Source of the DNA: Antedon mediterranea
Taxonomy: Eukaryota > Echinodermata > Crinoidea > Comatulida > Antedonidae
Direction of reading: 5' to 3'
Assembly (NCBI RefSeq): GCF_964355755.1
Contig: NC_092680.1
Coordinates: forward strand, 2,085,001 to 2,149,000
Length of the DNA stretch: 64,000 nucleotides
The number at the start of each line of letters is the position of its first letter. Positions within the stretch are counted from its first letter, which is position 1. The position numbers were made by a program, and so were the translations under genes. The notes under the pieces were generated by a model, which saw nothing but the letters and a program-made list of their open reading frames with translations, searched no databases and was not told the DNA's origin. This document shows, piece by piece, positions 1 to 64,000 of the stretch.

Positions 1-82
1 CGTGTCCCGTGAAATGTCCCCTTAATAAGGGTGTCACAAAGCAGGGGTTTACTATTGACATATATTTACGTTTGGTTTAAAG

Positions 83-2921
83 TTACTAGGTGCTCCTTGC
101 GTGATTAAATATGACGTCGATACTTCTAAGCCAATCAAAGGGAAGGATGGAAAGTGTATTCCAGTTGATCCAGGTTTGTTTAATCATTTAGCAATATTTT
201 TTGACGAATTACTTTTTAACCATGAATAATTCAAAACTGCATACCGAAATAATGTCAATGAGGAAAGTTAGTATTCAGCGCTTTTCTCTAAAGTATGGTT
301 CCCACTAGAACGCAACGTATTTCAAATAACGTTTTGTAAAATAACTCTGCTGTCGATTTCATTTTTTCGGCGTTGTCGATTTCGTCATTAAAAAAACAAA
401 AAAACAATATCCGTGGAGGTTCGAACCCAGTCTAGATCTGGGAGTTACTCCCAGTAGGCCCTACTTACAACAGAGCATACACGTTTACGCCGCAAAGCAC
501 ATGTCTCGCGTCCTTCATATTACGTAATTCGTCGTTTACGTCATAAATATACATATTCATGACGTATTCCAAATAACGTTTTGTAATATAACTCTGTTGT
601 CGATTTCATTTTTTCGGCGTTGTCGATTTCGTCATTAAAAAAAAACAAAAAAAGGAACAATATATCCGTGAAGGTTCGAACCCAGTCTAGAGCTGAGAGT
701 AGGCCCTACTCACAGCAGAGCATACACGTTTACGCCACATGTCTAAACAGCCGACAATTTATTGGCGCATCTGGATAGTTGAAATGGAGTGGAGGGGCCT
801 AAATCTGTCATCAACTGTATAAATAGCTCAAAGAATATCTTAACCAGTGTCATCCTCACATTGCCGTCCTACACCTTACCATCGTAGCCATCAATTACCA
901 TAATACAATATAAGCATAGGCCTCGTAAAGCTATCAAACTTTATGTGACAAAAAATGTGATGTGCCCATATAAGGGTATATTTAGTCTCTTTTTGTTAAC
1001 AAATTAATATGTGCCAACCATGATTCTTTTAACAGAAATCTGTCGTGTTTTGAATATTAGGTTTCGGTAAATTCTGCGTCCATTTTCGACTTCATTACCG
1101 TCATCATATTGAATACTGTACTACATAATAAAGCTTGGTTCCCACTAGCGACACAACGCAACGACGTATTGACGCAAAGTGCTGTAAACATCGCAGTTTT
1201 GATTTCACGCAGGCGGGGCAAAACACAGTTATTGGGAGGGCGTTTTCTTACGTCGATATGTTTTATTGGACAAAATAAATACTGTGAGAGCAGCGCATTA
1301 TTATATATTGCGTAGGTTGCGTTACGTTGCGTCGCTAGTGGGAACCCAGCTTTAAGATTCAACTCATTGTTTGTTACAGGTGAAACGGGATTGCTTGTGT
1401 CAGTATCGGATAAAACGCGTCCGTTTCTCGGATATCTTGATAAGAAAGAAACGGAGAGGAAAATTCTTAGAAACGTATTCGTTGACGGAGATACTTACTT
1501 CAATACTGGTGATCTTATTAGAATTGATGCTGACGGATATGTCTATTTTATCGATAGAATTGGAGATACATTCAGGTAACCTTTAATTGACCCCATTAAG
1601 TTTGAAATGGTAATAGATTTAATCTACTACGGGTGGTTCCCACTAGAGACGCAACACAAGGACGCAACGTAAGTGAGTTGTTGACCAATCACAAGCGATG
1701 GATTATGCGAACTTACTGTCGCTTGTCAATGGTCAACACGCTTGCGTTGCGTTTACGTCCTTGCGTTAAGTCCTAGTGGAAACCAAGCTTTATAGCAAGA
1801 AGACTCAATTCGATTCTTGGCTGGCGTCTCCACTCTATTTCTTTGTTGTGTTTTTTGTAGTCTAGCAAAGTTTGCAAATTAGTGCAAACTCCCGAGTTTG
1901 GTAAGAGAAATTTTACAAAGTTTGCTAGTGTAGATCTAGACTTGACCCAAGTCTGTAGTTATTTCGAAGCTTTTATCTCTCAAACTCCGTCTGGAACTCA
2001 GACTAGTGTAGATCGTTGTATAAATTTCAGCAAAATTCCGTCAAGAATTGATCAATTTAAACGCTCCCGAGATACTCTTATACGAATAAAATCTATAATC
2101 CAAGGAAAACTGTTTTAAAGGAAAAGGTATTTATTTAAATATGATCTTTGTAATCACTATACTGCGTCGAAATTATTTATTGTAGATGGAAAGGGGAAAA
2201 CGTTGCAACCACAGAAGTTGCTGGGATTCTAGACGAATTTCCAGGTGTTATGGAAGCTAATGTGTATGGTGTCACGATTCCAGGTAATGAACAATAAGCA
2301 ATGTAGTACTCTATAAGGCGTGGTTCCCACTTGGATGCAATGCAGCTACGTAACGACTGCAAACATCGCAGGTTTGATTTTACGCAGGTGGGGGAAAACA
2401 CAATCATTGGAAGGGCATTTTCTTACGTTGCGTAGGTTGCGTTGCGTCGCTATTGGGAACCAAGCTTTTGGAATAAATAAGTAAAAGATAATCAAGCGGC
2501 CTACATCAAAATAACAAACGTCTCCGCCTCGTCGCCTTTAACTTATTTCAAACTGAATACGTATGGTTGTAATTTTGATGATACATGATATTCGCATTTT
2601 CTATTTTTAGGCCAAGATGGCAGAGCTGGAATGGCTGCTATAACCCTATCATCAGCCTACGAATCATTGGATTTCAAAGCACTTTATACCTACCTCAAGA
2701 ATAAGCTACCGTCTTACGCACGCCCAAAATTTATTCGAATTACCAATAACATGGATTTAACGGGTACATTTAAACACAAGAAGTCGGACTTTGTTAAACA
2801 GGGATTCGATCCAATGATAATTACAGACGCTCTGTACTATGTTAATAATGAGTCAAAAACATACGATGAATTAAACGCGGAGTTGTACGCGTCAGTGGTG
2901 AAAATTAGTAGTAAACTGTAA
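83..2921 (+). CDS. SLC27A-like: FATP/VLACS acyl-CoA synthetase, copy A (5' end outside window)
   Basis: Only the last four exons lie in the window: 83-173, 1380-1575, 2186-2283 and 2611-2921 (stop included). They equal exons 6-9 of the complete neighbours, with the same phases. The part seen begins [10 protein letters not shown] and holds the FATP block [17 protein letters not shown] across exons 7/8 and the T-G-T-F-K-H-K-K motif in exon 9. The family activates long and very-long-chain fatty acids to acyl-CoA at ER, peroxisome or plasma membrane. The reading frame is open throughout, so this looks like a working gene whose exons 1-5 are upstream. The C-terminus is S-S-K-L, a PTS1-like end. 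Introns carry copies of the GGTTCCCACTAG MITE. The orthology within SLC27 (A2/A3/A6 or A1/A4 branch) is not resolved. Confidence 0.88.
233..318. repeat. Left arm of a long-range inverted repeat
   Basis: This arm (GCATACCGAAATAATGTC ... TCTAAAGTATGG then the GGTTCCCACTAG end) is the reverse complement of 3150-3232 with only a few differences. The arms flank exons 7-9 of FATP copy A. Confidence 0.75.
318..745. repeat. Tandem duplication with SINE-like segment
   Basis: Two copies, about 318-505 and 560-745, share CAAATAACGTTTTGTAA, CTCTG-TGTCGATTTCATTTT, an A-rich run, a GGTTCGAACCCAG box and a shared end CATACACGTTTACGCC. The GGTTCGAACC box read on the minus strand is a tRNA-type B box, so a SINE origin is likely. 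It lies in intron 6 of copy A. Confidence 0.65.
928..980. mobile_element. Half of a Harbinger-type MITE (TCTACACTATCAAACT family)
   Basis: Only the left part is kept: CTATCAAACTTTATGTGAC then ATGTGATGTGCCCATAT. Confidence 0.55.
1131..1355. mobile_element. MITE, GGTTCCCACTAG family
   Basis: The ends AAGCTTGGTTCCCACTAG and CTAGTGGGAACCCAGCTT are inverted, with GACGCAACG-type subterminal inverted repeats. It ends about 25 bp before exon 7 of copy A. Confidence 0.75.
1632..1794. mobile_element. MITE, GGTTCCCACTAG family
   Basis: Inverted ends GGTTCCCACTAG and CCTAGTGGAAACCAAGC enclose a core with CAATCACAAGCGATGG. It lies in intron 7 of copy A. Confidence 0.7.
2316..2469. mobile_element. MITE, GGTTCCCACTAG family
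   Basis: Inverted ends GTGGTTCCCACTTGG and TATTGGGAACCAAGC. It lies in intron 8 of copy A. Confidence 0.7.
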
Positions 2922-3149
2922 CGCTGAATGCGTTTGTAACACCCTCTAACACCACCTTGTAACGCACATTATTTGTATGACACTCGGAAATCAAAGGTGT
3001 ACCGTATTAGCGTATGCCTGAAGTATACTCAACATTATTAATATGTAATAATATTGTAAAAGGAGTCAAAAATAGATTAAAATTGTGATTTATTAAACTC
3101 ACTTGGAGTGTGTCATTTTGTATCCACGTTTAATGGTTGTTTTTGTAAT

Positions 3150-3232
3150 CGTTGCGTTCTAGTGGGAACCATACTTTAGAGAAAAGGGCTGAATACTGAT
3201 TTTCCTCATTGACATTATTTCGGTATGCAGAA
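3150..3232. repeat. Right arm of a long-range inverted repeat
   Basis: Reverse complement of the 233-318 arm. It begins with the CTAGTGGGAACC end of the second MITE family and runs into GACATTATTTCGGTATGC. Confidence 0.75.
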
Positions 3233-3276
3233 AGAAACAGGGTCTTGTTCTCGAATGCATTGGCTGCCAGATAAAA

Positions 3277-3500
3277 GCGTGGTTCCCACTAGAACGCAAC
3301 GCAGCGACATATTGACGCAAGGTGATGTATTGCGTAATCACAAGTGGGAACCGACGACGCAACAGTGCTGCAAACATCGCAGGTTTGATTTCACGCAGGA
3401 GAGGCGGGGCAAACACAATTATTGGAAGCGCATTTTCTTACGTTGCGTAGAGTACATTACGTTGCGTCGCTAGTGGGAACCAAGCTTTAGAACCAAGCTT
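3277..3500. mobile_element. MITE, GGTTCCCACTAG family
   Basis: Inverted ends GTGGTTCCCACTAG and CTAGTGGGAACCAAGC, with a short duplicated end AACCAAGCTTT. It lies between copies A and B. Confidence 0.75.
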
Positions 3501-3703
3501 TGCCTAAAGTATTACTGTATTAAATTTAAAGTTTCTTTTACCCATGTTCATTTCGACGGCGTGACTATATGCATCAACCGAATTGAGCCTAATAGTTTGT
3601 ATCAATGTGTTTTTCAAGTGAACGTTGCCTTAGAATAATATATATAAGAATTAAACTAATGTCCCGGATGTTTGTGTCTGTTTTATTGCGTTACGTTTTC
3701 ACT

Positions 3704-3716
3704 GTTCAAAGGTCGA
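3704..3716 (+). promoter_or_regulatory. Nuclear-receptor-like half-site upstream of copy B
   Basis: GTTCAAAGGTCGA lies 103 bp before the copy B ATG. The same element recurs at a similar place before copies C and D. It resembles the extended AAAGGTCA / TCAAGGTCA half-sites bound by HNF4, PPAR/RXR or ERR/NR5A receptors, which control many lipid genes. Binding is an inference. Confidence 0.4.
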
Positions 3717-3806
3717 TTTAACCATGGATATATAGGTCGACAAAACAACTACACGTCAGGCTTCTTTTAAATGGATTCATGTTTTGCATGGCTGTGATAC
3801 ACAAAC

Positions 3807-6800
3807 ATGGATAAATCACAGAAAAGGTGGGTTGGAATTGGCGGTACAGCAGCCTTAGTCCTGTACCTACAAAGAAAGTATGGCAGTGCTCTTGTGAATG
3901 ACTACCGAACTATACGCTTAATTCAGAAAATGTATGCTTTTCAGAAACATTGCGTAGATAATAATTTAATGGTGGTTGATTTATTTCTGCAAAGCGTCGC
4001 AAAGCATCCATATAAACCGTGTATTGTATTTCATAATCTTATGTATACATATGGAGAGGTTGATGCCGAGTCCAACAAAGTGGCGAATTTCGCAAAGAAC
4101 ACCGAGGTCCTTCAACAAACTGATACAGTGGCATTTCTGATGAAGAATGAACCGGCATTTTGTTGGTGGTTTATCGGCATGCGCAAGATAGGAGTCACGT
4201 GTGCGCTTATAAACTACAACCTTCGTGGAACGGGACTTTTGCATTGCATCAAGGTGTCTGGATCAAAAGTTCTGGTGTGCGGTGGAGGTAGGCCTATGTA
4301 TATTAATTTGTTTAAGTTAATGGCGGATGGCGGACCTGGATATCCAGGGACCCTGAGTTATATTGAATTGTTAAATTTTGTAACTTTCAATATCAATAAT
4401 AGGCCACGGCATTTATTGTATATTATCATAACTATTGGTTTTATTGCCACAGTTATCACTAACTTAGGTAATTAGCCAATGAAAGAATAGCAAGAGAAAA
4501 AGAGAAAAATGAACAAATGAATTTACGTAAATTATTGTCGAAAAAGCGATCCAGGACGCACACCACCGATAGCGTGCGTCAAAAAGGATGTATTTTAGTA
4601 TTAAGGCCTAAAATGATTTTTTTGGTATGTATTTATAATTGTTTCCATTTTTTTACAGATGCCGATCTAATTAACGCCGTGGTTGATATTTTACCTGAAT
4701 TACACCAGCTTGGCATTCGAGTATGGTTAAGAAGAAGCAACGTAGAAGACCTGCCAGTTGGCATTGAGCTTATTGAGGATAACGTTCAGGATGCGTCAGC
4801 ATCAGCGATTCCTAAGAGCTGTAGGAATCAGATAACGTATGCTGACAATTCACATTACGTATTTACGTCTGGAACCACAGGTATCGAATATTGATTTTAT
4901 CGATATTATTTAGTATTATATTAGATACGACTTCATCAAGTTTCTTCATTAGAGAAAAAAAACCACACAAACAGATTTTGTTTGCGTTAAGATCTTGTTC
5001 TAAATCTAAACCATGATTTTCAGCCATGATGACTCTTTTTCAATACGTTATGTCAAAGACCACAAGTTTAATTATTTATATCTTTTTAATCGGAAGACAA
5101 GGATTCGAACCCAGCCGACGTGGTTAACTGGTTTGTTTTATAATGAGATTCACTATTTAGTATTATATTTTGGGAAGTTGGACTTTAACATACATAATGG
5201 ATGGGTCTGTTATCATCGCTTAAGCTTGATATGAAACAGTTTGTGGATTATTTATTAAACTAAATTCTCCCTGGTGATAAAAAAGGCAGTATTATTATTA
5301 TTATTATTCTGATTTAGGTTTGCCTAAGGCCTGCAAGAGGAACAACACCAGTGATCTGTTTGCCTCGATGGTACAGGATTACTTTCTTCGGGAAGATGAT
5401 GTATTCTATTCACCTCTACCGTTGTACCATACTGCTGCGTTTGTTATAAGCTTCCATAACTGTATAAGAGTTGGTAAGTTATACGTTTACAGTCTCTAGA
5501 TCTCTCTCACCGTTATGTCTGATAACTAGGCCTACTCACTGGCGGATACAGGATTTTAAAACAGGGAAGCATGGGGTAGGGTGTCCCTCTATAAGTCTAT
5601 CGTATTGTTTGCATTGTAAATGGATGGGTGTGGTCTAGGTGTGGATCGACTTTAGATCGGCGATCTTACTACTTCTTTTTACTAATTTTGCAATCGTGTT
5701 ATGAGAATATACACACAATCAGAAACATTTTATTTTGTTTGTCAGGATGTACTTTTGCGACAAGCCGTAAATTTTCTGTGACTCATTTCTGGGAAGATGT
5801 CCGCAAACACAACGCTACCGTCATTCAGTACATTGGAGAAATATGCCGCTATCTGCTGGCTCAACCAAAGGTTATTACTTTATGAAATAAGAATATTATG
5901 GTTTACATCTTTTAAAAAATCCAGAATAAACAAAACTACGAAATACGAAGTGCATAACGAAACAACCATTTGATATTGAAAGGAAACACTTGCAGAAAAA
6001 TATTTTCGGGTGATTCTGGCAATGTGTGACGTCTAATAATACTAATAATAATGTATGTTTAGTGCCTAATATAGTTTAGTAAAAACTGATTACATTTGTT
6101 ATACAAATCAGGAAATAATAATATCTTATGTTCTTAGAAACCAGATGACGGTGTTTATCCCGTCAAACTTCGTGTGGCGTGTGGAAATGGTCTTCGTCCA
6201 GACATTTGGGAGGAGTTTCAAAACAGGTTTAAAATTCATAGAATCTGCGAGGTTTATGGCGCAACTGAAAGCAATACAATGTTTTTAAATTTCGATGGTA
6301 AAGTGGGTACAGTTGGTCGAGTTTCACCGATCGTAAAGGTACGTTCATTAGTGGATAATTGCAATGAATCATAAATCCACCCGATTCTGCACATTTGTCC
6401 GTAGATAGGTTATAACCGACTACTGACTGTCATCTAGATACGAGTCTAGGTATTAACCTTAATACCTTGGTATCCCTGTCACCGGGTTCGCGTGGAGACA
6501 ATGTATGATATGACACATCTTCAGAATCGGTAGACTTTTGCCCCAAGTCTAGTTATTTTTAGGCTTTTCGGTGTTTGTCTGTGAAATACAAGTTTACTAG
6601 CTGAAATAGTATACGTATGAAACGTCATATGTGCCAAAACATTTATCTTTATCTAATTAAGTCAAAACTCCGTCTGGAACCCAGACTACAGAATCGGATG
6701 CATCCTTGTTTTCCTTTCTAAATTAACTCATGAGTTGAAACCTATTATCTTTCAAATTATAGGATGGAAAGCCAGATTGCCTTTGAATTGAATTAAACAA

Positions 6801-8321
6801 AACACAACATACACGGAGCCGAAATGATTCAAATCGCGAAAAGTTAATCCAATATTAAACAAGCAGGCCTAAAATTCAATTTTTTTTATTGTAACCCAAC
6901 CAATTAAACGTCATAATTATAATTTACTTTTGGTTTAAAGTTACTCGGTGCTCCTTGCGTGATTAAATATGACGTCGATACTTCTAAGCCAATCAAAGGG
7001 AAGGATGGAAAGTGTATTCCAGTTGATACAGGTGTGTATTCATTCATTTTGTTAAAAGAAAATAATAGCATGTTTGCCTCAAAACAATAAATATATTGGC
7101 CTAAAATCTAACAGATTTTTAGTGTGTTGGAGTTAAAAAATACAACCATTTCTACCGATATGGCGATGTGAGCGCTGAATGGCTAAACCCAGGGGTCCCG
7201 GAGCTTATGGGGGTGCCCGGAGGAAAAAATAGGCATTAAAATATGTCCCTAAACCAGGGGCCTCAGGCCTCTGCGTTATGCCACTGCATGGTGCCCGTGT
7301 TTTCGCCACCCAGAGGACCAACCCATTCTTCAAATGTGATTTGACACTATAATTCAATCCTTTGCAGCAACTCTTAACCATATAATAACTCATTGTTTGT
7401 TACAGGTGAAACGGGATTGCTTGTATCAATAGTTGACGAAAAACGTCCGTTTCATGGTTATCTTGATAAGAAAGCAACGGAGAAGAAACTTCTCAGAAAC
7501 GTATTCGTTGACGGAGATACTTACTTCAATACAGGTGATCTTATTAGAATTGATGCAGACGGATATGTCTATTTTATCGATAGAATTGGAGATACATTCA
7601 GGTAAGCTGTACAGTACAATTCATTCGTACAATATCAACATTTCAACAAATTCACACAAATTACCTGCAAACAGTGAATGTTTGCTAATACCGTTTGATC
7701 TTTCCCGCCCTCAGTTTCCTTGTCTAATTGTAAATTTCATAATATGAATGTTATTCATTGCAATACAACGTCATCTTCTAGATGGAAAGGGGAGAATGTT
7801 GCAACTACAGAAGTTGCTGGGATTCTAGACGAATTTCCAGGTGTTATGGAAGCTAATGTGTATGGTGTGACAATTCCAGGTAGGCTTAAATGTGTTATCT
7901 ATTTGATCATAATAGTTGGTGAAAAAAGTTGCAATAATAAAGAGTTTTATCAGCATTACACTTATTTGTAGTCTACAATGATTTGAAACATTTCGCATTT
8001 TATATTTTAGGCCAAGATGGCAGAGCTGGAATGGCTGCTATAACCCTATCATCAGGCTACGAATCATTGGATTTCAAAGCACTTTATACCTACCTCAAGA
8101 ATAAGCTACCGTCTTACGCACGCCCGAAATTCATTCGAATTACCAATAACATGGATTTAACGAGTACCTTTAAACACAAGAAGTCGGACTTTGTTAAACA
8201 GGGATTCGATCCAATGATAATTACAGACGCTCTGTACTATGTTAATAATGAGTCAAAAACATACGATGAATTAAACGTGGAGTCGTACGCGTCAGTGGTG
8301 AAAATTAGTAGTAAACTATAA
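3807..8321 (+). CDS. SLC27A-like: FATP/VLACS acyl-CoA synthetase, copy B (complete)
   Basis: Nine exons: 3807-4287, 4659-4880, 5318-5473, 5746-5870, 6138-6338, 6941-7031, 7406-7601, 7782-7879, 8011-8321. Joined they give 626 aa, close to the vertebrate FATP length. An N-terminal hydrophobic stretch ([12 protein letters not shown]) precedes the AMP-binding enzyme domain. The AMP/ATP motif F-T-S-G-T-T-G-L-P-K spans exons 2/3 and the FATP block [10 protein letters not shown] spans exons 7/8. The expected role is ATP-dependent acyl-CoA formation coupled to fatty-acid uptake. Odd points: exon 3 is one codon shorter than in C and D. Three usually fixed positions differ: Y-G-A-T-E-S-N for Y-G-A-T-E-G-N, T-S-T-F-K-H-K-K for T-G-T-F-K-H-K-K, and V-D-T for V-x-P at the end of exon 6. 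Activity may be altered. The start ATG is the first in a frame matching copy C residue for residue. Confidence 0.92.
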
Positions 8322-8521
8322 CGCTAAATGCGTTTGTAACACCTTCTAACACCACCTTGTAACGCACATTATGTGTACTGGTATTATAGCGTAAACTGTA
8401 ACACATAACATAAGAAGATTCAAAGAACATTCACATTGCATGCACAGATAAGTTTAGCACACGAATTTCAATTTATTAAATGCGAATTCAACATTTTTCA
8501 CAATCGTTTTTTTAGAAAATT

Positions 8522-8640
8522 AAAGCTTGGTTCCCACTAGGATGCAACGCACAGACTGGATATCATTCATCGCATCGTGATTGGTCATAATCTTGCGTTG
8601 CACTACGTCATTGCGTTGCCTCCTAGTAGGACCAAGCTAA
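8522..8640. mobile_element. MITE, GGTTCCCACTAG family
   Basis: Short member with ends AAGCTTGGTTCCCACTAG and CCTAGTAGGACCAAGCT, in the spacer between copies B and C. Confidence 0.7.
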
Positions 8641-8833
8641 GCATCTATATACAAACACTGATATGCCTATAAGTATCATAAACTTTTTATGGACAAACAT
8701 ATGACATAACAATCTTTTTCTCAAAATAATGCTGCCAGAGAATGTATGCTATTTTACTATAACATAATTATAATAATAATCTATAATTACAATACGATTA
8801 AAAATAAAATATTCGTCTAATTAAAGTTTTCAG

Positions 8834-8877
8834 TGCGTAAATAATAATTGGATGGTGGTTGATTTATTTCTGCAAAG
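8834..8877 (+). pseudogene. Relic of FATP exon 1 between copies B and C
   Basis: About 44 bp match the middle of exon 1 of copy C (9446-9490 region) with only two or three differences, encoding the N-N-x-M-V-V-D-L-F-L-Q stretch. Homology stops abruptly on both sides. It has no open coding context and looks like debris from an unequal crossover or a lost extra copy. Confidence 0.7.
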
Positions 8878-9207
8878 CTCAAAGGGTCCCCCAAATAAAT
8901 TGCATTTCATTTGTCAGGAATTTGTATGATTTGTTTTTTATTTTTCAAATGCACCTTGAGCACTCTTGAGTGGTATGTGCGCTATAAAAATCCTGTTATT
9001 ATTATTCTTATTAACTTATGTACGAAAAAATCGCATCCGTGAGTCCGGTTATGCGTCATGCTAACAAGCCAGAATTGTTGTAAATAAAGTAAAAATAAAT
9101 GTAGCTGAGTGTCGTTGTACTAACGATTATTGACCGACATCATACATCATTATGTAAGCAATGCACCCGGATGTGATTTTATCTGTTTTGTTACTTGACC
9201 TTTCATT

Positions 9208-9220
9208 GTTCAAGGGTCGA
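9208..9220 (+). promoter_or_regulatory. Nuclear-receptor-like half-site upstream of copy C
   Basis: GTTCAAGGGTCGA lies 95 bp before the copy C ATG. It differs by one base from the copy B site although the surrounding upstream sequence has drifted. An opposed TGACCTTT lies about 10 bp 5' of it. Confidence 0.4.
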
Positions 9221-9302
9221 GTTAACAGTACATAATCCATAGCTCTACACAGAACAACTCGCAACTGCTTCAAAAGTTGGTGTTGAGTTTTGATAGTGAA
9301 AC

Positions 9303-12300
9303 ATGGATACATCACAGAAAAAGTTGATTGGAATTGGCGGTACAGCAGCCTTAGTCTTGTACCTACAAAGGAAGTATGGCAGTGCTCTTGTGAATGACTA
9401 CCGAACTATACGCCTAGCCCATAAATTTTATACGTTTCAGAAGCATTGCGTAAATAATAATTTGATGGTGGTTGATTTATTTCTACAAAGCGTCGCAAAG
9501 CATCCATATAAACCGTGTATCCTTTTTCATAACGTTATGTATACATACGGAGAAGTTGATATCGAGTCCAACAAAGTTGCCAATTTCGCAAAGAACACCG
9601 AGTTTCTTCAACAAACTGACACAGTGGCATTTATGATGAAGAATGAACCGGCATTTTGTTGGTGGTTTATCGGCATGCGCAAGATAGGAATCACGTGTGC
9701 GTTTATAAACTATAACCTTCGTGGAACGGGACTTTTGCATTGTATCAAGATATCTGGATCAAAAGTTCTGGTGTGCGGTGGTGGTAGGCAAATTTTTACT
9801 TTTTAAAAGAAAGAAAGAATCAACTTCAACTTAAAAAACGATGGGACGGTGGACTGACAGACCACCGAAAATGACTGACTGAGTATTGTTTATTTGTCCC
9901 TTCTACATGTTTCGATATAAACCAAATTAATTGTGTAAAAAATAACAAAAGTTGGTCCAAAACATATATATATATATAATATTTACAGATCTGGATATCA
10001 TTAACGCCGTGGTTGATATTTTACCTGAATTACACCAGCTTGGCATTCGAGTATGGTTAAGAAGAAGCAACGTAGAAGACCTGCCAGCTGGCATTGAGCT
10101 TATTGAGGATAACGTTCAGGATGCGTCAGCATCAGCGATTTCAAAGAGCTGTAGGAATCAAATCACGTTTACTGACCAGTCATATTATGTATTTACTTCT
10201 GGAACCACAGGTATCGATTATTGATTTTATCGATTTATTGGTTTACTTTAAACTCTACGAATAGATTCGGACATGTATTGACAAATTATCTATTATTGAT
10301 AAATGTTTGCATTAGATAATAATAGAATGATTGTTGGAGTACACAATGTAGAGTATAAATAACAGTGTTTCACACATTATATTTTAGGTTTGCCTAAGGC
10401 TTGCAAGAGGACCAACGCAAGTGACGTAAGTGCGTCGATGGCCTTAGCGTTCTTCGGTCTTCGGGAAGATGACGTAGTGTATTCACCTTTACCGTTGTAC
10501 CATGGTGCTACATTTACTCTATGCTTCCTAAACTGTATACGAGCTGGTAAGAGTTAATAAATTTGAATACACCTAAGTCTAGTTATCAAACACATTTTCA
10601 TTGGGCTTTATTACAACGTGGCCAAATGACGTAGGCCTATCTTTAAAGAAGGTTTGTACATTTTTAATTTCAATAAAAGAAAATATATTATACCAATAAT
10701 TATTAAGGAGGGGAGAGGTGACAGGCAAGGGAATGAATGTTAATTTATTCATTTTTGTTGGTCACTGATAGGATGTACTTTTGCGTCAAGGCGTACATTT
10801 TCTGCGAGTCATTTTTGGGAAGATGTCCGCAAACACAACGCTACTGTCATTCAGTACATTGGAGAAACATGTCGTTATCTGCTGGCTCAACCAAAGGTTA
10901 GGTTTATGTCTTCATACATAGAATACATGAAGACATATACGTAGAACCATTCACAACAGTCCAAAATCGGAATTATTCACAGGTCAGATAAAACAATTAT
11001 GTTGCGCTCGTCTGCCTCAGGCCTAAAACATGAGGTTTATTATCGGGTGGTCGAAATTTCACTTACAGTATTGTATTTGTTTCAACAATCTCTGGAGAGA
11101 TTGAACTTAATAATATTGAACTTAAGGAGAAGTCTGGAACAATGAAAATAATTACCAAATGAATTTTGTTATTTTCTTAGAAATCTGATGACGGTGTTTA
11201 TCCGGTAAAAGTTCGTGTGGCTTTTGGAAATGGTCTTCGTCCAGACGTTTGGAAAGAGTTCCAAAACCGGTTTAAAATTGAGAAAATCTGCGAATTTTAT
11301 GGTGCGAGTGAAGGCACTGCATTTTTGCACAATGTTAATGGTAAAGTTGGGGCTATTGGTCGCATCACACCTGTTGTGAAGGTAGGCCTACAGTGACAGA
11401 AGCGGATGTATAATCTTTAATTGTTTTATCCTACTATAATCGAATTTCGATCTAGTTCACACCCAATTAATTCATATCTAAATGTTCTTCATAGAATACC
11501 GTATATTATTGAATATTCATTTATCCATATTCGTTTTAAATCCAAAATATAATTATTTTTGTTTTAAAGTTTCTAGGTGCTCCCCGCGTGATTAAATATG
11601 ACGTCGATACTTCTGAGCCAATCAAAGGGAAGGATGGAAAGTGTATTCCAGTTCATCCAGGTTTGTTCAATCAGCTATTTTTACAAACTAATATCACAAT
11701 ATGTTCCTACAATTTAATGAAAAATACTAATACATAATTTGGTAGGATGTACGTACAACACAATATTATGAGATAGGTCTCTGGTGGTCAGAGTTTTATT
11801 CTCTGATATATTTCGAATTTAAAAGAGACAATGAATTTTTAAATGGTATTTTACGATATGTGATGTGAATGACAGTTATTGATATAAAAAAAAACAAATC
11901 TGATCAATCTTCACCCTCGATATGGTTGGGGAAAGTGTGGGAGTGAATTTACAAATTATAGATATGATCCTGTGGACGCCATGTTGATTTTAGATAGCCT
12001 AATTCACCTTTGCTATACTAAAAACTGTCAATGAACCCGTTTTTTGTTTGTTACAGGTGAAACGGGGTTGCTTGTGTCAATAGCAGACGAAAAACGTCCG
12101 TTTCATGGGTATCTTGATAAGAAAGCGACAGAGAAAAAAATTATGAAAAACGTATTCGTTGACGGAGATACTTACTTCAATACTGGTGATCTTATTAAAA
12201 TTGATGCTGACGGATATGTCTTTTTTATGGATAGAATTGGAGATACATTCAGGTAGACTTTCAGATCATATATACCATAAATTTAAATTTGCAGAAAAGC

Positions 12301-13234
12301 TAAATTACCGTACCATGTAATATAAATATATTAATTACACAAAATTAACGAAATGTAATTAAATATAATGAACATAATAATAATACCTGCAGAGGGGAAG
12401 GAAATAAGTAGACGTTTGTTCATACATTTTGTGGCTTCGACAACCCACTTCTTCCAATGTGCTTTTCTTTTGTCTTGTACCGTTGGCCTACTTGACAAAA
12501 TTAGTCCAAAATAAAATTATACACTTTCGTCTAACAAAAAATTGTTATAGCATTGACTTGTATTTAAATAATTTTAAAAATGTTGGTTTTTTTAAATTTT
12601 AATTTTTTCATACACATTCGATTAATATCAGTGGGTATAGGTTTCTTTTCGCAAAAGTGTAAATTACAAAATATGAATGTTATTCATTGAAATAGATGGA
12701 AAGGGGAGAATGTTGCAACCACAGAAGTTGCTGGGATTCTAGACGAATTTCCAGGTGTTATGGAAGCTAATGTGTATGGTGTGACAATTCCAGGTAGGCC
12801 TAATGTGTTCTATTTGATCGTCATAGTTGGTGAAAAAAGTTGCAATAATGAAGAGTTTTTTAACATCATAACACTTATTTGTAGTCTACAATGATTTGAA
12901 ACATTTCGCATTTTATATTTTAGGCCAAGATGGCAGAGCTGGAATGGCTGCTATAACCCTATCATCAGGCTACAAATCATTGGATTTCAAAGCACTTTAT
13001 ATCTACCTCAAGAATAAGCTACCGTCTTACGCACGCCCGAAATTCATTCGAATTACCAAAAACATGGATTTAACGGGTACATTTAAACACAAGAAGTCGG
13101 ACTTTGTTAAACAGGGATTTGATCCAATGATAATTACAGACGCTCTGTACTATGTTAATAATGAGTCAAAAACATACGATGAATTAAACGCGGAGTCGTA
13201 CGCGTCAGTGGTGAAAATTAGTAGTAAACTGTAA
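9303..13234 (+). CDS. SLC27A-like: FATP/VLACS acyl-CoA synthetase, copy C (complete)
   Basis: Nine exons: 9303-9783, 9989-10210, 10388-10546, 10772-10896, 11181-11381, 11570-11660, 12057-12252, 12696-12793, 12924-13234, giving 627 aa. The order is an N-terminal membrane-like segment, the acyl-adenylate motif T-S-G-T-T-G-L-P-K near residues 230-238, Y-G-A-S-E-G in exon 5, [12 protein letters not shown] then [14 protein letters not shown] in exons 7/8, and T-G-T-F-K-H-K-K near residue 575. These are the SLC27 hallmarks. Exon 9 and the first part of the 3' UTR are almost identical to A and B, so duplication or gene conversion was recent. Exons 3-5 differ more. The C-terminus is K-I-S-S-K-L. A nuclear-receptor-like half-site lies 95 bp upstream of the ATG, as in B and D. 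Confidence 0.93.
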
Positions 13235-14544
13235 CGCTAAATGCGTTTGTAACACCTTCTAACACCACCTTGCAACGCACATTATTTGTATGATGACACT
13301 CGGAAATCAAAGGTGTACCGTATTAGCGTATGCCTGAAGTACTCAACATTATTAATATATAATAAAATTAGTATTGTAAAAGGAGTCGAAAATAGATTAA
13401 AATTGTGATTTATTAAACTCACTTGAAGTGTGTCATGTATCCTGTATATTCCATAATGGTTGTTTTTCTATAACAGTCTATAAACGAATATTATAAACTA
13501 GTAATATAATAATACTGTGCAGTATAAAAGTAATATAGTAATTCTATGACAAACGCTCTATACCTACAGACCATCCATACACTGTCGACTCGACTTGTTC
13601 TGAAATAAACTGTTGAGTTTCTCGAAGTTTCGATCAATATGTAGTCTGGGCTCCAGACGGAGTTTTGTCTTAATATTAGTAAAAATATAAATATTTTTGC
13701 ACATATGGCGTTTCATACGTGTATTACTTGAGTTTGGATACTCCTGTATTTTCAGATAAAAATCGAAATAAAAACTAATTGAAAAAAAGACAATGAATAC
13801 AGACAGTCTAATCAATATGCCTTGATCTTCCTCAGCAGTGTGAGAATGCACAACGTCCAGGAAACTTGGAATATAGCTAAAAACAGTATGTTATTAATAA
13901 AAGTTTATGGTAGCTTGCTTATAATGGCCACACCGTCCAAGAATAAACATAGTTAGCTCAGTCGCCTGAGCGTCGTGTTGACAACACGTATGTCGTGGGG
14001 GATTCCTACGCTGGTCGGTGGAATAGAGTTAAAGGTATGCAACCACTGTGTTTGGGGTTCACAATTATACAATTTTAAAGCTCAGGTACAGTCATGAATT
14101 TTAAATATAATATCTTTAATTGTTAATTGTACATAAATCAAATATTTGTAATAGAAATCAAGACGAAAAAAACAATATATTCTTTAGATTATTATAAAAT
14201 ATATGAAAAAGTAGGTGGGCGTATTAAGCGTTGTAAATGAATTTAATCGAATATATAGATTCTTGTTATTTTATTGGAAATTATTTGTAGGCCTACCATT
14301 GCACTCATTATAAACATTTTGTACTCCTATAATATACACATTATAGATTACTAAGTGTTATAAATATTCTTTTGTATATTTTTACTGTAATTGTAATTAT
14401 AAAACAAACGGAAGTAGTGCGTGTGACGCGCAACCGGATATGCGTGTGCGTGCTATGCGTATAGGAAACGCGTGTGAAAGTGCAGTTTGTTTTAAGCTAC
14501 CCTGGATGATGCATCATGCGGCGCGCGACATCGGCACAATCCTT
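13235..14544. other. Spacer between FATP copies C and D
   Basis: No gene seen. It starts with the copy C 3' UTR, which resembles the copy A 3' region. It then holds a dispersed repeat piece with AGTCTGGGCTCCAGACGGAG (about 13580-13680) and a tRNA-like piece at 13950-14035. A CG-rich stretch with many CGTGTG steps follows near 14410-14540. Confidence 0.6.
13950..14035 (+). repeat. tRNA-like segment (SINE head or tRNA pseudogene)
   Basis: GTTAGCTCAGTCGCCTGAG matches a pol III A box and D-arm. A hairpin GTGTTGACAACAC with GAC in the loop follows, then a poor B box (GGGGATTCCTAC). The acceptor ends do not pair, so it is not an intact tRNA. Confidence 0.4.
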
Positions 14545-15074
14545 GGGCGGATTGCTATAAAACAGTCTTAACTAATGGTCTTAACTCCCCGATTAAAGCC
14601 GGCTTTATCTGATAGACGGTCTTACTAAAGCCACCCCTGTTAGACCATTGCTATAAAACAGTCTTAGATAAGACCGCGTAAAGTAACAAATTGAGGGCGT
14701 ACTTTGCGCGTAGAATACCAAATAAGGTAATGTTCGTCACGCTTGTTCAATTCACAATCATAACAGTACGTACATTTCTACGCAAGAAAATCTATTCTAG
14801 GGCTATATAAGAATAAAATCACCGTTATTATTTGATTTAACACTTAAAACTCGTTCTATTGGTTGTCTTTGACGATAAATAATACGTAAAAGCAACAAAA
14901 AGAGAGGTTTAAGACTGTTTTAAGACTCCTTCGAGTAGGCTTTAATTTTAAAGACCGTTTACAGGTTAGACCGTGGTATAGCAATGGTCTATAATGTAAG
15001 ACTACTTGCTACGTCACGAATTATAGCCGGCTAAGCGCTAAGACCGGCTATAGACCGCTTATAGCAATCCGCCC
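14545..15074. mobile_element. DNA transposon or MITE with 15-bp terminal inverted repeats
   Basis: GGGCGGATTGCTATA at 14545 is repeated inverted as TATAGCAATCCGCCC at 15060-15074. Subterminal motifs (ATTGCTATAAAACAGTCTTA twice, and inverted TAAGACTG, TATAGCAATGGTC) show nested inverted structure. No ORF is kept. It ends about 230 bp before the copy D ATG. Confidence 0.7.
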
Positions 15075-15134
15075 CAGAGACGGGTGGCGTGTGACGTGTA
15101 CGTGTGTAGTGCAGAGATTAGACACGCCCACAAA

Positions 15135-15147
15135 GTTTAAAGGTCAA
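15135..15147 (+). promoter_or_regulatory. Nuclear-receptor-like half-site upstream of copy D
   Basis: GTTTAAAGGTCAA lies 166 bp before the copy D ATG and contains a perfect AAAGGTCA. Copy D is old enough that the flanks do not align well with B or C, so survival of this motif is suggestive. Confidence 0.4.
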
Positions 15148-15300
15148 ACATATGTCTGCTTCGTAAAGTAAAGAGTTTGTTGGGTGTGTTTTCAGTACTC
15201 TGTTGGCCTAGAAACTTTATTATATTACATACGATATTGTAATTTGTTTCAAGTACATTCATTCCTACTTCTCACAGACAATTTATTATTCACTTTACGT

Positions 15301-18300
15301 ATGGCAAACTTCAAAAGAACTGGTTTGTATGCAGGCCTCGGTGGAGCTGCAGCCGCTGGGTTCTACCTTCACCGAAAGTATCGCGATGCGATGGCCAACG
15401 ACATGAAGTTAATACGCTTCGGCTACCGTGCCTACAAATTTCGATCAGGCATGGAGAGCGAAAGAAAGACAGTCGTCGATATTTTCTTGCACCATGTTGC
15501 AAATGATCCTAATAAACACATGATTTTATTTGAAGACTCTGTATATACGTATGCAGAGGCAGAGAAGGAATCGAATAAAATTGGCAATTATTTACGCAGT
15601 ACAAAGGTGCTTCAACAAAAGGATACTGTAGCTCTAATAATGCCTAATGAACCGGCTTTTATCTTTAGTTTCTTTGGTTTGGCAAAGATTGGTATCAATT
15701 GTGCCTTGATTAATTATAATCTTCGCGGAAGGGCTCTGTTACATTGCATTAAAATTAGTGGAGCAAAATCAATCCTTTGCAGTGGTGGTAAGTATTGTAT
15801 AATTAATATTAATATAAAAGATATGAACTGAACTTCTACATAATTGATCTATATTTGTATACATCACTTGTTAATTGTTACCGTCTGGGTAATAAAATAA
15901 TATTTATACAAATAAAGGCATTTTCAAACAAATAATACATCTAAATATTATAATATTAAATCTAAATACCTAGTATTTAGAATGCATATTAAATTAACAA
16001 AAAGAATTGTGGTACTGTGGAAGACCGCATTTTGTTGTGAACGAGCCTCCGTTTTAAAATAAAGATATTATTATTATTATTATTGACTGGATGTACACTA
16101 CAGCACTTTCTGTAGTTTTTAGCTTTTATAGGAACATCTAAGTACTGTACCACTATATTATGTAAATATAAAAATCTTAATCATATTATATTATCTTGTT
16201 GTCAGCTGGCGAACTTGTTGAAGCGTTAGTAGAAATTTTACCAGAGCTTCAACAGATCGGAATTGTTGTGTGGGTGCTGAGAAGTGGAGAAGAAATGCCA
16301 GCAGGGATAACTGGAATAGCAGATCACATCCAAAGAGCATCTGATGCCCCCATACCATACGAGTGTCGAAACACAATTACACATGAAGATAATGCTATCT
16401 ACATCTACACATCTGGAACTACAGGTTCGATTGTAATTGCACTCATTTTAATATGTCTAATTTACATCTTAAGCTTTGTCTACACTATCAAACTTTATGT
16501 GAGTGACAAACAAATCTGATGTGCCCATATATATATGTGTGGACACAATGATGTCAGATCACTACCATATTTGGGCATATCACTACCATATTTGGGCACA
16601 TCAAATCTTATATTGTCTTCTATTTATGAAAAAAAAAGATTTTAAATGATAATCTATTCCATTTTATTTTTGATTTGTTAAGGTCTGCCAAAAGCCTGTA
16701 AAGTGAGTCATGGAAGACAACTGTCAACTGCCTTTGTTCTTGATGTTTATGGTATGAGCTCGGATGATATCGTGTATGCCCCTTTGCCACTCTACCACAG
16801 TTCAGGATTTGTCCTCGGATTCTTGAATATAATGAGAGTTGGTTAGTACAGTGCTCACTATTTTATATGTTTTCAACCTCAATTAGCTTTATATAAAGTA
16901 AATATAGTTTAGATATAAAATATAAGCATAAACACCTTCATAATAATGTCACTTATTACTATTAGGAAAAAGTACACATATCTTCATGTCATTGTTCTTT
17001 CTGTTCATTAAACAATTATAATCTTTCGGGTGTCTTTACGTTCAATGGTCCAGATCTTAGATTATTGCTTAATTCGATCCTATCTTGATGTAACCCTGCT
17101 TACTGAATAGTCTTTTCCCTAACTCATGTGTATTTAAAGATATAAAGAGTATAGTGATGGGATATGCAGTCGGCTAGTGACTTATATGTTTTAGGAGTAT
17201 AGTCCAGATAAGAATTACATTGCATATTCGTTTTACTCCACAGGCGGTACGCTTGCCCTCAGTCGTAAGTTTTCAAACTCGCATTTTTGGGACGATGTAA
17301 GACGATATCGCTGTACTGTTATTCAATATATTGGAGAGACATGCCGCTATTTGTTAGCCCAACCACGAGTAAGTCAGGTTTTTTGGGATTTTTTTTAGAG
17401 TAGTGAATAACTTTATTAAAACTGCACAATGGCCTATTTAAAGTCTGATTTTATTAATCTTCATTTTTCATGTTTTTGGTTGACAACATCTTTAACTTAT
17501 TTATTTTTTTGGTTATAATCACAGAGGCACGATGATGGAAAGTATGCCCATAAACTGCGTCTAGCGATAGGCAACGGCCTGAGACCAGATATTTGGGAAG
17601 AGTTCCAAAGCCGATTCAACATCAAACAAATTGGAGAAATATGGGGTGCAACTGAGGGCAATACGATGTTTTTTAATATTGATGGTAAAGTTGGTGCTGT
17701 AGGAAGATACACACCATTACTTAAGGTAAATTACATAATTAATTAAATATAATAGTAATAATAAGGTGACACCCTTAGGAGCCCGACAAAGTGTAAAGCT
17801 CTGTCTACACTATCAAACTTGATGTGACAAATGCTTGTGATGTGCCCATATATGGACATGATGATGTAATAATAGTAAAATATTTAAGCATATCACTACC
17901 ATATTTGAGGAAATCACTACCATATTTGGGCACATCACACTTGTTTTGTCAAAGTAGTTTTATAGTGTAGACAGAGCGTTACCCTAATAGTTGTTGGTCA
18001 TAGTGTTAAAGAATATTATATACTCTTTTTCATTTTTACAGGAAAGCGTCCTCTTAATGGTATCAATATATTCTACTTCTACTATATATAGTAAAGTTAA
18101 CAATACAAGTATTGAGAAATAAATAGTTACAGAAATTAATAACTTATTTATTATTTGTAGTTTCTTAGTAGAGGAATTCACATACTCAAATATGACGTAG
18201 ATGGGGCTGAACCAATCAGAGACAAGAACGGAAGATGTATCCCTGTACTTCCAGGTATTATATGCAGTGTAGTATTATGACCATTGTTAAATCCCTGCTG

Positions 18301-19797
18301 TGTGTTTGTGTTTATGCCATTTAGATCACAATATATGTTAAACAAAGCCTTGTCACCATATCATATCAGGGGCCTCTGTGTTATGCTACTACTGAATAGT
18401 AATCTTCTCTTAAAGGTGAGATGGGTCTGATGGTGATTAAAATCAATCCACCACTAAATGCATATGAGGGTTATGTTGGTAAGGCAGCAACCCTGAAGAA
18501 GATACTGCACAGTGTATTTAAAGAGGGGGATATGTACTTCAACTCTGGTGACTTGATTAAAATAGACAAAGAAGGTTATGTGTACTTCATGGACAGGTTA
18601 GGAGATACATTCAGGTACGATTAACTCGCATTTGTTTATTTTGAATTGAAATATTGTTTTTATACTTGGAGACCTCTTCAATCAAAGACTGGTCTCCCAG
18701 AGGGCCCAACTATGATCAGTTGCTGTGTGTATCCTAGTAAACCGGGGTTACCCCCTACTAATACACCGGGGTAACCCCCTACTAATACACCGGGGTAACC
18801 CCCTACTAATACACCGGGGTAACCCCCTACTCATCTTGAAAGATGTACTAGGTTCTTTAAAGTGCACATAAGCTAAATGTGTACACTGGACCTACGGTTT
18901 ATAGTCCTTATCCGAGAAGACTTGTTCTACCATCAGAACCATGAAGCAAGTGAGCCTCATAAAATTTATTAGAAATTCTACAAGAATTGACTGCCTTTTA
19001 CACACACAACTGTTTTTTCATGACTCACAATATAAATTTTCTTCATCCAAAATTATATAACCATATGTTTTAATCATGTTTCATTTAGATGGAAAGGAGA
19101 GAATGTTGCTACGACAGAAGTAGCAGAAACCCTTAATGATTTTCCAGGCATTTTGGAGGCAAATGTGTATGGAGTGAAAGTACCAGGTAATGTGTTTAAT
19201 TTGATTTTATATTGGATGATATTTTATTCATCAAGATTATAAATCTCTTTTTTTTTTAATGTCTCAACCGTGAATATCAGTTAAGCCGCTGATCTGGATT
19301 GGAAGGGTTGCCCTCTTTAAAGATGGTTTAGGACAGTGCACAGTACAAGGCTTACCAAACATCAATATTTTGTCGGTAAACAACTTAACATCCCTCCCAA
19401 TGGACGAGGCAATTGAAATAAATTTTGACTCTCAAAGCCTGACTGTAAGAAATGTTATGTTATTTTCGTTTTTTTTTATATTACAGGACGTGATGGACGA
19501 GCTGGAATGGCTGCCCTCACCCTACAAGACAATGTCGATGAGTTAGACTTCAAAAAGCTATACGCATTCGTTACCACCAAACTACCATCCTATGCCTGTC
19601 CAAAGTTTCTACGAATTATGACCACCATGCATATTACTGGCACATTTAAACATCAAAAGGGTAGCCTGGTCAAGGATGGATTTGACCCCAGCTTAGTGCT
19701 TGACCCTTTGTACATGATTGACCCATCGTCAAAGACCTATGTCGCACTCAATTCAAGAAACTACACTTCCCAATTACAGCTATCAAGTAAACTGTAA
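15301..19797 (+). CDS. SLC27A-like: FATP/VLACS acyl-CoA synthetase, copy D (diverged paralogue)
   Basis: Nine exons: 15301-15787, 16206-16424, 16683-16841, 17244-17368, 17525-17725, 18161-18254, 18416-18614, 19089-19186, 19487-19797, giving 630 aa. Intron positions and phases equal those of A-C, but the protein is clearly diverged (start [10 protein letters not shown]). The domains are an N-terminal hydrophobic segment, [34 protein letters not shown] and T-G-T-F-K-H-Q-K. The C-terminus is again S-S-K-L. Conserved catalytic positions are all standard here, unlike copy B. The exon 2 donor (G|GTTCGA) is weak but required by the frame. An in-frame upstream ATG exists at 15184. The 15301 start is preferred because it aligns with the starts of B and C. 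Confidence 0.92.
16471..16608. mobile_element. MITE, TCTACACTATCAAACT family
   Basis: Left end AAGCTTTGTCTACAC, then the core with two ACTACCATATTTGGGCA boxes. The right inverted end is missing. It lies in intron 2 of copy D, close to the splice donor. Confidence 0.7.
17795..17982. mobile_element. MITE, TCTACACTATCAAACT family
   Basis: Ends AGCTCTGTCTACACTAT and ATAGTGTAGACAGAGC, flanked by TAA and TTA. It lies in intron 5 of copy D. Confidence 0.8.
18741..18831. repeat. 24-bp tandem repeat with palindromic core
   Basis: Four units of about 24 bp, consensus CGGGGTAACCCCCTACTAAT with ACAC. Each holds the palindrome GGGGTAACCCC. It lies in intron 7 of copy D. Confidence 0.85.
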
Positions 19798-20178
19798 ACT
19801 ATTGAATTGTTAAAGGTAAATATTTTTTCCGAGAAAAAAAGACAAAAATACAGATTTTTTTCAAATTTTAAACTGAAATAAAATGTGTATTTTTCTTAAA
19901 TTTAGCAAAGAATTTTAGAAGAAAGAATATAATAAATAAATGAATTAAATTTATATCAAATTGATTTTTAATTTTGATCTTTTTTAGAGCATTGTCTGTT
20001 GGCTTCAAAATGTAAATATTTTAATAGGCTCAATCAATTGCTATTGTATATTGTGTGTTGTATATTATGTAGACACTAGATTTGTTGTATAAATTCTTCA
20101 ACCCTCACCCTTATATTAGAGTATCAGGAAATTCAAAACTTGGAATCATTGAGATATTCATCTGACATGAGACAACCT

Positions 20179-20312
20179 AAAGCTCTGTCTACACTATCAA
20201 ACTGTATGTGACAAACAAATGTGATGTGCCCATATATGGACATGATGATGTTATATCACTACCATATTTGGGCATATCACTTCCATATTTGGGCACATCA
20301 CACTTTTTTTTT
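20179..20312. mobile_element. MITE, TCTACACTATCAAACT family, right end lost
   Basis: TAA then AGCTCTGTCTACAC, the CATATATGGACATGATGATG core and a T-run. The right inverted end is absent. Confidence 0.7.
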
Positions 20313-22384
20313 AATAAGGATAACTCTGAGGCTTCATACTTAATTAAGTAAAGTAAGATCTTCTTTTAAACATATTGTATTCATACAGGGAATGTGTCTT
20401 TTGTGACAATTAAATACATTTTAAAACGACAATTTCATAGGAATCAGAAACCTATGTTATGTCCTACCTCATAATTAATTATAATAATAAAAAATAATAA
20501 TGATAAATTACTTTGTATCCGGCACACCACTTTTCATGAGAGTCAAAGAAGTGCAAAAGTAAAGTAAAGAACCATTTTTTAGGACACCCTTATTTAGGGT
20601 ACCCCTATAAAACGGAACGGCCGACGGCACCGTCTTGAATGTTATAAACAATAGAAAATTATATAAAGAATTGAACGCGCCGTTTTCGGACAAGTGTAAA
20701 TGTACAGTATCTTTATTAATGACTAACGAGGACAATTTTGCAGATGAGAACCAAAGGTCGTTTCTGGCGCTACGACGAATAAATAAATAATAAATAAAGA
20801 ATAAAGAAAGGGCAGTGACATTGGCTCAAGGTGTCCCCTTAATAGAGGTTCTAATGTATTCTTATTGTGCCATTTTAACAGTACTATAGTAAATAGTTAT
20901 TTTATAAATATTCATTTCATTTAACCACAATTAAATACTAGGTGATGGTCCTAGGTTGTCTTTATGGTTGAAGAAATAATCGTTGTTTTTGTCTCCATGT
21001 GACGTAGTCTCTTGTCTCAACAAAAATCGAAACGTCATATCATTTTCTAAATTTAGCACTAGCTTGATTTTTGCATGGATGAAATATATTTCCTCCGTGA
21101 TTTGTGTTATTTTAATTTTATATAATAACGTTCTACGCAACAATCTAATTTTTAATATTCAATTATTATTCAGTGTTGTTTGCTTGTATTATATTATATG
21201 ACTTCGTTTGGCTCGACGAGAGAACGAATGAAATGAGCAGATTTATAGCAGAAAGTGTGAAATAATTGCATTATGCAATTTTGAGATATATTAATTAAAA
21301 ATTGCATTTTTTTGTATAAACATTGACACAACATTGTTCAAATAATCCAGAATAAATGTACAATCGTTAAATATAGAGTATTGTCGATTTTATAACAGTT
21401 GTCATAGGCGGAAAATATATATTTGTAGCCGCCTACTATTGTTCATACACGATTTAACCGATAACAAAATGTGTTACATTCCTCCTTCAGTCGGCAATGG
21501 AGTAAAAATTACAGATGCGCATCTATGAAAATGAGGTATGTAGGTATAAAAACGAAATATATAATAAATAATAACACTAATATTAATATATATAGGCCTA
21601 TATAATGAATTATGTGAGTGTTAAAACCATTTAACAAATTTCATGTTCGCCTTGTTGTGGTCATGACAATAACGTTTATCTTATAATTTGGAAAAGTGTC
21701 CCTTTCTTCTATTAATAGGGGGTGTCACCTGAGTAGGGATTGGTATAAAATGACGCATTGTGGGTAAAATAACAAAATAGATTGAACAACAGAAAGTCAT
21801 CCTCTGTGATCAATTTGTGCGATAGTAACATGTGACATTATTTCATTTATTTAGTTGAATACCTAAATAAGCCTACACAACAATATATTCAACAAAATAG
21901 GTTAGGCCTGTATTATGGGATTTTTTTAAATCTCCCACGGTTAAATAGGTGTTAAAAAGTTTAAATTAAAGACCAGTTGAACAATTTGTCGTTCTCAACC
22001 ATGGTTTAATGAGCTGTTTAGATGGAGTCTTGTTTTTTAGTATTCCATGGAAACACACTACTACACCTATTTGTGGTTTTGTTACTTTAGTAATAATATA
22101 AACAAGGCAATAGCATTGGTATAAATTATACATACAATTAATAAACATTAATAGTGTTGATGATTAATCGCATTACATTTTCCATCGGGACCGGAACGCG
22201 CGCCATCGTAAAGTAAACGCGCGCGCGCGTATTCGAGCGCCGTACCATCAAATGGTTTGCGTGTAATTAATGTTGTTACTGATACGCTTTGTGATATTTT
22301 GTAACTGTGATGATCCCTACAAAATGATTTTAAATGGTTAATATATGATAAAGAAATATGTGAGAATGAGAAATGTAGAAGACC

Positions 22385-22447
22385 AATCTAGATTCGAACA
22401 CAGATTCTTCTGATTTTTTTTTATATGCATTCTACAATTAGACCACT
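22385..22447 (-). repeat. Degenerate tRNA-like relic
   Basis: On the minus strand CAGTGGTCTAATTGTAGAAT resembles the D-arm of the tRNA-like gene at 60130-60201, followed by a B-box-like GTTCGAATC. The arms do not pair well. Confidence 0.4.
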
Positions 22448-24681
22448 GTATTTGATTATGCCATCCTGTAAGTGGCAATGTTTGCTGTTAGTATGGTATT
22501 TTGTTCTCAAGTAATGTAAAATAATGTATAACGTGGTTGGAAGGAAACAAAATTGCCTCAAATGAAATAGATAGATTACCAGGGCCTATATCAATTCAAT
22601 TTAATTTTACCACAACAAAAAATTTGTTATGAATGTACTGATTTGTATTGTTGTTATACGGAAGTCAAATCTGCCTAGCTCTACATGGCACTGATACTTC
22701 TGTTACAAGTCAGGTATGTCTCCATATTTACTGGATATCACAAGGTAAACAATAGCAATTCTTTCAAGCTATTCAACACGTAACCTTAAGACTATTGAAG
22801 AGTACTCGAGCGAATAAGCTTTAAAAATACGTCATCGCTCTCACTCAATAGAAGTTTCGCCCGGCCTCTCTTTCTTCATGCTAAAGTTGGCTTAACTGGA
22901 TTGGAGATGTATCTTTAACGTATAGTGACAATATTATATGATGTCGAGTAGGCCTACTAAATTAAATCATCAGTCATAATTGTGAAAACTTAACCGTATG
23001 TGTTTGTGACTTTTCGAAAACGTAAACGTACAAGGAAAACAAAATGACCGGCTAATGTACAATATTTAACTTGTTGGTAAGTACAAATAAAATCTGGCTA
23101 TTCACACGTATTGTTAATCAATGGGTATTGTAGTGAAATATTAAGTAACATGAAGTATACTGTATAGTGATAAGTTATAATGTCGACTATCTGTAGCAAC
23201 TTTCGATACATCTGTCTTATTCTGTATAATTTTAACCAATTTTTAAACAATTATGTTTATATTAATTAAAATATGTTTTTTCAAGATAGGCCCATATATC
23301 TAATGAAAGTTAAGACCAAAATATAGCCAGTTTAAACATTTATCTACCATATTATTCCTTTTTTATTTCCTTAACTTTAATCTTGATTAGTAAAAATGAT
23401 CTTTGTTATTCTATACAGTGTATTGAGATATAAAAACTGACAGTAAAAACTGTACTATTGGCCGTATTGTTTGTATAGAGATTGTATATTGATATTAATA
23501 TATAAATCCAAAGGCAAATTACTGAAAAAATTACAATGCTGTGGGTATCAGTGGCTGGATCTCAATGGAGATACAAAAAAAAAGCGAAAAGCTAAATCAA
23601 AACGATAAGTAAAACAGCCAGAAAAGTTAGCAGAGCTAATATATATATCATATTTTGTTATTTACACAGTTACGTATAGCATATGTTTTACACTTGATGT
23701 GTAAACTGAAATTGTAAGGAATTATTATGAATTCGGTGTAATAAAAAGAAACCTGTTGTGAATTAGGCCAAACAATACATAGTAATCAGTTTGATGACTA
23801 ATGTTAAAGACATAGGTTTATGTTTGTTTTGTAACTATTGGTGTGATCCTCCTTTGACTGTTTTGTGTAGCCTATAACAAAGGCTTAAAAGTAATGGCTA
23901 AATACATGGCACAAATACAAGATAAGACACTTACTTATGTCATGATATTTAAAAAAAAAAATCTTTTTTACAAACACTCAATCTACGAGTTAGATAAATT
24001 CTAGCATTATTAATAAGAAGCTCTAGTAGTAGGCGTCACTTGTTATAAATAGAAAAACACCAACTGTACACAAGCACTACTTAGTCATAATAGGTCGTGT
24101 GTCTCTAAATTGTATAAAATTCAGTGTAGGCCTAAGATAGAGTCGAAATCACAGAATGTTGACAAAGACTAATTTAATAAGGGTAACTCTAAATAAAGAT
24201 AAAGAACATTATAAGGCCTACACTTTTTATTTGAAATTATAGTGAATCTTTTGGTATAAGAACTAACATTGTTTCGATGCTAAAAGTTCGGATTTCAGAA
24301 GTACAGTACATCATTATGTAGGCCTACGATTGTTTAGTGATTGATAACTAAACTATAAACAGGCATTGTATCAAAATCTCCTTGATCCATAATACTTATA
24401 CTTAAAATCCGATGTTTTTGTATAATAAGCTGACACCAACTAATTTATGCGTACTTCACTTTTATTTAAATCGTATTTAGTGTGATTTCCTTGGTTTAAC
24501 TTATTGTATCCATTAAAGTGTTACCATAGCGACAATTGGTTTAAATTGGAATGCAACATCATTTTACCATATCCTACAGTAGTGTTGTCCAATCATTCTA
24601 GTATATATTTTATTTCTAATGAACTAGATAGGCCTATTAGCTAGCGTGTGTTAAACATTCAGATTTTGCTGATCCAAACTC

Positions 24682-24832
24682 TTAAGCTCTGTCTACACTA
24701 TCAAACTTTATGTGACAAAAAAATGTGATGTGCCCATATATGGACATGATGATGTCATATCACTGCTATATTTGCGTACATCACACTTTTTTTTGTCAAA
24801 CTAGTTACTAGTTTGATAGTGTAGACAGAGCA
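24682..24832. mobile_element. MITE, TCTACACTATCAAACT family
   Basis: Complete copy: TTA then AGCTCTGTCTACAC at left, GATAGTGTAGACAGAGC at right. Confidence 0.8.
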
Positions 24833-25427
24833 TACGGTACTCTTGTTGAATAAGATCATTGTACACAGGGTTTGATAAACATCAACAATACGCCAACAAA
24901 GGCGGAATTCAGGGTATAGGAAGGTTACATGTACTTGATTTTTTACAAACAATTCCTTGTTTAAAACAAAATTAAACTATTGTTCAAAACTAATAATGGA
25001 AATAGTCGGAAACTTTCATGGTCAATATAAAAGTTGATAATGATTGTATTTTGATATATAAGATAATAAAATACCTACATTTGTAAATGAACACAGTATC
25101 TACTGTATATTTCTGTCGGGGTCAAGTAATTTTTTATCATCTCTATTTCCTCTAATACAAATAGCTTGATGCGAACAGATATTGTGTTCTACTAGATCGC
25201 CACCGCCGCATTAATATTAATTGTGTCGTAACCGATTGTACTTGGCCTTTGAACAATTGGTATTATATATTGAATACTGGTAAAATATTTGAGAAGGTAC
25301 AAAAAATCCTATCAATAATATATTATATTCTGCGGATATATCGGTATCGTAGATTAGGCCCACTCCTTGTATAATACTGCTCTATTTTATAAACCTTTCA
25401 CGAAGACACATTACACTTTCAACGCGC

Positions 25428-25600
25428 GTTTAAACACTGTTGGTAGGTACTGTATTGCACGCGCGCGTTCAAACACTGCTGGTAGGTACTGTATTGCACT
25501 TGCGCGTTCAAACACTGTTGGTAGGTACTGTATGGCACGCGCGCGTTCAAACACTGTTGGTAGTTACTGTACTGCACACGCGCGTTCAAATACTGGAGCT
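25428..25600. repeat. 39-bp minisatellite upstream of the Ig gene
   Basis: GTTCAAACACTG-type units start at 25428, 25467, 25506, 25545 and 25584, exactly 39 bp apart, with a short extra start at 25607. Units contain GCGCGCGTTC. The period is 13 codons, so two + strand frames stay open across it. It lies about 120 bp before the coding start of the Ig gene and could be in its 5' UTR or promoter. Confidence 0.85.
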
Positions 25601-25719
25601 ATGTGCGTTCAAACACAGATGGATAAGCTGCTTTTTATTATATTATTATTCACTTTTATCTTGTAGATTCGACAAATTATCTGAAGTTGGAATAGAAGTA
25701 CTGTCGATATTCCGAAACA

Positions 25720-28700
25720 ATGGTGCTGCTTAAGTTGATGACACTTCTATCGACACTCCACTGCCTCTATGCGCAATCGGACTTCACAAGTTCTCCATTT
25801 GACGTTGTTTCTCTCATAGGCGGCAATGCGACTTTACAATGTTCGGTCGGTAATTTCATGTCAGGAGATCTGTTACAGTGGTACAAGGATGGTAGTAATG
25901 AATACATATCGGAAGGGTTAACAATTTTATCGAATTTTGACCAACGTGCGTATATTGAAGGAGGGATAACAGCTTACGCCGCCGGACAATATAATATAAT
26001 TATTACGAATTTACAAGCTAGCGATACTGATCAATACAGATGTACGTATGATAAAGTAGGTACTTCAGATGTTCCTGTTGGTACAACATCAGCCACTTTG
26101 ACCGTACTTCACCAGCCAACGTGTTCACAGAGTATAGCTTCACCTGAAATTGGTCAACAAGTGAACTTAATTTGTGCGCTGGATACCAGAGACGTGAACA
26201 GTGATGTTGTAACGCAAGTTCAGTGGAAATACAAATCTGACATTATTTCTTATAATGCAATAACAACCAGCACTCGAAGAACTCTTTCTGGAGAAAATAA
26301 CCACGAGGAATTTGTATGCGAGATTGTGGTAACAGAACATCCCAATGTTATCCGTTCTTGTTCTCTTGTGCCATTGTCTATCGACCCGACAGCTACTGTT
26401 ACTCCTTCTGGCACTTATTCAATCACAAAAGGCCAGACCATGGAGTTCCAATGCTCACCTATTGCTTATCCTCACATAGCAAGTATTGACTGGCTTATTA
26501 ATGCACGATCAATTTATGATTATGATAGTATCTTTGAGTTTGAATTGAGCACAGATAGAATATCGTTTAGTGTAACGGTTATCACAGACGGAGGCGTAAG
26601 TGCACTTGCATATATGATATACTGTCGTGTTTACGATCCAAAGGGACACACCGCCGAAAGTTTGACTAGCACGGTTATCGTTGAACCATTTGTAATGATT
26701 CCGACTACACGTCCTTCAACAACAACTATACGTTCTCCAACAACAGAAGAAATTCTGGTATCTTTTGTAAAATTACCTTCTAGTGTTGTGGCTACTCCAG
26801 GCTCTGTGATTGTGCTAGATTGTGCTGTCAACTACCTTAATGGTGGCGTGATGCAGTGGTTTAATGTGCAGGAAAGCGTGTATATCCTTGTGGGTCTTGA
26901 CGTTACATCACCATCAGACGATATAAAAAATCGGTACTCGATTATAGGTGGTATAGACGCCTATAATAATGGACAGTACTCACTGCAAATTACAAATGCT
27001 AAAGAAATCGACAGTGGACGTTACTTTTGTACATATGTTTATCCCGAAGGAAGAAGCTCATTCTCGTCTGATTATGCTGACATAGATATTCTTTCGCCGC
27101 CTGTCATCAATCCAACAACAACAACAAATAATGTGCCTACTTACGTTTCTTTACCACCAACAATTAGGCCTACGACACTTTTAGTTCCGGTTACTTTCGT
27201 ACAAATGCCATCAGACATTGATACAACTGCCGGATCAACAATAATATTAACATGTACAGTGAATTATCTTGGAAGTGGTGAAATGAAATGGTTTAAAGTC
27301 CAAGATGGTCGTTACATAATGGTCGGTCTTCATGTTAGCATTTCTGCATCTGAAGATGTTCAGAATCGATACTCTATACTTGGAGGTAGCGACGCTTACA
27401 GTAGAGGACAGTACGATTTACAAATCGTGAATGTTAAAGACACGGACAAGGGTACATACTTTTGTTCACACTCTACGCCTGGTTCGACATCGATCTCGTC
27501 CACTTACGCTACATTGACTTTACTTGCAGCATTGGTATGCCAACAAACTCCAAACCATGCCTTGCCATCGGGTGCATTGGTAACAATGCAATGTCTCGTT
27601 GATGATGACAATGAGCAAACATTTATCACGTGGTATGACGACCTTGGCATCGAACTGACCATCGCGGCTGCGAACAGCGTCACTTATTCGCTAGTCTTAC
27701 AACCGACTGACAACTTCAGAAGCTTCACGTGTTCAGTTACAAATGCAGGCGCTGACAGCTTTGCCAGAACATGTAGCCTTACACCACTTGCCATCACACC
27801 TGTTGTTAAAATAATTGAGGATAATGCAGAGGCAAAGGGCGGAATGCCAGTTAATTTTACGTGTCAGGCTGAAGCCGAACCATACGTATCCAGATATGAA
27901 TGGTTGATTAGCGGTCGGGAGCTCAATGCATTGAATGAAACGTTTGAATATGATGATATTGACATAGGGGTATTAGAACTGGTGCCAATTTTTAACGGAG
28001 AGGTTGATACTTTCTATAATATTACTTGTACAGTATACATACCGTCTGGTCATAGCACAACGTCAGAAGGCGTTCTATTATTAGTTACTGACAGAGGTTT
28101 CACCAGTATGGCGAGCACAGATGATTATGAGTTAACGGTTGTTGCAGTGGTTGTGCTCAGTCTGCTAGGAACAATTGTCGGCATAGTCCTTATACTATTG
28201 TGCTATGTTCTACTCCGTCATGGAAGACGGCGGAAATTATCACTTGCTCGTAAAATCAGTTTCAACCATCGATCGATCAGTGGTGGACGCTATGGTCAAA
28301 GACATCCATCGGTAGATGTTTACCACATCGACGGCTACGGTTCCACTGCTAATGATGCTATATACGCATCTCCTCTGAAAATTAGAAATGAAAAGAAACA
28401 AGCAAAAATCAATAAAAAGACCGCAAATACGTCACGTGAATCAATCTATGAAAACTCAAGTGAAAATCAACGTATAAATAGCATATCCAGTGAATATATG
28501 AACTATACCCACGATGCAGACCCTGTTCAACCAGTAGGCTTTCCAAATTATGGATATAGCCCAGAGTCCCCGACTAGTTTACGGTTTAGCATTGCAACTC
28601 TTCCAATTAAACCTACCGTAGCATCTAAACCAGAAACAAAACGGCTCTCTTCATTCGAGCCCCTCCCAGACGTATGTAACGATTCTCTTTCTCCCGCGGT

Positions 28701-28866
28701 TATTGCAGCCTTTCAAAATGTAAAACCTCAAGGCAGTGTACAAATAGAGCCAGATGAATTAATTTATTCGAATGAACCGGTTATTACGACGGCATCGAAC
28801 AATATTTACGATGATTTTGATTCAGATTCTTTTGATTCAGACTCGGAAGATGAAACACATATGTAA
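25720..28866 (+). CDS. Intronless seven-Ig-domain membrane receptor, KIRREL/nephrin-like
   Basis: Single open frame of 1048 aa. M-V-L-L-K-L-M-T-L-L-S-T-L is a signal peptide. Ig-like domains lie at about 18-130 (V type), 132-228, 229-322, 344-460 (V), 488-600 (V), 602-690 and 693-790, each with paired Cys and most with the core Trp. Domains 1, 4 and 5 carry F-x-x-x-P-x-D/S, W-F/Y-K and G-Q-Y, as in irre/kirre-type recognition molecules. Thr/Pro-rich linkers follow domains 3 and 4. A membrane segment lies at about 806-832, followed by R-H-G-R-R-R-K. The tail of about 215 aa has Tyr motifs Y-E-N, Y-M-N and Y-S-N and ends in an Asp/Ser run. Likely a cell-surface adhesion or recognition protein. 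Domain exons are usually separate in this class, so the lack of introns suggests a retrocopy origin. A possible acceptor (CTTGTAG at 25660-25666) would put a non-coding exon upstream. Confidence 0.85.
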   Translation: MVLLKLMTLLSTLHCLYAQSDFTSSPFDVVSLIGGNATLQCSVGNFMSGDLLQWYKDGSNEYISEGLTILSNFDQRAYIEGGITAYAAGQYNIIITNLQASDTDQYRCTYDKVGTSDVPVGTTSATLTVLHQPTCSQSIASPEIGQQVNLICALDTRDVNSDVVTQVQWKYKSDIISYNAITTSTRRTLSGENNHEEFVCEIVVTEHPNVIRSCSLVPLSIDPTATVTPSGTYSITKGQTMEFQCSPIAYPHIASIDWLINARSIYDYDSIFEFELSTDRISFSVTVITDGGVSALAYMIYCRVYDPKGHTAESLTSTVIVEPFVMIPTTRPSTTTIRSPTTEEILVSFVKLPSSVVATPGSVIVLDCAVNYLNGGVMQWFNVQESVYILVGLDVTSPSDDIKNRYSIIGGIDAYNNGQYSLQITNAKEIDSGRYFCTYVYPEGRSSFSSDYADIDILSPPVINPTTTTNNVPTYVSLPPTIRPTTLLVPVTFVQMPSDIDTTAGSTIILTCTVNYLGSGEMKWFKVQDGRYIMVGLHVSISASEDVQNRYSILGGSDAYSRGQYDLQIVNVKDTDKGTYFCSHSTPGSTSISSTYATLTLLAALVCQQTPNHALPSGALVTMQCLVDDDNEQTFITWYDDLGIELTIAAANSVTYSLVLQPTDNFRSFTCSVTNAGADSFARTCSLTPLAITPVVKIIEDNAEAKGGMPVNFTCQAEAEPYVSRYEWLISGRELNALNETFEYDDIDIGVLELVPIFNGEVDTFYNITCTVYIPSGHSTTSEGVLLLVTDRGFTSMASTDDYELTVVAVVVLSLLGTIVGIVLILLCYVLLRHGRRRKLSLARKISFNHRSISGGRYGQRHPSVDVYHIDGYGSTANDAIYASPLKIRNEKKQAKINKKTANTSRESIYENSSENQRINSISSEYMNYTHDADPVQPVGFPNYGYSPESPTSLRFSIATLPIKPTVASKPETKRLSSFEPLPDVCNDSLSPAVIAAFQNVKPQGSVQIEPDELIYSNEPVITTASNNIYDDFDSDSFDSDSEDETHM

Positions 28867-28962
28867 TTAATTATGCGCAATAATATGGACATCTGTATGA
28901 TAATAGGAAAGAAGTGTAGTTAAATTATAATACTGTACTCGTAATGTATTTTTTTGGAAAAC

Positions 28963-28968
28963 AATAAA
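28963..28968 (+). terminator. Polyadenylation signal AATAAA of the Ig gene
   Basis: AATAAA lies about 97 bp after the stop codon. It is the first match downstream. Confidence 0.55.
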
Positions 28969-28984
28969 TTTATTTACACAGGGT

Positions 28985-29088
28985 ATCTTGGTTCCCACTA
29001 CTTTTGACGAACTAAATTTGACCAATCGCGATCGACTCGCATTACTTGCGATTGGTGAACTCACTTGCTTTGGACATGGGAACCAAGA
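28985..29088. mobile_element. MITE, GGTTCCCACTAG family
   Basis: CTTGGTTCCCACTA at left, ATGGGAACCAAG at right, core ACCAATCGCGATCG. It lies just after the Ig gene poly(A) signal. Confidence 0.7.
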
Positions 29089-29256
29089 AAAAAAATAGCA
29101 GACATATTGTAAATAGTAGTAAAAAAAGGAATTAGCAGATCTGTATTTGCTGCTGAAATTTTAGTTTTGCAATATTTGATATGAACCGACAATATAAATA
29201 AAGTAAAATTGTATGCCATAAAACTGATTTTTGCACAAGGTTTTTTTTTGTTAAGG

Positions 29257-29354
29257 TGGTGGTCTACACTACCCAACTAAAAAAGTGTGATGTGCTCAAA
29301 AATATGGTAGAGATATGACATATGGAATCACATCACATTTTTTTGTATCATAAA
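29257..29354. mobile_element. Degenerate MITE, TCTACACTATCAAACT family
   Basis: GTCTACACTACCCAACT, GTGTGATGTGCTCAAA and a later CACATCACATTTTTTTG match the family core. The right end is decayed. Confidence 0.5.
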
Positions 29355-29663
29355 GTACGAGCAGAAAAGGATGGAATGTAGGGAAAGCAAAGAGTCAAAG
29401 AAAAAATTCAAACACAAAAAGGAAATATTTTTAAAAGAACTTTAATATCAAATTACAATACTATACATTTACAACTAAAACAAGATTTGATAATTGAATA
29501 TAAAATTACATACATACATAATTAGAAAAAATATGCCGAACTATATGGCTAGACTATTTTCAAGTAGTCCGAATTCTTGACACGTATTATGGTGAATTTA
29601 TATAACATGATAAAAGATGTAAGATTTAAATATATTTCGCACAGGTTTGTACTCAAGTCCAAA

Positions 29664-32211
29664 TTATTCCTCTGCTAGCTGCTTGATTGTTGGCGAGGAA
29701 AGTTCAGACAGTGTACTGATCTTGAGAAACTTACTGCTTGCGTATTTTGAACGCACAGCCTGGAAGAATAAAATAATTACATAAAGATTAACGATTGATT
29801 TCCAAGGGAATTTGTTATTGGCGCAATGTAAGCCATTTCATTTCCGAGCAGGCAATGGTGCAAGGGCTATGAACCCAAGGACCCCGAGAAGAAAAGGCTG
29901 AAAATTCCTGAGGTTGGAGGGCCACTTGAATTCCTAAACTAAGGGTGTCAGGGCCCTGCGTTACGCCACAGCGAGTGATACCAATGAAATACCATACCTG
30001 GTATTTTGAAGTGGGTGATTTGTATACTATTGAAGCCATCTTCTTTATAATCGGCATTAAATAAGATTCAGTGTAGGTGCTGTAGTGTACGAGTGTAGGG
30101 TTCCATTTGGCATCAGTATCTAGCAGTTTCATAGAGAGGTAAAGTGCTGCAGCAGCTATTTCTGAAGGGTTATATTGCACCATCTCGTATTCAGGAAGGG
30201 TCAGCTCCATCAAGTATTTGGCTAAGGTATGCTTCTTTGGAGTAACCTAGAAAAAAAGATGAAATTTGTTAATTTGGGGATAGAGTAGGGCTTCAAATTG
30301 TGCTCCCCAAAAAAACTAATGTATGCTAGTTAAGTACACTGTGGGGGAACCCCTGAAAAACGTGATGTAGTACCTCTCCAGCTTTGGAATTTCTGCGAAG
30401 AAAATGAATGCACAAGGGTTTCCCCAATCCGAAGTTGAGGCCAGACAACATTTGAATTTCCATGGTCCTGATTTGGCTTTTGGTGTAAGCATTATCGGTG
30501 ATGTAGACGAAGTCGCCAATCTCTGGTGGGTACATCTCTTCGTACTTGCAGGCAATGAACATTGCAGTCACACCAACAAGTTGTAATTTGTCTTTCGATA
30601 CTGGTTTCAACTGAAAAAAAATCAAATAAGAGGCTAACTCATGTCGAGAAATGTAGTATAGCTTGATGTTTACTTTTTATTTAAAATTATTTACCTCCAA
30701 ATAACGGTCAATAAGCTGAACAGTGAGAAAGAGAGTCTCTTGCAGAAGGTGAAAGCGAAGATGCACTTGAACTAACCAATCCACAAGGATGGTTCTCATT
30801 TTACTGTTGATGCTCTGGCCCTCCATATAATCTTTTGTTACTTTAAGAACGCATTCCAAGTGCCTCATGTAATCATAAATGTCATTAACGTATTCACAGC
30901 ACAGTTGTGGATTATCGCCATCATGTTTATCAATGTCCTCTATGTTGATCATCATTTTCTGAGAAAACGCCTTTGCAATTTGACCCATTTCAGATGTATC
31001 CATAGCCTCTGGAGATTTCGGTGGCTAGAAATAAAAATAAACGAAAAAGCATGAAAAAAAGAACCGCAAGGAGACTGGAATAATTGATTCTTTTTCAGAT
31101 AAAACCACAGTGCTTACAATTCCAGGCTTCATTGTTGCAACCGACAGCAATGATGATGTGGCTTTTGATTTAGTCATGCGGGCTGGCTTCTTCACCACCT
31201 GCAAAAAAAAAATAAAAATTGAACATCCAGACCAATAACAAAGTAGGATCTTGTAATTATTATATAGTTCGCCGTTGCTAAAGATACGGTACCGTATCCA
31301 TGCTTTTAAAAACTAAAGATACGGTAATTATAGAGGGCGCTTCCGTTTGCTAAAAGTACGGTAAAATTGTATTCCTAAAACTCGTACCTAAATATAAAAC
31401 TCGTTCCTAAATATAAAACTCCTTCCTAAATATTAAACTCCTTCCTAAATATTAAAAACCTAACCCTCTAAATAATCTCTCTTAAATTAAAAACTAAAAA
31501 AATAAAATAAAAAAAAGACGTCAAGAAGAGCATCGAACCCCCAACCCCTTAAGCCAAAGCCTCATCACATGCCCACTAGGCTACACAGCTAGCTTGCAGA
31601 AAACCAATGCAATAACCTATTTGATTAACATCCACATTACATAGCGCCCTCTATAATTACCGTACTTTTAGTTTTAAAAAGTATGGATACGGTACCGTAT
31701 CTTTAGACATAACGTATATAGTTTTATTTGTACCTTTTCTGCAACTCTATTCGACTGTCTACTAACATTGCTAATGTTTCCGAGAGCTGCTCTTGATTTG
31801 ACATCGCGTATTGAAACTCCAGTCTTGGCAGCCAGCAATGCAAGCCTTGCATTGGACTTGTTTTCATCGTCGTTACTGAAAGTATTCTGGACAAAAAAAA
31901 CAATTTGGCCATTATTAATGTGATTGTAAGCTAGGCGGCTACCTAGTAATATTATAGCTTTGCTAAAACGGCCGGCCGTATCTATCCTAGTAGTACTAGG
32001 CTAGGCCTATGCCTAGTAGCCAATAGCCACGCCGAAGGCAAGCCAATAAAAAACAAGCCAGCCCAGGAAAGCCATCCGATCCACACAACAAACAACGGCC
32101 CAAACAATCGACGGTTTCGGTCAAATTATAACCAATTTAAAGTCGATTAAGGCACATAATTTACTGAAGTAACGAAAATCTAACCATTTGAGATCTGGTA
32201 CGAAGAGCCAT
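29664..32211 (-). CDS. CCNB: G2/mitotic-specific cyclin B
   Basis: Seven coding exons on the minus strand: 32211-32185, 31886-31734, 31198-31118, 31024-30695, 30610-30374, 30246-29998, 29759-29664. All junctions are phase 0 and together give 390 aa. A destruction box R-A-A-L-G-N-I-S-N at about 41-49 is a perfect R-x-x-L-x-x-I-x-N and directs APC/C-dependent breakdown. The cyclin box begins [13 protein letters not shown] and contains [10 protein letters not shown]. The C-terminal fold ends [11 protein letters not shown]. The protein binds and activates CDK1 at entry to mitosis. The length agrees with known cyclin B (about 390-410). Exon 1 is tiny (M-A-L-R-T-R-S-Q-M) with a GTTAGA donor, and is the least certain part. 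B versus B2 assignment is not made. Confidence 0.93.
31261..31723. mobile_element. MITE with long inverted ends and tRNA-like core
   Basis: The ends CTAAAGATACGGTACCGTAT and ATACGGTACCGTATCTTTAG are inverted and extend about 65 bp inward to GGTAATTATAGAGGGCGC / GCGCCCTCTATAATTACC. A candidate 9-bp direct repeat TATATAGTT lies at 31261-31269 and 31715-31723. The core has a 17-bp repeat with TTCCTAAATAT and, on the minus strand, a tRNA-like part (31510-31600) with GGGGTTCGATGC. It lies in cyclin B intron 2. Confidence 0.75.
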
Positions 32212-32837
32212 TTCGTAGATATAAAGTCTCGATATAGCGAATTTTAAACTCAAATACAAACAACTACCACAAAAAATGCACTTGGTTCAACTACACTACA
32301 GCAAGGTTCGATGTTTAAAGAGCTGATCCATTGGGCTTGTTCCTTTTGAATACACGCGGCTGACCCACGATTGGCCAGCTGGTGAAATACAGCTATTTGA
32401 TTGGCCGGTTCAATACAGATGCAACAACAATATTATAATTTTAAGCTCGTTCGCTTAAATTCGAGTAAGTATTGTATACAACAAGACATAATTTGTGTTT
32501 TATTTAAAATACAATATAACATATGTTTTAATAATTTAGTAATATTTAATAAGGGATCAGACTAAAAAACGAATTACTTATTAGAATTTAAAGGTATTCA
32601 AATATAAATATAAATACTCTCAGACATTAGAAGGTCATCAATAATATGACCTTTTTAAATGATAACCTTTGACACATTCATAATCAAAACAAAGTTGAGA
32701 TTTTGGTTTCGGATGGAGTATTTTGTCTCAATTTTTCGGGTGTTTTCTGTGTATTACTACAATTAATCACTGAAATGCAATAGATTATAGCTAGGGGGAT
32801 AATTTTATTAATATTTAAAAAAAAAATTGCATTTAAT
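32212..32837. promoter_or_regulatory. Divergent promoter of cyclin B and FBXO22
   Basis: 626 bp separate the two start codons. On the cyclin B side three CCAAT boxes (ATTGG on + at 32330, 32370 and 32400) are spaced 40 and 30 bp, as in NF-Y driven G2/M promoters. A TTTAAA lies between the boxes and the gene (32314-32319) where a CHR-like element would be expected. No TATA box stands out at a convincing place. Confidence 0.6.
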
Positions 32838-35800
32838 ATGGACGTTTTAGGTGAAGAAAATGACATCATTGTTCGGGAACAGGAAGAAGAACTTCTTCAT
32901 CAGCAAGAAAGTAATATCAGATATGTGATGACAGAACTCCATGAGTTCCTGAAACGACTTTTCAAAAAATTACCAGCACAATCATTGTTAAATTGTTCTA
33001 GGTGTGCTTTTTTTTCTAGAAAGTTACCTTGGTTTAGGCCTAGGGCTAAAATGCCAATCCATATGCATAGGTCTCTATCTAGGCTATTTAGTTTAGTAGT
33101 AGTAGGCCTACTTACTCTACCTTCCTAACCTAGCTAGCCTATTAATAACAAGAAATATTTCTTACAAAAAACGCTGCTCGCTTATTGAAAAATATTTTTT
33201 ATTTTAAATGTTTTTGAATGTGTCATTTTATTGTCACATAATAGTTATTTTACCTGAAAAAAATGTAATTTAAAGCAACAAATACTTAAATTGTCTGTCA
33301 GACAATGGTTTTTGGGTTTCTTTTCTTTTTTTATAGGCCTATGTGAATAAATATTTTTTTTTGTTACAGAAGTGAATACTCAATTTCTGTCACTTTAGTT
33401 AATTTTATTGCTAAGGTCAAATCTGGGGGTCACTTCATCACCCTAGATATTTCAATTGTGAAGTATCGTATTACAAACACAAACTTTAATGGACTGTTTC
33501 GATAATAATTCAATGATCTGACAGTGAATATACCAGAAATGCTTATTAGGGATTTGTAATTTTAGCATGACATGTCCTAATGGACTCTTTCCCAGACGTT
33601 TTTTGGGTCTACTGTAGCAGCTGGAATCAATAAATTATAAATTATTCCATTTTCACAAAACTGTCTGTCCTTAGAACTATAACTGCTGCTTGCTTTAGCT
33701 TCTGATTGAGTAGTCCTAATGGGACGTAGCGGGCTAGAGCAGCAGCGTGAAAAAACACAATATTTGTAAATTCATTAATGACTTTTATTAATCATTTGCA
33801 TTAATAATTGGAACATTTACATTGTTTAGTTCTACTAAATTTGATTTCCTTTTTATATATATTAAAAAAATATTTTTTGAATGATTTTACTTACATATTT
33901 AACTTTTTCCCACTGAAAATTAGGGTGTGTAAAAGATGGAAAAGTGTTGCAGAATTGATACTTAAATCAAGAGAAAACTGTATCACATGGGCACAGTATA
34001 ATTATCATATTGCTTCAGGATCAAGCCCTAGTCCTGCTGTTGTTCCCCACTCTCTGGGCTACTTTGGCCTTGACTTGCATAATTGCTTAAAGGTAAATAA
34101 ATCATGGCGGAATAATGCAAAATAATATTAATAGTAAGATGTATTTTTTGTAACAATAACGCATTGGCAGCGTTATTATTAAATTATGGTGGAATAACCT
34201 CCCTAATTGAACATCATTAATACCACAACTATTAATAATTGATTATGTTGTTTTAGGAAACTTGGAGTGTTCCAGCTTCCTGTTTATTTTTTAGTGAATT
34301 TCAAACTGCAGATAAATTTCATGGTTCACCGGTTACAGATAAAAAAAAATCTTCAGTTACCATTCAGAAGCATATTAAAGCAGCTCTGCCGCCATCATGT
34401 GATATTCTGTCTGTTACAGTTCCTGGAACTATTAGTAAGTACATACAATAATACACATGCATGGAGATAGAAAGAATACTTTCATTAATGAATAGCTCGA
34501 CTTTTCTATTCAACGAGATGGAGTTGAATAGCTAGTATACAGGTTTCAAAAAATGAAAACATATTTCCCATACACAGAATATGAAACAGTCACTATTTGT
34601 CTTCTAACACAGATATGGTCAACGATCAACTTTTATGCAAACCATCTTGAATACAAAAAGTTTACAAAATATTTATTTATTATTTATATAAATGCAAAAA
34701 AGAATTAGACAACTTTTACAGAATACTTTTTACTATCATTACTGTATATCCTTGGGTATAATCCCACCCACCTAGAATGAAAAATTGGGCGAACTAAGTG
34801 GGACTATATCTGAGGAAACCCTGGTTCAGAAAAGCATTTCTTATAAAAACTCCTCTGAACTGGCTAGACATCCACACCAAAGTCAATACTTGGTCTATAC
34901 CCGGGGATATGCCTGTTTGTCAGACTTAAAGTAGTGGGTGGGATTAAACCCGAAGTGGGATTATACCCAAGAAGGATATACAGTATTTCTGATTTTTTCA
35001 TATGGAACTCAACTTTTGAAATGTTTTAAATAGGTACAACCAGAAATTTAGCAAACTGTGCTGAATCCGAAGGTGAAGGTGGAGCAGTGGCAATCCTGTT
35101 TCCAAAGATGGAAGGGGTTCAAATCTACAAGGTGTCCATTCAGAATCATCGTGGCATCTGGGAACAATCAGGGGTAGAAAGACACCAAAATGTGAAATGC
35201 ATCCTTACGATGACGTCAAACACAAGTATGAGCACAAGTCCTGCTGGTGAACGACTTCAGAACACCTTCTTCAGAGATGGACAAACACCAGTAATAGCTG
35301 GCGCTGTTATTGACTACAGTTTAAGGTAATTAATCAGAAGAGTGGAGTTGTGACTTTGTGGTTATGATGCTTCACTACCACTCCAAGGGTCCTGGGTTCA
35401 AGTCCTGTCATGTGTTGTCTAATGACAATTTACAACTCCACCCTAAAGACTTGTAATAAGACTTTGTTTATGTAGAGAATCTTGTGTATATGTTTGTCAG
35501 AAGGATAGTGAGTGAATTTGCTTATGGATGGTTATCCTTGGCAATTTTCCTAAATATATAAAAATAAATAACACAAAAAAAACAAACAGAAACAGACCAG
35601 GGATTAAAAATCATAATAACAATTCTGCCTCTTTAAATAGAACAGTCCATCTTTCATTGAATGGAAATATTGTATCCATTCCATACAAAACATTCATATT
35701 CGTTTTAAACACACCTACTGTGAATGTCTAGGTCCATCAAGAAGATAAATTGGGCCTCGCAATATACAGTAGCTATTATTACACACCGCTCCGACTATAG

Positions 35801-36312
35801 GCCTGGTGGTTTTTCAAACGCACAAGAGTCACCAGCATTGCATAGCATACAATTCTAACTAACTATATTACTCCATGATCGTAAATTTGTTTTTCCTTAA
35901 AGACACTGTTGCATAAATTTATTTTTTTTTGGTTTACAGTGATACTACAGACTCTACAGAATGTATCGTCTTTGCGGGAGATCGTGTAAATGCGGCTTCT
36001 ATACTTCTAGATGAAAATGTGGACACTGAAGAACACGTAATCAGAGAACTTACACAATTAAAAAATGCTGGGCTATCGGAGACCAACAGTATAGGCTTCA
36101 TGTTTGCTTGTATCGGTCGTGGAAGCGAATTCTTCCAAGACTGGGACGTAGAAAGTAAGGCATTTCGTAAGATTTTTCCAAGAACACCACTTTTTGGCGT
36201 GTTTGGTAACGGTGAAATTGGCTGTACTAATCTGCCTAAGTCAAAGTGGAAAAAGGTACCACAAATGACGCATGGATATACTACAATAATATGTTTAATT
36301 TCATTTGGATGA
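32838..36312 (+). CDS. FBXO22: F-box only protein 22 (F-box plus FIST-type domain)
   Basis: Five exons: 32838-33001, 33924-34092, 34257-34434, 35034-35325, 35940-36312, joined to 391 aa (human about 403). The F-box region is L-F-K-K-L-P-A-Q-S-L-L-N-C-S-R-V-C-K-R-W, split by intron 1. The C-terminal half contains G-F-M-F-A-C-I-G-R-G, A-F-R-K-I-F-P-R-T-P-L-F-G and F-G-N-G-E-I-G-C, strongly diagnostic for FBXO22. The family is the substrate receptor of an SCF ubiquitin ligase acting on, among others, histone demethylases. Cys in the A-C-I-G-R-G segment is kept. The start ATG follows an A-rich leader and gives the expected F-box distance. Confidence 0.92.
34742..34983. mobile_element. Short inverted-repeat element in FBXO22 intron 3
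   Basis: CTGTATATCCTTGGGTATAA at left and TTATACCCAAGAAGGATATA then CAG at right form imperfect inverted ends of about 28 bp. Inner CCCACCC/GGGTGGG also pair. Confidence 0.65.
35345..35445 (+). repeat. tRNA-derived SINE-like element
   Basis: TTTGTGGTTATGATGCTTCA then a CCTGGGTTCAAGTCCTG B box, with the tail ACAACTCCACCCTAA. Related pieces occur near 41505 and, inverted, near 59090. It lies in FBXO22 intron 4. Confidence 0.5.
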
Positions 36313-36927
36313 TTAAAAAGAGAAACTTTTCCTGTTTTAAAATATACACAGTATTGCAGAGAAGCCAACTTGAAAAGTGAAATATTAGAAGACCTTATAA
36401 AAGCATAGCTAAACATTAGAGGGTGCTACAATTATAGTATAGTATACAATACATAGAGGCCGCTAATTAAAAACAATCCAATTTTCATCTTTTCAAGAGT
36501 TTTACACGAAATGCTGAAAAAAATAAATTTCTACTTCAGTACAGCTGATCCCATTCTTTGGGACACCCCTATTAAACAGATATGTCCTTTAAATGAATGA
36601 GTGCCTGCGTTAACACTGGCCAACCCCTATTAGGCGAAACCTCTATTAAAGGGACCCCTGTTTGCTCCTGAAAGTGCCTCCTTTTAATTCAAACATTTTT
36701 AGTCGGTGAAAGTGTACAGTGTATTATAATATAATTAATACTGTACTATTTTGCAACATGTCATCATGTACAAATGCAGCATTCAAAGTCGAATGTTATT
36801 ATAAGATGTGATGTCCCCGTGAAAATGAAAATGCTCACTCATTTAAATAGTTGTTTACCCTAATTTTTAAGGAAATAACTATAAAAATGGTATAGTAAAT
36901 AGATTTCATCTCATTACTTTCTACCAG
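36313..36927. other. Spacer between FBXO22 and HYKK 3' ends
   Basis: No gene. It contains a piece of the TTAATAGGGGTGTCC-type repeat (about 36545-36690, with GGACACCCCTATTAAAC, CCAACCCCTATTAGGC and CTATTAAAGGGACCCC). Confidence 0.55.
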
Positions 36928-38892
36928 TCAAGAGTTTGTAACAGTTCGCAACCATTCAGTATCTGATAGATCATGCAATATTTCAACAAGTTTCCATCCG
37001 CCTTGTCGTTCACAGCCCAAGAGATAGTCCTCATTGAACGGTAGTTCAATATATCTATTATAACACAACACTAAAACTTGGACTAGTCTTGCTTGGATGC
37101 ATGTCCGTAGAAGACGTATTTGCCATGTTGGTAACTGTATAACGGACGTATATCCAGCAATGACTTGTCTAGCAACGTTGAGGTAGCTGTCGATATCGTA
37201 TAACATGGTGTGTGCTAACGTTATGACAAGGTCAAATAGTACGTATGAGCGGATAGAGTCTCCGAAGTCGATGACAGAAAGTGATGCATTGTCACCTGTA
37301 TAGTCTACTACAATATTTGCGGGTCTGAAGTCACCGTGAATAACACCTACCAACAAAAAAAGTAGTATTAATTTATTGACCAATTGGAAATATTTAAATT
37401 TACGATAGCCACCAAAAGAAGCAGGTGCTTGTCAATTTGGTTACCAATCGTTATTTACACACAGACACAGGACACCATAACAACATTTAGAACAAGTCAT
37501 AAACACATTATTAAATAAAATGCATTATAACAAATTGTTAAATGGGTCGCCCACACAACTGGTCGGCACCTCCGGTTTGCAATCACAATTTCATTTACGC
37601 AAAGACGTAAGTGAGACGTACCAAAGTAATTTGACCAATCACGACGTACTTATCGCTTGTGATTCCCCAACGCACCACGTTGCAAGTACGCCCTTGTGTT
37701 TTGTGAAAACCAAGCGAAAATGTGAAAAACCTCTGTGGAATAAACGCATTTAAATAACTGTTTTACTCGGATACGTACCTTCTTTCAATTGGCTACATTT
37801 CGGAAGCACATTTGTTCGGAATTCGTCGATAACGGATTCAGATAGTTGCCGTTTTTTATCAGTCAGAGCAGCTAGTTTTGATGGCGCAATTTCCACAATT
37901 TTAGTTAAATTCCATTCATAGTCGTCCATTTGTTTAAAATATTCATGACTAAAATCCTTGACAAAAAAAAAATAGCATCACTATTTAGACTATTTAACAG
38001 AAAACAATATCGATGTATAAAATAACTGTTCGCAATACCTCAAAATGTCGTTTTATTTCGGCAAGAAAAACACCAAGACGATGAAGTAATGTCGAATCAA
38101 ATTCCAATGCCGCCATAATTTCCCCCTTCATGTAGCTTAGCAGTCTGACAATATATGTGCCATATTTTCTAATTCCTAAAGAAAATTGCAATGATTAAAA
38201 TGATTGAAAATAAACAGTTGCATGTTATCTGGTTGCATGTGACGAAATAAAAAAAATTCTTTATGTTGGTATGAACGCACGGTCCAAATATGGTAGTGAC
38301 ATGATGTCATCGCGTCAATATATGGGCACATCACATTTTCTTGTCACATAAAGTTTGATATTGTAGACAGAGCTTAAGGTGTACAATATAGTGAAACCAC
38401 AAAATAGACAATATAAGTTGAAACGTGCGCACAAAACATGATACGATACAAAACCTTATAAGACCGGCCTCGCCGTGACAGTGACGGCAGTGCAGTATGA
38501 ATTATTAATAATAAACTTAATAAGTCATAAGCTACTGTACCTTTGCTGTTTTTTTCCATACTGACTAAATGCATATAGTTCCCGTTTAAATTAGCTATTG
38601 GTCGACTGCAAGCAACACCTTGCGCGCTCATATGTCGCATCATTGCAGTTTGTCCGTCAAGCCATCCTACATTACGTGAATCTTCTAAGTTGGTAATCTT
38701 TAGTACGAACTTGCTACATTCGTTTTCAACACTTGTTTGACTTACTTTCACGTAGAAATTCTTGTCACTGTAGCCCGTCAATTCCTGCACACCCTCGATT
38801 GCAATGCCGTACAGGTTGTCTACGAGACCTGGAACATCATCAGATGTAATTAACGGAATAAAAGATTCTTGGCAAAAGTTTTCATACGACAT
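36928..38892 (-). CDS. HYKK: Hydroxylysine kinase (APH-family)
   Basis: Four exons on the minus strand: 38892-38541, 38175-38039, 37956-37779, 37346-36928, giving 361 aa (human about 373). The catalytic motif H-G-D-F-R-P-A-N (about 226-233) is the H-G-D-x-x-x-x-N Brenner loop of aminoglycoside-phosphotransferase-like kinases. I-D-F-G-D-S supplies the metal-binding Asp. The N-terminal lobe has F-V-L-K-I-T-N with the expected ATP-binding Lys. HYKK uses GTP to phosphorylate 5-hydroxylysine in lysine/collagen breakdown. An upstream in-frame ATG at 38982 would add 30 hydrophobic residues. The 38892 start (M-S-Y-E-N-F) fits the family length better. It is tail to tail with FBXO22. Confidence 0.9.
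37541..37720. mobile_element. Degenerate MITE, GGTTCCCACTAG family
   Basis: Core GACCAATCACGACGTAC and ends TGGGTCGCCCACACAAC / TGTGAAAACCAAGC resemble the family. It lies in HYKK intron 3. Confidence 0.5.
38280..38376. mobile_element. MITE, TCTACACTATCAAACT family, left end lost
   Basis: CCAAATATGGTAGTGACATG, then GGGCACATCACATTTT and the right end TTGTAGACAGAGCT followed by TAA. It lies in intron 1 of HYKK. Confidence 0.7.
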
Positions 38893-40100
38893 GGTGATCT
38901 GAATAATGCGGTCTGAATTTTGACTGTTAAACACTGACAAATGATAAGATGTCGACACAGTGATGACCACGAACAAATACAAACCAACAACAGACTCACA
39001 ATAAACTAGTTAATGGTATGGCATAGCATAGCATGACCAGTATTGTCTAGATTAATACCAGACTTTGCATATATGTGTTTATATTTTGTAATACAGGTAA
39101 TGATCACTTCCACATCAGTGGGCATGGGCCAAAAATGGTAAAACTAAGTGCTTAATCTTTATCATTCTAATGCCGTTTGCATTGTAATTTGTGGAATTCA
39201 GGCCTATTATTAGAAGTGGGGTTGAAAAAATGAAGAAAAACTAAGATATTTTGTTTAGATTCAGACAACGTGAATACACGTTGTTCCGGTCAATAGATCA
39301 GGATAATAAAAATACCATTTCAACTTATTGTATTGTCATTGTTTTACCACAATGTTTAGTCACAAAGTCACGATCTGTTATTGTGAAAACCAGCTCAATT
39401 GAATATCACTTGGCCTCTACAGTCGACGTTCTCGTACGGAATCACTTCAATTTACCATGGAAGTATAAAATTATAAGTATATTTTATACCTCCATTAATA
39501 ATATTTACAGCGTGCTGTAGTCAGCTGACGGCAAACCGGGCAAACAGACCCAATAATAACATTTATTGATACATACTCTTATGTCTAATATTGAAATTAC
39601 AACTTAAAAATAATAAAAAATTACACTTTCTTTTTATAAGTTTATTGACAAACAAAATTATTTTCAAAAGTGAGCACACATAAATATTTGCATTACTTGT
39701 TTTAATTGCCGCCAGACGTTACCGTGTCATTAGCTATGTATGTTTAGTACTGTAACTAAAGCTCTGTCCACACTATCAAACATTATGAAAAAAAAGTGAT
39801 GTGCCCATAATATGGACATGATGATGTCATATCACTACCATATTTGGGCATATCATTACCATTTGGTCACATCACACTTTTTTTGACAAACTTGTTTGAG
39901 TGTAGACAAAGCTTAATACCGTTATGTGCATATCTACCATGTATGAAAAGAATAGATAAAAATTAAATGTGTCTTTCAGTAATATGAGCACATCTATCAT
40001 GTATAAGAACGTACAATAAATAAGATGAAATAATGGTAAAGAATGTATGTTATGCGAGTACCTCTCGGCGAAAACAGCGCTCTAATAATTGTATTCACAA
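38893..40100. other. Spacer upstream of HYKK
   Basis: No gene seen. It holds the HYKK promoter side, AT-rich sequence and the MITE at 39757-39917. Confidence 0.5.
39757..39917. mobile_element. MITE, TCTACACTATCAAACT family
   Basis: Complete copy with TAA on both sides: TAA-AGCTCTGTCCACAC ... GTGTAGACAAAGCT-TAA. This is one of the clearest target-site duplications. Confidence 0.85.
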
Positions 40101-40116
40101 ACCAAAAGCTTGCTGC

Positions 40117-40372
40117 TTCATGATTGGTCAATAGTTTTTGCGCATGGAATAGGATGCATGTTTGATGAGCATTTTTTATTCATGATTGGTCAATAGCTGG
40201 TGTGTGTGTGTGACGTGTGTGCAGAGGATGTAAAGGTTACTCTTTTAATGATTGGTCAATAGTTTTTTTGCGCGTAGAAGAGGATGCATGTTTGATGAGC
40301 GTTGCTTCTTCATGATTGGTCAATAGCTGTTCTGTGTAGAGGATGTAACGTTTACTCCTTTAGTTATTCATG
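40117..40372. repeat. Two-unit 129-bp tandem repeat with four TGATTGGTCAATAG boxes
   Basis: TGATTGGTCAATAG occurs four times (near 40120, 40184, 40249 and 40313), paired in two units of about 129 bp that also share AGGATGCATGTTTGATGAGC and AGAGGATGTAA. Each box contains ATTGG (inverted CCAAT). Confidence 0.8.
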
Positions 40373-40373
40373 C

Positions 40374-40667
40374 TCAATTATATCCCTTCCATGCAAAAGA
40401 ATTTAAGATTCCTATTTCCTTCAGTTTTCCTTCTGGTACACGTCTTGAATCAGGAACTCTGTCAATCTTTGTTAATCGTTCCACCACCCTGTCAATTTGA
40501 TCGGCACTCATCGGTTTTGTCGAACGCTTCGGTGGGCCAAGTTCTCGACGTTTCGGCACATAGTACAACCGATTCACAACTTTCTCCACGTCGTAATCCG
40601 ATATTTTCTGGTATCCTAGACTCATGTTTTTCGGTTTGCTTACCGTACCCCATGGTCGTTTCGACAT
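40374..40667 (-). CDS. Small basic protein with two related segments, unrecognised
   Basis: 97 aa in one exon, start M-S-K-R-P-W-G-T. Two parts resemble each other: D-V-E-K-V-V-N-R-L-Y-Y-V-P-K-R-R and Q-I-D-R-V-V-E-R-L-T-K-I-D-R-V-P-D-S-R-R. The composition (Pro, Arg, Lys, repeated R-L-x-x-x-P) recalls short ciliary or sperm microtubule inner proteins, but I cannot name a family. A possible acceptor TTTTTTTAG lies 8 bases before the ATG, so a 5' UTR exon upstream is likely. No membrane segment or signal peptide. It sits between HYKK and PMF1 on the same strand. It is real by length, codon pattern and internal similarity, not by homology. Confidence 0.65.
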   Translation of the reverse strand: MSKRPWGTVSKPKNMSLGYQKISDYDVEKVVNRLYYVPKRRELGPPKRSTKPMSADQIDRVVERLTKIDRVPDSRRVPEGKLKEIGILNSFAWKGYN

Positions 40668-41306
40668 AATTTCGTCTAAAAAAATATAATATATAATTTA
40701 ATAAATTTACATGCAATAATGTGTTACTAATGCATGGTATAATTCTAATGTTCTTAATTAAGTATGGCCTTGGCCTATATACTGAAAGATAGGCCTACAG
40801 AATATTTTTTAATTTGTTGTTTACTTTCAAAACATAAAGCGAGACGAAGTGTATTTAGCGAGTGCTACGATGATTTATTGTTTTATATTATAATTTATTA
40901 AAAATCTTGATTTTTTGTTTTGTTATTATTTATTACCGGGAACGTGCAACGCTTTCAACACGCTTTTTAATTATTTTTCTTTTCAAATCTTCAACTCGAT
41001 AGGCTTTCATTCTATCACCAGTTGTAAGTATATGCCATATAACACTCACACAATTGCCTCATATTGTATAAAAACAAATACTGAAACTGACAAAAGCTAT
41101 GTTGGAAAAAAATTACGTTTATACCATTGTGCTAAACAAAAACACAATTATGAGGAAAGGGTCCGTTGTTATTGAGTAAATTTATTGAAATATTCCTTAA
41201 TTAATAATTAATCTACATTTTTATTCATCATAGGGTTTTAAAGCAGTATTTTTCATTCAAGTATTTATTTTTAAGCAATTGTATTTATAGTTTATCCAAC
41301 TATTCA

Positions 41307-41372
41307 ATTACTGTACAGTATTATTACTGTACAGTATTATTACTGTACAGTATTATTACTGTACAGTATTAT
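41307..41372. repeat. 16-bp tandem repeat of a palindrome
   Basis: Four units of CTGTACAGTATTATTA, each with the palindrome CTGTACAG. Confidence 0.9.
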
Positions 41373-41504
41373 TTGTAAATAAAAGGTATGATATTAAACA
41401 TAAAGTATACTGCATTATGGGCCTATGCCATGTATGATCAAATATTCGCAAGTTAAGAACTTAATTTCTAATCTATAGCAACTTTCGTAGTAGAGCATAA
41501 GTTG

Positions 41505-41600
41505 TGAACCTGTAGCTTGGTGGTTAACGTGTTACCTTCCAATCCCAAGGTTTGGGGTTCAATCCTGATTAGGGTTGTAACTCAACTATTTCAACTCCAC
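41505..41600 (+). repeat. tRNA-derived SINE-like element
   Basis: CCTGTAGCTTGGTGGTTAAC (A-box-like) then GGTTTGGGGTTCAATCCTG (B-box-like) and a tail CAACTCCACTTCCTAAG shared with the 35345 element. Confidence 0.5.
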
Positions 41601-43175
41601 TTCCTAAGCCTCAAATGAGACTTAAGTTTATAAGCGCGATCAATTATTGAATAATACAATAAAAACAATATAAATAAATACTCGTTTGCCAGTTCCAGTG
41701 TGGTTAGATTTTCTTCAATTTCTTATCGCTTTTTACAAGAACATTCACACTAACAATACTCAATTGATATTGTTAACAACACCCTTTAACGAATCAATAG
41801 GCTTGGGCCTATCTTGTGCGTTTACGAGTTGTTATCCTTGAACACTAATCACTAATACAAATGAAATGATATAGGGGAAATTCTATAGTTTTTGGTTTTT
41901 TTTTGCTACGGGCGGGACATAAAACTAACCATTATCTTACAAATACAAATGATATAACATTTTAAGTAGAATAAATGTTCCTATTATTAAGTATTAAAGT
42001 TATTTAACACACCACACAAAGACTCATGGAAAATTAGAATGCCCAAACACCGCAAACACCTTAACACTGTACAGTTCTTGCAAGTTATAAAAATAGTTAT
42101 CTACAATAACCAAGTTATGCCAATTACGTTCCGACTTCTTAATAAACGAGTGTACTCACCACTGACGTTGTAAAGCTTATAAAATATTCTAAATTTGTAA
42201 ACTTCAATGCATAAAAAAATTATATCGTATAAATAAGGACTATTTTAGACGAACACAGGAAACAATGTATGGATGTGTACTATGTAGTACTATACCAACC
42301 GTATTTACTTAGTTTCTTTGTTGTACTGTTGCTATAGCGTGAAGGAGGTAGACCTTATACACCTCTGAATCTCTACAGGGACGTTTATATTGAGGGCGCT
42401 ATTTAATTTAAAAGACGCTATGCGTCTGTGACTCGTCAAAATCAAGTTACATGTCGTCGTTTTATTGAAGATTTTTTTATTCTAGTTAGATTGAAATTCC
42501 ATTCCAATTTTTATTTAAAAACATAAAATAGAACAGTAAAACCATGTAATTGTGACACCTTTAAAACCCAACCCATTGTCCCTTTATGTGGGTTTCCAAA
42601 GTGAATCTCCCTAATAGGAGTGGCTGTAGTATCAAATAATATTTTCCCTGGTTCGTTACAAAAATAGTCCACTTAATAGGGGGTGGTATCCCGTGAACAT
42701 GAGTGTCCTAAAGGTGTTTTAATGTTTAATATAGGGGTGGGCTTCATCTGCTCTGGTAATGAGAATATCATTTATTTAAAACAGTGAAACAAACAATTTA
42801 CAAATTATAGTTGGTTAATATTTTATTGCTTTTTACAAAACAAACAAAAGAAATATGTGATGTATACATTATTTATAGTAAATACAGTAGTATCAAAACA
42901 GAAAATTCTGTACTCTTGCGCAATAAAACAATTTCCTCCTATTGTTAAACTATTGTTATTTATAGTAAATAGTATTAAAACACAAAATTCTGTACCCTTG
43001 CGCAATAAAACAATTTGTAAACAACATTGTAACAATATTGTAAAACTGTACATTTCAACAAGCATTTGTTCACCTTTTTCTGTGAAGTACCTTAACTTGG
43101 TGGTGCTTAGTAAATCTACTTGGCTGGATGGGTTATTAACATTCTCATTCGCTGGTTCACTTTTAATTGAATAGC

Positions 43176-44738
43176 TTATGACTGTGACAGATGGTTGATG
43201 GTTTTTTGAACGTCTTTCATTGGAATTTTGTTGCACGCTTTTGCAGCCTAAAAAATAATTGTAAAAAGAAGTTTTAAATAGTACTTCATAAATTGTAAGG
43301 AATGAAATAAATGTGAGTGAATCTCACAAAAGACATAAAAAAAAGAAATAAATAAAGTATTCCATGTGCAAAACCAACCAGTAAAGAACTTTATAATGTT
43401 TTAAATGCTGCAATAACGTCATTTTAATATATTTGAATTCTTACAAGTAGCCATAGCCATTAACTTAACATCAATCTGATTTTATTATATCATTATGTTT
43501 TACATACAGTTTTTGTTTCCATACATAAAATGTACTAAAACAACAGAATGTAATAACATGAGAAAAGAATCTCACAGTTTCAAATGCTTTGAATTTCTTT
43601 AGTTTCTGTTGTGTATCGGCAAGCTGTCTTTTTCTAGGTTTTAATGCTTCTTTTAATCTTTTATTTTCTTCTTCGTGCTGTTGAAGTAACTTCACCAGCC
43701 TTTCCTTCTCTTTCAATTTTGGCTGCATTCTGTGATTCCTAACGTCAGTATCTGGATTTCCACTTGGTCTCCTGTTGAAGTATAATTCAATAAAAAAATC
43801 AGTAGTTATATTACAATTAGATACATTATACCTTTGTTGGGTAGTAATAATATCGAACATTTATAAAGCGCTCTTTATTGGAGTCTCACAGCGCAGTAAA
43901 AGTGTTCCAATAATACTGTTCCCTGAATAGGTGTCCAAAAGGATGGATTCTACTGTATCTATTTTCAATAAATTTAACAAAACAATTCCTTCTTTTTCAC
44001 CCATACTTACCATGCTGGTTGTTGACGATCTGTTGGTATATCATTGATTAAATCATCAAGTTCATTAAATAATGGTACCAAATTCTCTTCTTCTATCATT
44101 AATTCCAATTCACTCTAAATAAAAAAACAAAAAGTGCATATTAATTATTATACATTACACTTTCACATCCTAGATAAAATTACAGTAAAATATTATAGAC
44201 AAATGTATAATTAATTATAAATCATAACAATAATATTAATAATAATAATTATATTGTTTGGGAAAGATTGAAGACAGACATTTATTATTAATATTAAAAT
44301 ATTATAAATTACCTGTACAGTTGATTTGAGATTTTCTACAAATTGTGAAACAATACTCCTCAACGCCTTCTCACTTGCAAATTTATAATGATTTGCAAAT
44401 GTTTTGTACCTACAACAAACAATAAATACAGATTAGCGACGCCGCTATGTATGTCTAGGCCTACACTACAGTAACATGTTGGGACAACCGACAAAACAGC
44501 GGGTTGGCCAGGCGGGTACGTTGCCAAGCTGTGGTGGTACAATCAATTATTCTTAGCCAAGGCCTAACCTTTTACGCCTACCTAAAAACCATAATGTTTC
44601 ATACCTTGCCGATTCCAAACATTTTTTTACTGTTTTACCAAGTGCTTCTCTTAAATGAATAATATGAATGCCATCTGTAGTGCTTTTATTCGTTTGTTTT
44701 GAAGAACTTGCACAGTCGGAATTTAAACTGTCCGCCAT
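43176..44738 (-). CDS. PMF1: Polyamine-modulated factor 1 / NNF1, MIS12 complex subunit
   Basis: Five exons on the minus strand: 44738-44605, 44409-44313, 44114-44011, 43771-43576, 43247-43176, giving 200 aa (human about 205). The N-terminal helical part reads R-Y-K-T-F-A-N-H-Y. Then come L-F-N-E-L-D-D-L-I and the diagnostic P-A-W-R-P-S-G-N-P-D, followed by a coiled coil E-K-E-R-L-V-K-L-L-Q-Q-H-E-E-E-N. PMF1 is part of the four-subunit MIS12 complex that links centromeric chromatin to the NDC80 microtubule coupler. The exon 4 donor is GTGAGA. The last exon encodes A-A-K-A-C-N-K-I-P and a short tail. A longer open frame on the same strand there is out of phase and is not coding. Divergent from the SNX gene, 367 bp between starts. 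Confidence 0.88.
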
Positions 44739-45105
44739 TTTTGTTTTGTAAACATTGAACGTTGTTATGGCGCGTTACAAGAGCAAAAATAATCAATTAA
44801 ATGTGTGTAGTATTATTTACTAAAATTTCCGACCAAAACTTTGTCGATTTGTTTTTCGATTGATTGATTCTCTAATCATTCTATCCTGTCTTCTTTTTCT
44901 GTGACTTTTTTTTAGTGATTTTAAAAAGACAAAAATAACATTTGCTTTTGTTTATGCCTTATTGACGCGCCATACTAGATTATTGTATTTTTATTTGACA
45001 ACACTCGGTGGTTGGAGGATTACAGTTATTTGTTTGGAAATAATTGTTTAAAATTAAGGAATTAATAGATTTTAATGAGAATGAATAATATATAAATTAT
45101 TCAAA
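44739..45105. promoter_or_regulatory. Divergent promoter of PMF1 and the SNX gene
   Basis: The two ATGs face away across 367 bp. The PMF1-proximal part has the few CG dinucleotides (GGCGCGTTAC). No TATA box is obvious near either start. Confidence 0.5.
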
Positions 45106-48100
45106 ATGATTCATGTTACGGTCCCAAGCTTCAAACAAATTTCTGAGGAGGATGAAAAGCCGTATACAGTAAGTATAATGGTTAGACTAGCTAGGCCTAG
45201 TCTCTAGTTGACTGCCTGGCAGGGGACTGCGATTTGTTCAGTGTAACTGTGATTGACGATCATGCTTGAAACAGATAATAAAGTGGGCCTAGCTAGTCTA
45301 ACTAAATGTGTCACGATTTGATGAATCATATCCGTATTGTTCATATAGTTTGTTGCTGTCGTTTGTCTTTTCATAATAGTTTTAAACGTATATTAATTAT
45401 TATTATTAATTAATAATTATATTTAATTGTTTAGTAGATTTTAGAAAGAAATCATAGCCTAAAATTAAATATAATAATATTTAATAATAATTAATAGCCA
45501 TGCAATGCGTGAACAAAATATTTTCTCCCTGTTCTGTAGGTATATCAAATTAATGTACTAGTGGGTGGTAGAACACACTTTATTGAGAAACGGTATCGAG
45601 AGTTCCATGCACTTCATAAACAGGTAAAAGATCAATTATAAATGTATTATATTTATATATTTATTTTTTCAATTGTAAAAAATGAAGATTATAGTGTAAA
45701 CATAATTTAGTTTTTTATTTAATATTTTAAATTTTTTTAATTATTTATCATTAAATAGTATGACATTTTATCATATCTTCATCAATTATTGCCTCTTTTA
45801 AAAACACTGGGCAATAATTTGTGTTTTTTTATTATTTAGCTAAAGAAAACTATTGAAACACCAGAATTTCCACCAAAGAAAGTGCGACAGCTATCAAACA
45901 AGGGTCTAGAACAAAGAAGAACATTGTTAGAAGGTTATATACAGGTAATTCAATAGAAACAAGGGTCTAGAACAAAGAAGAACATTGTTAGAAGGTTATA
46001 TACAGGTAATTCAATAGAAACAAGGGTCTAGAACAAAGAAGAACATTGTTAGAAGGTACAGGTAATTCAATAGAAACAAGGGTCTAAAACAAAGAAGAAC
46101 ACTGTTAGAAGGTACAGGTAATTCAATAGAAACAAGGGTCTAGAACAAAGAAGAACATTGTTAGAAGGTACAGGTAATTCAATAGAAACAAGGGTCTAAA
46201 ACAAAGAAGAACATTGTTAGAAGGTACAGGTAATTCAATAGAAACAAGGGTCTAAAACAAAGAAGAACATTGTTAGAAGGTACAGGTAATTCAATAGAAA
46301 CAAGGGTCTAGAACAAAGAAGAACACTGTTAGAAGGTACAGGTAATTCAATAGAAACAAGGGTCTAGAACAAAGAAGAAGACTGTTAGAAGGTACAGGTA
46401 ATTCAATAGAAACAAGGGTCTAGAACAAAGAAGAACACTGTTAGAAGGTACAGGTAATTCAATAGAAACAAGGGTCTAGAACAAAGAAGAACATTGTTAG
46501 AAGGTACAGGTAATTCAATAGAAACAAGGGTCTAAAACAAAGAAGAACATTGTTAGAAGGTACAGGTAATTCAACAGAAACAAGGGTCTAGAACAAAGAA
46601 GAACACTGTTAGAAGGTACAGGTAATTCAATAGATACAAGGGTCTAGAACAAAGAAGAACACTGTTAGAAGGTACAGGTAATTCAATAGAAACAAGGGTC
46701 TAAAACAAAGAAGAACATTGTTAGAAGGTACAGGTAATTCAATAGAAACAAGGGTCTAGAACAAAGAAGAACACTGTTAGAAGGTACAGGTAATTCAATA
46801 GAAACAAGGGTCTAGAACAAAGAAGAACACTGTTAGAAGGTACAGGTAATTCAATAGATCAGCCTTCCGCAAACTTTTTATTTTGCGGCCTAAAATTCGG
46901 TACCAAACCGCGGCCCAAATACCCAACTGGACCGACGTAATAAAATAGTCTGCCTCAAATTTGCCGTCACAATAGATAATATGCTGACCCAGACTTTCTT
47001 AAATGTTCTTATACTCATAATTTATTAACTGATATTTAGAAAATAGAATGAAATTTAAATAACCATATGCAGTGCAAGGATGTAAGTGTAACGCAATTTG
47101 ACCAATCACAAGCAATGTATAATTCAACTCACTTGCATTGCGCTTACGTCCTTGTGTTACGTTCTAGTGGGAACCAAGCTTTACACAATAACCATGCTTT
47201 TATTCAACAAAATATAATTTAACCTTATTTATTATGCTGAAACTTTTTATTTTTTAAATGTTGTTGTTCATTTTATTTCAGGGTATTTTGGACAGAGATT
47301 TAGTCCCTAGGTCTTTACTAACATTTTTACGAGTCAAGAATTTTAAAACAGCGAGTTATGAGTAAGTTCATTTATTCTAGTTATTTTAGTTTTACATTTT
47401 AATAATTAAATTAGCCTCTACTGATAGTTCTGTAATCATTGTTAAAAAAGGTGTGAATTCTTCCAATTTTTTTTTTGATATGAAATAAAAAAAAACATCC
47501 AGACAATTGTTTGTTTTCACTGAATGCAAAAAAGGCTTGGCATAACCATTGCTTAATATAAACACAGTGATGCCTAAACTTAATTAATAGGACCCTTTAG
47601 GCAAAAATATTTTCCTAGCTCCCTGTATTGTTTGGCCAAGTTTTTAAATGTCTCCTCATATTTCCTCTGTATTACTTACTATACTGATAATTTTTCAGCA
47701 TTTTTTTCATGAAAAATATTCTAATATTATTTAAAATATGCTTACTTTTTTGCAGCGCTGCTCCTAGGATGGTTTGGTAAGGACCTGTGTAGTAATTTAA
47801 TGTTTAGATTTGCGTTCTGTTTGTGTTTAGCTATGATTGTTGTGCTTTCAAACAACAAATTATGTTGGGGCTTAACTTTTGTTGCTAATATGATTTAAAG
47901 TCAGACTTATGATGAAAAACATTGTCACAATTGGCATCCCACACAATCAATTGGGACTACTTTACCGTTAATTTTCTGAGTTTATAATCAGCTTGCGTTA
48001 ATTACGATTTACTAATCAAATGAAAAAGGTACTTTTATTTGAACGCAGAGATTCTACAATTTACTGTTCAAATAAAAAAATATTTCTGTTGAGCTCAAAG

Positions 48101-51100
48101 GTTTCGAAATTTGATTAAAAAGCCATAAAAAATAACCAAACAAAAAGAAAAAGAAAAAATGTCTATTGCTATAACATTTTCTGGAGTCTGATTGTAATTC
48201 ATTTTAAGTTTTTTTTTATTGTTTTAGTTAAAAATATATTCACACCTTCGTACCAGCACTTTAGATGGATGCTCACTTGGCAACTCTTCACAAATAGATT
48301 TAGTCATGTTCACATGCATAAGAGTTAAGAGTATTTAAGGTACATCCAATGTAACTTTAACTCCAATGGGTTTTAGAACAACTCTGAGAATAACTTCAAG
48401 TTTGCCTTATTTGTTTTGTTAGAGAAAAGAGTGTTTAAACATAGCTTATAATATTATATAGCTCTGTTCCACAACATCTATATTTAGTCCACGACCCTGA
48501 TTCTTGTTCACACATGTTATTAGTATATGTATTATCTTGTCATAGAATACCTGAATGGCACTGCATGTAAAGCTCTGTCCACACTATCAAACTATATGTG
48601 ACCAACAAATTTGATTTGATTGTCATATTACTACCATATTTGGGCACCTCACACTTTTTTGTCAAACTATTTTTATAGTGTAGACAGAGCTTAAAAGAGA
48701 GTGTACGATATAGTTGCACATAGAAAATAATCACTGAGTAGTTGAAATATTTTTTCAGGCTAACAACTGGGTATAAATGTTATTTCTGTTATAAGAAATG
48801 CATTTAATTTTAAGTAAAGTGCATGCTTACTGGGTCTGTTTAATTTTTGATTGGACGTGCAAATAAAGACATAGAATTTAACCATTACCTGTAGATATGG
48901 CACTAATCATTGGGATGTAATTTAATCTAATTTCTAATATTGATTATATATAATTTTGTTTTTTAACTTACCATTTTTTTTTAAATTTTTACTTTTTATA
49001 GAAAAGTTTAGAAAAAATTTGTTTTGGTCACTTACTGAATTGCATTCATTCTCTAAATACAAAACCTATATATATTATTATTACTAAATTATGTAATTAT
49101 AAGTAATTTCTATAACTGCATGTTCTTTCTATGTTTTCAGATGTTTACTGTAAAATTTACATTTTGTAATGTTTTGTATTGTTTTTGTTGAATATTTTCT
49201 CTAAATTATCCAAACTTCAGTAAAAATTGTTAAAAATACTGTATAGAAAAAATAATATAGAAAAGCAAATTTCTATTTACCAAACAAATCCTATCACTGA
49301 AATTGTTCAAATGCTTTCTTTGTCCACTACAGCAGTGTTGAATAAAAGAATTAAAACTCAACACATAATTTCTAATACTTATAAGTTATAGTCCTCATTC
49401 TTAGTTAATGGCACTTTATAGTGTTGCTGCAGACACAGGATTTGAACCTATGAACATGGGTTTGTTGACCCAAAACCAAAGAACCTTCTAAATTGTGGGA
49501 TGATGTGTTTTATTGGTTCAGGAAATTAGACATCACTATTAGATTAAATTATATAGACATATGTTTTGGTATTTTTGAATATAAATAATATTCAACTTTT
49601 GTTAATATGATTTTACTTCTGCTAAGAGATATATATATAAATGCAAGATTAATGAAATTCCTCTTAACTTCATTCACTTTAAAAGATGGGTACTCTTTAC
49701 AGAAACTGTGGAGAATAATATCGCAAAAAAATAAAAATAAGTATAATGTCCATATTAAAAAATGGGAACCATTATTAGAAAGAGATAACGACAATTGAAT
49801 GAAATACACCCACAAGCAACTGAAATAATTCATTGTAACGCCTTAGTAAATTTGACAATTTATTTCTCTTAAATTGTTTTGGTGAATTATGGATATGGGG
49901 GAAAGGATTTGACTTTGTAAACCAAATCAAGGTATAGGAGTTGATAATGGTTTAATCAAATATAATAATGTGACGTCCTCACACGTCTTTGATTTTCTTT
50001 CTTCTTCTTTTCTGATCTTTTTAATGTTGATTGGAGTTTAATTTATAGGATGCCTTACGAATGTACTCTTGACACTAAAACACAGTACCTGCAATTCAGA
50101 TTTATACATATAATTCTTCCCACAAATAAGTTACTGCACAACATTGGCCTGCTTCAAGATGATAAATATTCTATTTGCAGTAAGAAAAAAGAAACAGTAG
50201 AACATCTAATGTGGTCTTGCGAGAAAAATTCTAAATTGTGGGACGATGTGTTTTATTGGTTCAGGAAATTAGACATCCCTTTTAAAATAAATTACATAGA
50301 CATATGCTTTGGTATTTTTGAATACAAATTTACAATTTTTATTAACATGTTTTTTACTTCCTGCTAAGAGATATATATATAAATGCAAGATTCATAAAAG
50401 TCCTCTTAACTTCAATCACGTTAAGGACTGGGTACTTTTTACAGAAACTGTGGAGAATAATATTGCAAAAAATAGAAATAAGTATAATATCCATATCAAA
50501 AAATGTATTGTAAACCAAATCAAGGAATAAGAGTTGAAAATGCAAAACTTGGTAATCATTATTGACAAGATGTTATTATAGCCTGGTTTAACCTAAGAAA
50601 TGATTATGATGAGGTATTTGTGGTATATCAAACATTGAAAGAGATAATTAAAAAAGAGAATGACGATTGAGATAATGTGACGTCCTCAAACGTCTTTGGT
50701 TTTCCTTTTTGTTTCGTTCTGTTAAGTGTAATGTTTTTGATAAAAGGAAAAAAAATAAAAGTTTTTGAAAAAAAACCAAAAAAAACCAAAGAACCATTTT
50801 GATCTTTAGAAATCAAAATGCCTACCACATATTCTGTTAAAGGTAAATTTGTTTAAAAATACTATTTTCGTGATAGCAATAAAACCTCATTACATTTCCT
50901 TTATTGTCTTTTTATTTTTCAGTTCTCTAGATGACATCGACCAGGAACCAATGTGAGTATTATACAAAAAGATTTTTAATCAATTTTTTTGATGACCTTA
51001 AAAACTGACCAAAAATATTTTATATGATAAGAAAAGTAATTCTTATTTTTCAATATTATATTTTAAGCCTTTTTAAAATAGAATATTCATATGTATGTTT

Positions 51101-51542
51101 TATAATATTAGTATTAGTATCATTTTTATTTTTGTCTGTCCATCCTATAAGTCTGTTGGCTTGGAAAATAAATAAATAAAATAATATTTTAATTGGCAAT
51201 ATCACTAAAGCTTTGTCTACACTATCAAACTTTATGTGACAAACAAAATGTGATGTGCCCATATATGGACATGATGATGTCATATCACCACTATATTTGG
51301 GCATATCACTACCATTATTGTGGTACATCATAGTGTAGACAGAGCCTAAGAGTTCCCAAATACTAAAAACATATTCATGGACAAGATATTCTTATATTTG
51401 TAGATCTACTCATCAGCCTACTATGGTGTTTGAGACGGACCCGTTCCTAAGCTTAGTGATGGAAGCTGAACTACATGATTCTGTAGTAGAAGGTGTCAGA
51501 CAGGGTCTATATGAAGACGACTTTAATCTACCCCTAACTTGA
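45106..51542 (+). CDS. SNX24-like: PX-domain sorting nexin, SNX22/SNX24 type
   Basis: Six exons: 45106-45168, 45540-45623, 45840-45944, 47282-47361, 50923-50952, 51404-51542, joined to 166 aa (human SNX24 about 169). The PX domain fills about residues 1-110. G-G-R-T-H-F-I-E-K-R-Y-R-E-F-H-A-L-H holds the R-Y-x-E-F phosphoinositide-binding motif, and P-P-K-K plus R-R-T-L-L-E-G-Y-I-Q follow. The tail has H-Q-P-T-M-V-F-E-T-D-P-F and V-V-E-G-V-R-Q-G-L-Y, matching the SNX22/24 C-terminus. It is expected to bind PI3P or related lipids on endosomes. Exon 3 and its donor seed a long minisatellite. A possible 21-nt in-frame microexon lies at 47756-47776. Confidence 0.9.
45899..46860. repeat. 17-unit minisatellite copied from an exon end and its splice donor
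   Basis: Seventeen units beginning CAAGGGTCTA: the first two are 61 bp, the rest 56 bp (5-bp deletion GGTTATATACAG to GGTACAG). The first unit overlaps the last 46 bases of SNX exon 3 and runs through the donor CAG|GTAATTC into the intron. Later units differ by A/G in TCTARAAC and T/C in AACAYTG. No higher-order phase is evident. Confidence 0.95.
47060..47185. mobile_element. MITE, GGTTCCCACTAG family
   Basis: Core GACCAATCACAAGCAATG with right end CTAGTGGGAACCAAGC. The left end is decayed. It lies in SNX intron 3. Confidence 0.65.
47756..47776 (+). other. Candidate 21-nt microexon of the SNX gene
   Basis: CTTACTTTTTTTGCAG precedes and GTAAGG follows a 21-base segment. Read in the frame left by exon 4 it encodes D-A-A-P-R-M-V-C with no stop and keeps the downstream frame. 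Confidence 0.4.
48567..48695. mobile_element. MITE, TCTACACTATCAAACT family
   Basis: Complete copy with TAA on both sides: TAA-AGCTCTGTCCACAC ... GTGTAGACAGAGCT-TAA. It lies in SNX intron 4. Confidence 0.85.
49480..50040 (+). mobile_element. LINE 3' fragment (L1/Tx1-like), copy 1
   Basis: Broken by stops, it matches copy 2 from W-D-D-V-F-Y-W-F-R-K-L-D-I onward and shares the 3' sequence AATGTGACGTCCTCACACG. Confidence 0.7.
50041..50770 (+). mobile_element. LINE 3' fragment (L1/Tx1-like), copy 2
   Basis: An open piece encodes F-I-H-I-I-L-P-T-N-K-L-L-H then C-S-K-K-K-E-T-V-E-H-L-M-W-S-C, the zinc-binding tail found after the reverse transcriptase of L1/Tx1-like LINEs, then W-D-D-V-F-Y-W-F. 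The rest is frameshifted. It ends with GTGACGTCCTCAAACGTC and an A-rich tail. Both copies lie in SNX intron 4 and are dead. Confidence 0.8.
51205..51349. mobile_element. MITE, TCTACACTATCAAACT family
   Basis: TAA-AGCTTTGTCTACAC ... GTGTAGACAGAGCC-TAA. It lies in SNX intron 5, about 55 bp before the last exon. Confidence 0.82.
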
Positions 51543-53041
51543 GGCACTTCCTCAAGGATATTCTATTTAATCTTGCCAGCCTGACTATTCAAGACGTCCT
51601 GTACCTCTCGTAGCATTACAAAACTTTTCACAAACAATCAACTCTCCCAACGCGAATATACTTTGGTTATACAAGAAACTATATTTGTATTCGTAAAAAA
51701 ACTAAGAAATGTCGGTTTTCAGCAATACAATTAAAAGATAGATATACCAATATGTCTGGTTTTCTAAAAATTCTGGAATAATTGTGGACCTTTTAAACCA
51801 TAAGATATTCAGAGAGTCCAGTATTAGGAGAGCTGACTGTGCCCAAGGTAGTACTGTAGTCAAACAATAAACCTGGTAACTGGGGCCAACATGTCACTGT
51901 ACAATTGGCCCACAGAGGACAAGAAGTAGATGAATCGTGGTATCTTGATCCTGGTGCTAATATTTGCGGATTGAAAAGTATTCATAATCAAAATTTATTT
52001 ATTTGTGTGCGATCTTTTACGATATTCAGAAATACTTATGTAGTATAGTATTTTAATTAATGTTTATAAATTATAGATTAAATATTGTCATATGCATTAA
52101 GGTTGACAGTGGTAACAAACTTGTTGACGCTGTCTATTTATCTATCAAGCTATTAGCAATACTCATACTTCTGGAGATAACCAATGCAGTCATAGGTTTA
52201 TTTTCGTCTCAGAAAATTTTTTACTAGTATAGTGAATTTTACACTAGCAAATTTTACTTTTAACTGAATATAAAACTCGCTTTTGTGTTCAGATGCAAAA
52301 GATAGGAAAATCAGAACATACAGTACAAAATAGTGCACACTTTAATGTAGTAAGATTTGTATTCAACTTTAATATTTATGTCAAATAAATGTTTTCTTCA
52401 AAAAAAAAGTTTGTTTCTTTTATCTATTTATTTTAAAAAAACAGCGCTTTTGTAATAAAACCATTGTTAATAAAACCATTAAGGTATTTTACTATTTTTT
52501 ATAAAACCAATAAGGTTACAGATATAAAAGCTAAGTTTAAAATACAGTACCAATTATATAGATTGTTATATCGTTTTGAAGGTTTGCATGGCGAAATCAA
52601 ATTCTCACTCCTGAGGACGATCAAAGCATGATCAAGCAATATTTCAGAACTAATATGTGGTGTACAAACTTTATATCAACATTGATTGTTATACTTAATG
52701 GCATAATATAAAGCCTCTATAGTCTTAGACAATCAAACTATAGGCACATCACATTTTTTTAACAAATTAAAAGTTTGAGTGTATAGCTTACCAAACATAG
52801 AAGACAATGCATAGCTCAGTAAAATTACCATTCACAATTTAATAGCAATTCCATATTTTTAGCTTCATAATTCTGCTTTCACTATTAAAGAAGCACCTTT
52901 AGTAGACTTCATAAATAAAATTGTAAAATATTGTATTACCATATTTATTTGAATAAATAAGGTACAGTAGTAGATAAATGGCAAGCTAATTTAATAAGAA
53001 CTTAAGAATATTAAAATGTTGAGAGTGTACAACAGGTTAAT
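51543..53041. other. Spacer between SNX and MSH3 3' ends
   Basis: No gene. It should hold both 3' UTRs. AATAAA-like signals near 51868 (+) and TTTATT clusters near 52943 (for -) are possible poly(A) sites. A repeat piece at 52560-52690 (GAAGGTTTGCATGGCGAAAT) recurs inverted near 57377-57445. Confidence 0.5.
52711..52791. mobile_element. Degenerate MITE, TCTACACTATCAAACT family
   Basis: Weak ends with a kept AGGCACATCACATTTTTTT core, between the SNX and MSH3 3' ends. Confidence 0.45.
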
Positions 53042-56000
53042 TTACTTTACTGGTCTTGACCATACTGTCTGGAAGTCTTTGAGTAGTGAGCTGAAAGAAG
53101 AAAATTAAAGCAGATATTATAAAGTAAGAACCATTAAGCTGTCTACACTTTCAAACTAGTGTGATGTGCCTAAATATGGTAGTGTTATGCCCAAATATGG
53201 TAGTGATATGACATCATTATGTCCATATATGGGCACATCACATTTTGTTCACAAAGTTTGATAGTGTAAACAGAGCTTTAAATTTTAACGTATCAAAGTT
53301 CGGTTATATTTAGTTAGGACGCGTGGTGACCTTTGTACAAATTAAATACTAACCTTTTCTTATCCATTGCTGTTTTCATTTCATTTGATTTAACCAATGC
53401 TTTCTTTATTAATTTATGCGGAATGTCTGCTAGCCTGGCAACATTCAAACCATAGCTATTACCTGCTGACCCTTTGGTTAATTGATACAAAAATGTGACT
53501 GTTTCATTGCCAGACGAATGGTCATCTGTTGAATATAATCATAATAACTAAGTTTGTAAAATGACTGTCATAGCTCAGTTTATTCAGGTTAGACTTATTT
53601 TATTTAAACTCAGTAAAATCAGTAATTTGCAGAAACATTTCCAACTGGTTTGCAGAATTGAACAATATTAAAAAGTTTACTCCAAATTTTTGCAAATTGT
53701 AATGCGAAAGATAGGACACGAATTTCAGTTCAGCACCTAAAATTTGCCATTTTTAGGCCCTGGATCCGCTACTGTGCACCTAAATTATGAATATAAATTG
53801 TACATATAAATGTACCTTGTTCATTACTAATAAGGAATGACATGTGATAATTTGCAGCTACTCCTGAATGAAGCGCCTCCAACTCAGCTATCGATGCGTA
53901 ATGTGTCACAAACAACGTTAAACATTTCACCTACATTGCAAACAAAATTGTTGTAAAAGAAGATTAAATGTTGTTCAGTAAATATTAAATTACAATGTGA
54001 TTAAGTTAAATTGCAATTTAAAATTTAAAAGGAAAAAATATCTTTGAAAATATAAATCATAATTGTTTACAATAAAGCTTGGTTCCAACTAGCGACGCAA
54101 TGCAAGGACATACTGTAACGCAACGCAAGTGATTTGAACAATTACAAGCGATGGATTATTCAAACAGTGGCTTGTCATTGGTCAACTCGCTTGCATTGCA
54201 TGTACGTACTTGCGTTGTGTCTCTAGTGGGAACCTCACTTAAGGGAAATAGCAAGTCAACATATCTATGATTGTATTGGGTATAAAATCATATCAAACCA
54301 ATGGGGCAATAATTTTAATGATTACACACAAATTCTAGTACCGTCATCACGATTCATCATCCTATTTTAGCTTGTTTTATTGTATTTACCTCGGATATTA
54401 AATGCTGTGCCGTAGCAAATGCAATAGCGACACCATCGTTGGTGCTTGTGCCACGCCCAAGCTCATCCATGATTACAAGGGATCGTGGGGTAGCATGAGC
54501 AAGGATGTTGGACGCTTCCTGTAACTCAACCATAAAGGTTGACCTCCGACTGCAAATGTCATCGGATGCACCCATCCTGTACATTGAATTATCAATAAAA
54601 ATTCAATATTATATTGTATGCTGGAACTTCTGACTTGTGTGTTTAGAAGCCCCATACTTTAGACTCTGTCTGCACTATCAAACTAGATTGACAAACAAAC
54701 TGTGACATCATCATGTCCATGTACGGGCACACCACATTTTGTTTGTAAGAAAAGTTTGATAGTGTTGACAGACATTTATACAAGATAAGATATAAGATAT
54801 TCTATTTTCAATGTTGGAAGTGTACAAAAGTAAAATTTGTAATAATTTTATTGTACTTACTTCATTTTTCCATTAAAAAAATTGTTTAAAAAATATTATT
54901 TTTGTACCAAAAATTAGTTTGCATTACAAACGTCTTGCCTACCTTGTATGAATTGCATCAATTGTGGACATTTTGACTTTCTCTGCTGGAACATAAGAGC
55001 CAATCTGGGCCATGATAGCAATCAGTGCTACTTGGCGTATGTATGAACTTTTACCTCCCATGTTAGGCCCGGTTATTAGCATACAGCGTTTAGCATCAGC
55101 CTGAAAAGTGAATATATCTTGTTTTAAGTCTGTATAATTATATTTCTTAGCCTAATGCGTAAATGATAAAAATGAGAAAAAATACCCAACATTTGTCTAC
55201 ACTATCAAACTAGTTTTGCAAAAAAAGTGTGATGTGCCCAAATATGGTGGTGATATGCCGAAATATGGTAGTGATATGACATCATCATTTCCCTGTCACA
55301 TAGTTTGATAAAGTAGACAGAGCTTTACATTCCTTTTCTTGACAGTTTAAACACCAAACAATTTCACTAAATGTGAATAGAAAAACGTTTTCCCCATTCA
55401 TAACCCGCCTGATTGTAAACCTTACCTCCAACAATGTGTCATTAGGCACATACTGTTCTTCTTGGTCCAGCAAAGTACTGACTACTGGGTGACGTCCTTC
55501 CTTGATTTCAATGTATGCAGGACCGTCTATTATTTCAGGCCTAAAAATAAAAGTAATTTCAATTAAACATTTTTATCAACCATCTGAGTTAGTGCTCTAT
55601 TCCAATCTTGGTTTTCATTCAGAAATAAAAATATAACTTTTAATGTTGATATATATATAATTTTGAAAGCCACTTCAAATGTCCAACCTGCAATATTCAT
55701 CATTTCTTGAAATTTTTGCCAATGATAACAAACAATCTAATGTTGCTAGGTGTTGTACTGCTTTTTGATAGGAAAAATAATTCTCACAAAATTCACTGAA
55801 AAAGAAAACAAAAATCATGTTTGAAAATGATTTAGAAATTGTTGGTGGACAAAAGACAACAAAACAAATTGTTAGGATACAGTAGACACAGTCATGAAGT
55901 CACTAGGACATTAGGATTGGAAGGCCACATCAATATTTTTTTATTCCAATCTTACACATTGAAAACTTACTCCAGAAACTCAATCCAAGCATTGCCACAT

Positions 56001-59000
56001 TCTGCTTCCAATGTTTCTCTTAGTTGGCATAGTAACTTATGTTTTTCAACAACAAATGGAGTACGAAATCTTGAAACTGCTTTCGTGCTGACAAAATAGA
56101 ATAGACAATTAATTAATTAAAAAAAAAAACCATATTAAAAAGATAATGCAATATGTAAAGTTTAGAAAAAGTGCTCAGACAAAAACAAACAGAAGACAGT
56201 TTAGCAAAAATCTAAAGAAAAGGTTAGGTTATGTAAACATTAAAATGCGTTCATATTTAAATTTATGTAAATTATTTCTGTTCACCTGCTTATTTTCTCC
56301 CAATCTCTTGGAATTGTCATCAGTTTATTATTTCGAATCTCAATCAGAAACTAAAAGATAAATAAAACATTTCATTAGATAACATTATCTTTTAAACTAA
56401 ACTATTATATTGTCACCTTTGAAAAAATAGAACAAATGTTAAAAAATGAATAAAATAAAAAAATAAATAAATAAATAAAATAAAAAAAATAAATAAATAA
56501 ATAAAAAAAATTGTCATAAATGGGCTGTCACACTCACAGCGCTCTGATCTTTACGTAATAGTATATATAAATGTCGCATTATATTATATTTATCAGTATC
56601 ACAATACATAGATATAAATTTAACCTTTAACCTTTAACCTTACTTCATTTCCAGACACAGTCACATAGTCTGCTGAAGGATTGTCAAGTTCTTCACGGAT
56701 TTCTCTGCGATGTTTTTTCAAATCTTTGTAAACCTGATCCATGTCATTTTCACATTGCTTCACCTCTTCAAATTTGGACGTGTCCACAAATAAAGTAGTC
56801 TTATTACTGTCTCTGTTATAAAATATAAGTAAAAGAAACTTAAGACTTTTTGTGATACTGTAATTGTTTAACTAAAAGTAGTTTTGTTTTTTGTCACACG
56901 TTTTGAGCTACTCTGACGCAATACTGTATACTCAGTACATTGAGAACGACTTTCAAAACCCACGACCTCCTTTAGTTCCAATTACCTGAGCTCCCTGACA
57001 CGAAGCTGGTTGGTGCTTCCTATGGCGTGAATCTAACCTTCCATCAGCAAAAGCTTAGTAGTCTAATGGTATAAATGCCAGGGATTCAAATTCAATTTTA
57101 CAACTACACAAAGTTCAAAAAGTCTTACTTGGCCGATTTCTCGTGAAGTGCATTTAAAAATTCATCAATATTTTCTAGTAGTTTTGGTAACTCTGTGACG
57201 ATCCTTCTCAGTAGATCAGACTTTAAAGACAAGGTTTCCCGCTCATTTGTATTTGTCAAGGTATGTAAACTTTGACCTATACCACTTAAGGATTTCACAA
57301 TATTGTAGAATTCTGATGTAGAACACTAAAATAAATATTATATAAAATATTATTATTATTATATTATATAAAATTTATACGTGGTGTACCGCAAACTTTA
57401 TATCAACATTTGATTTCGCCATGCAAACCTTCAAACAATATAGAATATATAACTAGTATATGGTAAAATCCATATTAAAGCCCCCTTCCCTACGTTTTTT
57501 AGATCTAATTTAAGATCACAAACTATATTTAATGTAAAAATAATACTATATGGTCCTATTGCGATAACTTTTTTCATCTTTAAACGGTTAAAAATGTGAA
57601 AAATAAGTCGATTCTAATAATTATAGCGGCCCGCTATAAATCCCAAAATGCATTGCGCGCGGATTGATATTTTTGTTTTTCACCTGTAATTCACCCACTT
57701 TTCGCTCGATCGTGAGGTCAAAACAAATGGAAGACTCCTAACTTTTCAGCGAAAATACCGGGTTTTCCCCAATTTGTATCAACGGAGTCTGGCAAAAATA
57801 GAAAGACAATTAATGCAGCAACTATACAACGTCAGGCTAGGTATATAGCTAGCGTATGATGTTCGTACGTTACCGATGTTTACCAGCTAGGCCTACAAAA
57901 CTAAGCCTAGCTAGGCTAGGCCTAAGACCGTCCACGAGAGGTCGATCGCCGCGAGCTACTTAGGTAGTGCATTGTTTCTCACTTTTTATCATAATTTACC
58001 ATAAAACGTACATTTAAGACAAGGAATGACATGGTTTAATGTTTTTAAAGTGATATATATGTATTATTTTCCAAAAAACGTCCAAAATTGCAGGGAAGGG
58101 GTCTTTAACTTTTGACCCCAACACAGTGTTCCTTTTATATGGATGCCTACTGAATAGAGGTTGGCTACATTGTTAAAACATATATTGCCTCTTGTTTGTG
58201 CCATGGGAAAGTGTCTCTTTGGTAGAGTATTTCATTCAAAAAATATACTCAGGACCACTCTATTAGTCACCACGGATAGACTTTCTTCAGTGCTTCTATG
58301 AATGGATGACTTTTGGGAGTAGGAACGCTAGTAGGCCAAACCTAGTACCGTTTTTATTTCAATCATTCAGGAATTTTCCTTTCGACATGATGAGTAAACG
58401 CAAAAAATGCCTTCAGTAGTATCGAGTTTGCTGGTCCCAAATTATAATTTTACTGAACACCACATGCTGAACAAGGAATTTACCTTTTTGTGGTAAACGG
58501 AACAAAGGCCCTTTTCAAGATCAGGTGTTTTAGTAAGAATACCAGTCACTGCCGTTGCTACTGGAGAGTCAAAGTCAATCAGTTCTGAGATTGCATCCTG
58601 TCTATCTATTATAGATCTGTATAAAAAAACGATAAATTATACAATTTGTGGACTGAATTTATATTATACTGTATATTTACTCTAAACTCTATCCGTCCAG
58701 TGATACACTGGACATTAATTTATAAATGTTGAAAATGAAGAAATCTCACATCTTTCAAAACCGGAATCTTTTGCTACCATTAAACCATGGTATTGTCCAA
58801 TTAGTTATATTAGCCATATGGGCCACGTTGTTAGAGGTTTAATATCGCAAAAAATAAAATGAAGAATCCCTACTGTATGTTTGTAAGTGGATTTGATACC
58901 CACTTCTTGAGTAGACGAGCTCCAAAGAGGGTTGATGTGTGATCCAACACCCAAATTAAGCTCCCTTTTCTACTGTTATCTTTCTGCAGGAATTATAAAA

Positions 59001-62000
59001 AAGACAAAACTTGATTAAAGATTATAATACAGTAGTGCAGTATCAATCTCAATTTAGGAATGTTACACAAGTTAAATGCTCTTTGGGGTGGAGTTATTTT
59101 TTAATCATGAGAAAAAAACCTGGCATTGTTAACCAAGCTAACCACCAAGCTAAACTCCATGTAAGTCATGAAACATAAATGTTATTTATTTTACAGATCA
59201 TTAAATTTTGAAGAAAATACCTCAGTTTGGAAAATTTCTAAGTTGCGAAGAGTACAAGCATTTAGCTTCATATTACCCACACTGCTCTTGAATGGCTTCA
59301 TTTGGCTGTCATCAAAACAAAATGATTACAAACAAAAACACAGATAATGTAAACAAAATGTTTTTATCAGTGCTTTACTCTAAATTACTACATATTATTT
59401 TAATTGTGTAATTATTTGTTAGAAATATCAGTATTTAGGAAGTTGGCAGAGCGAAATAATTAGTCAATACAAGTAAATGCAGCGCTATTAAATATTTGAC
59501 CTATAATGAAGATACAGTACTCAAGATTTGAATAAGCTTTTGTGATGTCATCAATATATTGAATTCTGAAAATCAATAGACATGGTTGGTTCAAACATAC
59601 CACAAGCAATGGCACCAAAGTAATAAATGTTTTCTGTATTAAGCTCTGTCTACACTATCAAACTTTATGTGATAACAAAAATGTGATGTGCCCATATATG
59701 GACATGATGATGTCATATCACTACCATTTTTGGGCATATCACTACCATATTTAGGCCCATCACATTTGTTTTGTCAAACTAGTTTGATAGTGTAGACAGA
59801 GCTTTAGGAGGAAACGTATTGAATTGTAAGACAGACTTACTGTGTAAGTGACAATACACGATCTAACTTGAACTCTTTGAGGTAAGTTAAGACAACAGCT
59901 AAGCAGGAGATTACTGGATCTGGAAGCTTCAACATATCATGTAGTGAACTTTGCTCTGAATAAACAATAAGAAACAAAATATACAATTTAATAATTGTGA
60001 TGTATATAATATATAAACAAATCAGGCAAAGAACAGTAATTCTAAACCGCCTGGTGATATACTGAAATTGAATTAATTAATTTGAAACGATAAAGATGAG
60101 GAAATCTCAGTGTGAGAATGAGAAAAAGTCGCCCCAACCGAGACTCGAACTCGGACCGTCTGCTTGATATGCAGTTGTCCTAACCATTAGACCACTGGGG
60201 CTTTCATGGTATTGGTCAAACTCGATTGGATAGCGACTCTTTACTCTTTGATTATATTATAGAAAAACATGCTATACAAATGTCAAGGTCAATGAACTCA
60301 AAAACATACAACCAGAATGAATGCTACACTCTGTCTACACTATCAAACTTGTATGTGTGGACATGATGATGATGTCATATCACTACCATATTTGGGTACA
60401 CTTTTTGTCACATAAAGTTTGATAGTATAGGCAGAGCTTTATATATATATTCTATACAAGAATCATAGAAGCAATACATTCTAACCTTTTCCCCCTTTTT
60501 GATTGTTTTTATTGTCTATATGTTTGTAAAAATCTTTGATCACCTCCAATGCCCTTGCGTATGCATACTTATCGTTCGGAATACGCTCTACACGTATACG
60601 ATCATCTCCTTTTGTACTGAAAATTTAAAAAAAATATCTACATTATAATGGCAGTAACCATTTGTACTTTTTGTCTACTCCTAAACCACTGTTGTGTCTG
60701 CTAATTGAAGGGGAGTTGTTAGTACTACCAACAAAATGGGAATTTTTTTGGCTACAAATGAATGCCTCAAAATAGAATCTGCAAATCTCCACCATCTTTA
60801 AGCCACAGAGAGGAAATACTCCTCAAGTCGAGTGAGCCGCAAACCCTTTCCGATATCATGGCTATGGATTACGGTTCAACTGTCAACTGCTTGGCTACTT
60901 GTTCAATTATCAATCATACCTATTTAGTACAATGCTATTTAACTGCATCTCTGTGGCAGTTGACAGTTCTACTGGCAGCAGTAGCTCAACAGGTTGGATG
61001 TGCTGTAGTCTTGTGTCCAATTCACTCCTTGATACATCGTCTTCAAAGTTATCATAAATAAGCTCACCAGTTGACGGTTGCACTGCCTGCGGAAGAAATC
61101 GCCATTTATTATACAGCATACAGTAGGTTTGTATGCTATGAAAATTGAATGAAAATAAATTGTATCAGTTGTGTCTCTTTTTGTTTTTTGTATAGCTTTT
61201 GAATCATGTACTGTAAATGATAACTTGTGTAAATAGTTTTATAATAAGTAACGGCCTTGTGAAAAACACCAATCTGGTGATTTAAGTGTTGCATCCGTTT
61301 TTAAATAAAGTTGTTGTTATTATTTTCATTGATATATTTATATATAAATATATTTATTATGAGATCAGCAGTAATACATACAGTATAATTACTGTATCAT
61401 AAAAATCAATTAATCTAGAGAGGTCTAGCGGTATGAACACCAGGCTAGTGATCTGGAGGTCATGGGTTTAAGTCCAAGTCGAGAATTACTTACTTAATTT
61501 TTCTCATAAGTATTCTAAGATGCAACAGTTGTTCTTACCACAATTCCAAATGCTGTCTTATTTGTCTTTCGTGCTTGATTAGATTCTTCCACTTCATATA
61601 TACACATAAGAAACGTTGAGGGCGGTGATGCAGTGCAGTCTGCAGAGCCGCTTCCTGGTTCAAGATGTAATGGTGAAGTCAAGAAAGACATACATTTTTA
61701 CACTCCTATTTAAAATAGTTCATTTTAATTGAATTATATTTATTTTGTATTTTGCATATGTATTAATAATAGGTATTTTTCTATAATATACTAAATTCAG
61801 TAACTGAAAATTGTATGACTGTTTTTAGTGTGAATGAATAAATATGACAAAAAATGTAAATAATTTCTTCATTATTTAAACTGTCAAAAAGATATCTTCG
61901 CCAACAAGAGTAGACTTTGTATACATTGCTGACAGTTCACGTGTGAATGGTGCATTGCGGTTGCTGCTTGCTGCCTTCAAGGCTGCCGTCTCTGTTTGTT

Positions 62001-63588
62001 TTACCACACCAACCTTATACCCCTTGGCTACCAAGCGTCGAGCATGAACAAACAGTCGATGGACCGGAATACTTGCGACCATAAAGTTGTGATCAAGGTG
62101 GCAGAAAATGTTGAGCTCCTTTCCTGCAATCTGTAAGAAATTACTTATGTTAATGCTTGTACAAATCAGAAATTATTTTGAAAAAAATGTTGCTGGGAGA
62201 TTTCCTGAAATTCAAAATGTATAACTCATTCCAAAAAAATATATTTACAGTGCAAGAAACTCATTTCTGAATTGTCATTAAAATTATTATGAAATTTAAA
62301 AAATATTAATGAATTGTACACAGATAAATTAAACAAATGTTGAGTTACTATACCTCTGCATCTTCACCAAAGAATTTATATTTGTATCCACACTCAACAA
62401 GAAGTAAAGCATCTTTATGTTCAGCTTTCAATTTAATAAATTGCTGTTCCAGAGGGGTGTACTGGCTCTTACTATTTTTATCCTTACCCCTCTTCTCTTT
62501 TTCTTGAGAGTCTTTGTCTTTTATATTAGTAAACTTATCTGATCGAACCAATGATTTTCGATGCTTTGCTGTAGTTCTAACCCTCGTTGGTTTGTCTTTA
62601 CTACACAAGGAAAAGGAATTTAATTTCTTCTTGGTTGATTTAGAAAGCTGTACATGGTTACTTTCTGTATCTTCTGATTCTGTTAATTTAATAATAATAA
62701 CAACGCATTTACTCAATTATTTAATAAGCACTGGATGGAAGAAAGAAAGTAGTGGTGGTATTGAGGTAAAACACATACATTACAACCCAAAAGATTAATA
62801 CAGTCGAATCCAACACTGGAATCTCTGAAAACCGCAAGTTCTTTTAAAACAAAAATCCTTTATGTCAAAAAGACTACATTTTTTTTTTCAATTAAAAAAA
62901 CATTTGGAATACCACACTTTCAAAAAACCAAAAATATTTGGCCAGCCCAAGGATGTCTGGTATTGGAAGAGTTTGACTGTTTTAAACACACTAAACCTAT
63001 AGCCTGCTCTCCTCTAATAATAGATATTTTAAGGAACAATAACATGTTTTTTTATATTATTATTAAATCAGTGTAAAATTATACCTTTACTTTGACTTAT
63101 TCCAAGTTTCAGCCTTTTTGAAAAAGGAGATTGAACCTCTACCTGAAGAGGACAAAAATTGCATTTTGGAGTAAATATTTAAATTGTTCCATTTTTTAGA
63201 CAGGTAGCCCTAATTTATTTATATAACTATTTATATTTCAATGTTTAGGGGCTGAACCTGATTAGTTTAAACTAATTTTTTAGCCCTTCTATTGATAAAA
63301 TTATTATTATTTGTATGTTACTTTACAATGTTTATAATTTATATTTATGGGTCAAACAATTTTTTTTTAAAATAAATAAATACAATATTATTTCTTGCAC
63401 AATAATCTAAATAGCAAATAGCTACCTACCGATTTTCTTTTGCTTGCATTTGGTGATGTGTTATCATTTTCGAATTCCTCCGTGTCCTCATCACTTTGAG
63501 ACGGACTAAAGAATTTAGAGATGCTAACCTGCGTTTTCTTGTTTGTACTAGTACTACACTTAAAGCGAGATAGATTTTGCTTTGGCAT
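53042..63588 (-). CDS. MSH3: DNA mismatch repair protein MSH3
   Basis: Twenty-two exons on the minus strand: 63588-63430, 63142-63085, 62679-62354, 62130-61896, 61666-61539, 61086-60920, 60616-60486, 59955-59841, 59305-59221, 58983-58874, 58616-58484, 57325-57129, 56812-56644, 56350-56286, 56087-55971, 55795-55688, 55540-55426, 55100-54943, 54576-54390, 53930-53816, 53525-53354, 53090-53042. The frame is unbroken over 1032 aa. A PIP box Q-V-S-I-S-K-F-F (20-27) binds PCNA. The mismatch-binding domain has [12 protein letters not shown] and [13 protein letters not shown]. The ATPase has Walker [10 protein letters not shown] (about 816-824) and Walker [11 protein letters not shown] with Glu near 897. 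With MSH2 it forms MutSbeta, which repairs insertion/deletion loops. The N-terminal region is shorter than in human (1137 aa). Intron 4 is an apparent AT-AC intron. The last exon is small and least certain. Confidence 0.94.
53133..53281. mobile_element. MITE, TCTACACTATCAAACT family
   Basis: TTA-AGCTGTCTACACT ... AGTGTAAACAGAGCT-TTA. It lies in the last intron of MSH3. Confidence 0.8.
54075..54243. mobile_element. MITE, GGTTCCCACTAG family
   Basis: AAGCTTGGTTCCAACTAG at left, CTCTAGTGGGAACC at right, GACGCAATGC and CATTGCATG inner arms. It lies in MSH3 intron 19. Confidence 0.75.
54660..54775. mobile_element. MITE, TCTACACTATCAAACT family
   Basis: Short copy with ends CTCTGTCTGCACTATCAA and GATAGTGTTGACAGA, in MSH3 intron 18. 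Confidence 0.7.
55189..55327. mobile_element. MITE, TCTACACTATCAAACT family
   Basis: TTTGTCTACACTATCAAACT at left, GATAAAGTAGACAGAGCT at right. It lies in MSH3 intron 17. Confidence 0.75.
56455..56512. repeat. AATA/AAAT microsatellite
   Basis: About 58 bp of AATAAATAAATA with interspersed A-runs in MSH3 intron 13. Confidence 0.85.
57475..58107. mobile_element. DNA-transposon-like element in MSH3 intron 11
   Basis: TTAAAGCCCCCTTCCCT at left is matched by AGGGAAGGGGTCTTTAA at right. The inner part has unusually high CG content for this intron and no coding frame. TTAA at both outer ends may be target sequence. Confidence 0.6.
59088..59162 (-). repeat. SINE-like piece, inverted
   Basis: Shares GGTGGAGTT (inverted tail) and TTAACCAAGCTAACCACCAA with the 41505 element read backwards. 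It lies in MSH3 intron 9. Confidence 0.4.
59639..59808. mobile_element. MITE, TCTACACTATCAAACT family
   Basis: Complete copy: TTA-AGCTCTGTCTACAC ... GTGTAGACAGAGCT-TTA. It lies in MSH3 intron 8. Confidence 0.85.
60130..60201 (-). tRNA. tRNA-like gene, anticodon ATC by folding
   Basis: All four arms form on the minus strand: acceptor GCCCCAG/TTGGGGC, D-arm GTCT/GGAC around AATGGTTA, anticodon stem CTGC/GCAG with loop ATATCAA, T-arm CCGAG-TTCGAGT-CTCGG. A and B boxes are good, and a T5 pol III terminator lies a few bases downstream. The loop gives anticodon ATC (Asp codon GAT), abnormal in eukaryotes, and the top anticodon pair is A-A. The body (TGGTCTAATGGTTAGGA) is like tRNA-Glu. Either an unusual tRNA or a tRNA pseudogene that still looks transcribable. 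It lies in MSH3 intron 7. Confidence 0.65.
60327..60442. mobile_element. MITE, TCTACACTATCAAACT family
   Basis: Left CTCTGTCTACACTATCAA, right GATAGTATAGGCAGAGCT. It lies in MSH3 intron 7 near the tRNA-like gene. Confidence 0.75.
61418..61495 (+). repeat. tRNA-derived SINE-like element
   Basis: GAGGTCTAGCGGTATGAACA, hairpin CCAGGCTAGTGATCTGG, then CATGGGTTTAAGTCC (B box). It lies in MSH3 intron 5. Confidence 0.5.
61667..61895 (-). other. Apparent U12-type AT-AC intron in MSH3
   Basis: On the minus strand the exon ends G-G-C-G-A-A-G and the intron starts ATATCTTTTT, one base off the U12 donor ATATCCTTTT. A branch-site-like TTTCTTGAC lies about a dozen bases before the final AC (..CCATTAC). 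No GT-AG pair keeps both the frame and the conserved V-G-E-D. With AT-AC the codon G|AT is restored and the whole 3099-nt CDS stays in frame. Confidence 0.75.
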
Positions 63589-64000
63589 TGCAAATTAGTT
63601 TAACCTTGGAAGTTGTGAACAAATGAAAACAAAATGATGAATTATGAAAAAAATCAAGCAAAGAATGAAAAGAACTTCAGAGGTCAGCTTATGAATGAGT
63701 TTGGATGAGTTTGGAGAGTAAGCAATTTTAGTTTACACAAAATTGACAAACAATTTTCTTAGCCGGCCTTGCTACTACTATTGTAGATGAGGAGCGACCT
63801 CCTATGTATATAGCCACGCGGCTACTACTACTAATCTATACTAAATAATACTAGGCCTATACTAACTAGCCGGGATGAGCCTAGGCTCATCATATAATCA
63901 CACATCGTACTACATGAGTAGTAGCCATATTTTAATCATTTAGTATACTAATACTCTAATACTTTCTTACTTTTTTCAATCGATAGTATATTTTGTTCTA
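63589..64000. other. MSH3 upstream region
   Basis: No coding sequence recognised. In vertebrates DHFR lies head to head with MSH3. I see no DHFR exon in these 412 bases. Many CTACTA and TAGGCCTA motifs are present. Confidence 0.5.

Follow-up and report, generated by a model that had tools for sequence, protein, structure and literature searches.

When tandem repeats that lie at or near splice sites are considered, the closest described systems are the mirages of amphioxus, a name given to minisatellite-like duplications of exon-intron boundaries (PMC3087553). They have been reported in Adh3 (Canestro et al. 2002 NAR 30:2871, as cited in PMC3087553), in the globin genes BflGb6 and BflGb9 (PMC3087553), and in the troponin C and PGBD5 genes (PMC3902484). 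Regular splicing is reported to be undisturbed by these arrays (PMC3087553, PMC3902484), the BflGb6 mirage shows length polymorphism, with 6 versus 3 units (PMC3087553), and somatic instability is reported for the Adh3 mirage (PMC3087553, PMC3902484). Mirages have been described as peculiar to amphioxus, and it has been proposed that they could supply material for new introns; the relevant papers found by our literature search for mirages and minisatellites concern amphioxus alone. Other repeats can be set beside them. For instance, the minisatellite of human IFI6 (6-16, G1P3) contains multiple donors, two downstream repeat units being used to give isoforms (Turri et al. 1995 NAR 23:1854, as cited in PMC4526556). 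In TERT intron 6, the repeat number of VNTR6-1 affects isoform choice and nonsense-mediated decay (NMD) (PMC11830802). Finally, internal tandem repeats at the exon-intron boundaries of human paralogues can alter splicing and form new introns (PMC2812944).

The array described here lies in a window of 64,000 nucleotides (the whole stretch analysed; GC about 34%) of the crinoid Antedon mediterranea, whose genome consists of about 11 large sequences. It occupies an exon-intron boundary of an SNX22/24 gene with the following features, in window coordinates.

45106-45168, + strand: SNX22/24 coding exon 1, with the start codon at 45106
45540-45623, + strand: coding exon 2
45840-45944, + strand: coding exon 3, whose 3' end, at the true donor CAG|GTAATTC (45944/45945), falls within array unit 1
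45898-45958, + strand: array unit 1, 61 nt, with the exon end and the true donor
45954-45956, + strand: in-frame TAG, reached by all decoy-extended forms of exon 3 and by intron retention
45959-46019, + strand: array unit 2, 61 nt, with the first decoy donor after 46005
46020-46859, + strand: array units 3-17, 15 x 56 nt, with a common 5-nt deletion
after 46061, 46117 and so on to 46845, + strand: decoy donors of units 3-17
after 46055 and so on to 46839, + strand: weak AAG|GTACAG sites of units 3-17
46860-46969, + strand: transposon-like insert of 110 bp, directly 3' of the array
47282-47361, + strand: coding exon 4
50923-50952, + strand: coding exon 5, 30 nt
51404-51542, + strand: coding exon 6, including the stop codon

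The six coding exons join into an intact open reading frame of 166 amino acids (aa), but only if donor 1 is used. The encoded protein contains a PX domain (PF00787, E 2.3e-13, 50.9 bits against a cut-off of 21.6), its top PDB matches are human SNX24 (4az9, E 2.4e-28) and SNX22 (2ett, E 6.2e-25), and the SNX22/24 alignment runs through the exon 3/exon 4 junction, YIQ|GIL. Judged from these matches, the gene is an intact SNX22/24 orthologue with six exons, and since the alignment with human SNX22 and SNX24 crosses that junction, unit 1 holds the true exon end. When split by hand at ACAAGGGTCTA, the array (45898-46859) comprises 17 units, two of 61 nt followed by 15 of 56 nt, and in the phase chosen by TRF it runs from 45896 to 46858 (period 56, 17.0 copies, 97% matches, score 1724). 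By hand count, CAGGTAATTC occurs 17 times in the array and AAGGTACAG 15 times, the latter restricted to units 3-17. The splice signal is carried by every copy, CAG|GTAATTC being invariant in 17 of 17 units, and the real exon-intron boundary is spanned by unit 1, in which the final 47 nt of exon 3 are followed by the first bases of intron 3.

Units 1 and 2 do not differ at any of their 61 positions, which is consistent with a recent duplication. The 61-nt form is the ancestral one, since it encodes GYIQ|GIL, in agreement with YIQGIL of human SNX22, and a unit of 56 nt would cause a frameshift. In units 3-17, which vary among themselves at about five positions, a loss of five bases turns GGTTATATACAG into GGTACAG, and it is this deletion that creates AAG|GTACAG as a second donor-like site. 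An earlier note on this DNA had proposed that a minisatellite multiplies an SNX splice donor 17 times, with the true exon in unit 1 and 16 decoy donors in the intron, and the unit split and the intact 166-aa frame agree with it on these points; the array that it had placed at 45899-46860 is present, with its limits corrected to 45898-46859. The second possible donor, AAG|GTACAG, which it had assigned to the later units, is indeed found in units 3-17, but it is weak in comparison with CAG|GTAATTC, with a U1 duplex of -6.2 against -8.1 kcal/mol and a position weight matrix (PWM) score of 0.25 against 4.59 bits, the PWM values being approximate and based on human frequencies.

The array is far above chance and occurs once in the 354-Mb genome, and this uniqueness rules out a mobile family. 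The insert that follows it is flanked by the 8-bp repeats CAATAGAT (46852-46859 and 46970-46977), has relatives on C1 and C7 and, to judge from its start, CAGnnTTCCGCAAAC, appears to be hAT-like. An inverted-repeat element at 47074-47183 has very many copies in the genome, and at C1:40739291-40742968 a 67-bp tandem array is built from a portion of it. Intron 3 is 1337 nt long, and would be about 316 nt long without array and insert; intron 2 measures 216 nt.

Like the amphioxus mirages, the SNX array spans an exon-intron boundary and multiplies a splice signal, with the edge unit as the real boundary, the unit size is similar and the gene is intact. Unlike them, it is found in a crinoid echinoderm and has 17 very similar units; it is described here from one genome assembly, and normal splicing, length polymorphism and somatic instability are reports from amphioxus. 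A crinoid host, outside the cephalochordates, is a matter of range and not of definition, and by its sequence the array is a donor-side mirage minisatellite, a known kind in a new animal group. The other systems are less similar in particular respects. The repeat donors of IFI6, as cited in PMC4526556, yield isoforms, whereas the SNX decoys all stop after three extra codons, so that the predicted frame ends at 87 aa and no productive isoform is expected from downstream donors. TERT VNTR6-1 also consists of intronic tandem repeats, but these are not copies of a splice site, are separated by about 3.5 kb from the affected exon, which lies downstream, and exert their effect by way of a proposed G-quadruplex (PMC11830802). 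The repeats of human paralogues are likewise boundary minisatellites, but they belong to recent segmental duplicates and average about four 30-bp units (PMC2812944).

As mirages are known from cephalochordates, an origin of the DNA in that group was considered, and it is ruled out by crinoid neuropeptide markers. GLRFHKGAPF, the end of an L-type SALMFamide described from three feather stars (PMC9793003), occurs once in the genome in the frame ...RGLRFHKGAPFGKR..., the peptide GLRFHKGAPFGKR lying at C5:24566751. In addition, a calcitonin-precursor primer of 22 bases from Antedon mediterranea (PMC9793003) matches at C7:21173412 with 19/19 exonic bases; its sole mismatch is among the three bases that precede an acceptor-like site, and a signal-peptide exon follows.

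With regard to splicing, the true donor and the decoys are equal in U1 duplex energy and PWM score (the values given above for CAG|GTAATTC), each forms 7 contiguous U1 pairs, and the motif ranks among the best 0.7% of the GT sites that the SNX gene has outside the array. Because the scores are equal, the choice between donor 1 and a decoy cannot rest on the 9-mer; donors 1 and 2 have the whole unit in common. Use of the first decoy would add 61 bases to exon 3, as the first two units measure 61 nt, and every further decoy 56 more, which amends the 56n+ bases of the earlier note for the first step and retains it for the later ones. Exon 3, which is 105 nt long with the true donor, would reach 166-1006 nt with decoys, and intron 3 would drop to 436 nt with the last of them. 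Since the intron part of unit 1 reads GTA ATT CAA TAG, decoys and intron retention alike would end the frame at 87 aa (YIQVIQ, then stop); the same TAG is hit by 16/16 decoys, three codons on, and donor 1 alone keeps the frame. According to the usual exon-junction rule, a stop far upstream of the last junction marks a transcript for NMD, and with the premature stop 159-999 nt upstream of that junction for donors 2 to 17, the decoy transcripts are predicted NMD targets. Both the encounter with the in-frame TAG of the first repeat and the outcome in truncated proteins or NMD targets had been anticipated in the earlier note, and the prediction holds for all 16 decoys. Array units acting as pseudo-exons with their own acceptors are ruled out by the lack of a pyrimidine tract before any AG of the array (at most 42% pyrimidine, against 58-84% at true acceptors), and the idea that RNA folding masks or exposes donors was rejected, the array fold not being unusual (z -0.61).

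Position may count against donor 1 as well as for it. When a donor is present in identical copies and introns are short, the intron-proximal copy can be the one that is used, and both intron 2 and the 436-nt intron left by the last decoy are short enough to permit intron definition; furthermore, every unit contains a purine-rich AAGAAGA stretch, which could act as an enhancer of decoys. The intron-proximal decoys might thus win in part, with a fixed loss of transcripts amounting to a genetic load and no regulation. We consider such constitutive mis-splicing quite unlikely, as normal splicing is reported for amphioxus mirages (PMC3087553, PMC3902484), the SNX frame is intact and arrays are tolerated in DHX8 (see below). 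Nevertheless, the intron-proximal rule and the purine-rich stretches are the main doubt about the reading that we prefer, in which the array is nearly silent. The 17 donors, lying upstream of intronic AATAAA signals (the first at 46939), might also be seen as a platform that recruits many U1 snRNPs and shields the intron from premature polyadenylation (telescripting); however, AATAAA is frequent in this AT-rich gene with no sign that any copy is used, and this role seems extremely improbable.

The SNX array has counterparts elsewhere in the genome. A pattern search for three near copies of CAGGTAAGT at minisatellite-like spacing gave seven arrays, five of which start at a coding exon end in sense orientation. 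These five, a sixth from the same search and one further array are listed here.

L038 (G000:C1:17771500-17781400), 4728-5573: DHX8 donor array, 37 nt x about 22
L044 (G000:C9:43300-53200): donor array of an ABCC-type transporter, 58 nt
L041 (G000:C4:35196300-35206200): mitoguardin donor array, 55 nt
L042 and L043 (G000:C6:30475900-30485800 and 30499000-30508900): donor arrays of SRCR paralogues, 53 nt, about 30 and 17 units
L039 (G000:C1:40898200-40908100), 4360-5477: array of 31 nt x 36 with consensus donors antisense, in an intron of a titin-like Ig/FN3 gene
L052 (G000:C7:29502000-29508000), 3897-4493, reverse strand: array of 37 nt x 16 carrying AAG|GTAAGT, downstream of a TATA-like promoter and upstream of the first coding exon of a secreted protein

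In DHX8, which encodes a spliceosomal helicase, the decoys are mostly CAG|GTAAGT or TAG|GTAAGT, about 21 of them of consensus or near-consensus strength, and when unit 1 is joined to the exon that follows, the resulting 102 aa show a gapless alignment with human DHX8 that spans the junction (E 6.7e-58). The ABCC exon join aligns with ABCC transporters through the junction, with Pfam support for ABC_membrane, and one unit of its array reads CAG|TTAAGT, a lost donor. For mitoguardin, the Pfam score is slightly below the cut-off (24.4 against 25 bits). Pfam also supports SRCR in the two neighbouring paralogues, whose arrays sit at the same signal-peptide-like exon, an exon that by its position appears to belong with the SRCR exons; they are a natural pair for the comparison of unit numbers. 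The seventh array of the search has no gene nearby. A second donor word, AAGGTAAGT, gave five further arrays, none of them at a recognised coding exon end; one may lie at the end of a 5' UTR exon, and one is a microsatellite-like run. The array upstream of the secreted protein is perhaps a mirage at the end of a 5' UTR exon. In all five further genes the decoy-extended exon reaches an early in-frame stop, as chance intron sequence would.

These arrays bear on whether unit number could act as a regulatory dial, as the earlier note had suggested in proposing that copy number could tune SNX output; decoys would compete with donor 1 for U1 and the spliceosome, and more units would mean more decoy use, more NMD and less SNX protein. 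In the 9-mer, at least, the decoys do not differ from the true donor, nor does donor 2 in the whole unit, and every one of the decoys leads to a premature termination codon; every one of these codons is the same TAG. Moreover, intronic VNTR length can alter splicing and NMD, as in TERT VNTR6-1 (PMC11830802), and repeat donors are used in IFI6 (as cited in PMC4526556). Even so, regulation of this kind finds no support here and seems unlikely, since amphioxus mirages are reported to leave splicing normal (PMC3087553, PMC3902484), chance alone would be expected to place stops in intron-derived sequence, a clear enrichment of arrays at donors is not seen, and similar arrays occur in unrelated genes, DHX8 with its many strong decoys being hard to square with strong competition. 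A crinoid-wide layer of length-dependent unproductive splicing, with tens of donors in many genes and unit number setting the loss to NMD, is very unlikely.

Enrichment at donors was estimated by comparing CAGGTAAGT, with 3315 occurrences in the genome, with the reversed word, which has 2032 and gave three arrays. When the excess of the donor word, minus array copies, is taken as real donors (about 1170), 5 arrays fall to these and 5 to the other words, of which there are about 4060 (p 0.05). This amounts to at most a weak enrichment, with no depletion, and preferential seeding at donors is not accepted as shown; extrapolated to all introns, and as a rough figure only, some hundreds of mirages might be present in the genome. 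The decoy donor sites of the SNX array are changed in 0/135 positions, against 16/705 elsewhere in the 15 units, a weak sign of constraint, because only about five unit columns vary at all. Pooled over six arrays, divergence is 1.4% at donors and 3.6% elsewhere (p 0.005). Selective retention of decoy donors is not accepted, as three intact donor words had been the very basis for choosing five of the six arrays, and the sites share descent.

Overall, we consider it likely that the SNX array is a nearly silent by-product of minisatellite turnover, with donor 1 chosen by position and decoy errors cleared by NMD; it is probably a tolerated by-product of repeat growth and not a dial. A tandem duplication would have been seeded over the exon 3/intron 3 boundary and have grown to 17 units; units 3-17 go back to a copy from which the 5 nt had been lost. 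Donor 1 would be preferred by position and not by sequence, as the exon that ends there is short (105 nt) and has a pyrimidine-rich acceptor in front of it, and as this donor is the first to be transcribed; any leakage to decoys would give a single truncated frame of 87 aa, removed by NMD. Its place on the intron side of a working donor would be the reason why the array is tolerated. Its main cost is likely to be mutational, since exchange between unit 1 and units 3-17 could bring the 5-nt deletion into the coding exon. The intact genes, the tolerance of an array in DHX8 and the RNA reports from amphioxus all argue for this silent reading. The presence of several mirages in a crinoid suggests that they are a general consequence of minisatellite-rich genomes. 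They also offer a natural test of how a single 5' splice site is selected by the spliceosome when many identical ones are present: position is the sole difference between SNX donors 1 and 2, and in DHX8 one true donor faces about 21 near-consensus decoys.

Elsewhere in the window, four similar tandem genes at 2589-19797 are candidates, by eye, for FATP-like proteins (long-chain fatty acid transport/acyl-CoA synthetase). An intronless open frame of 1056 aa at 25696-28866, with Ig-like domains and a transmembrane stretch, is preceded by a 39-bp minisatellite at 25423-25595.
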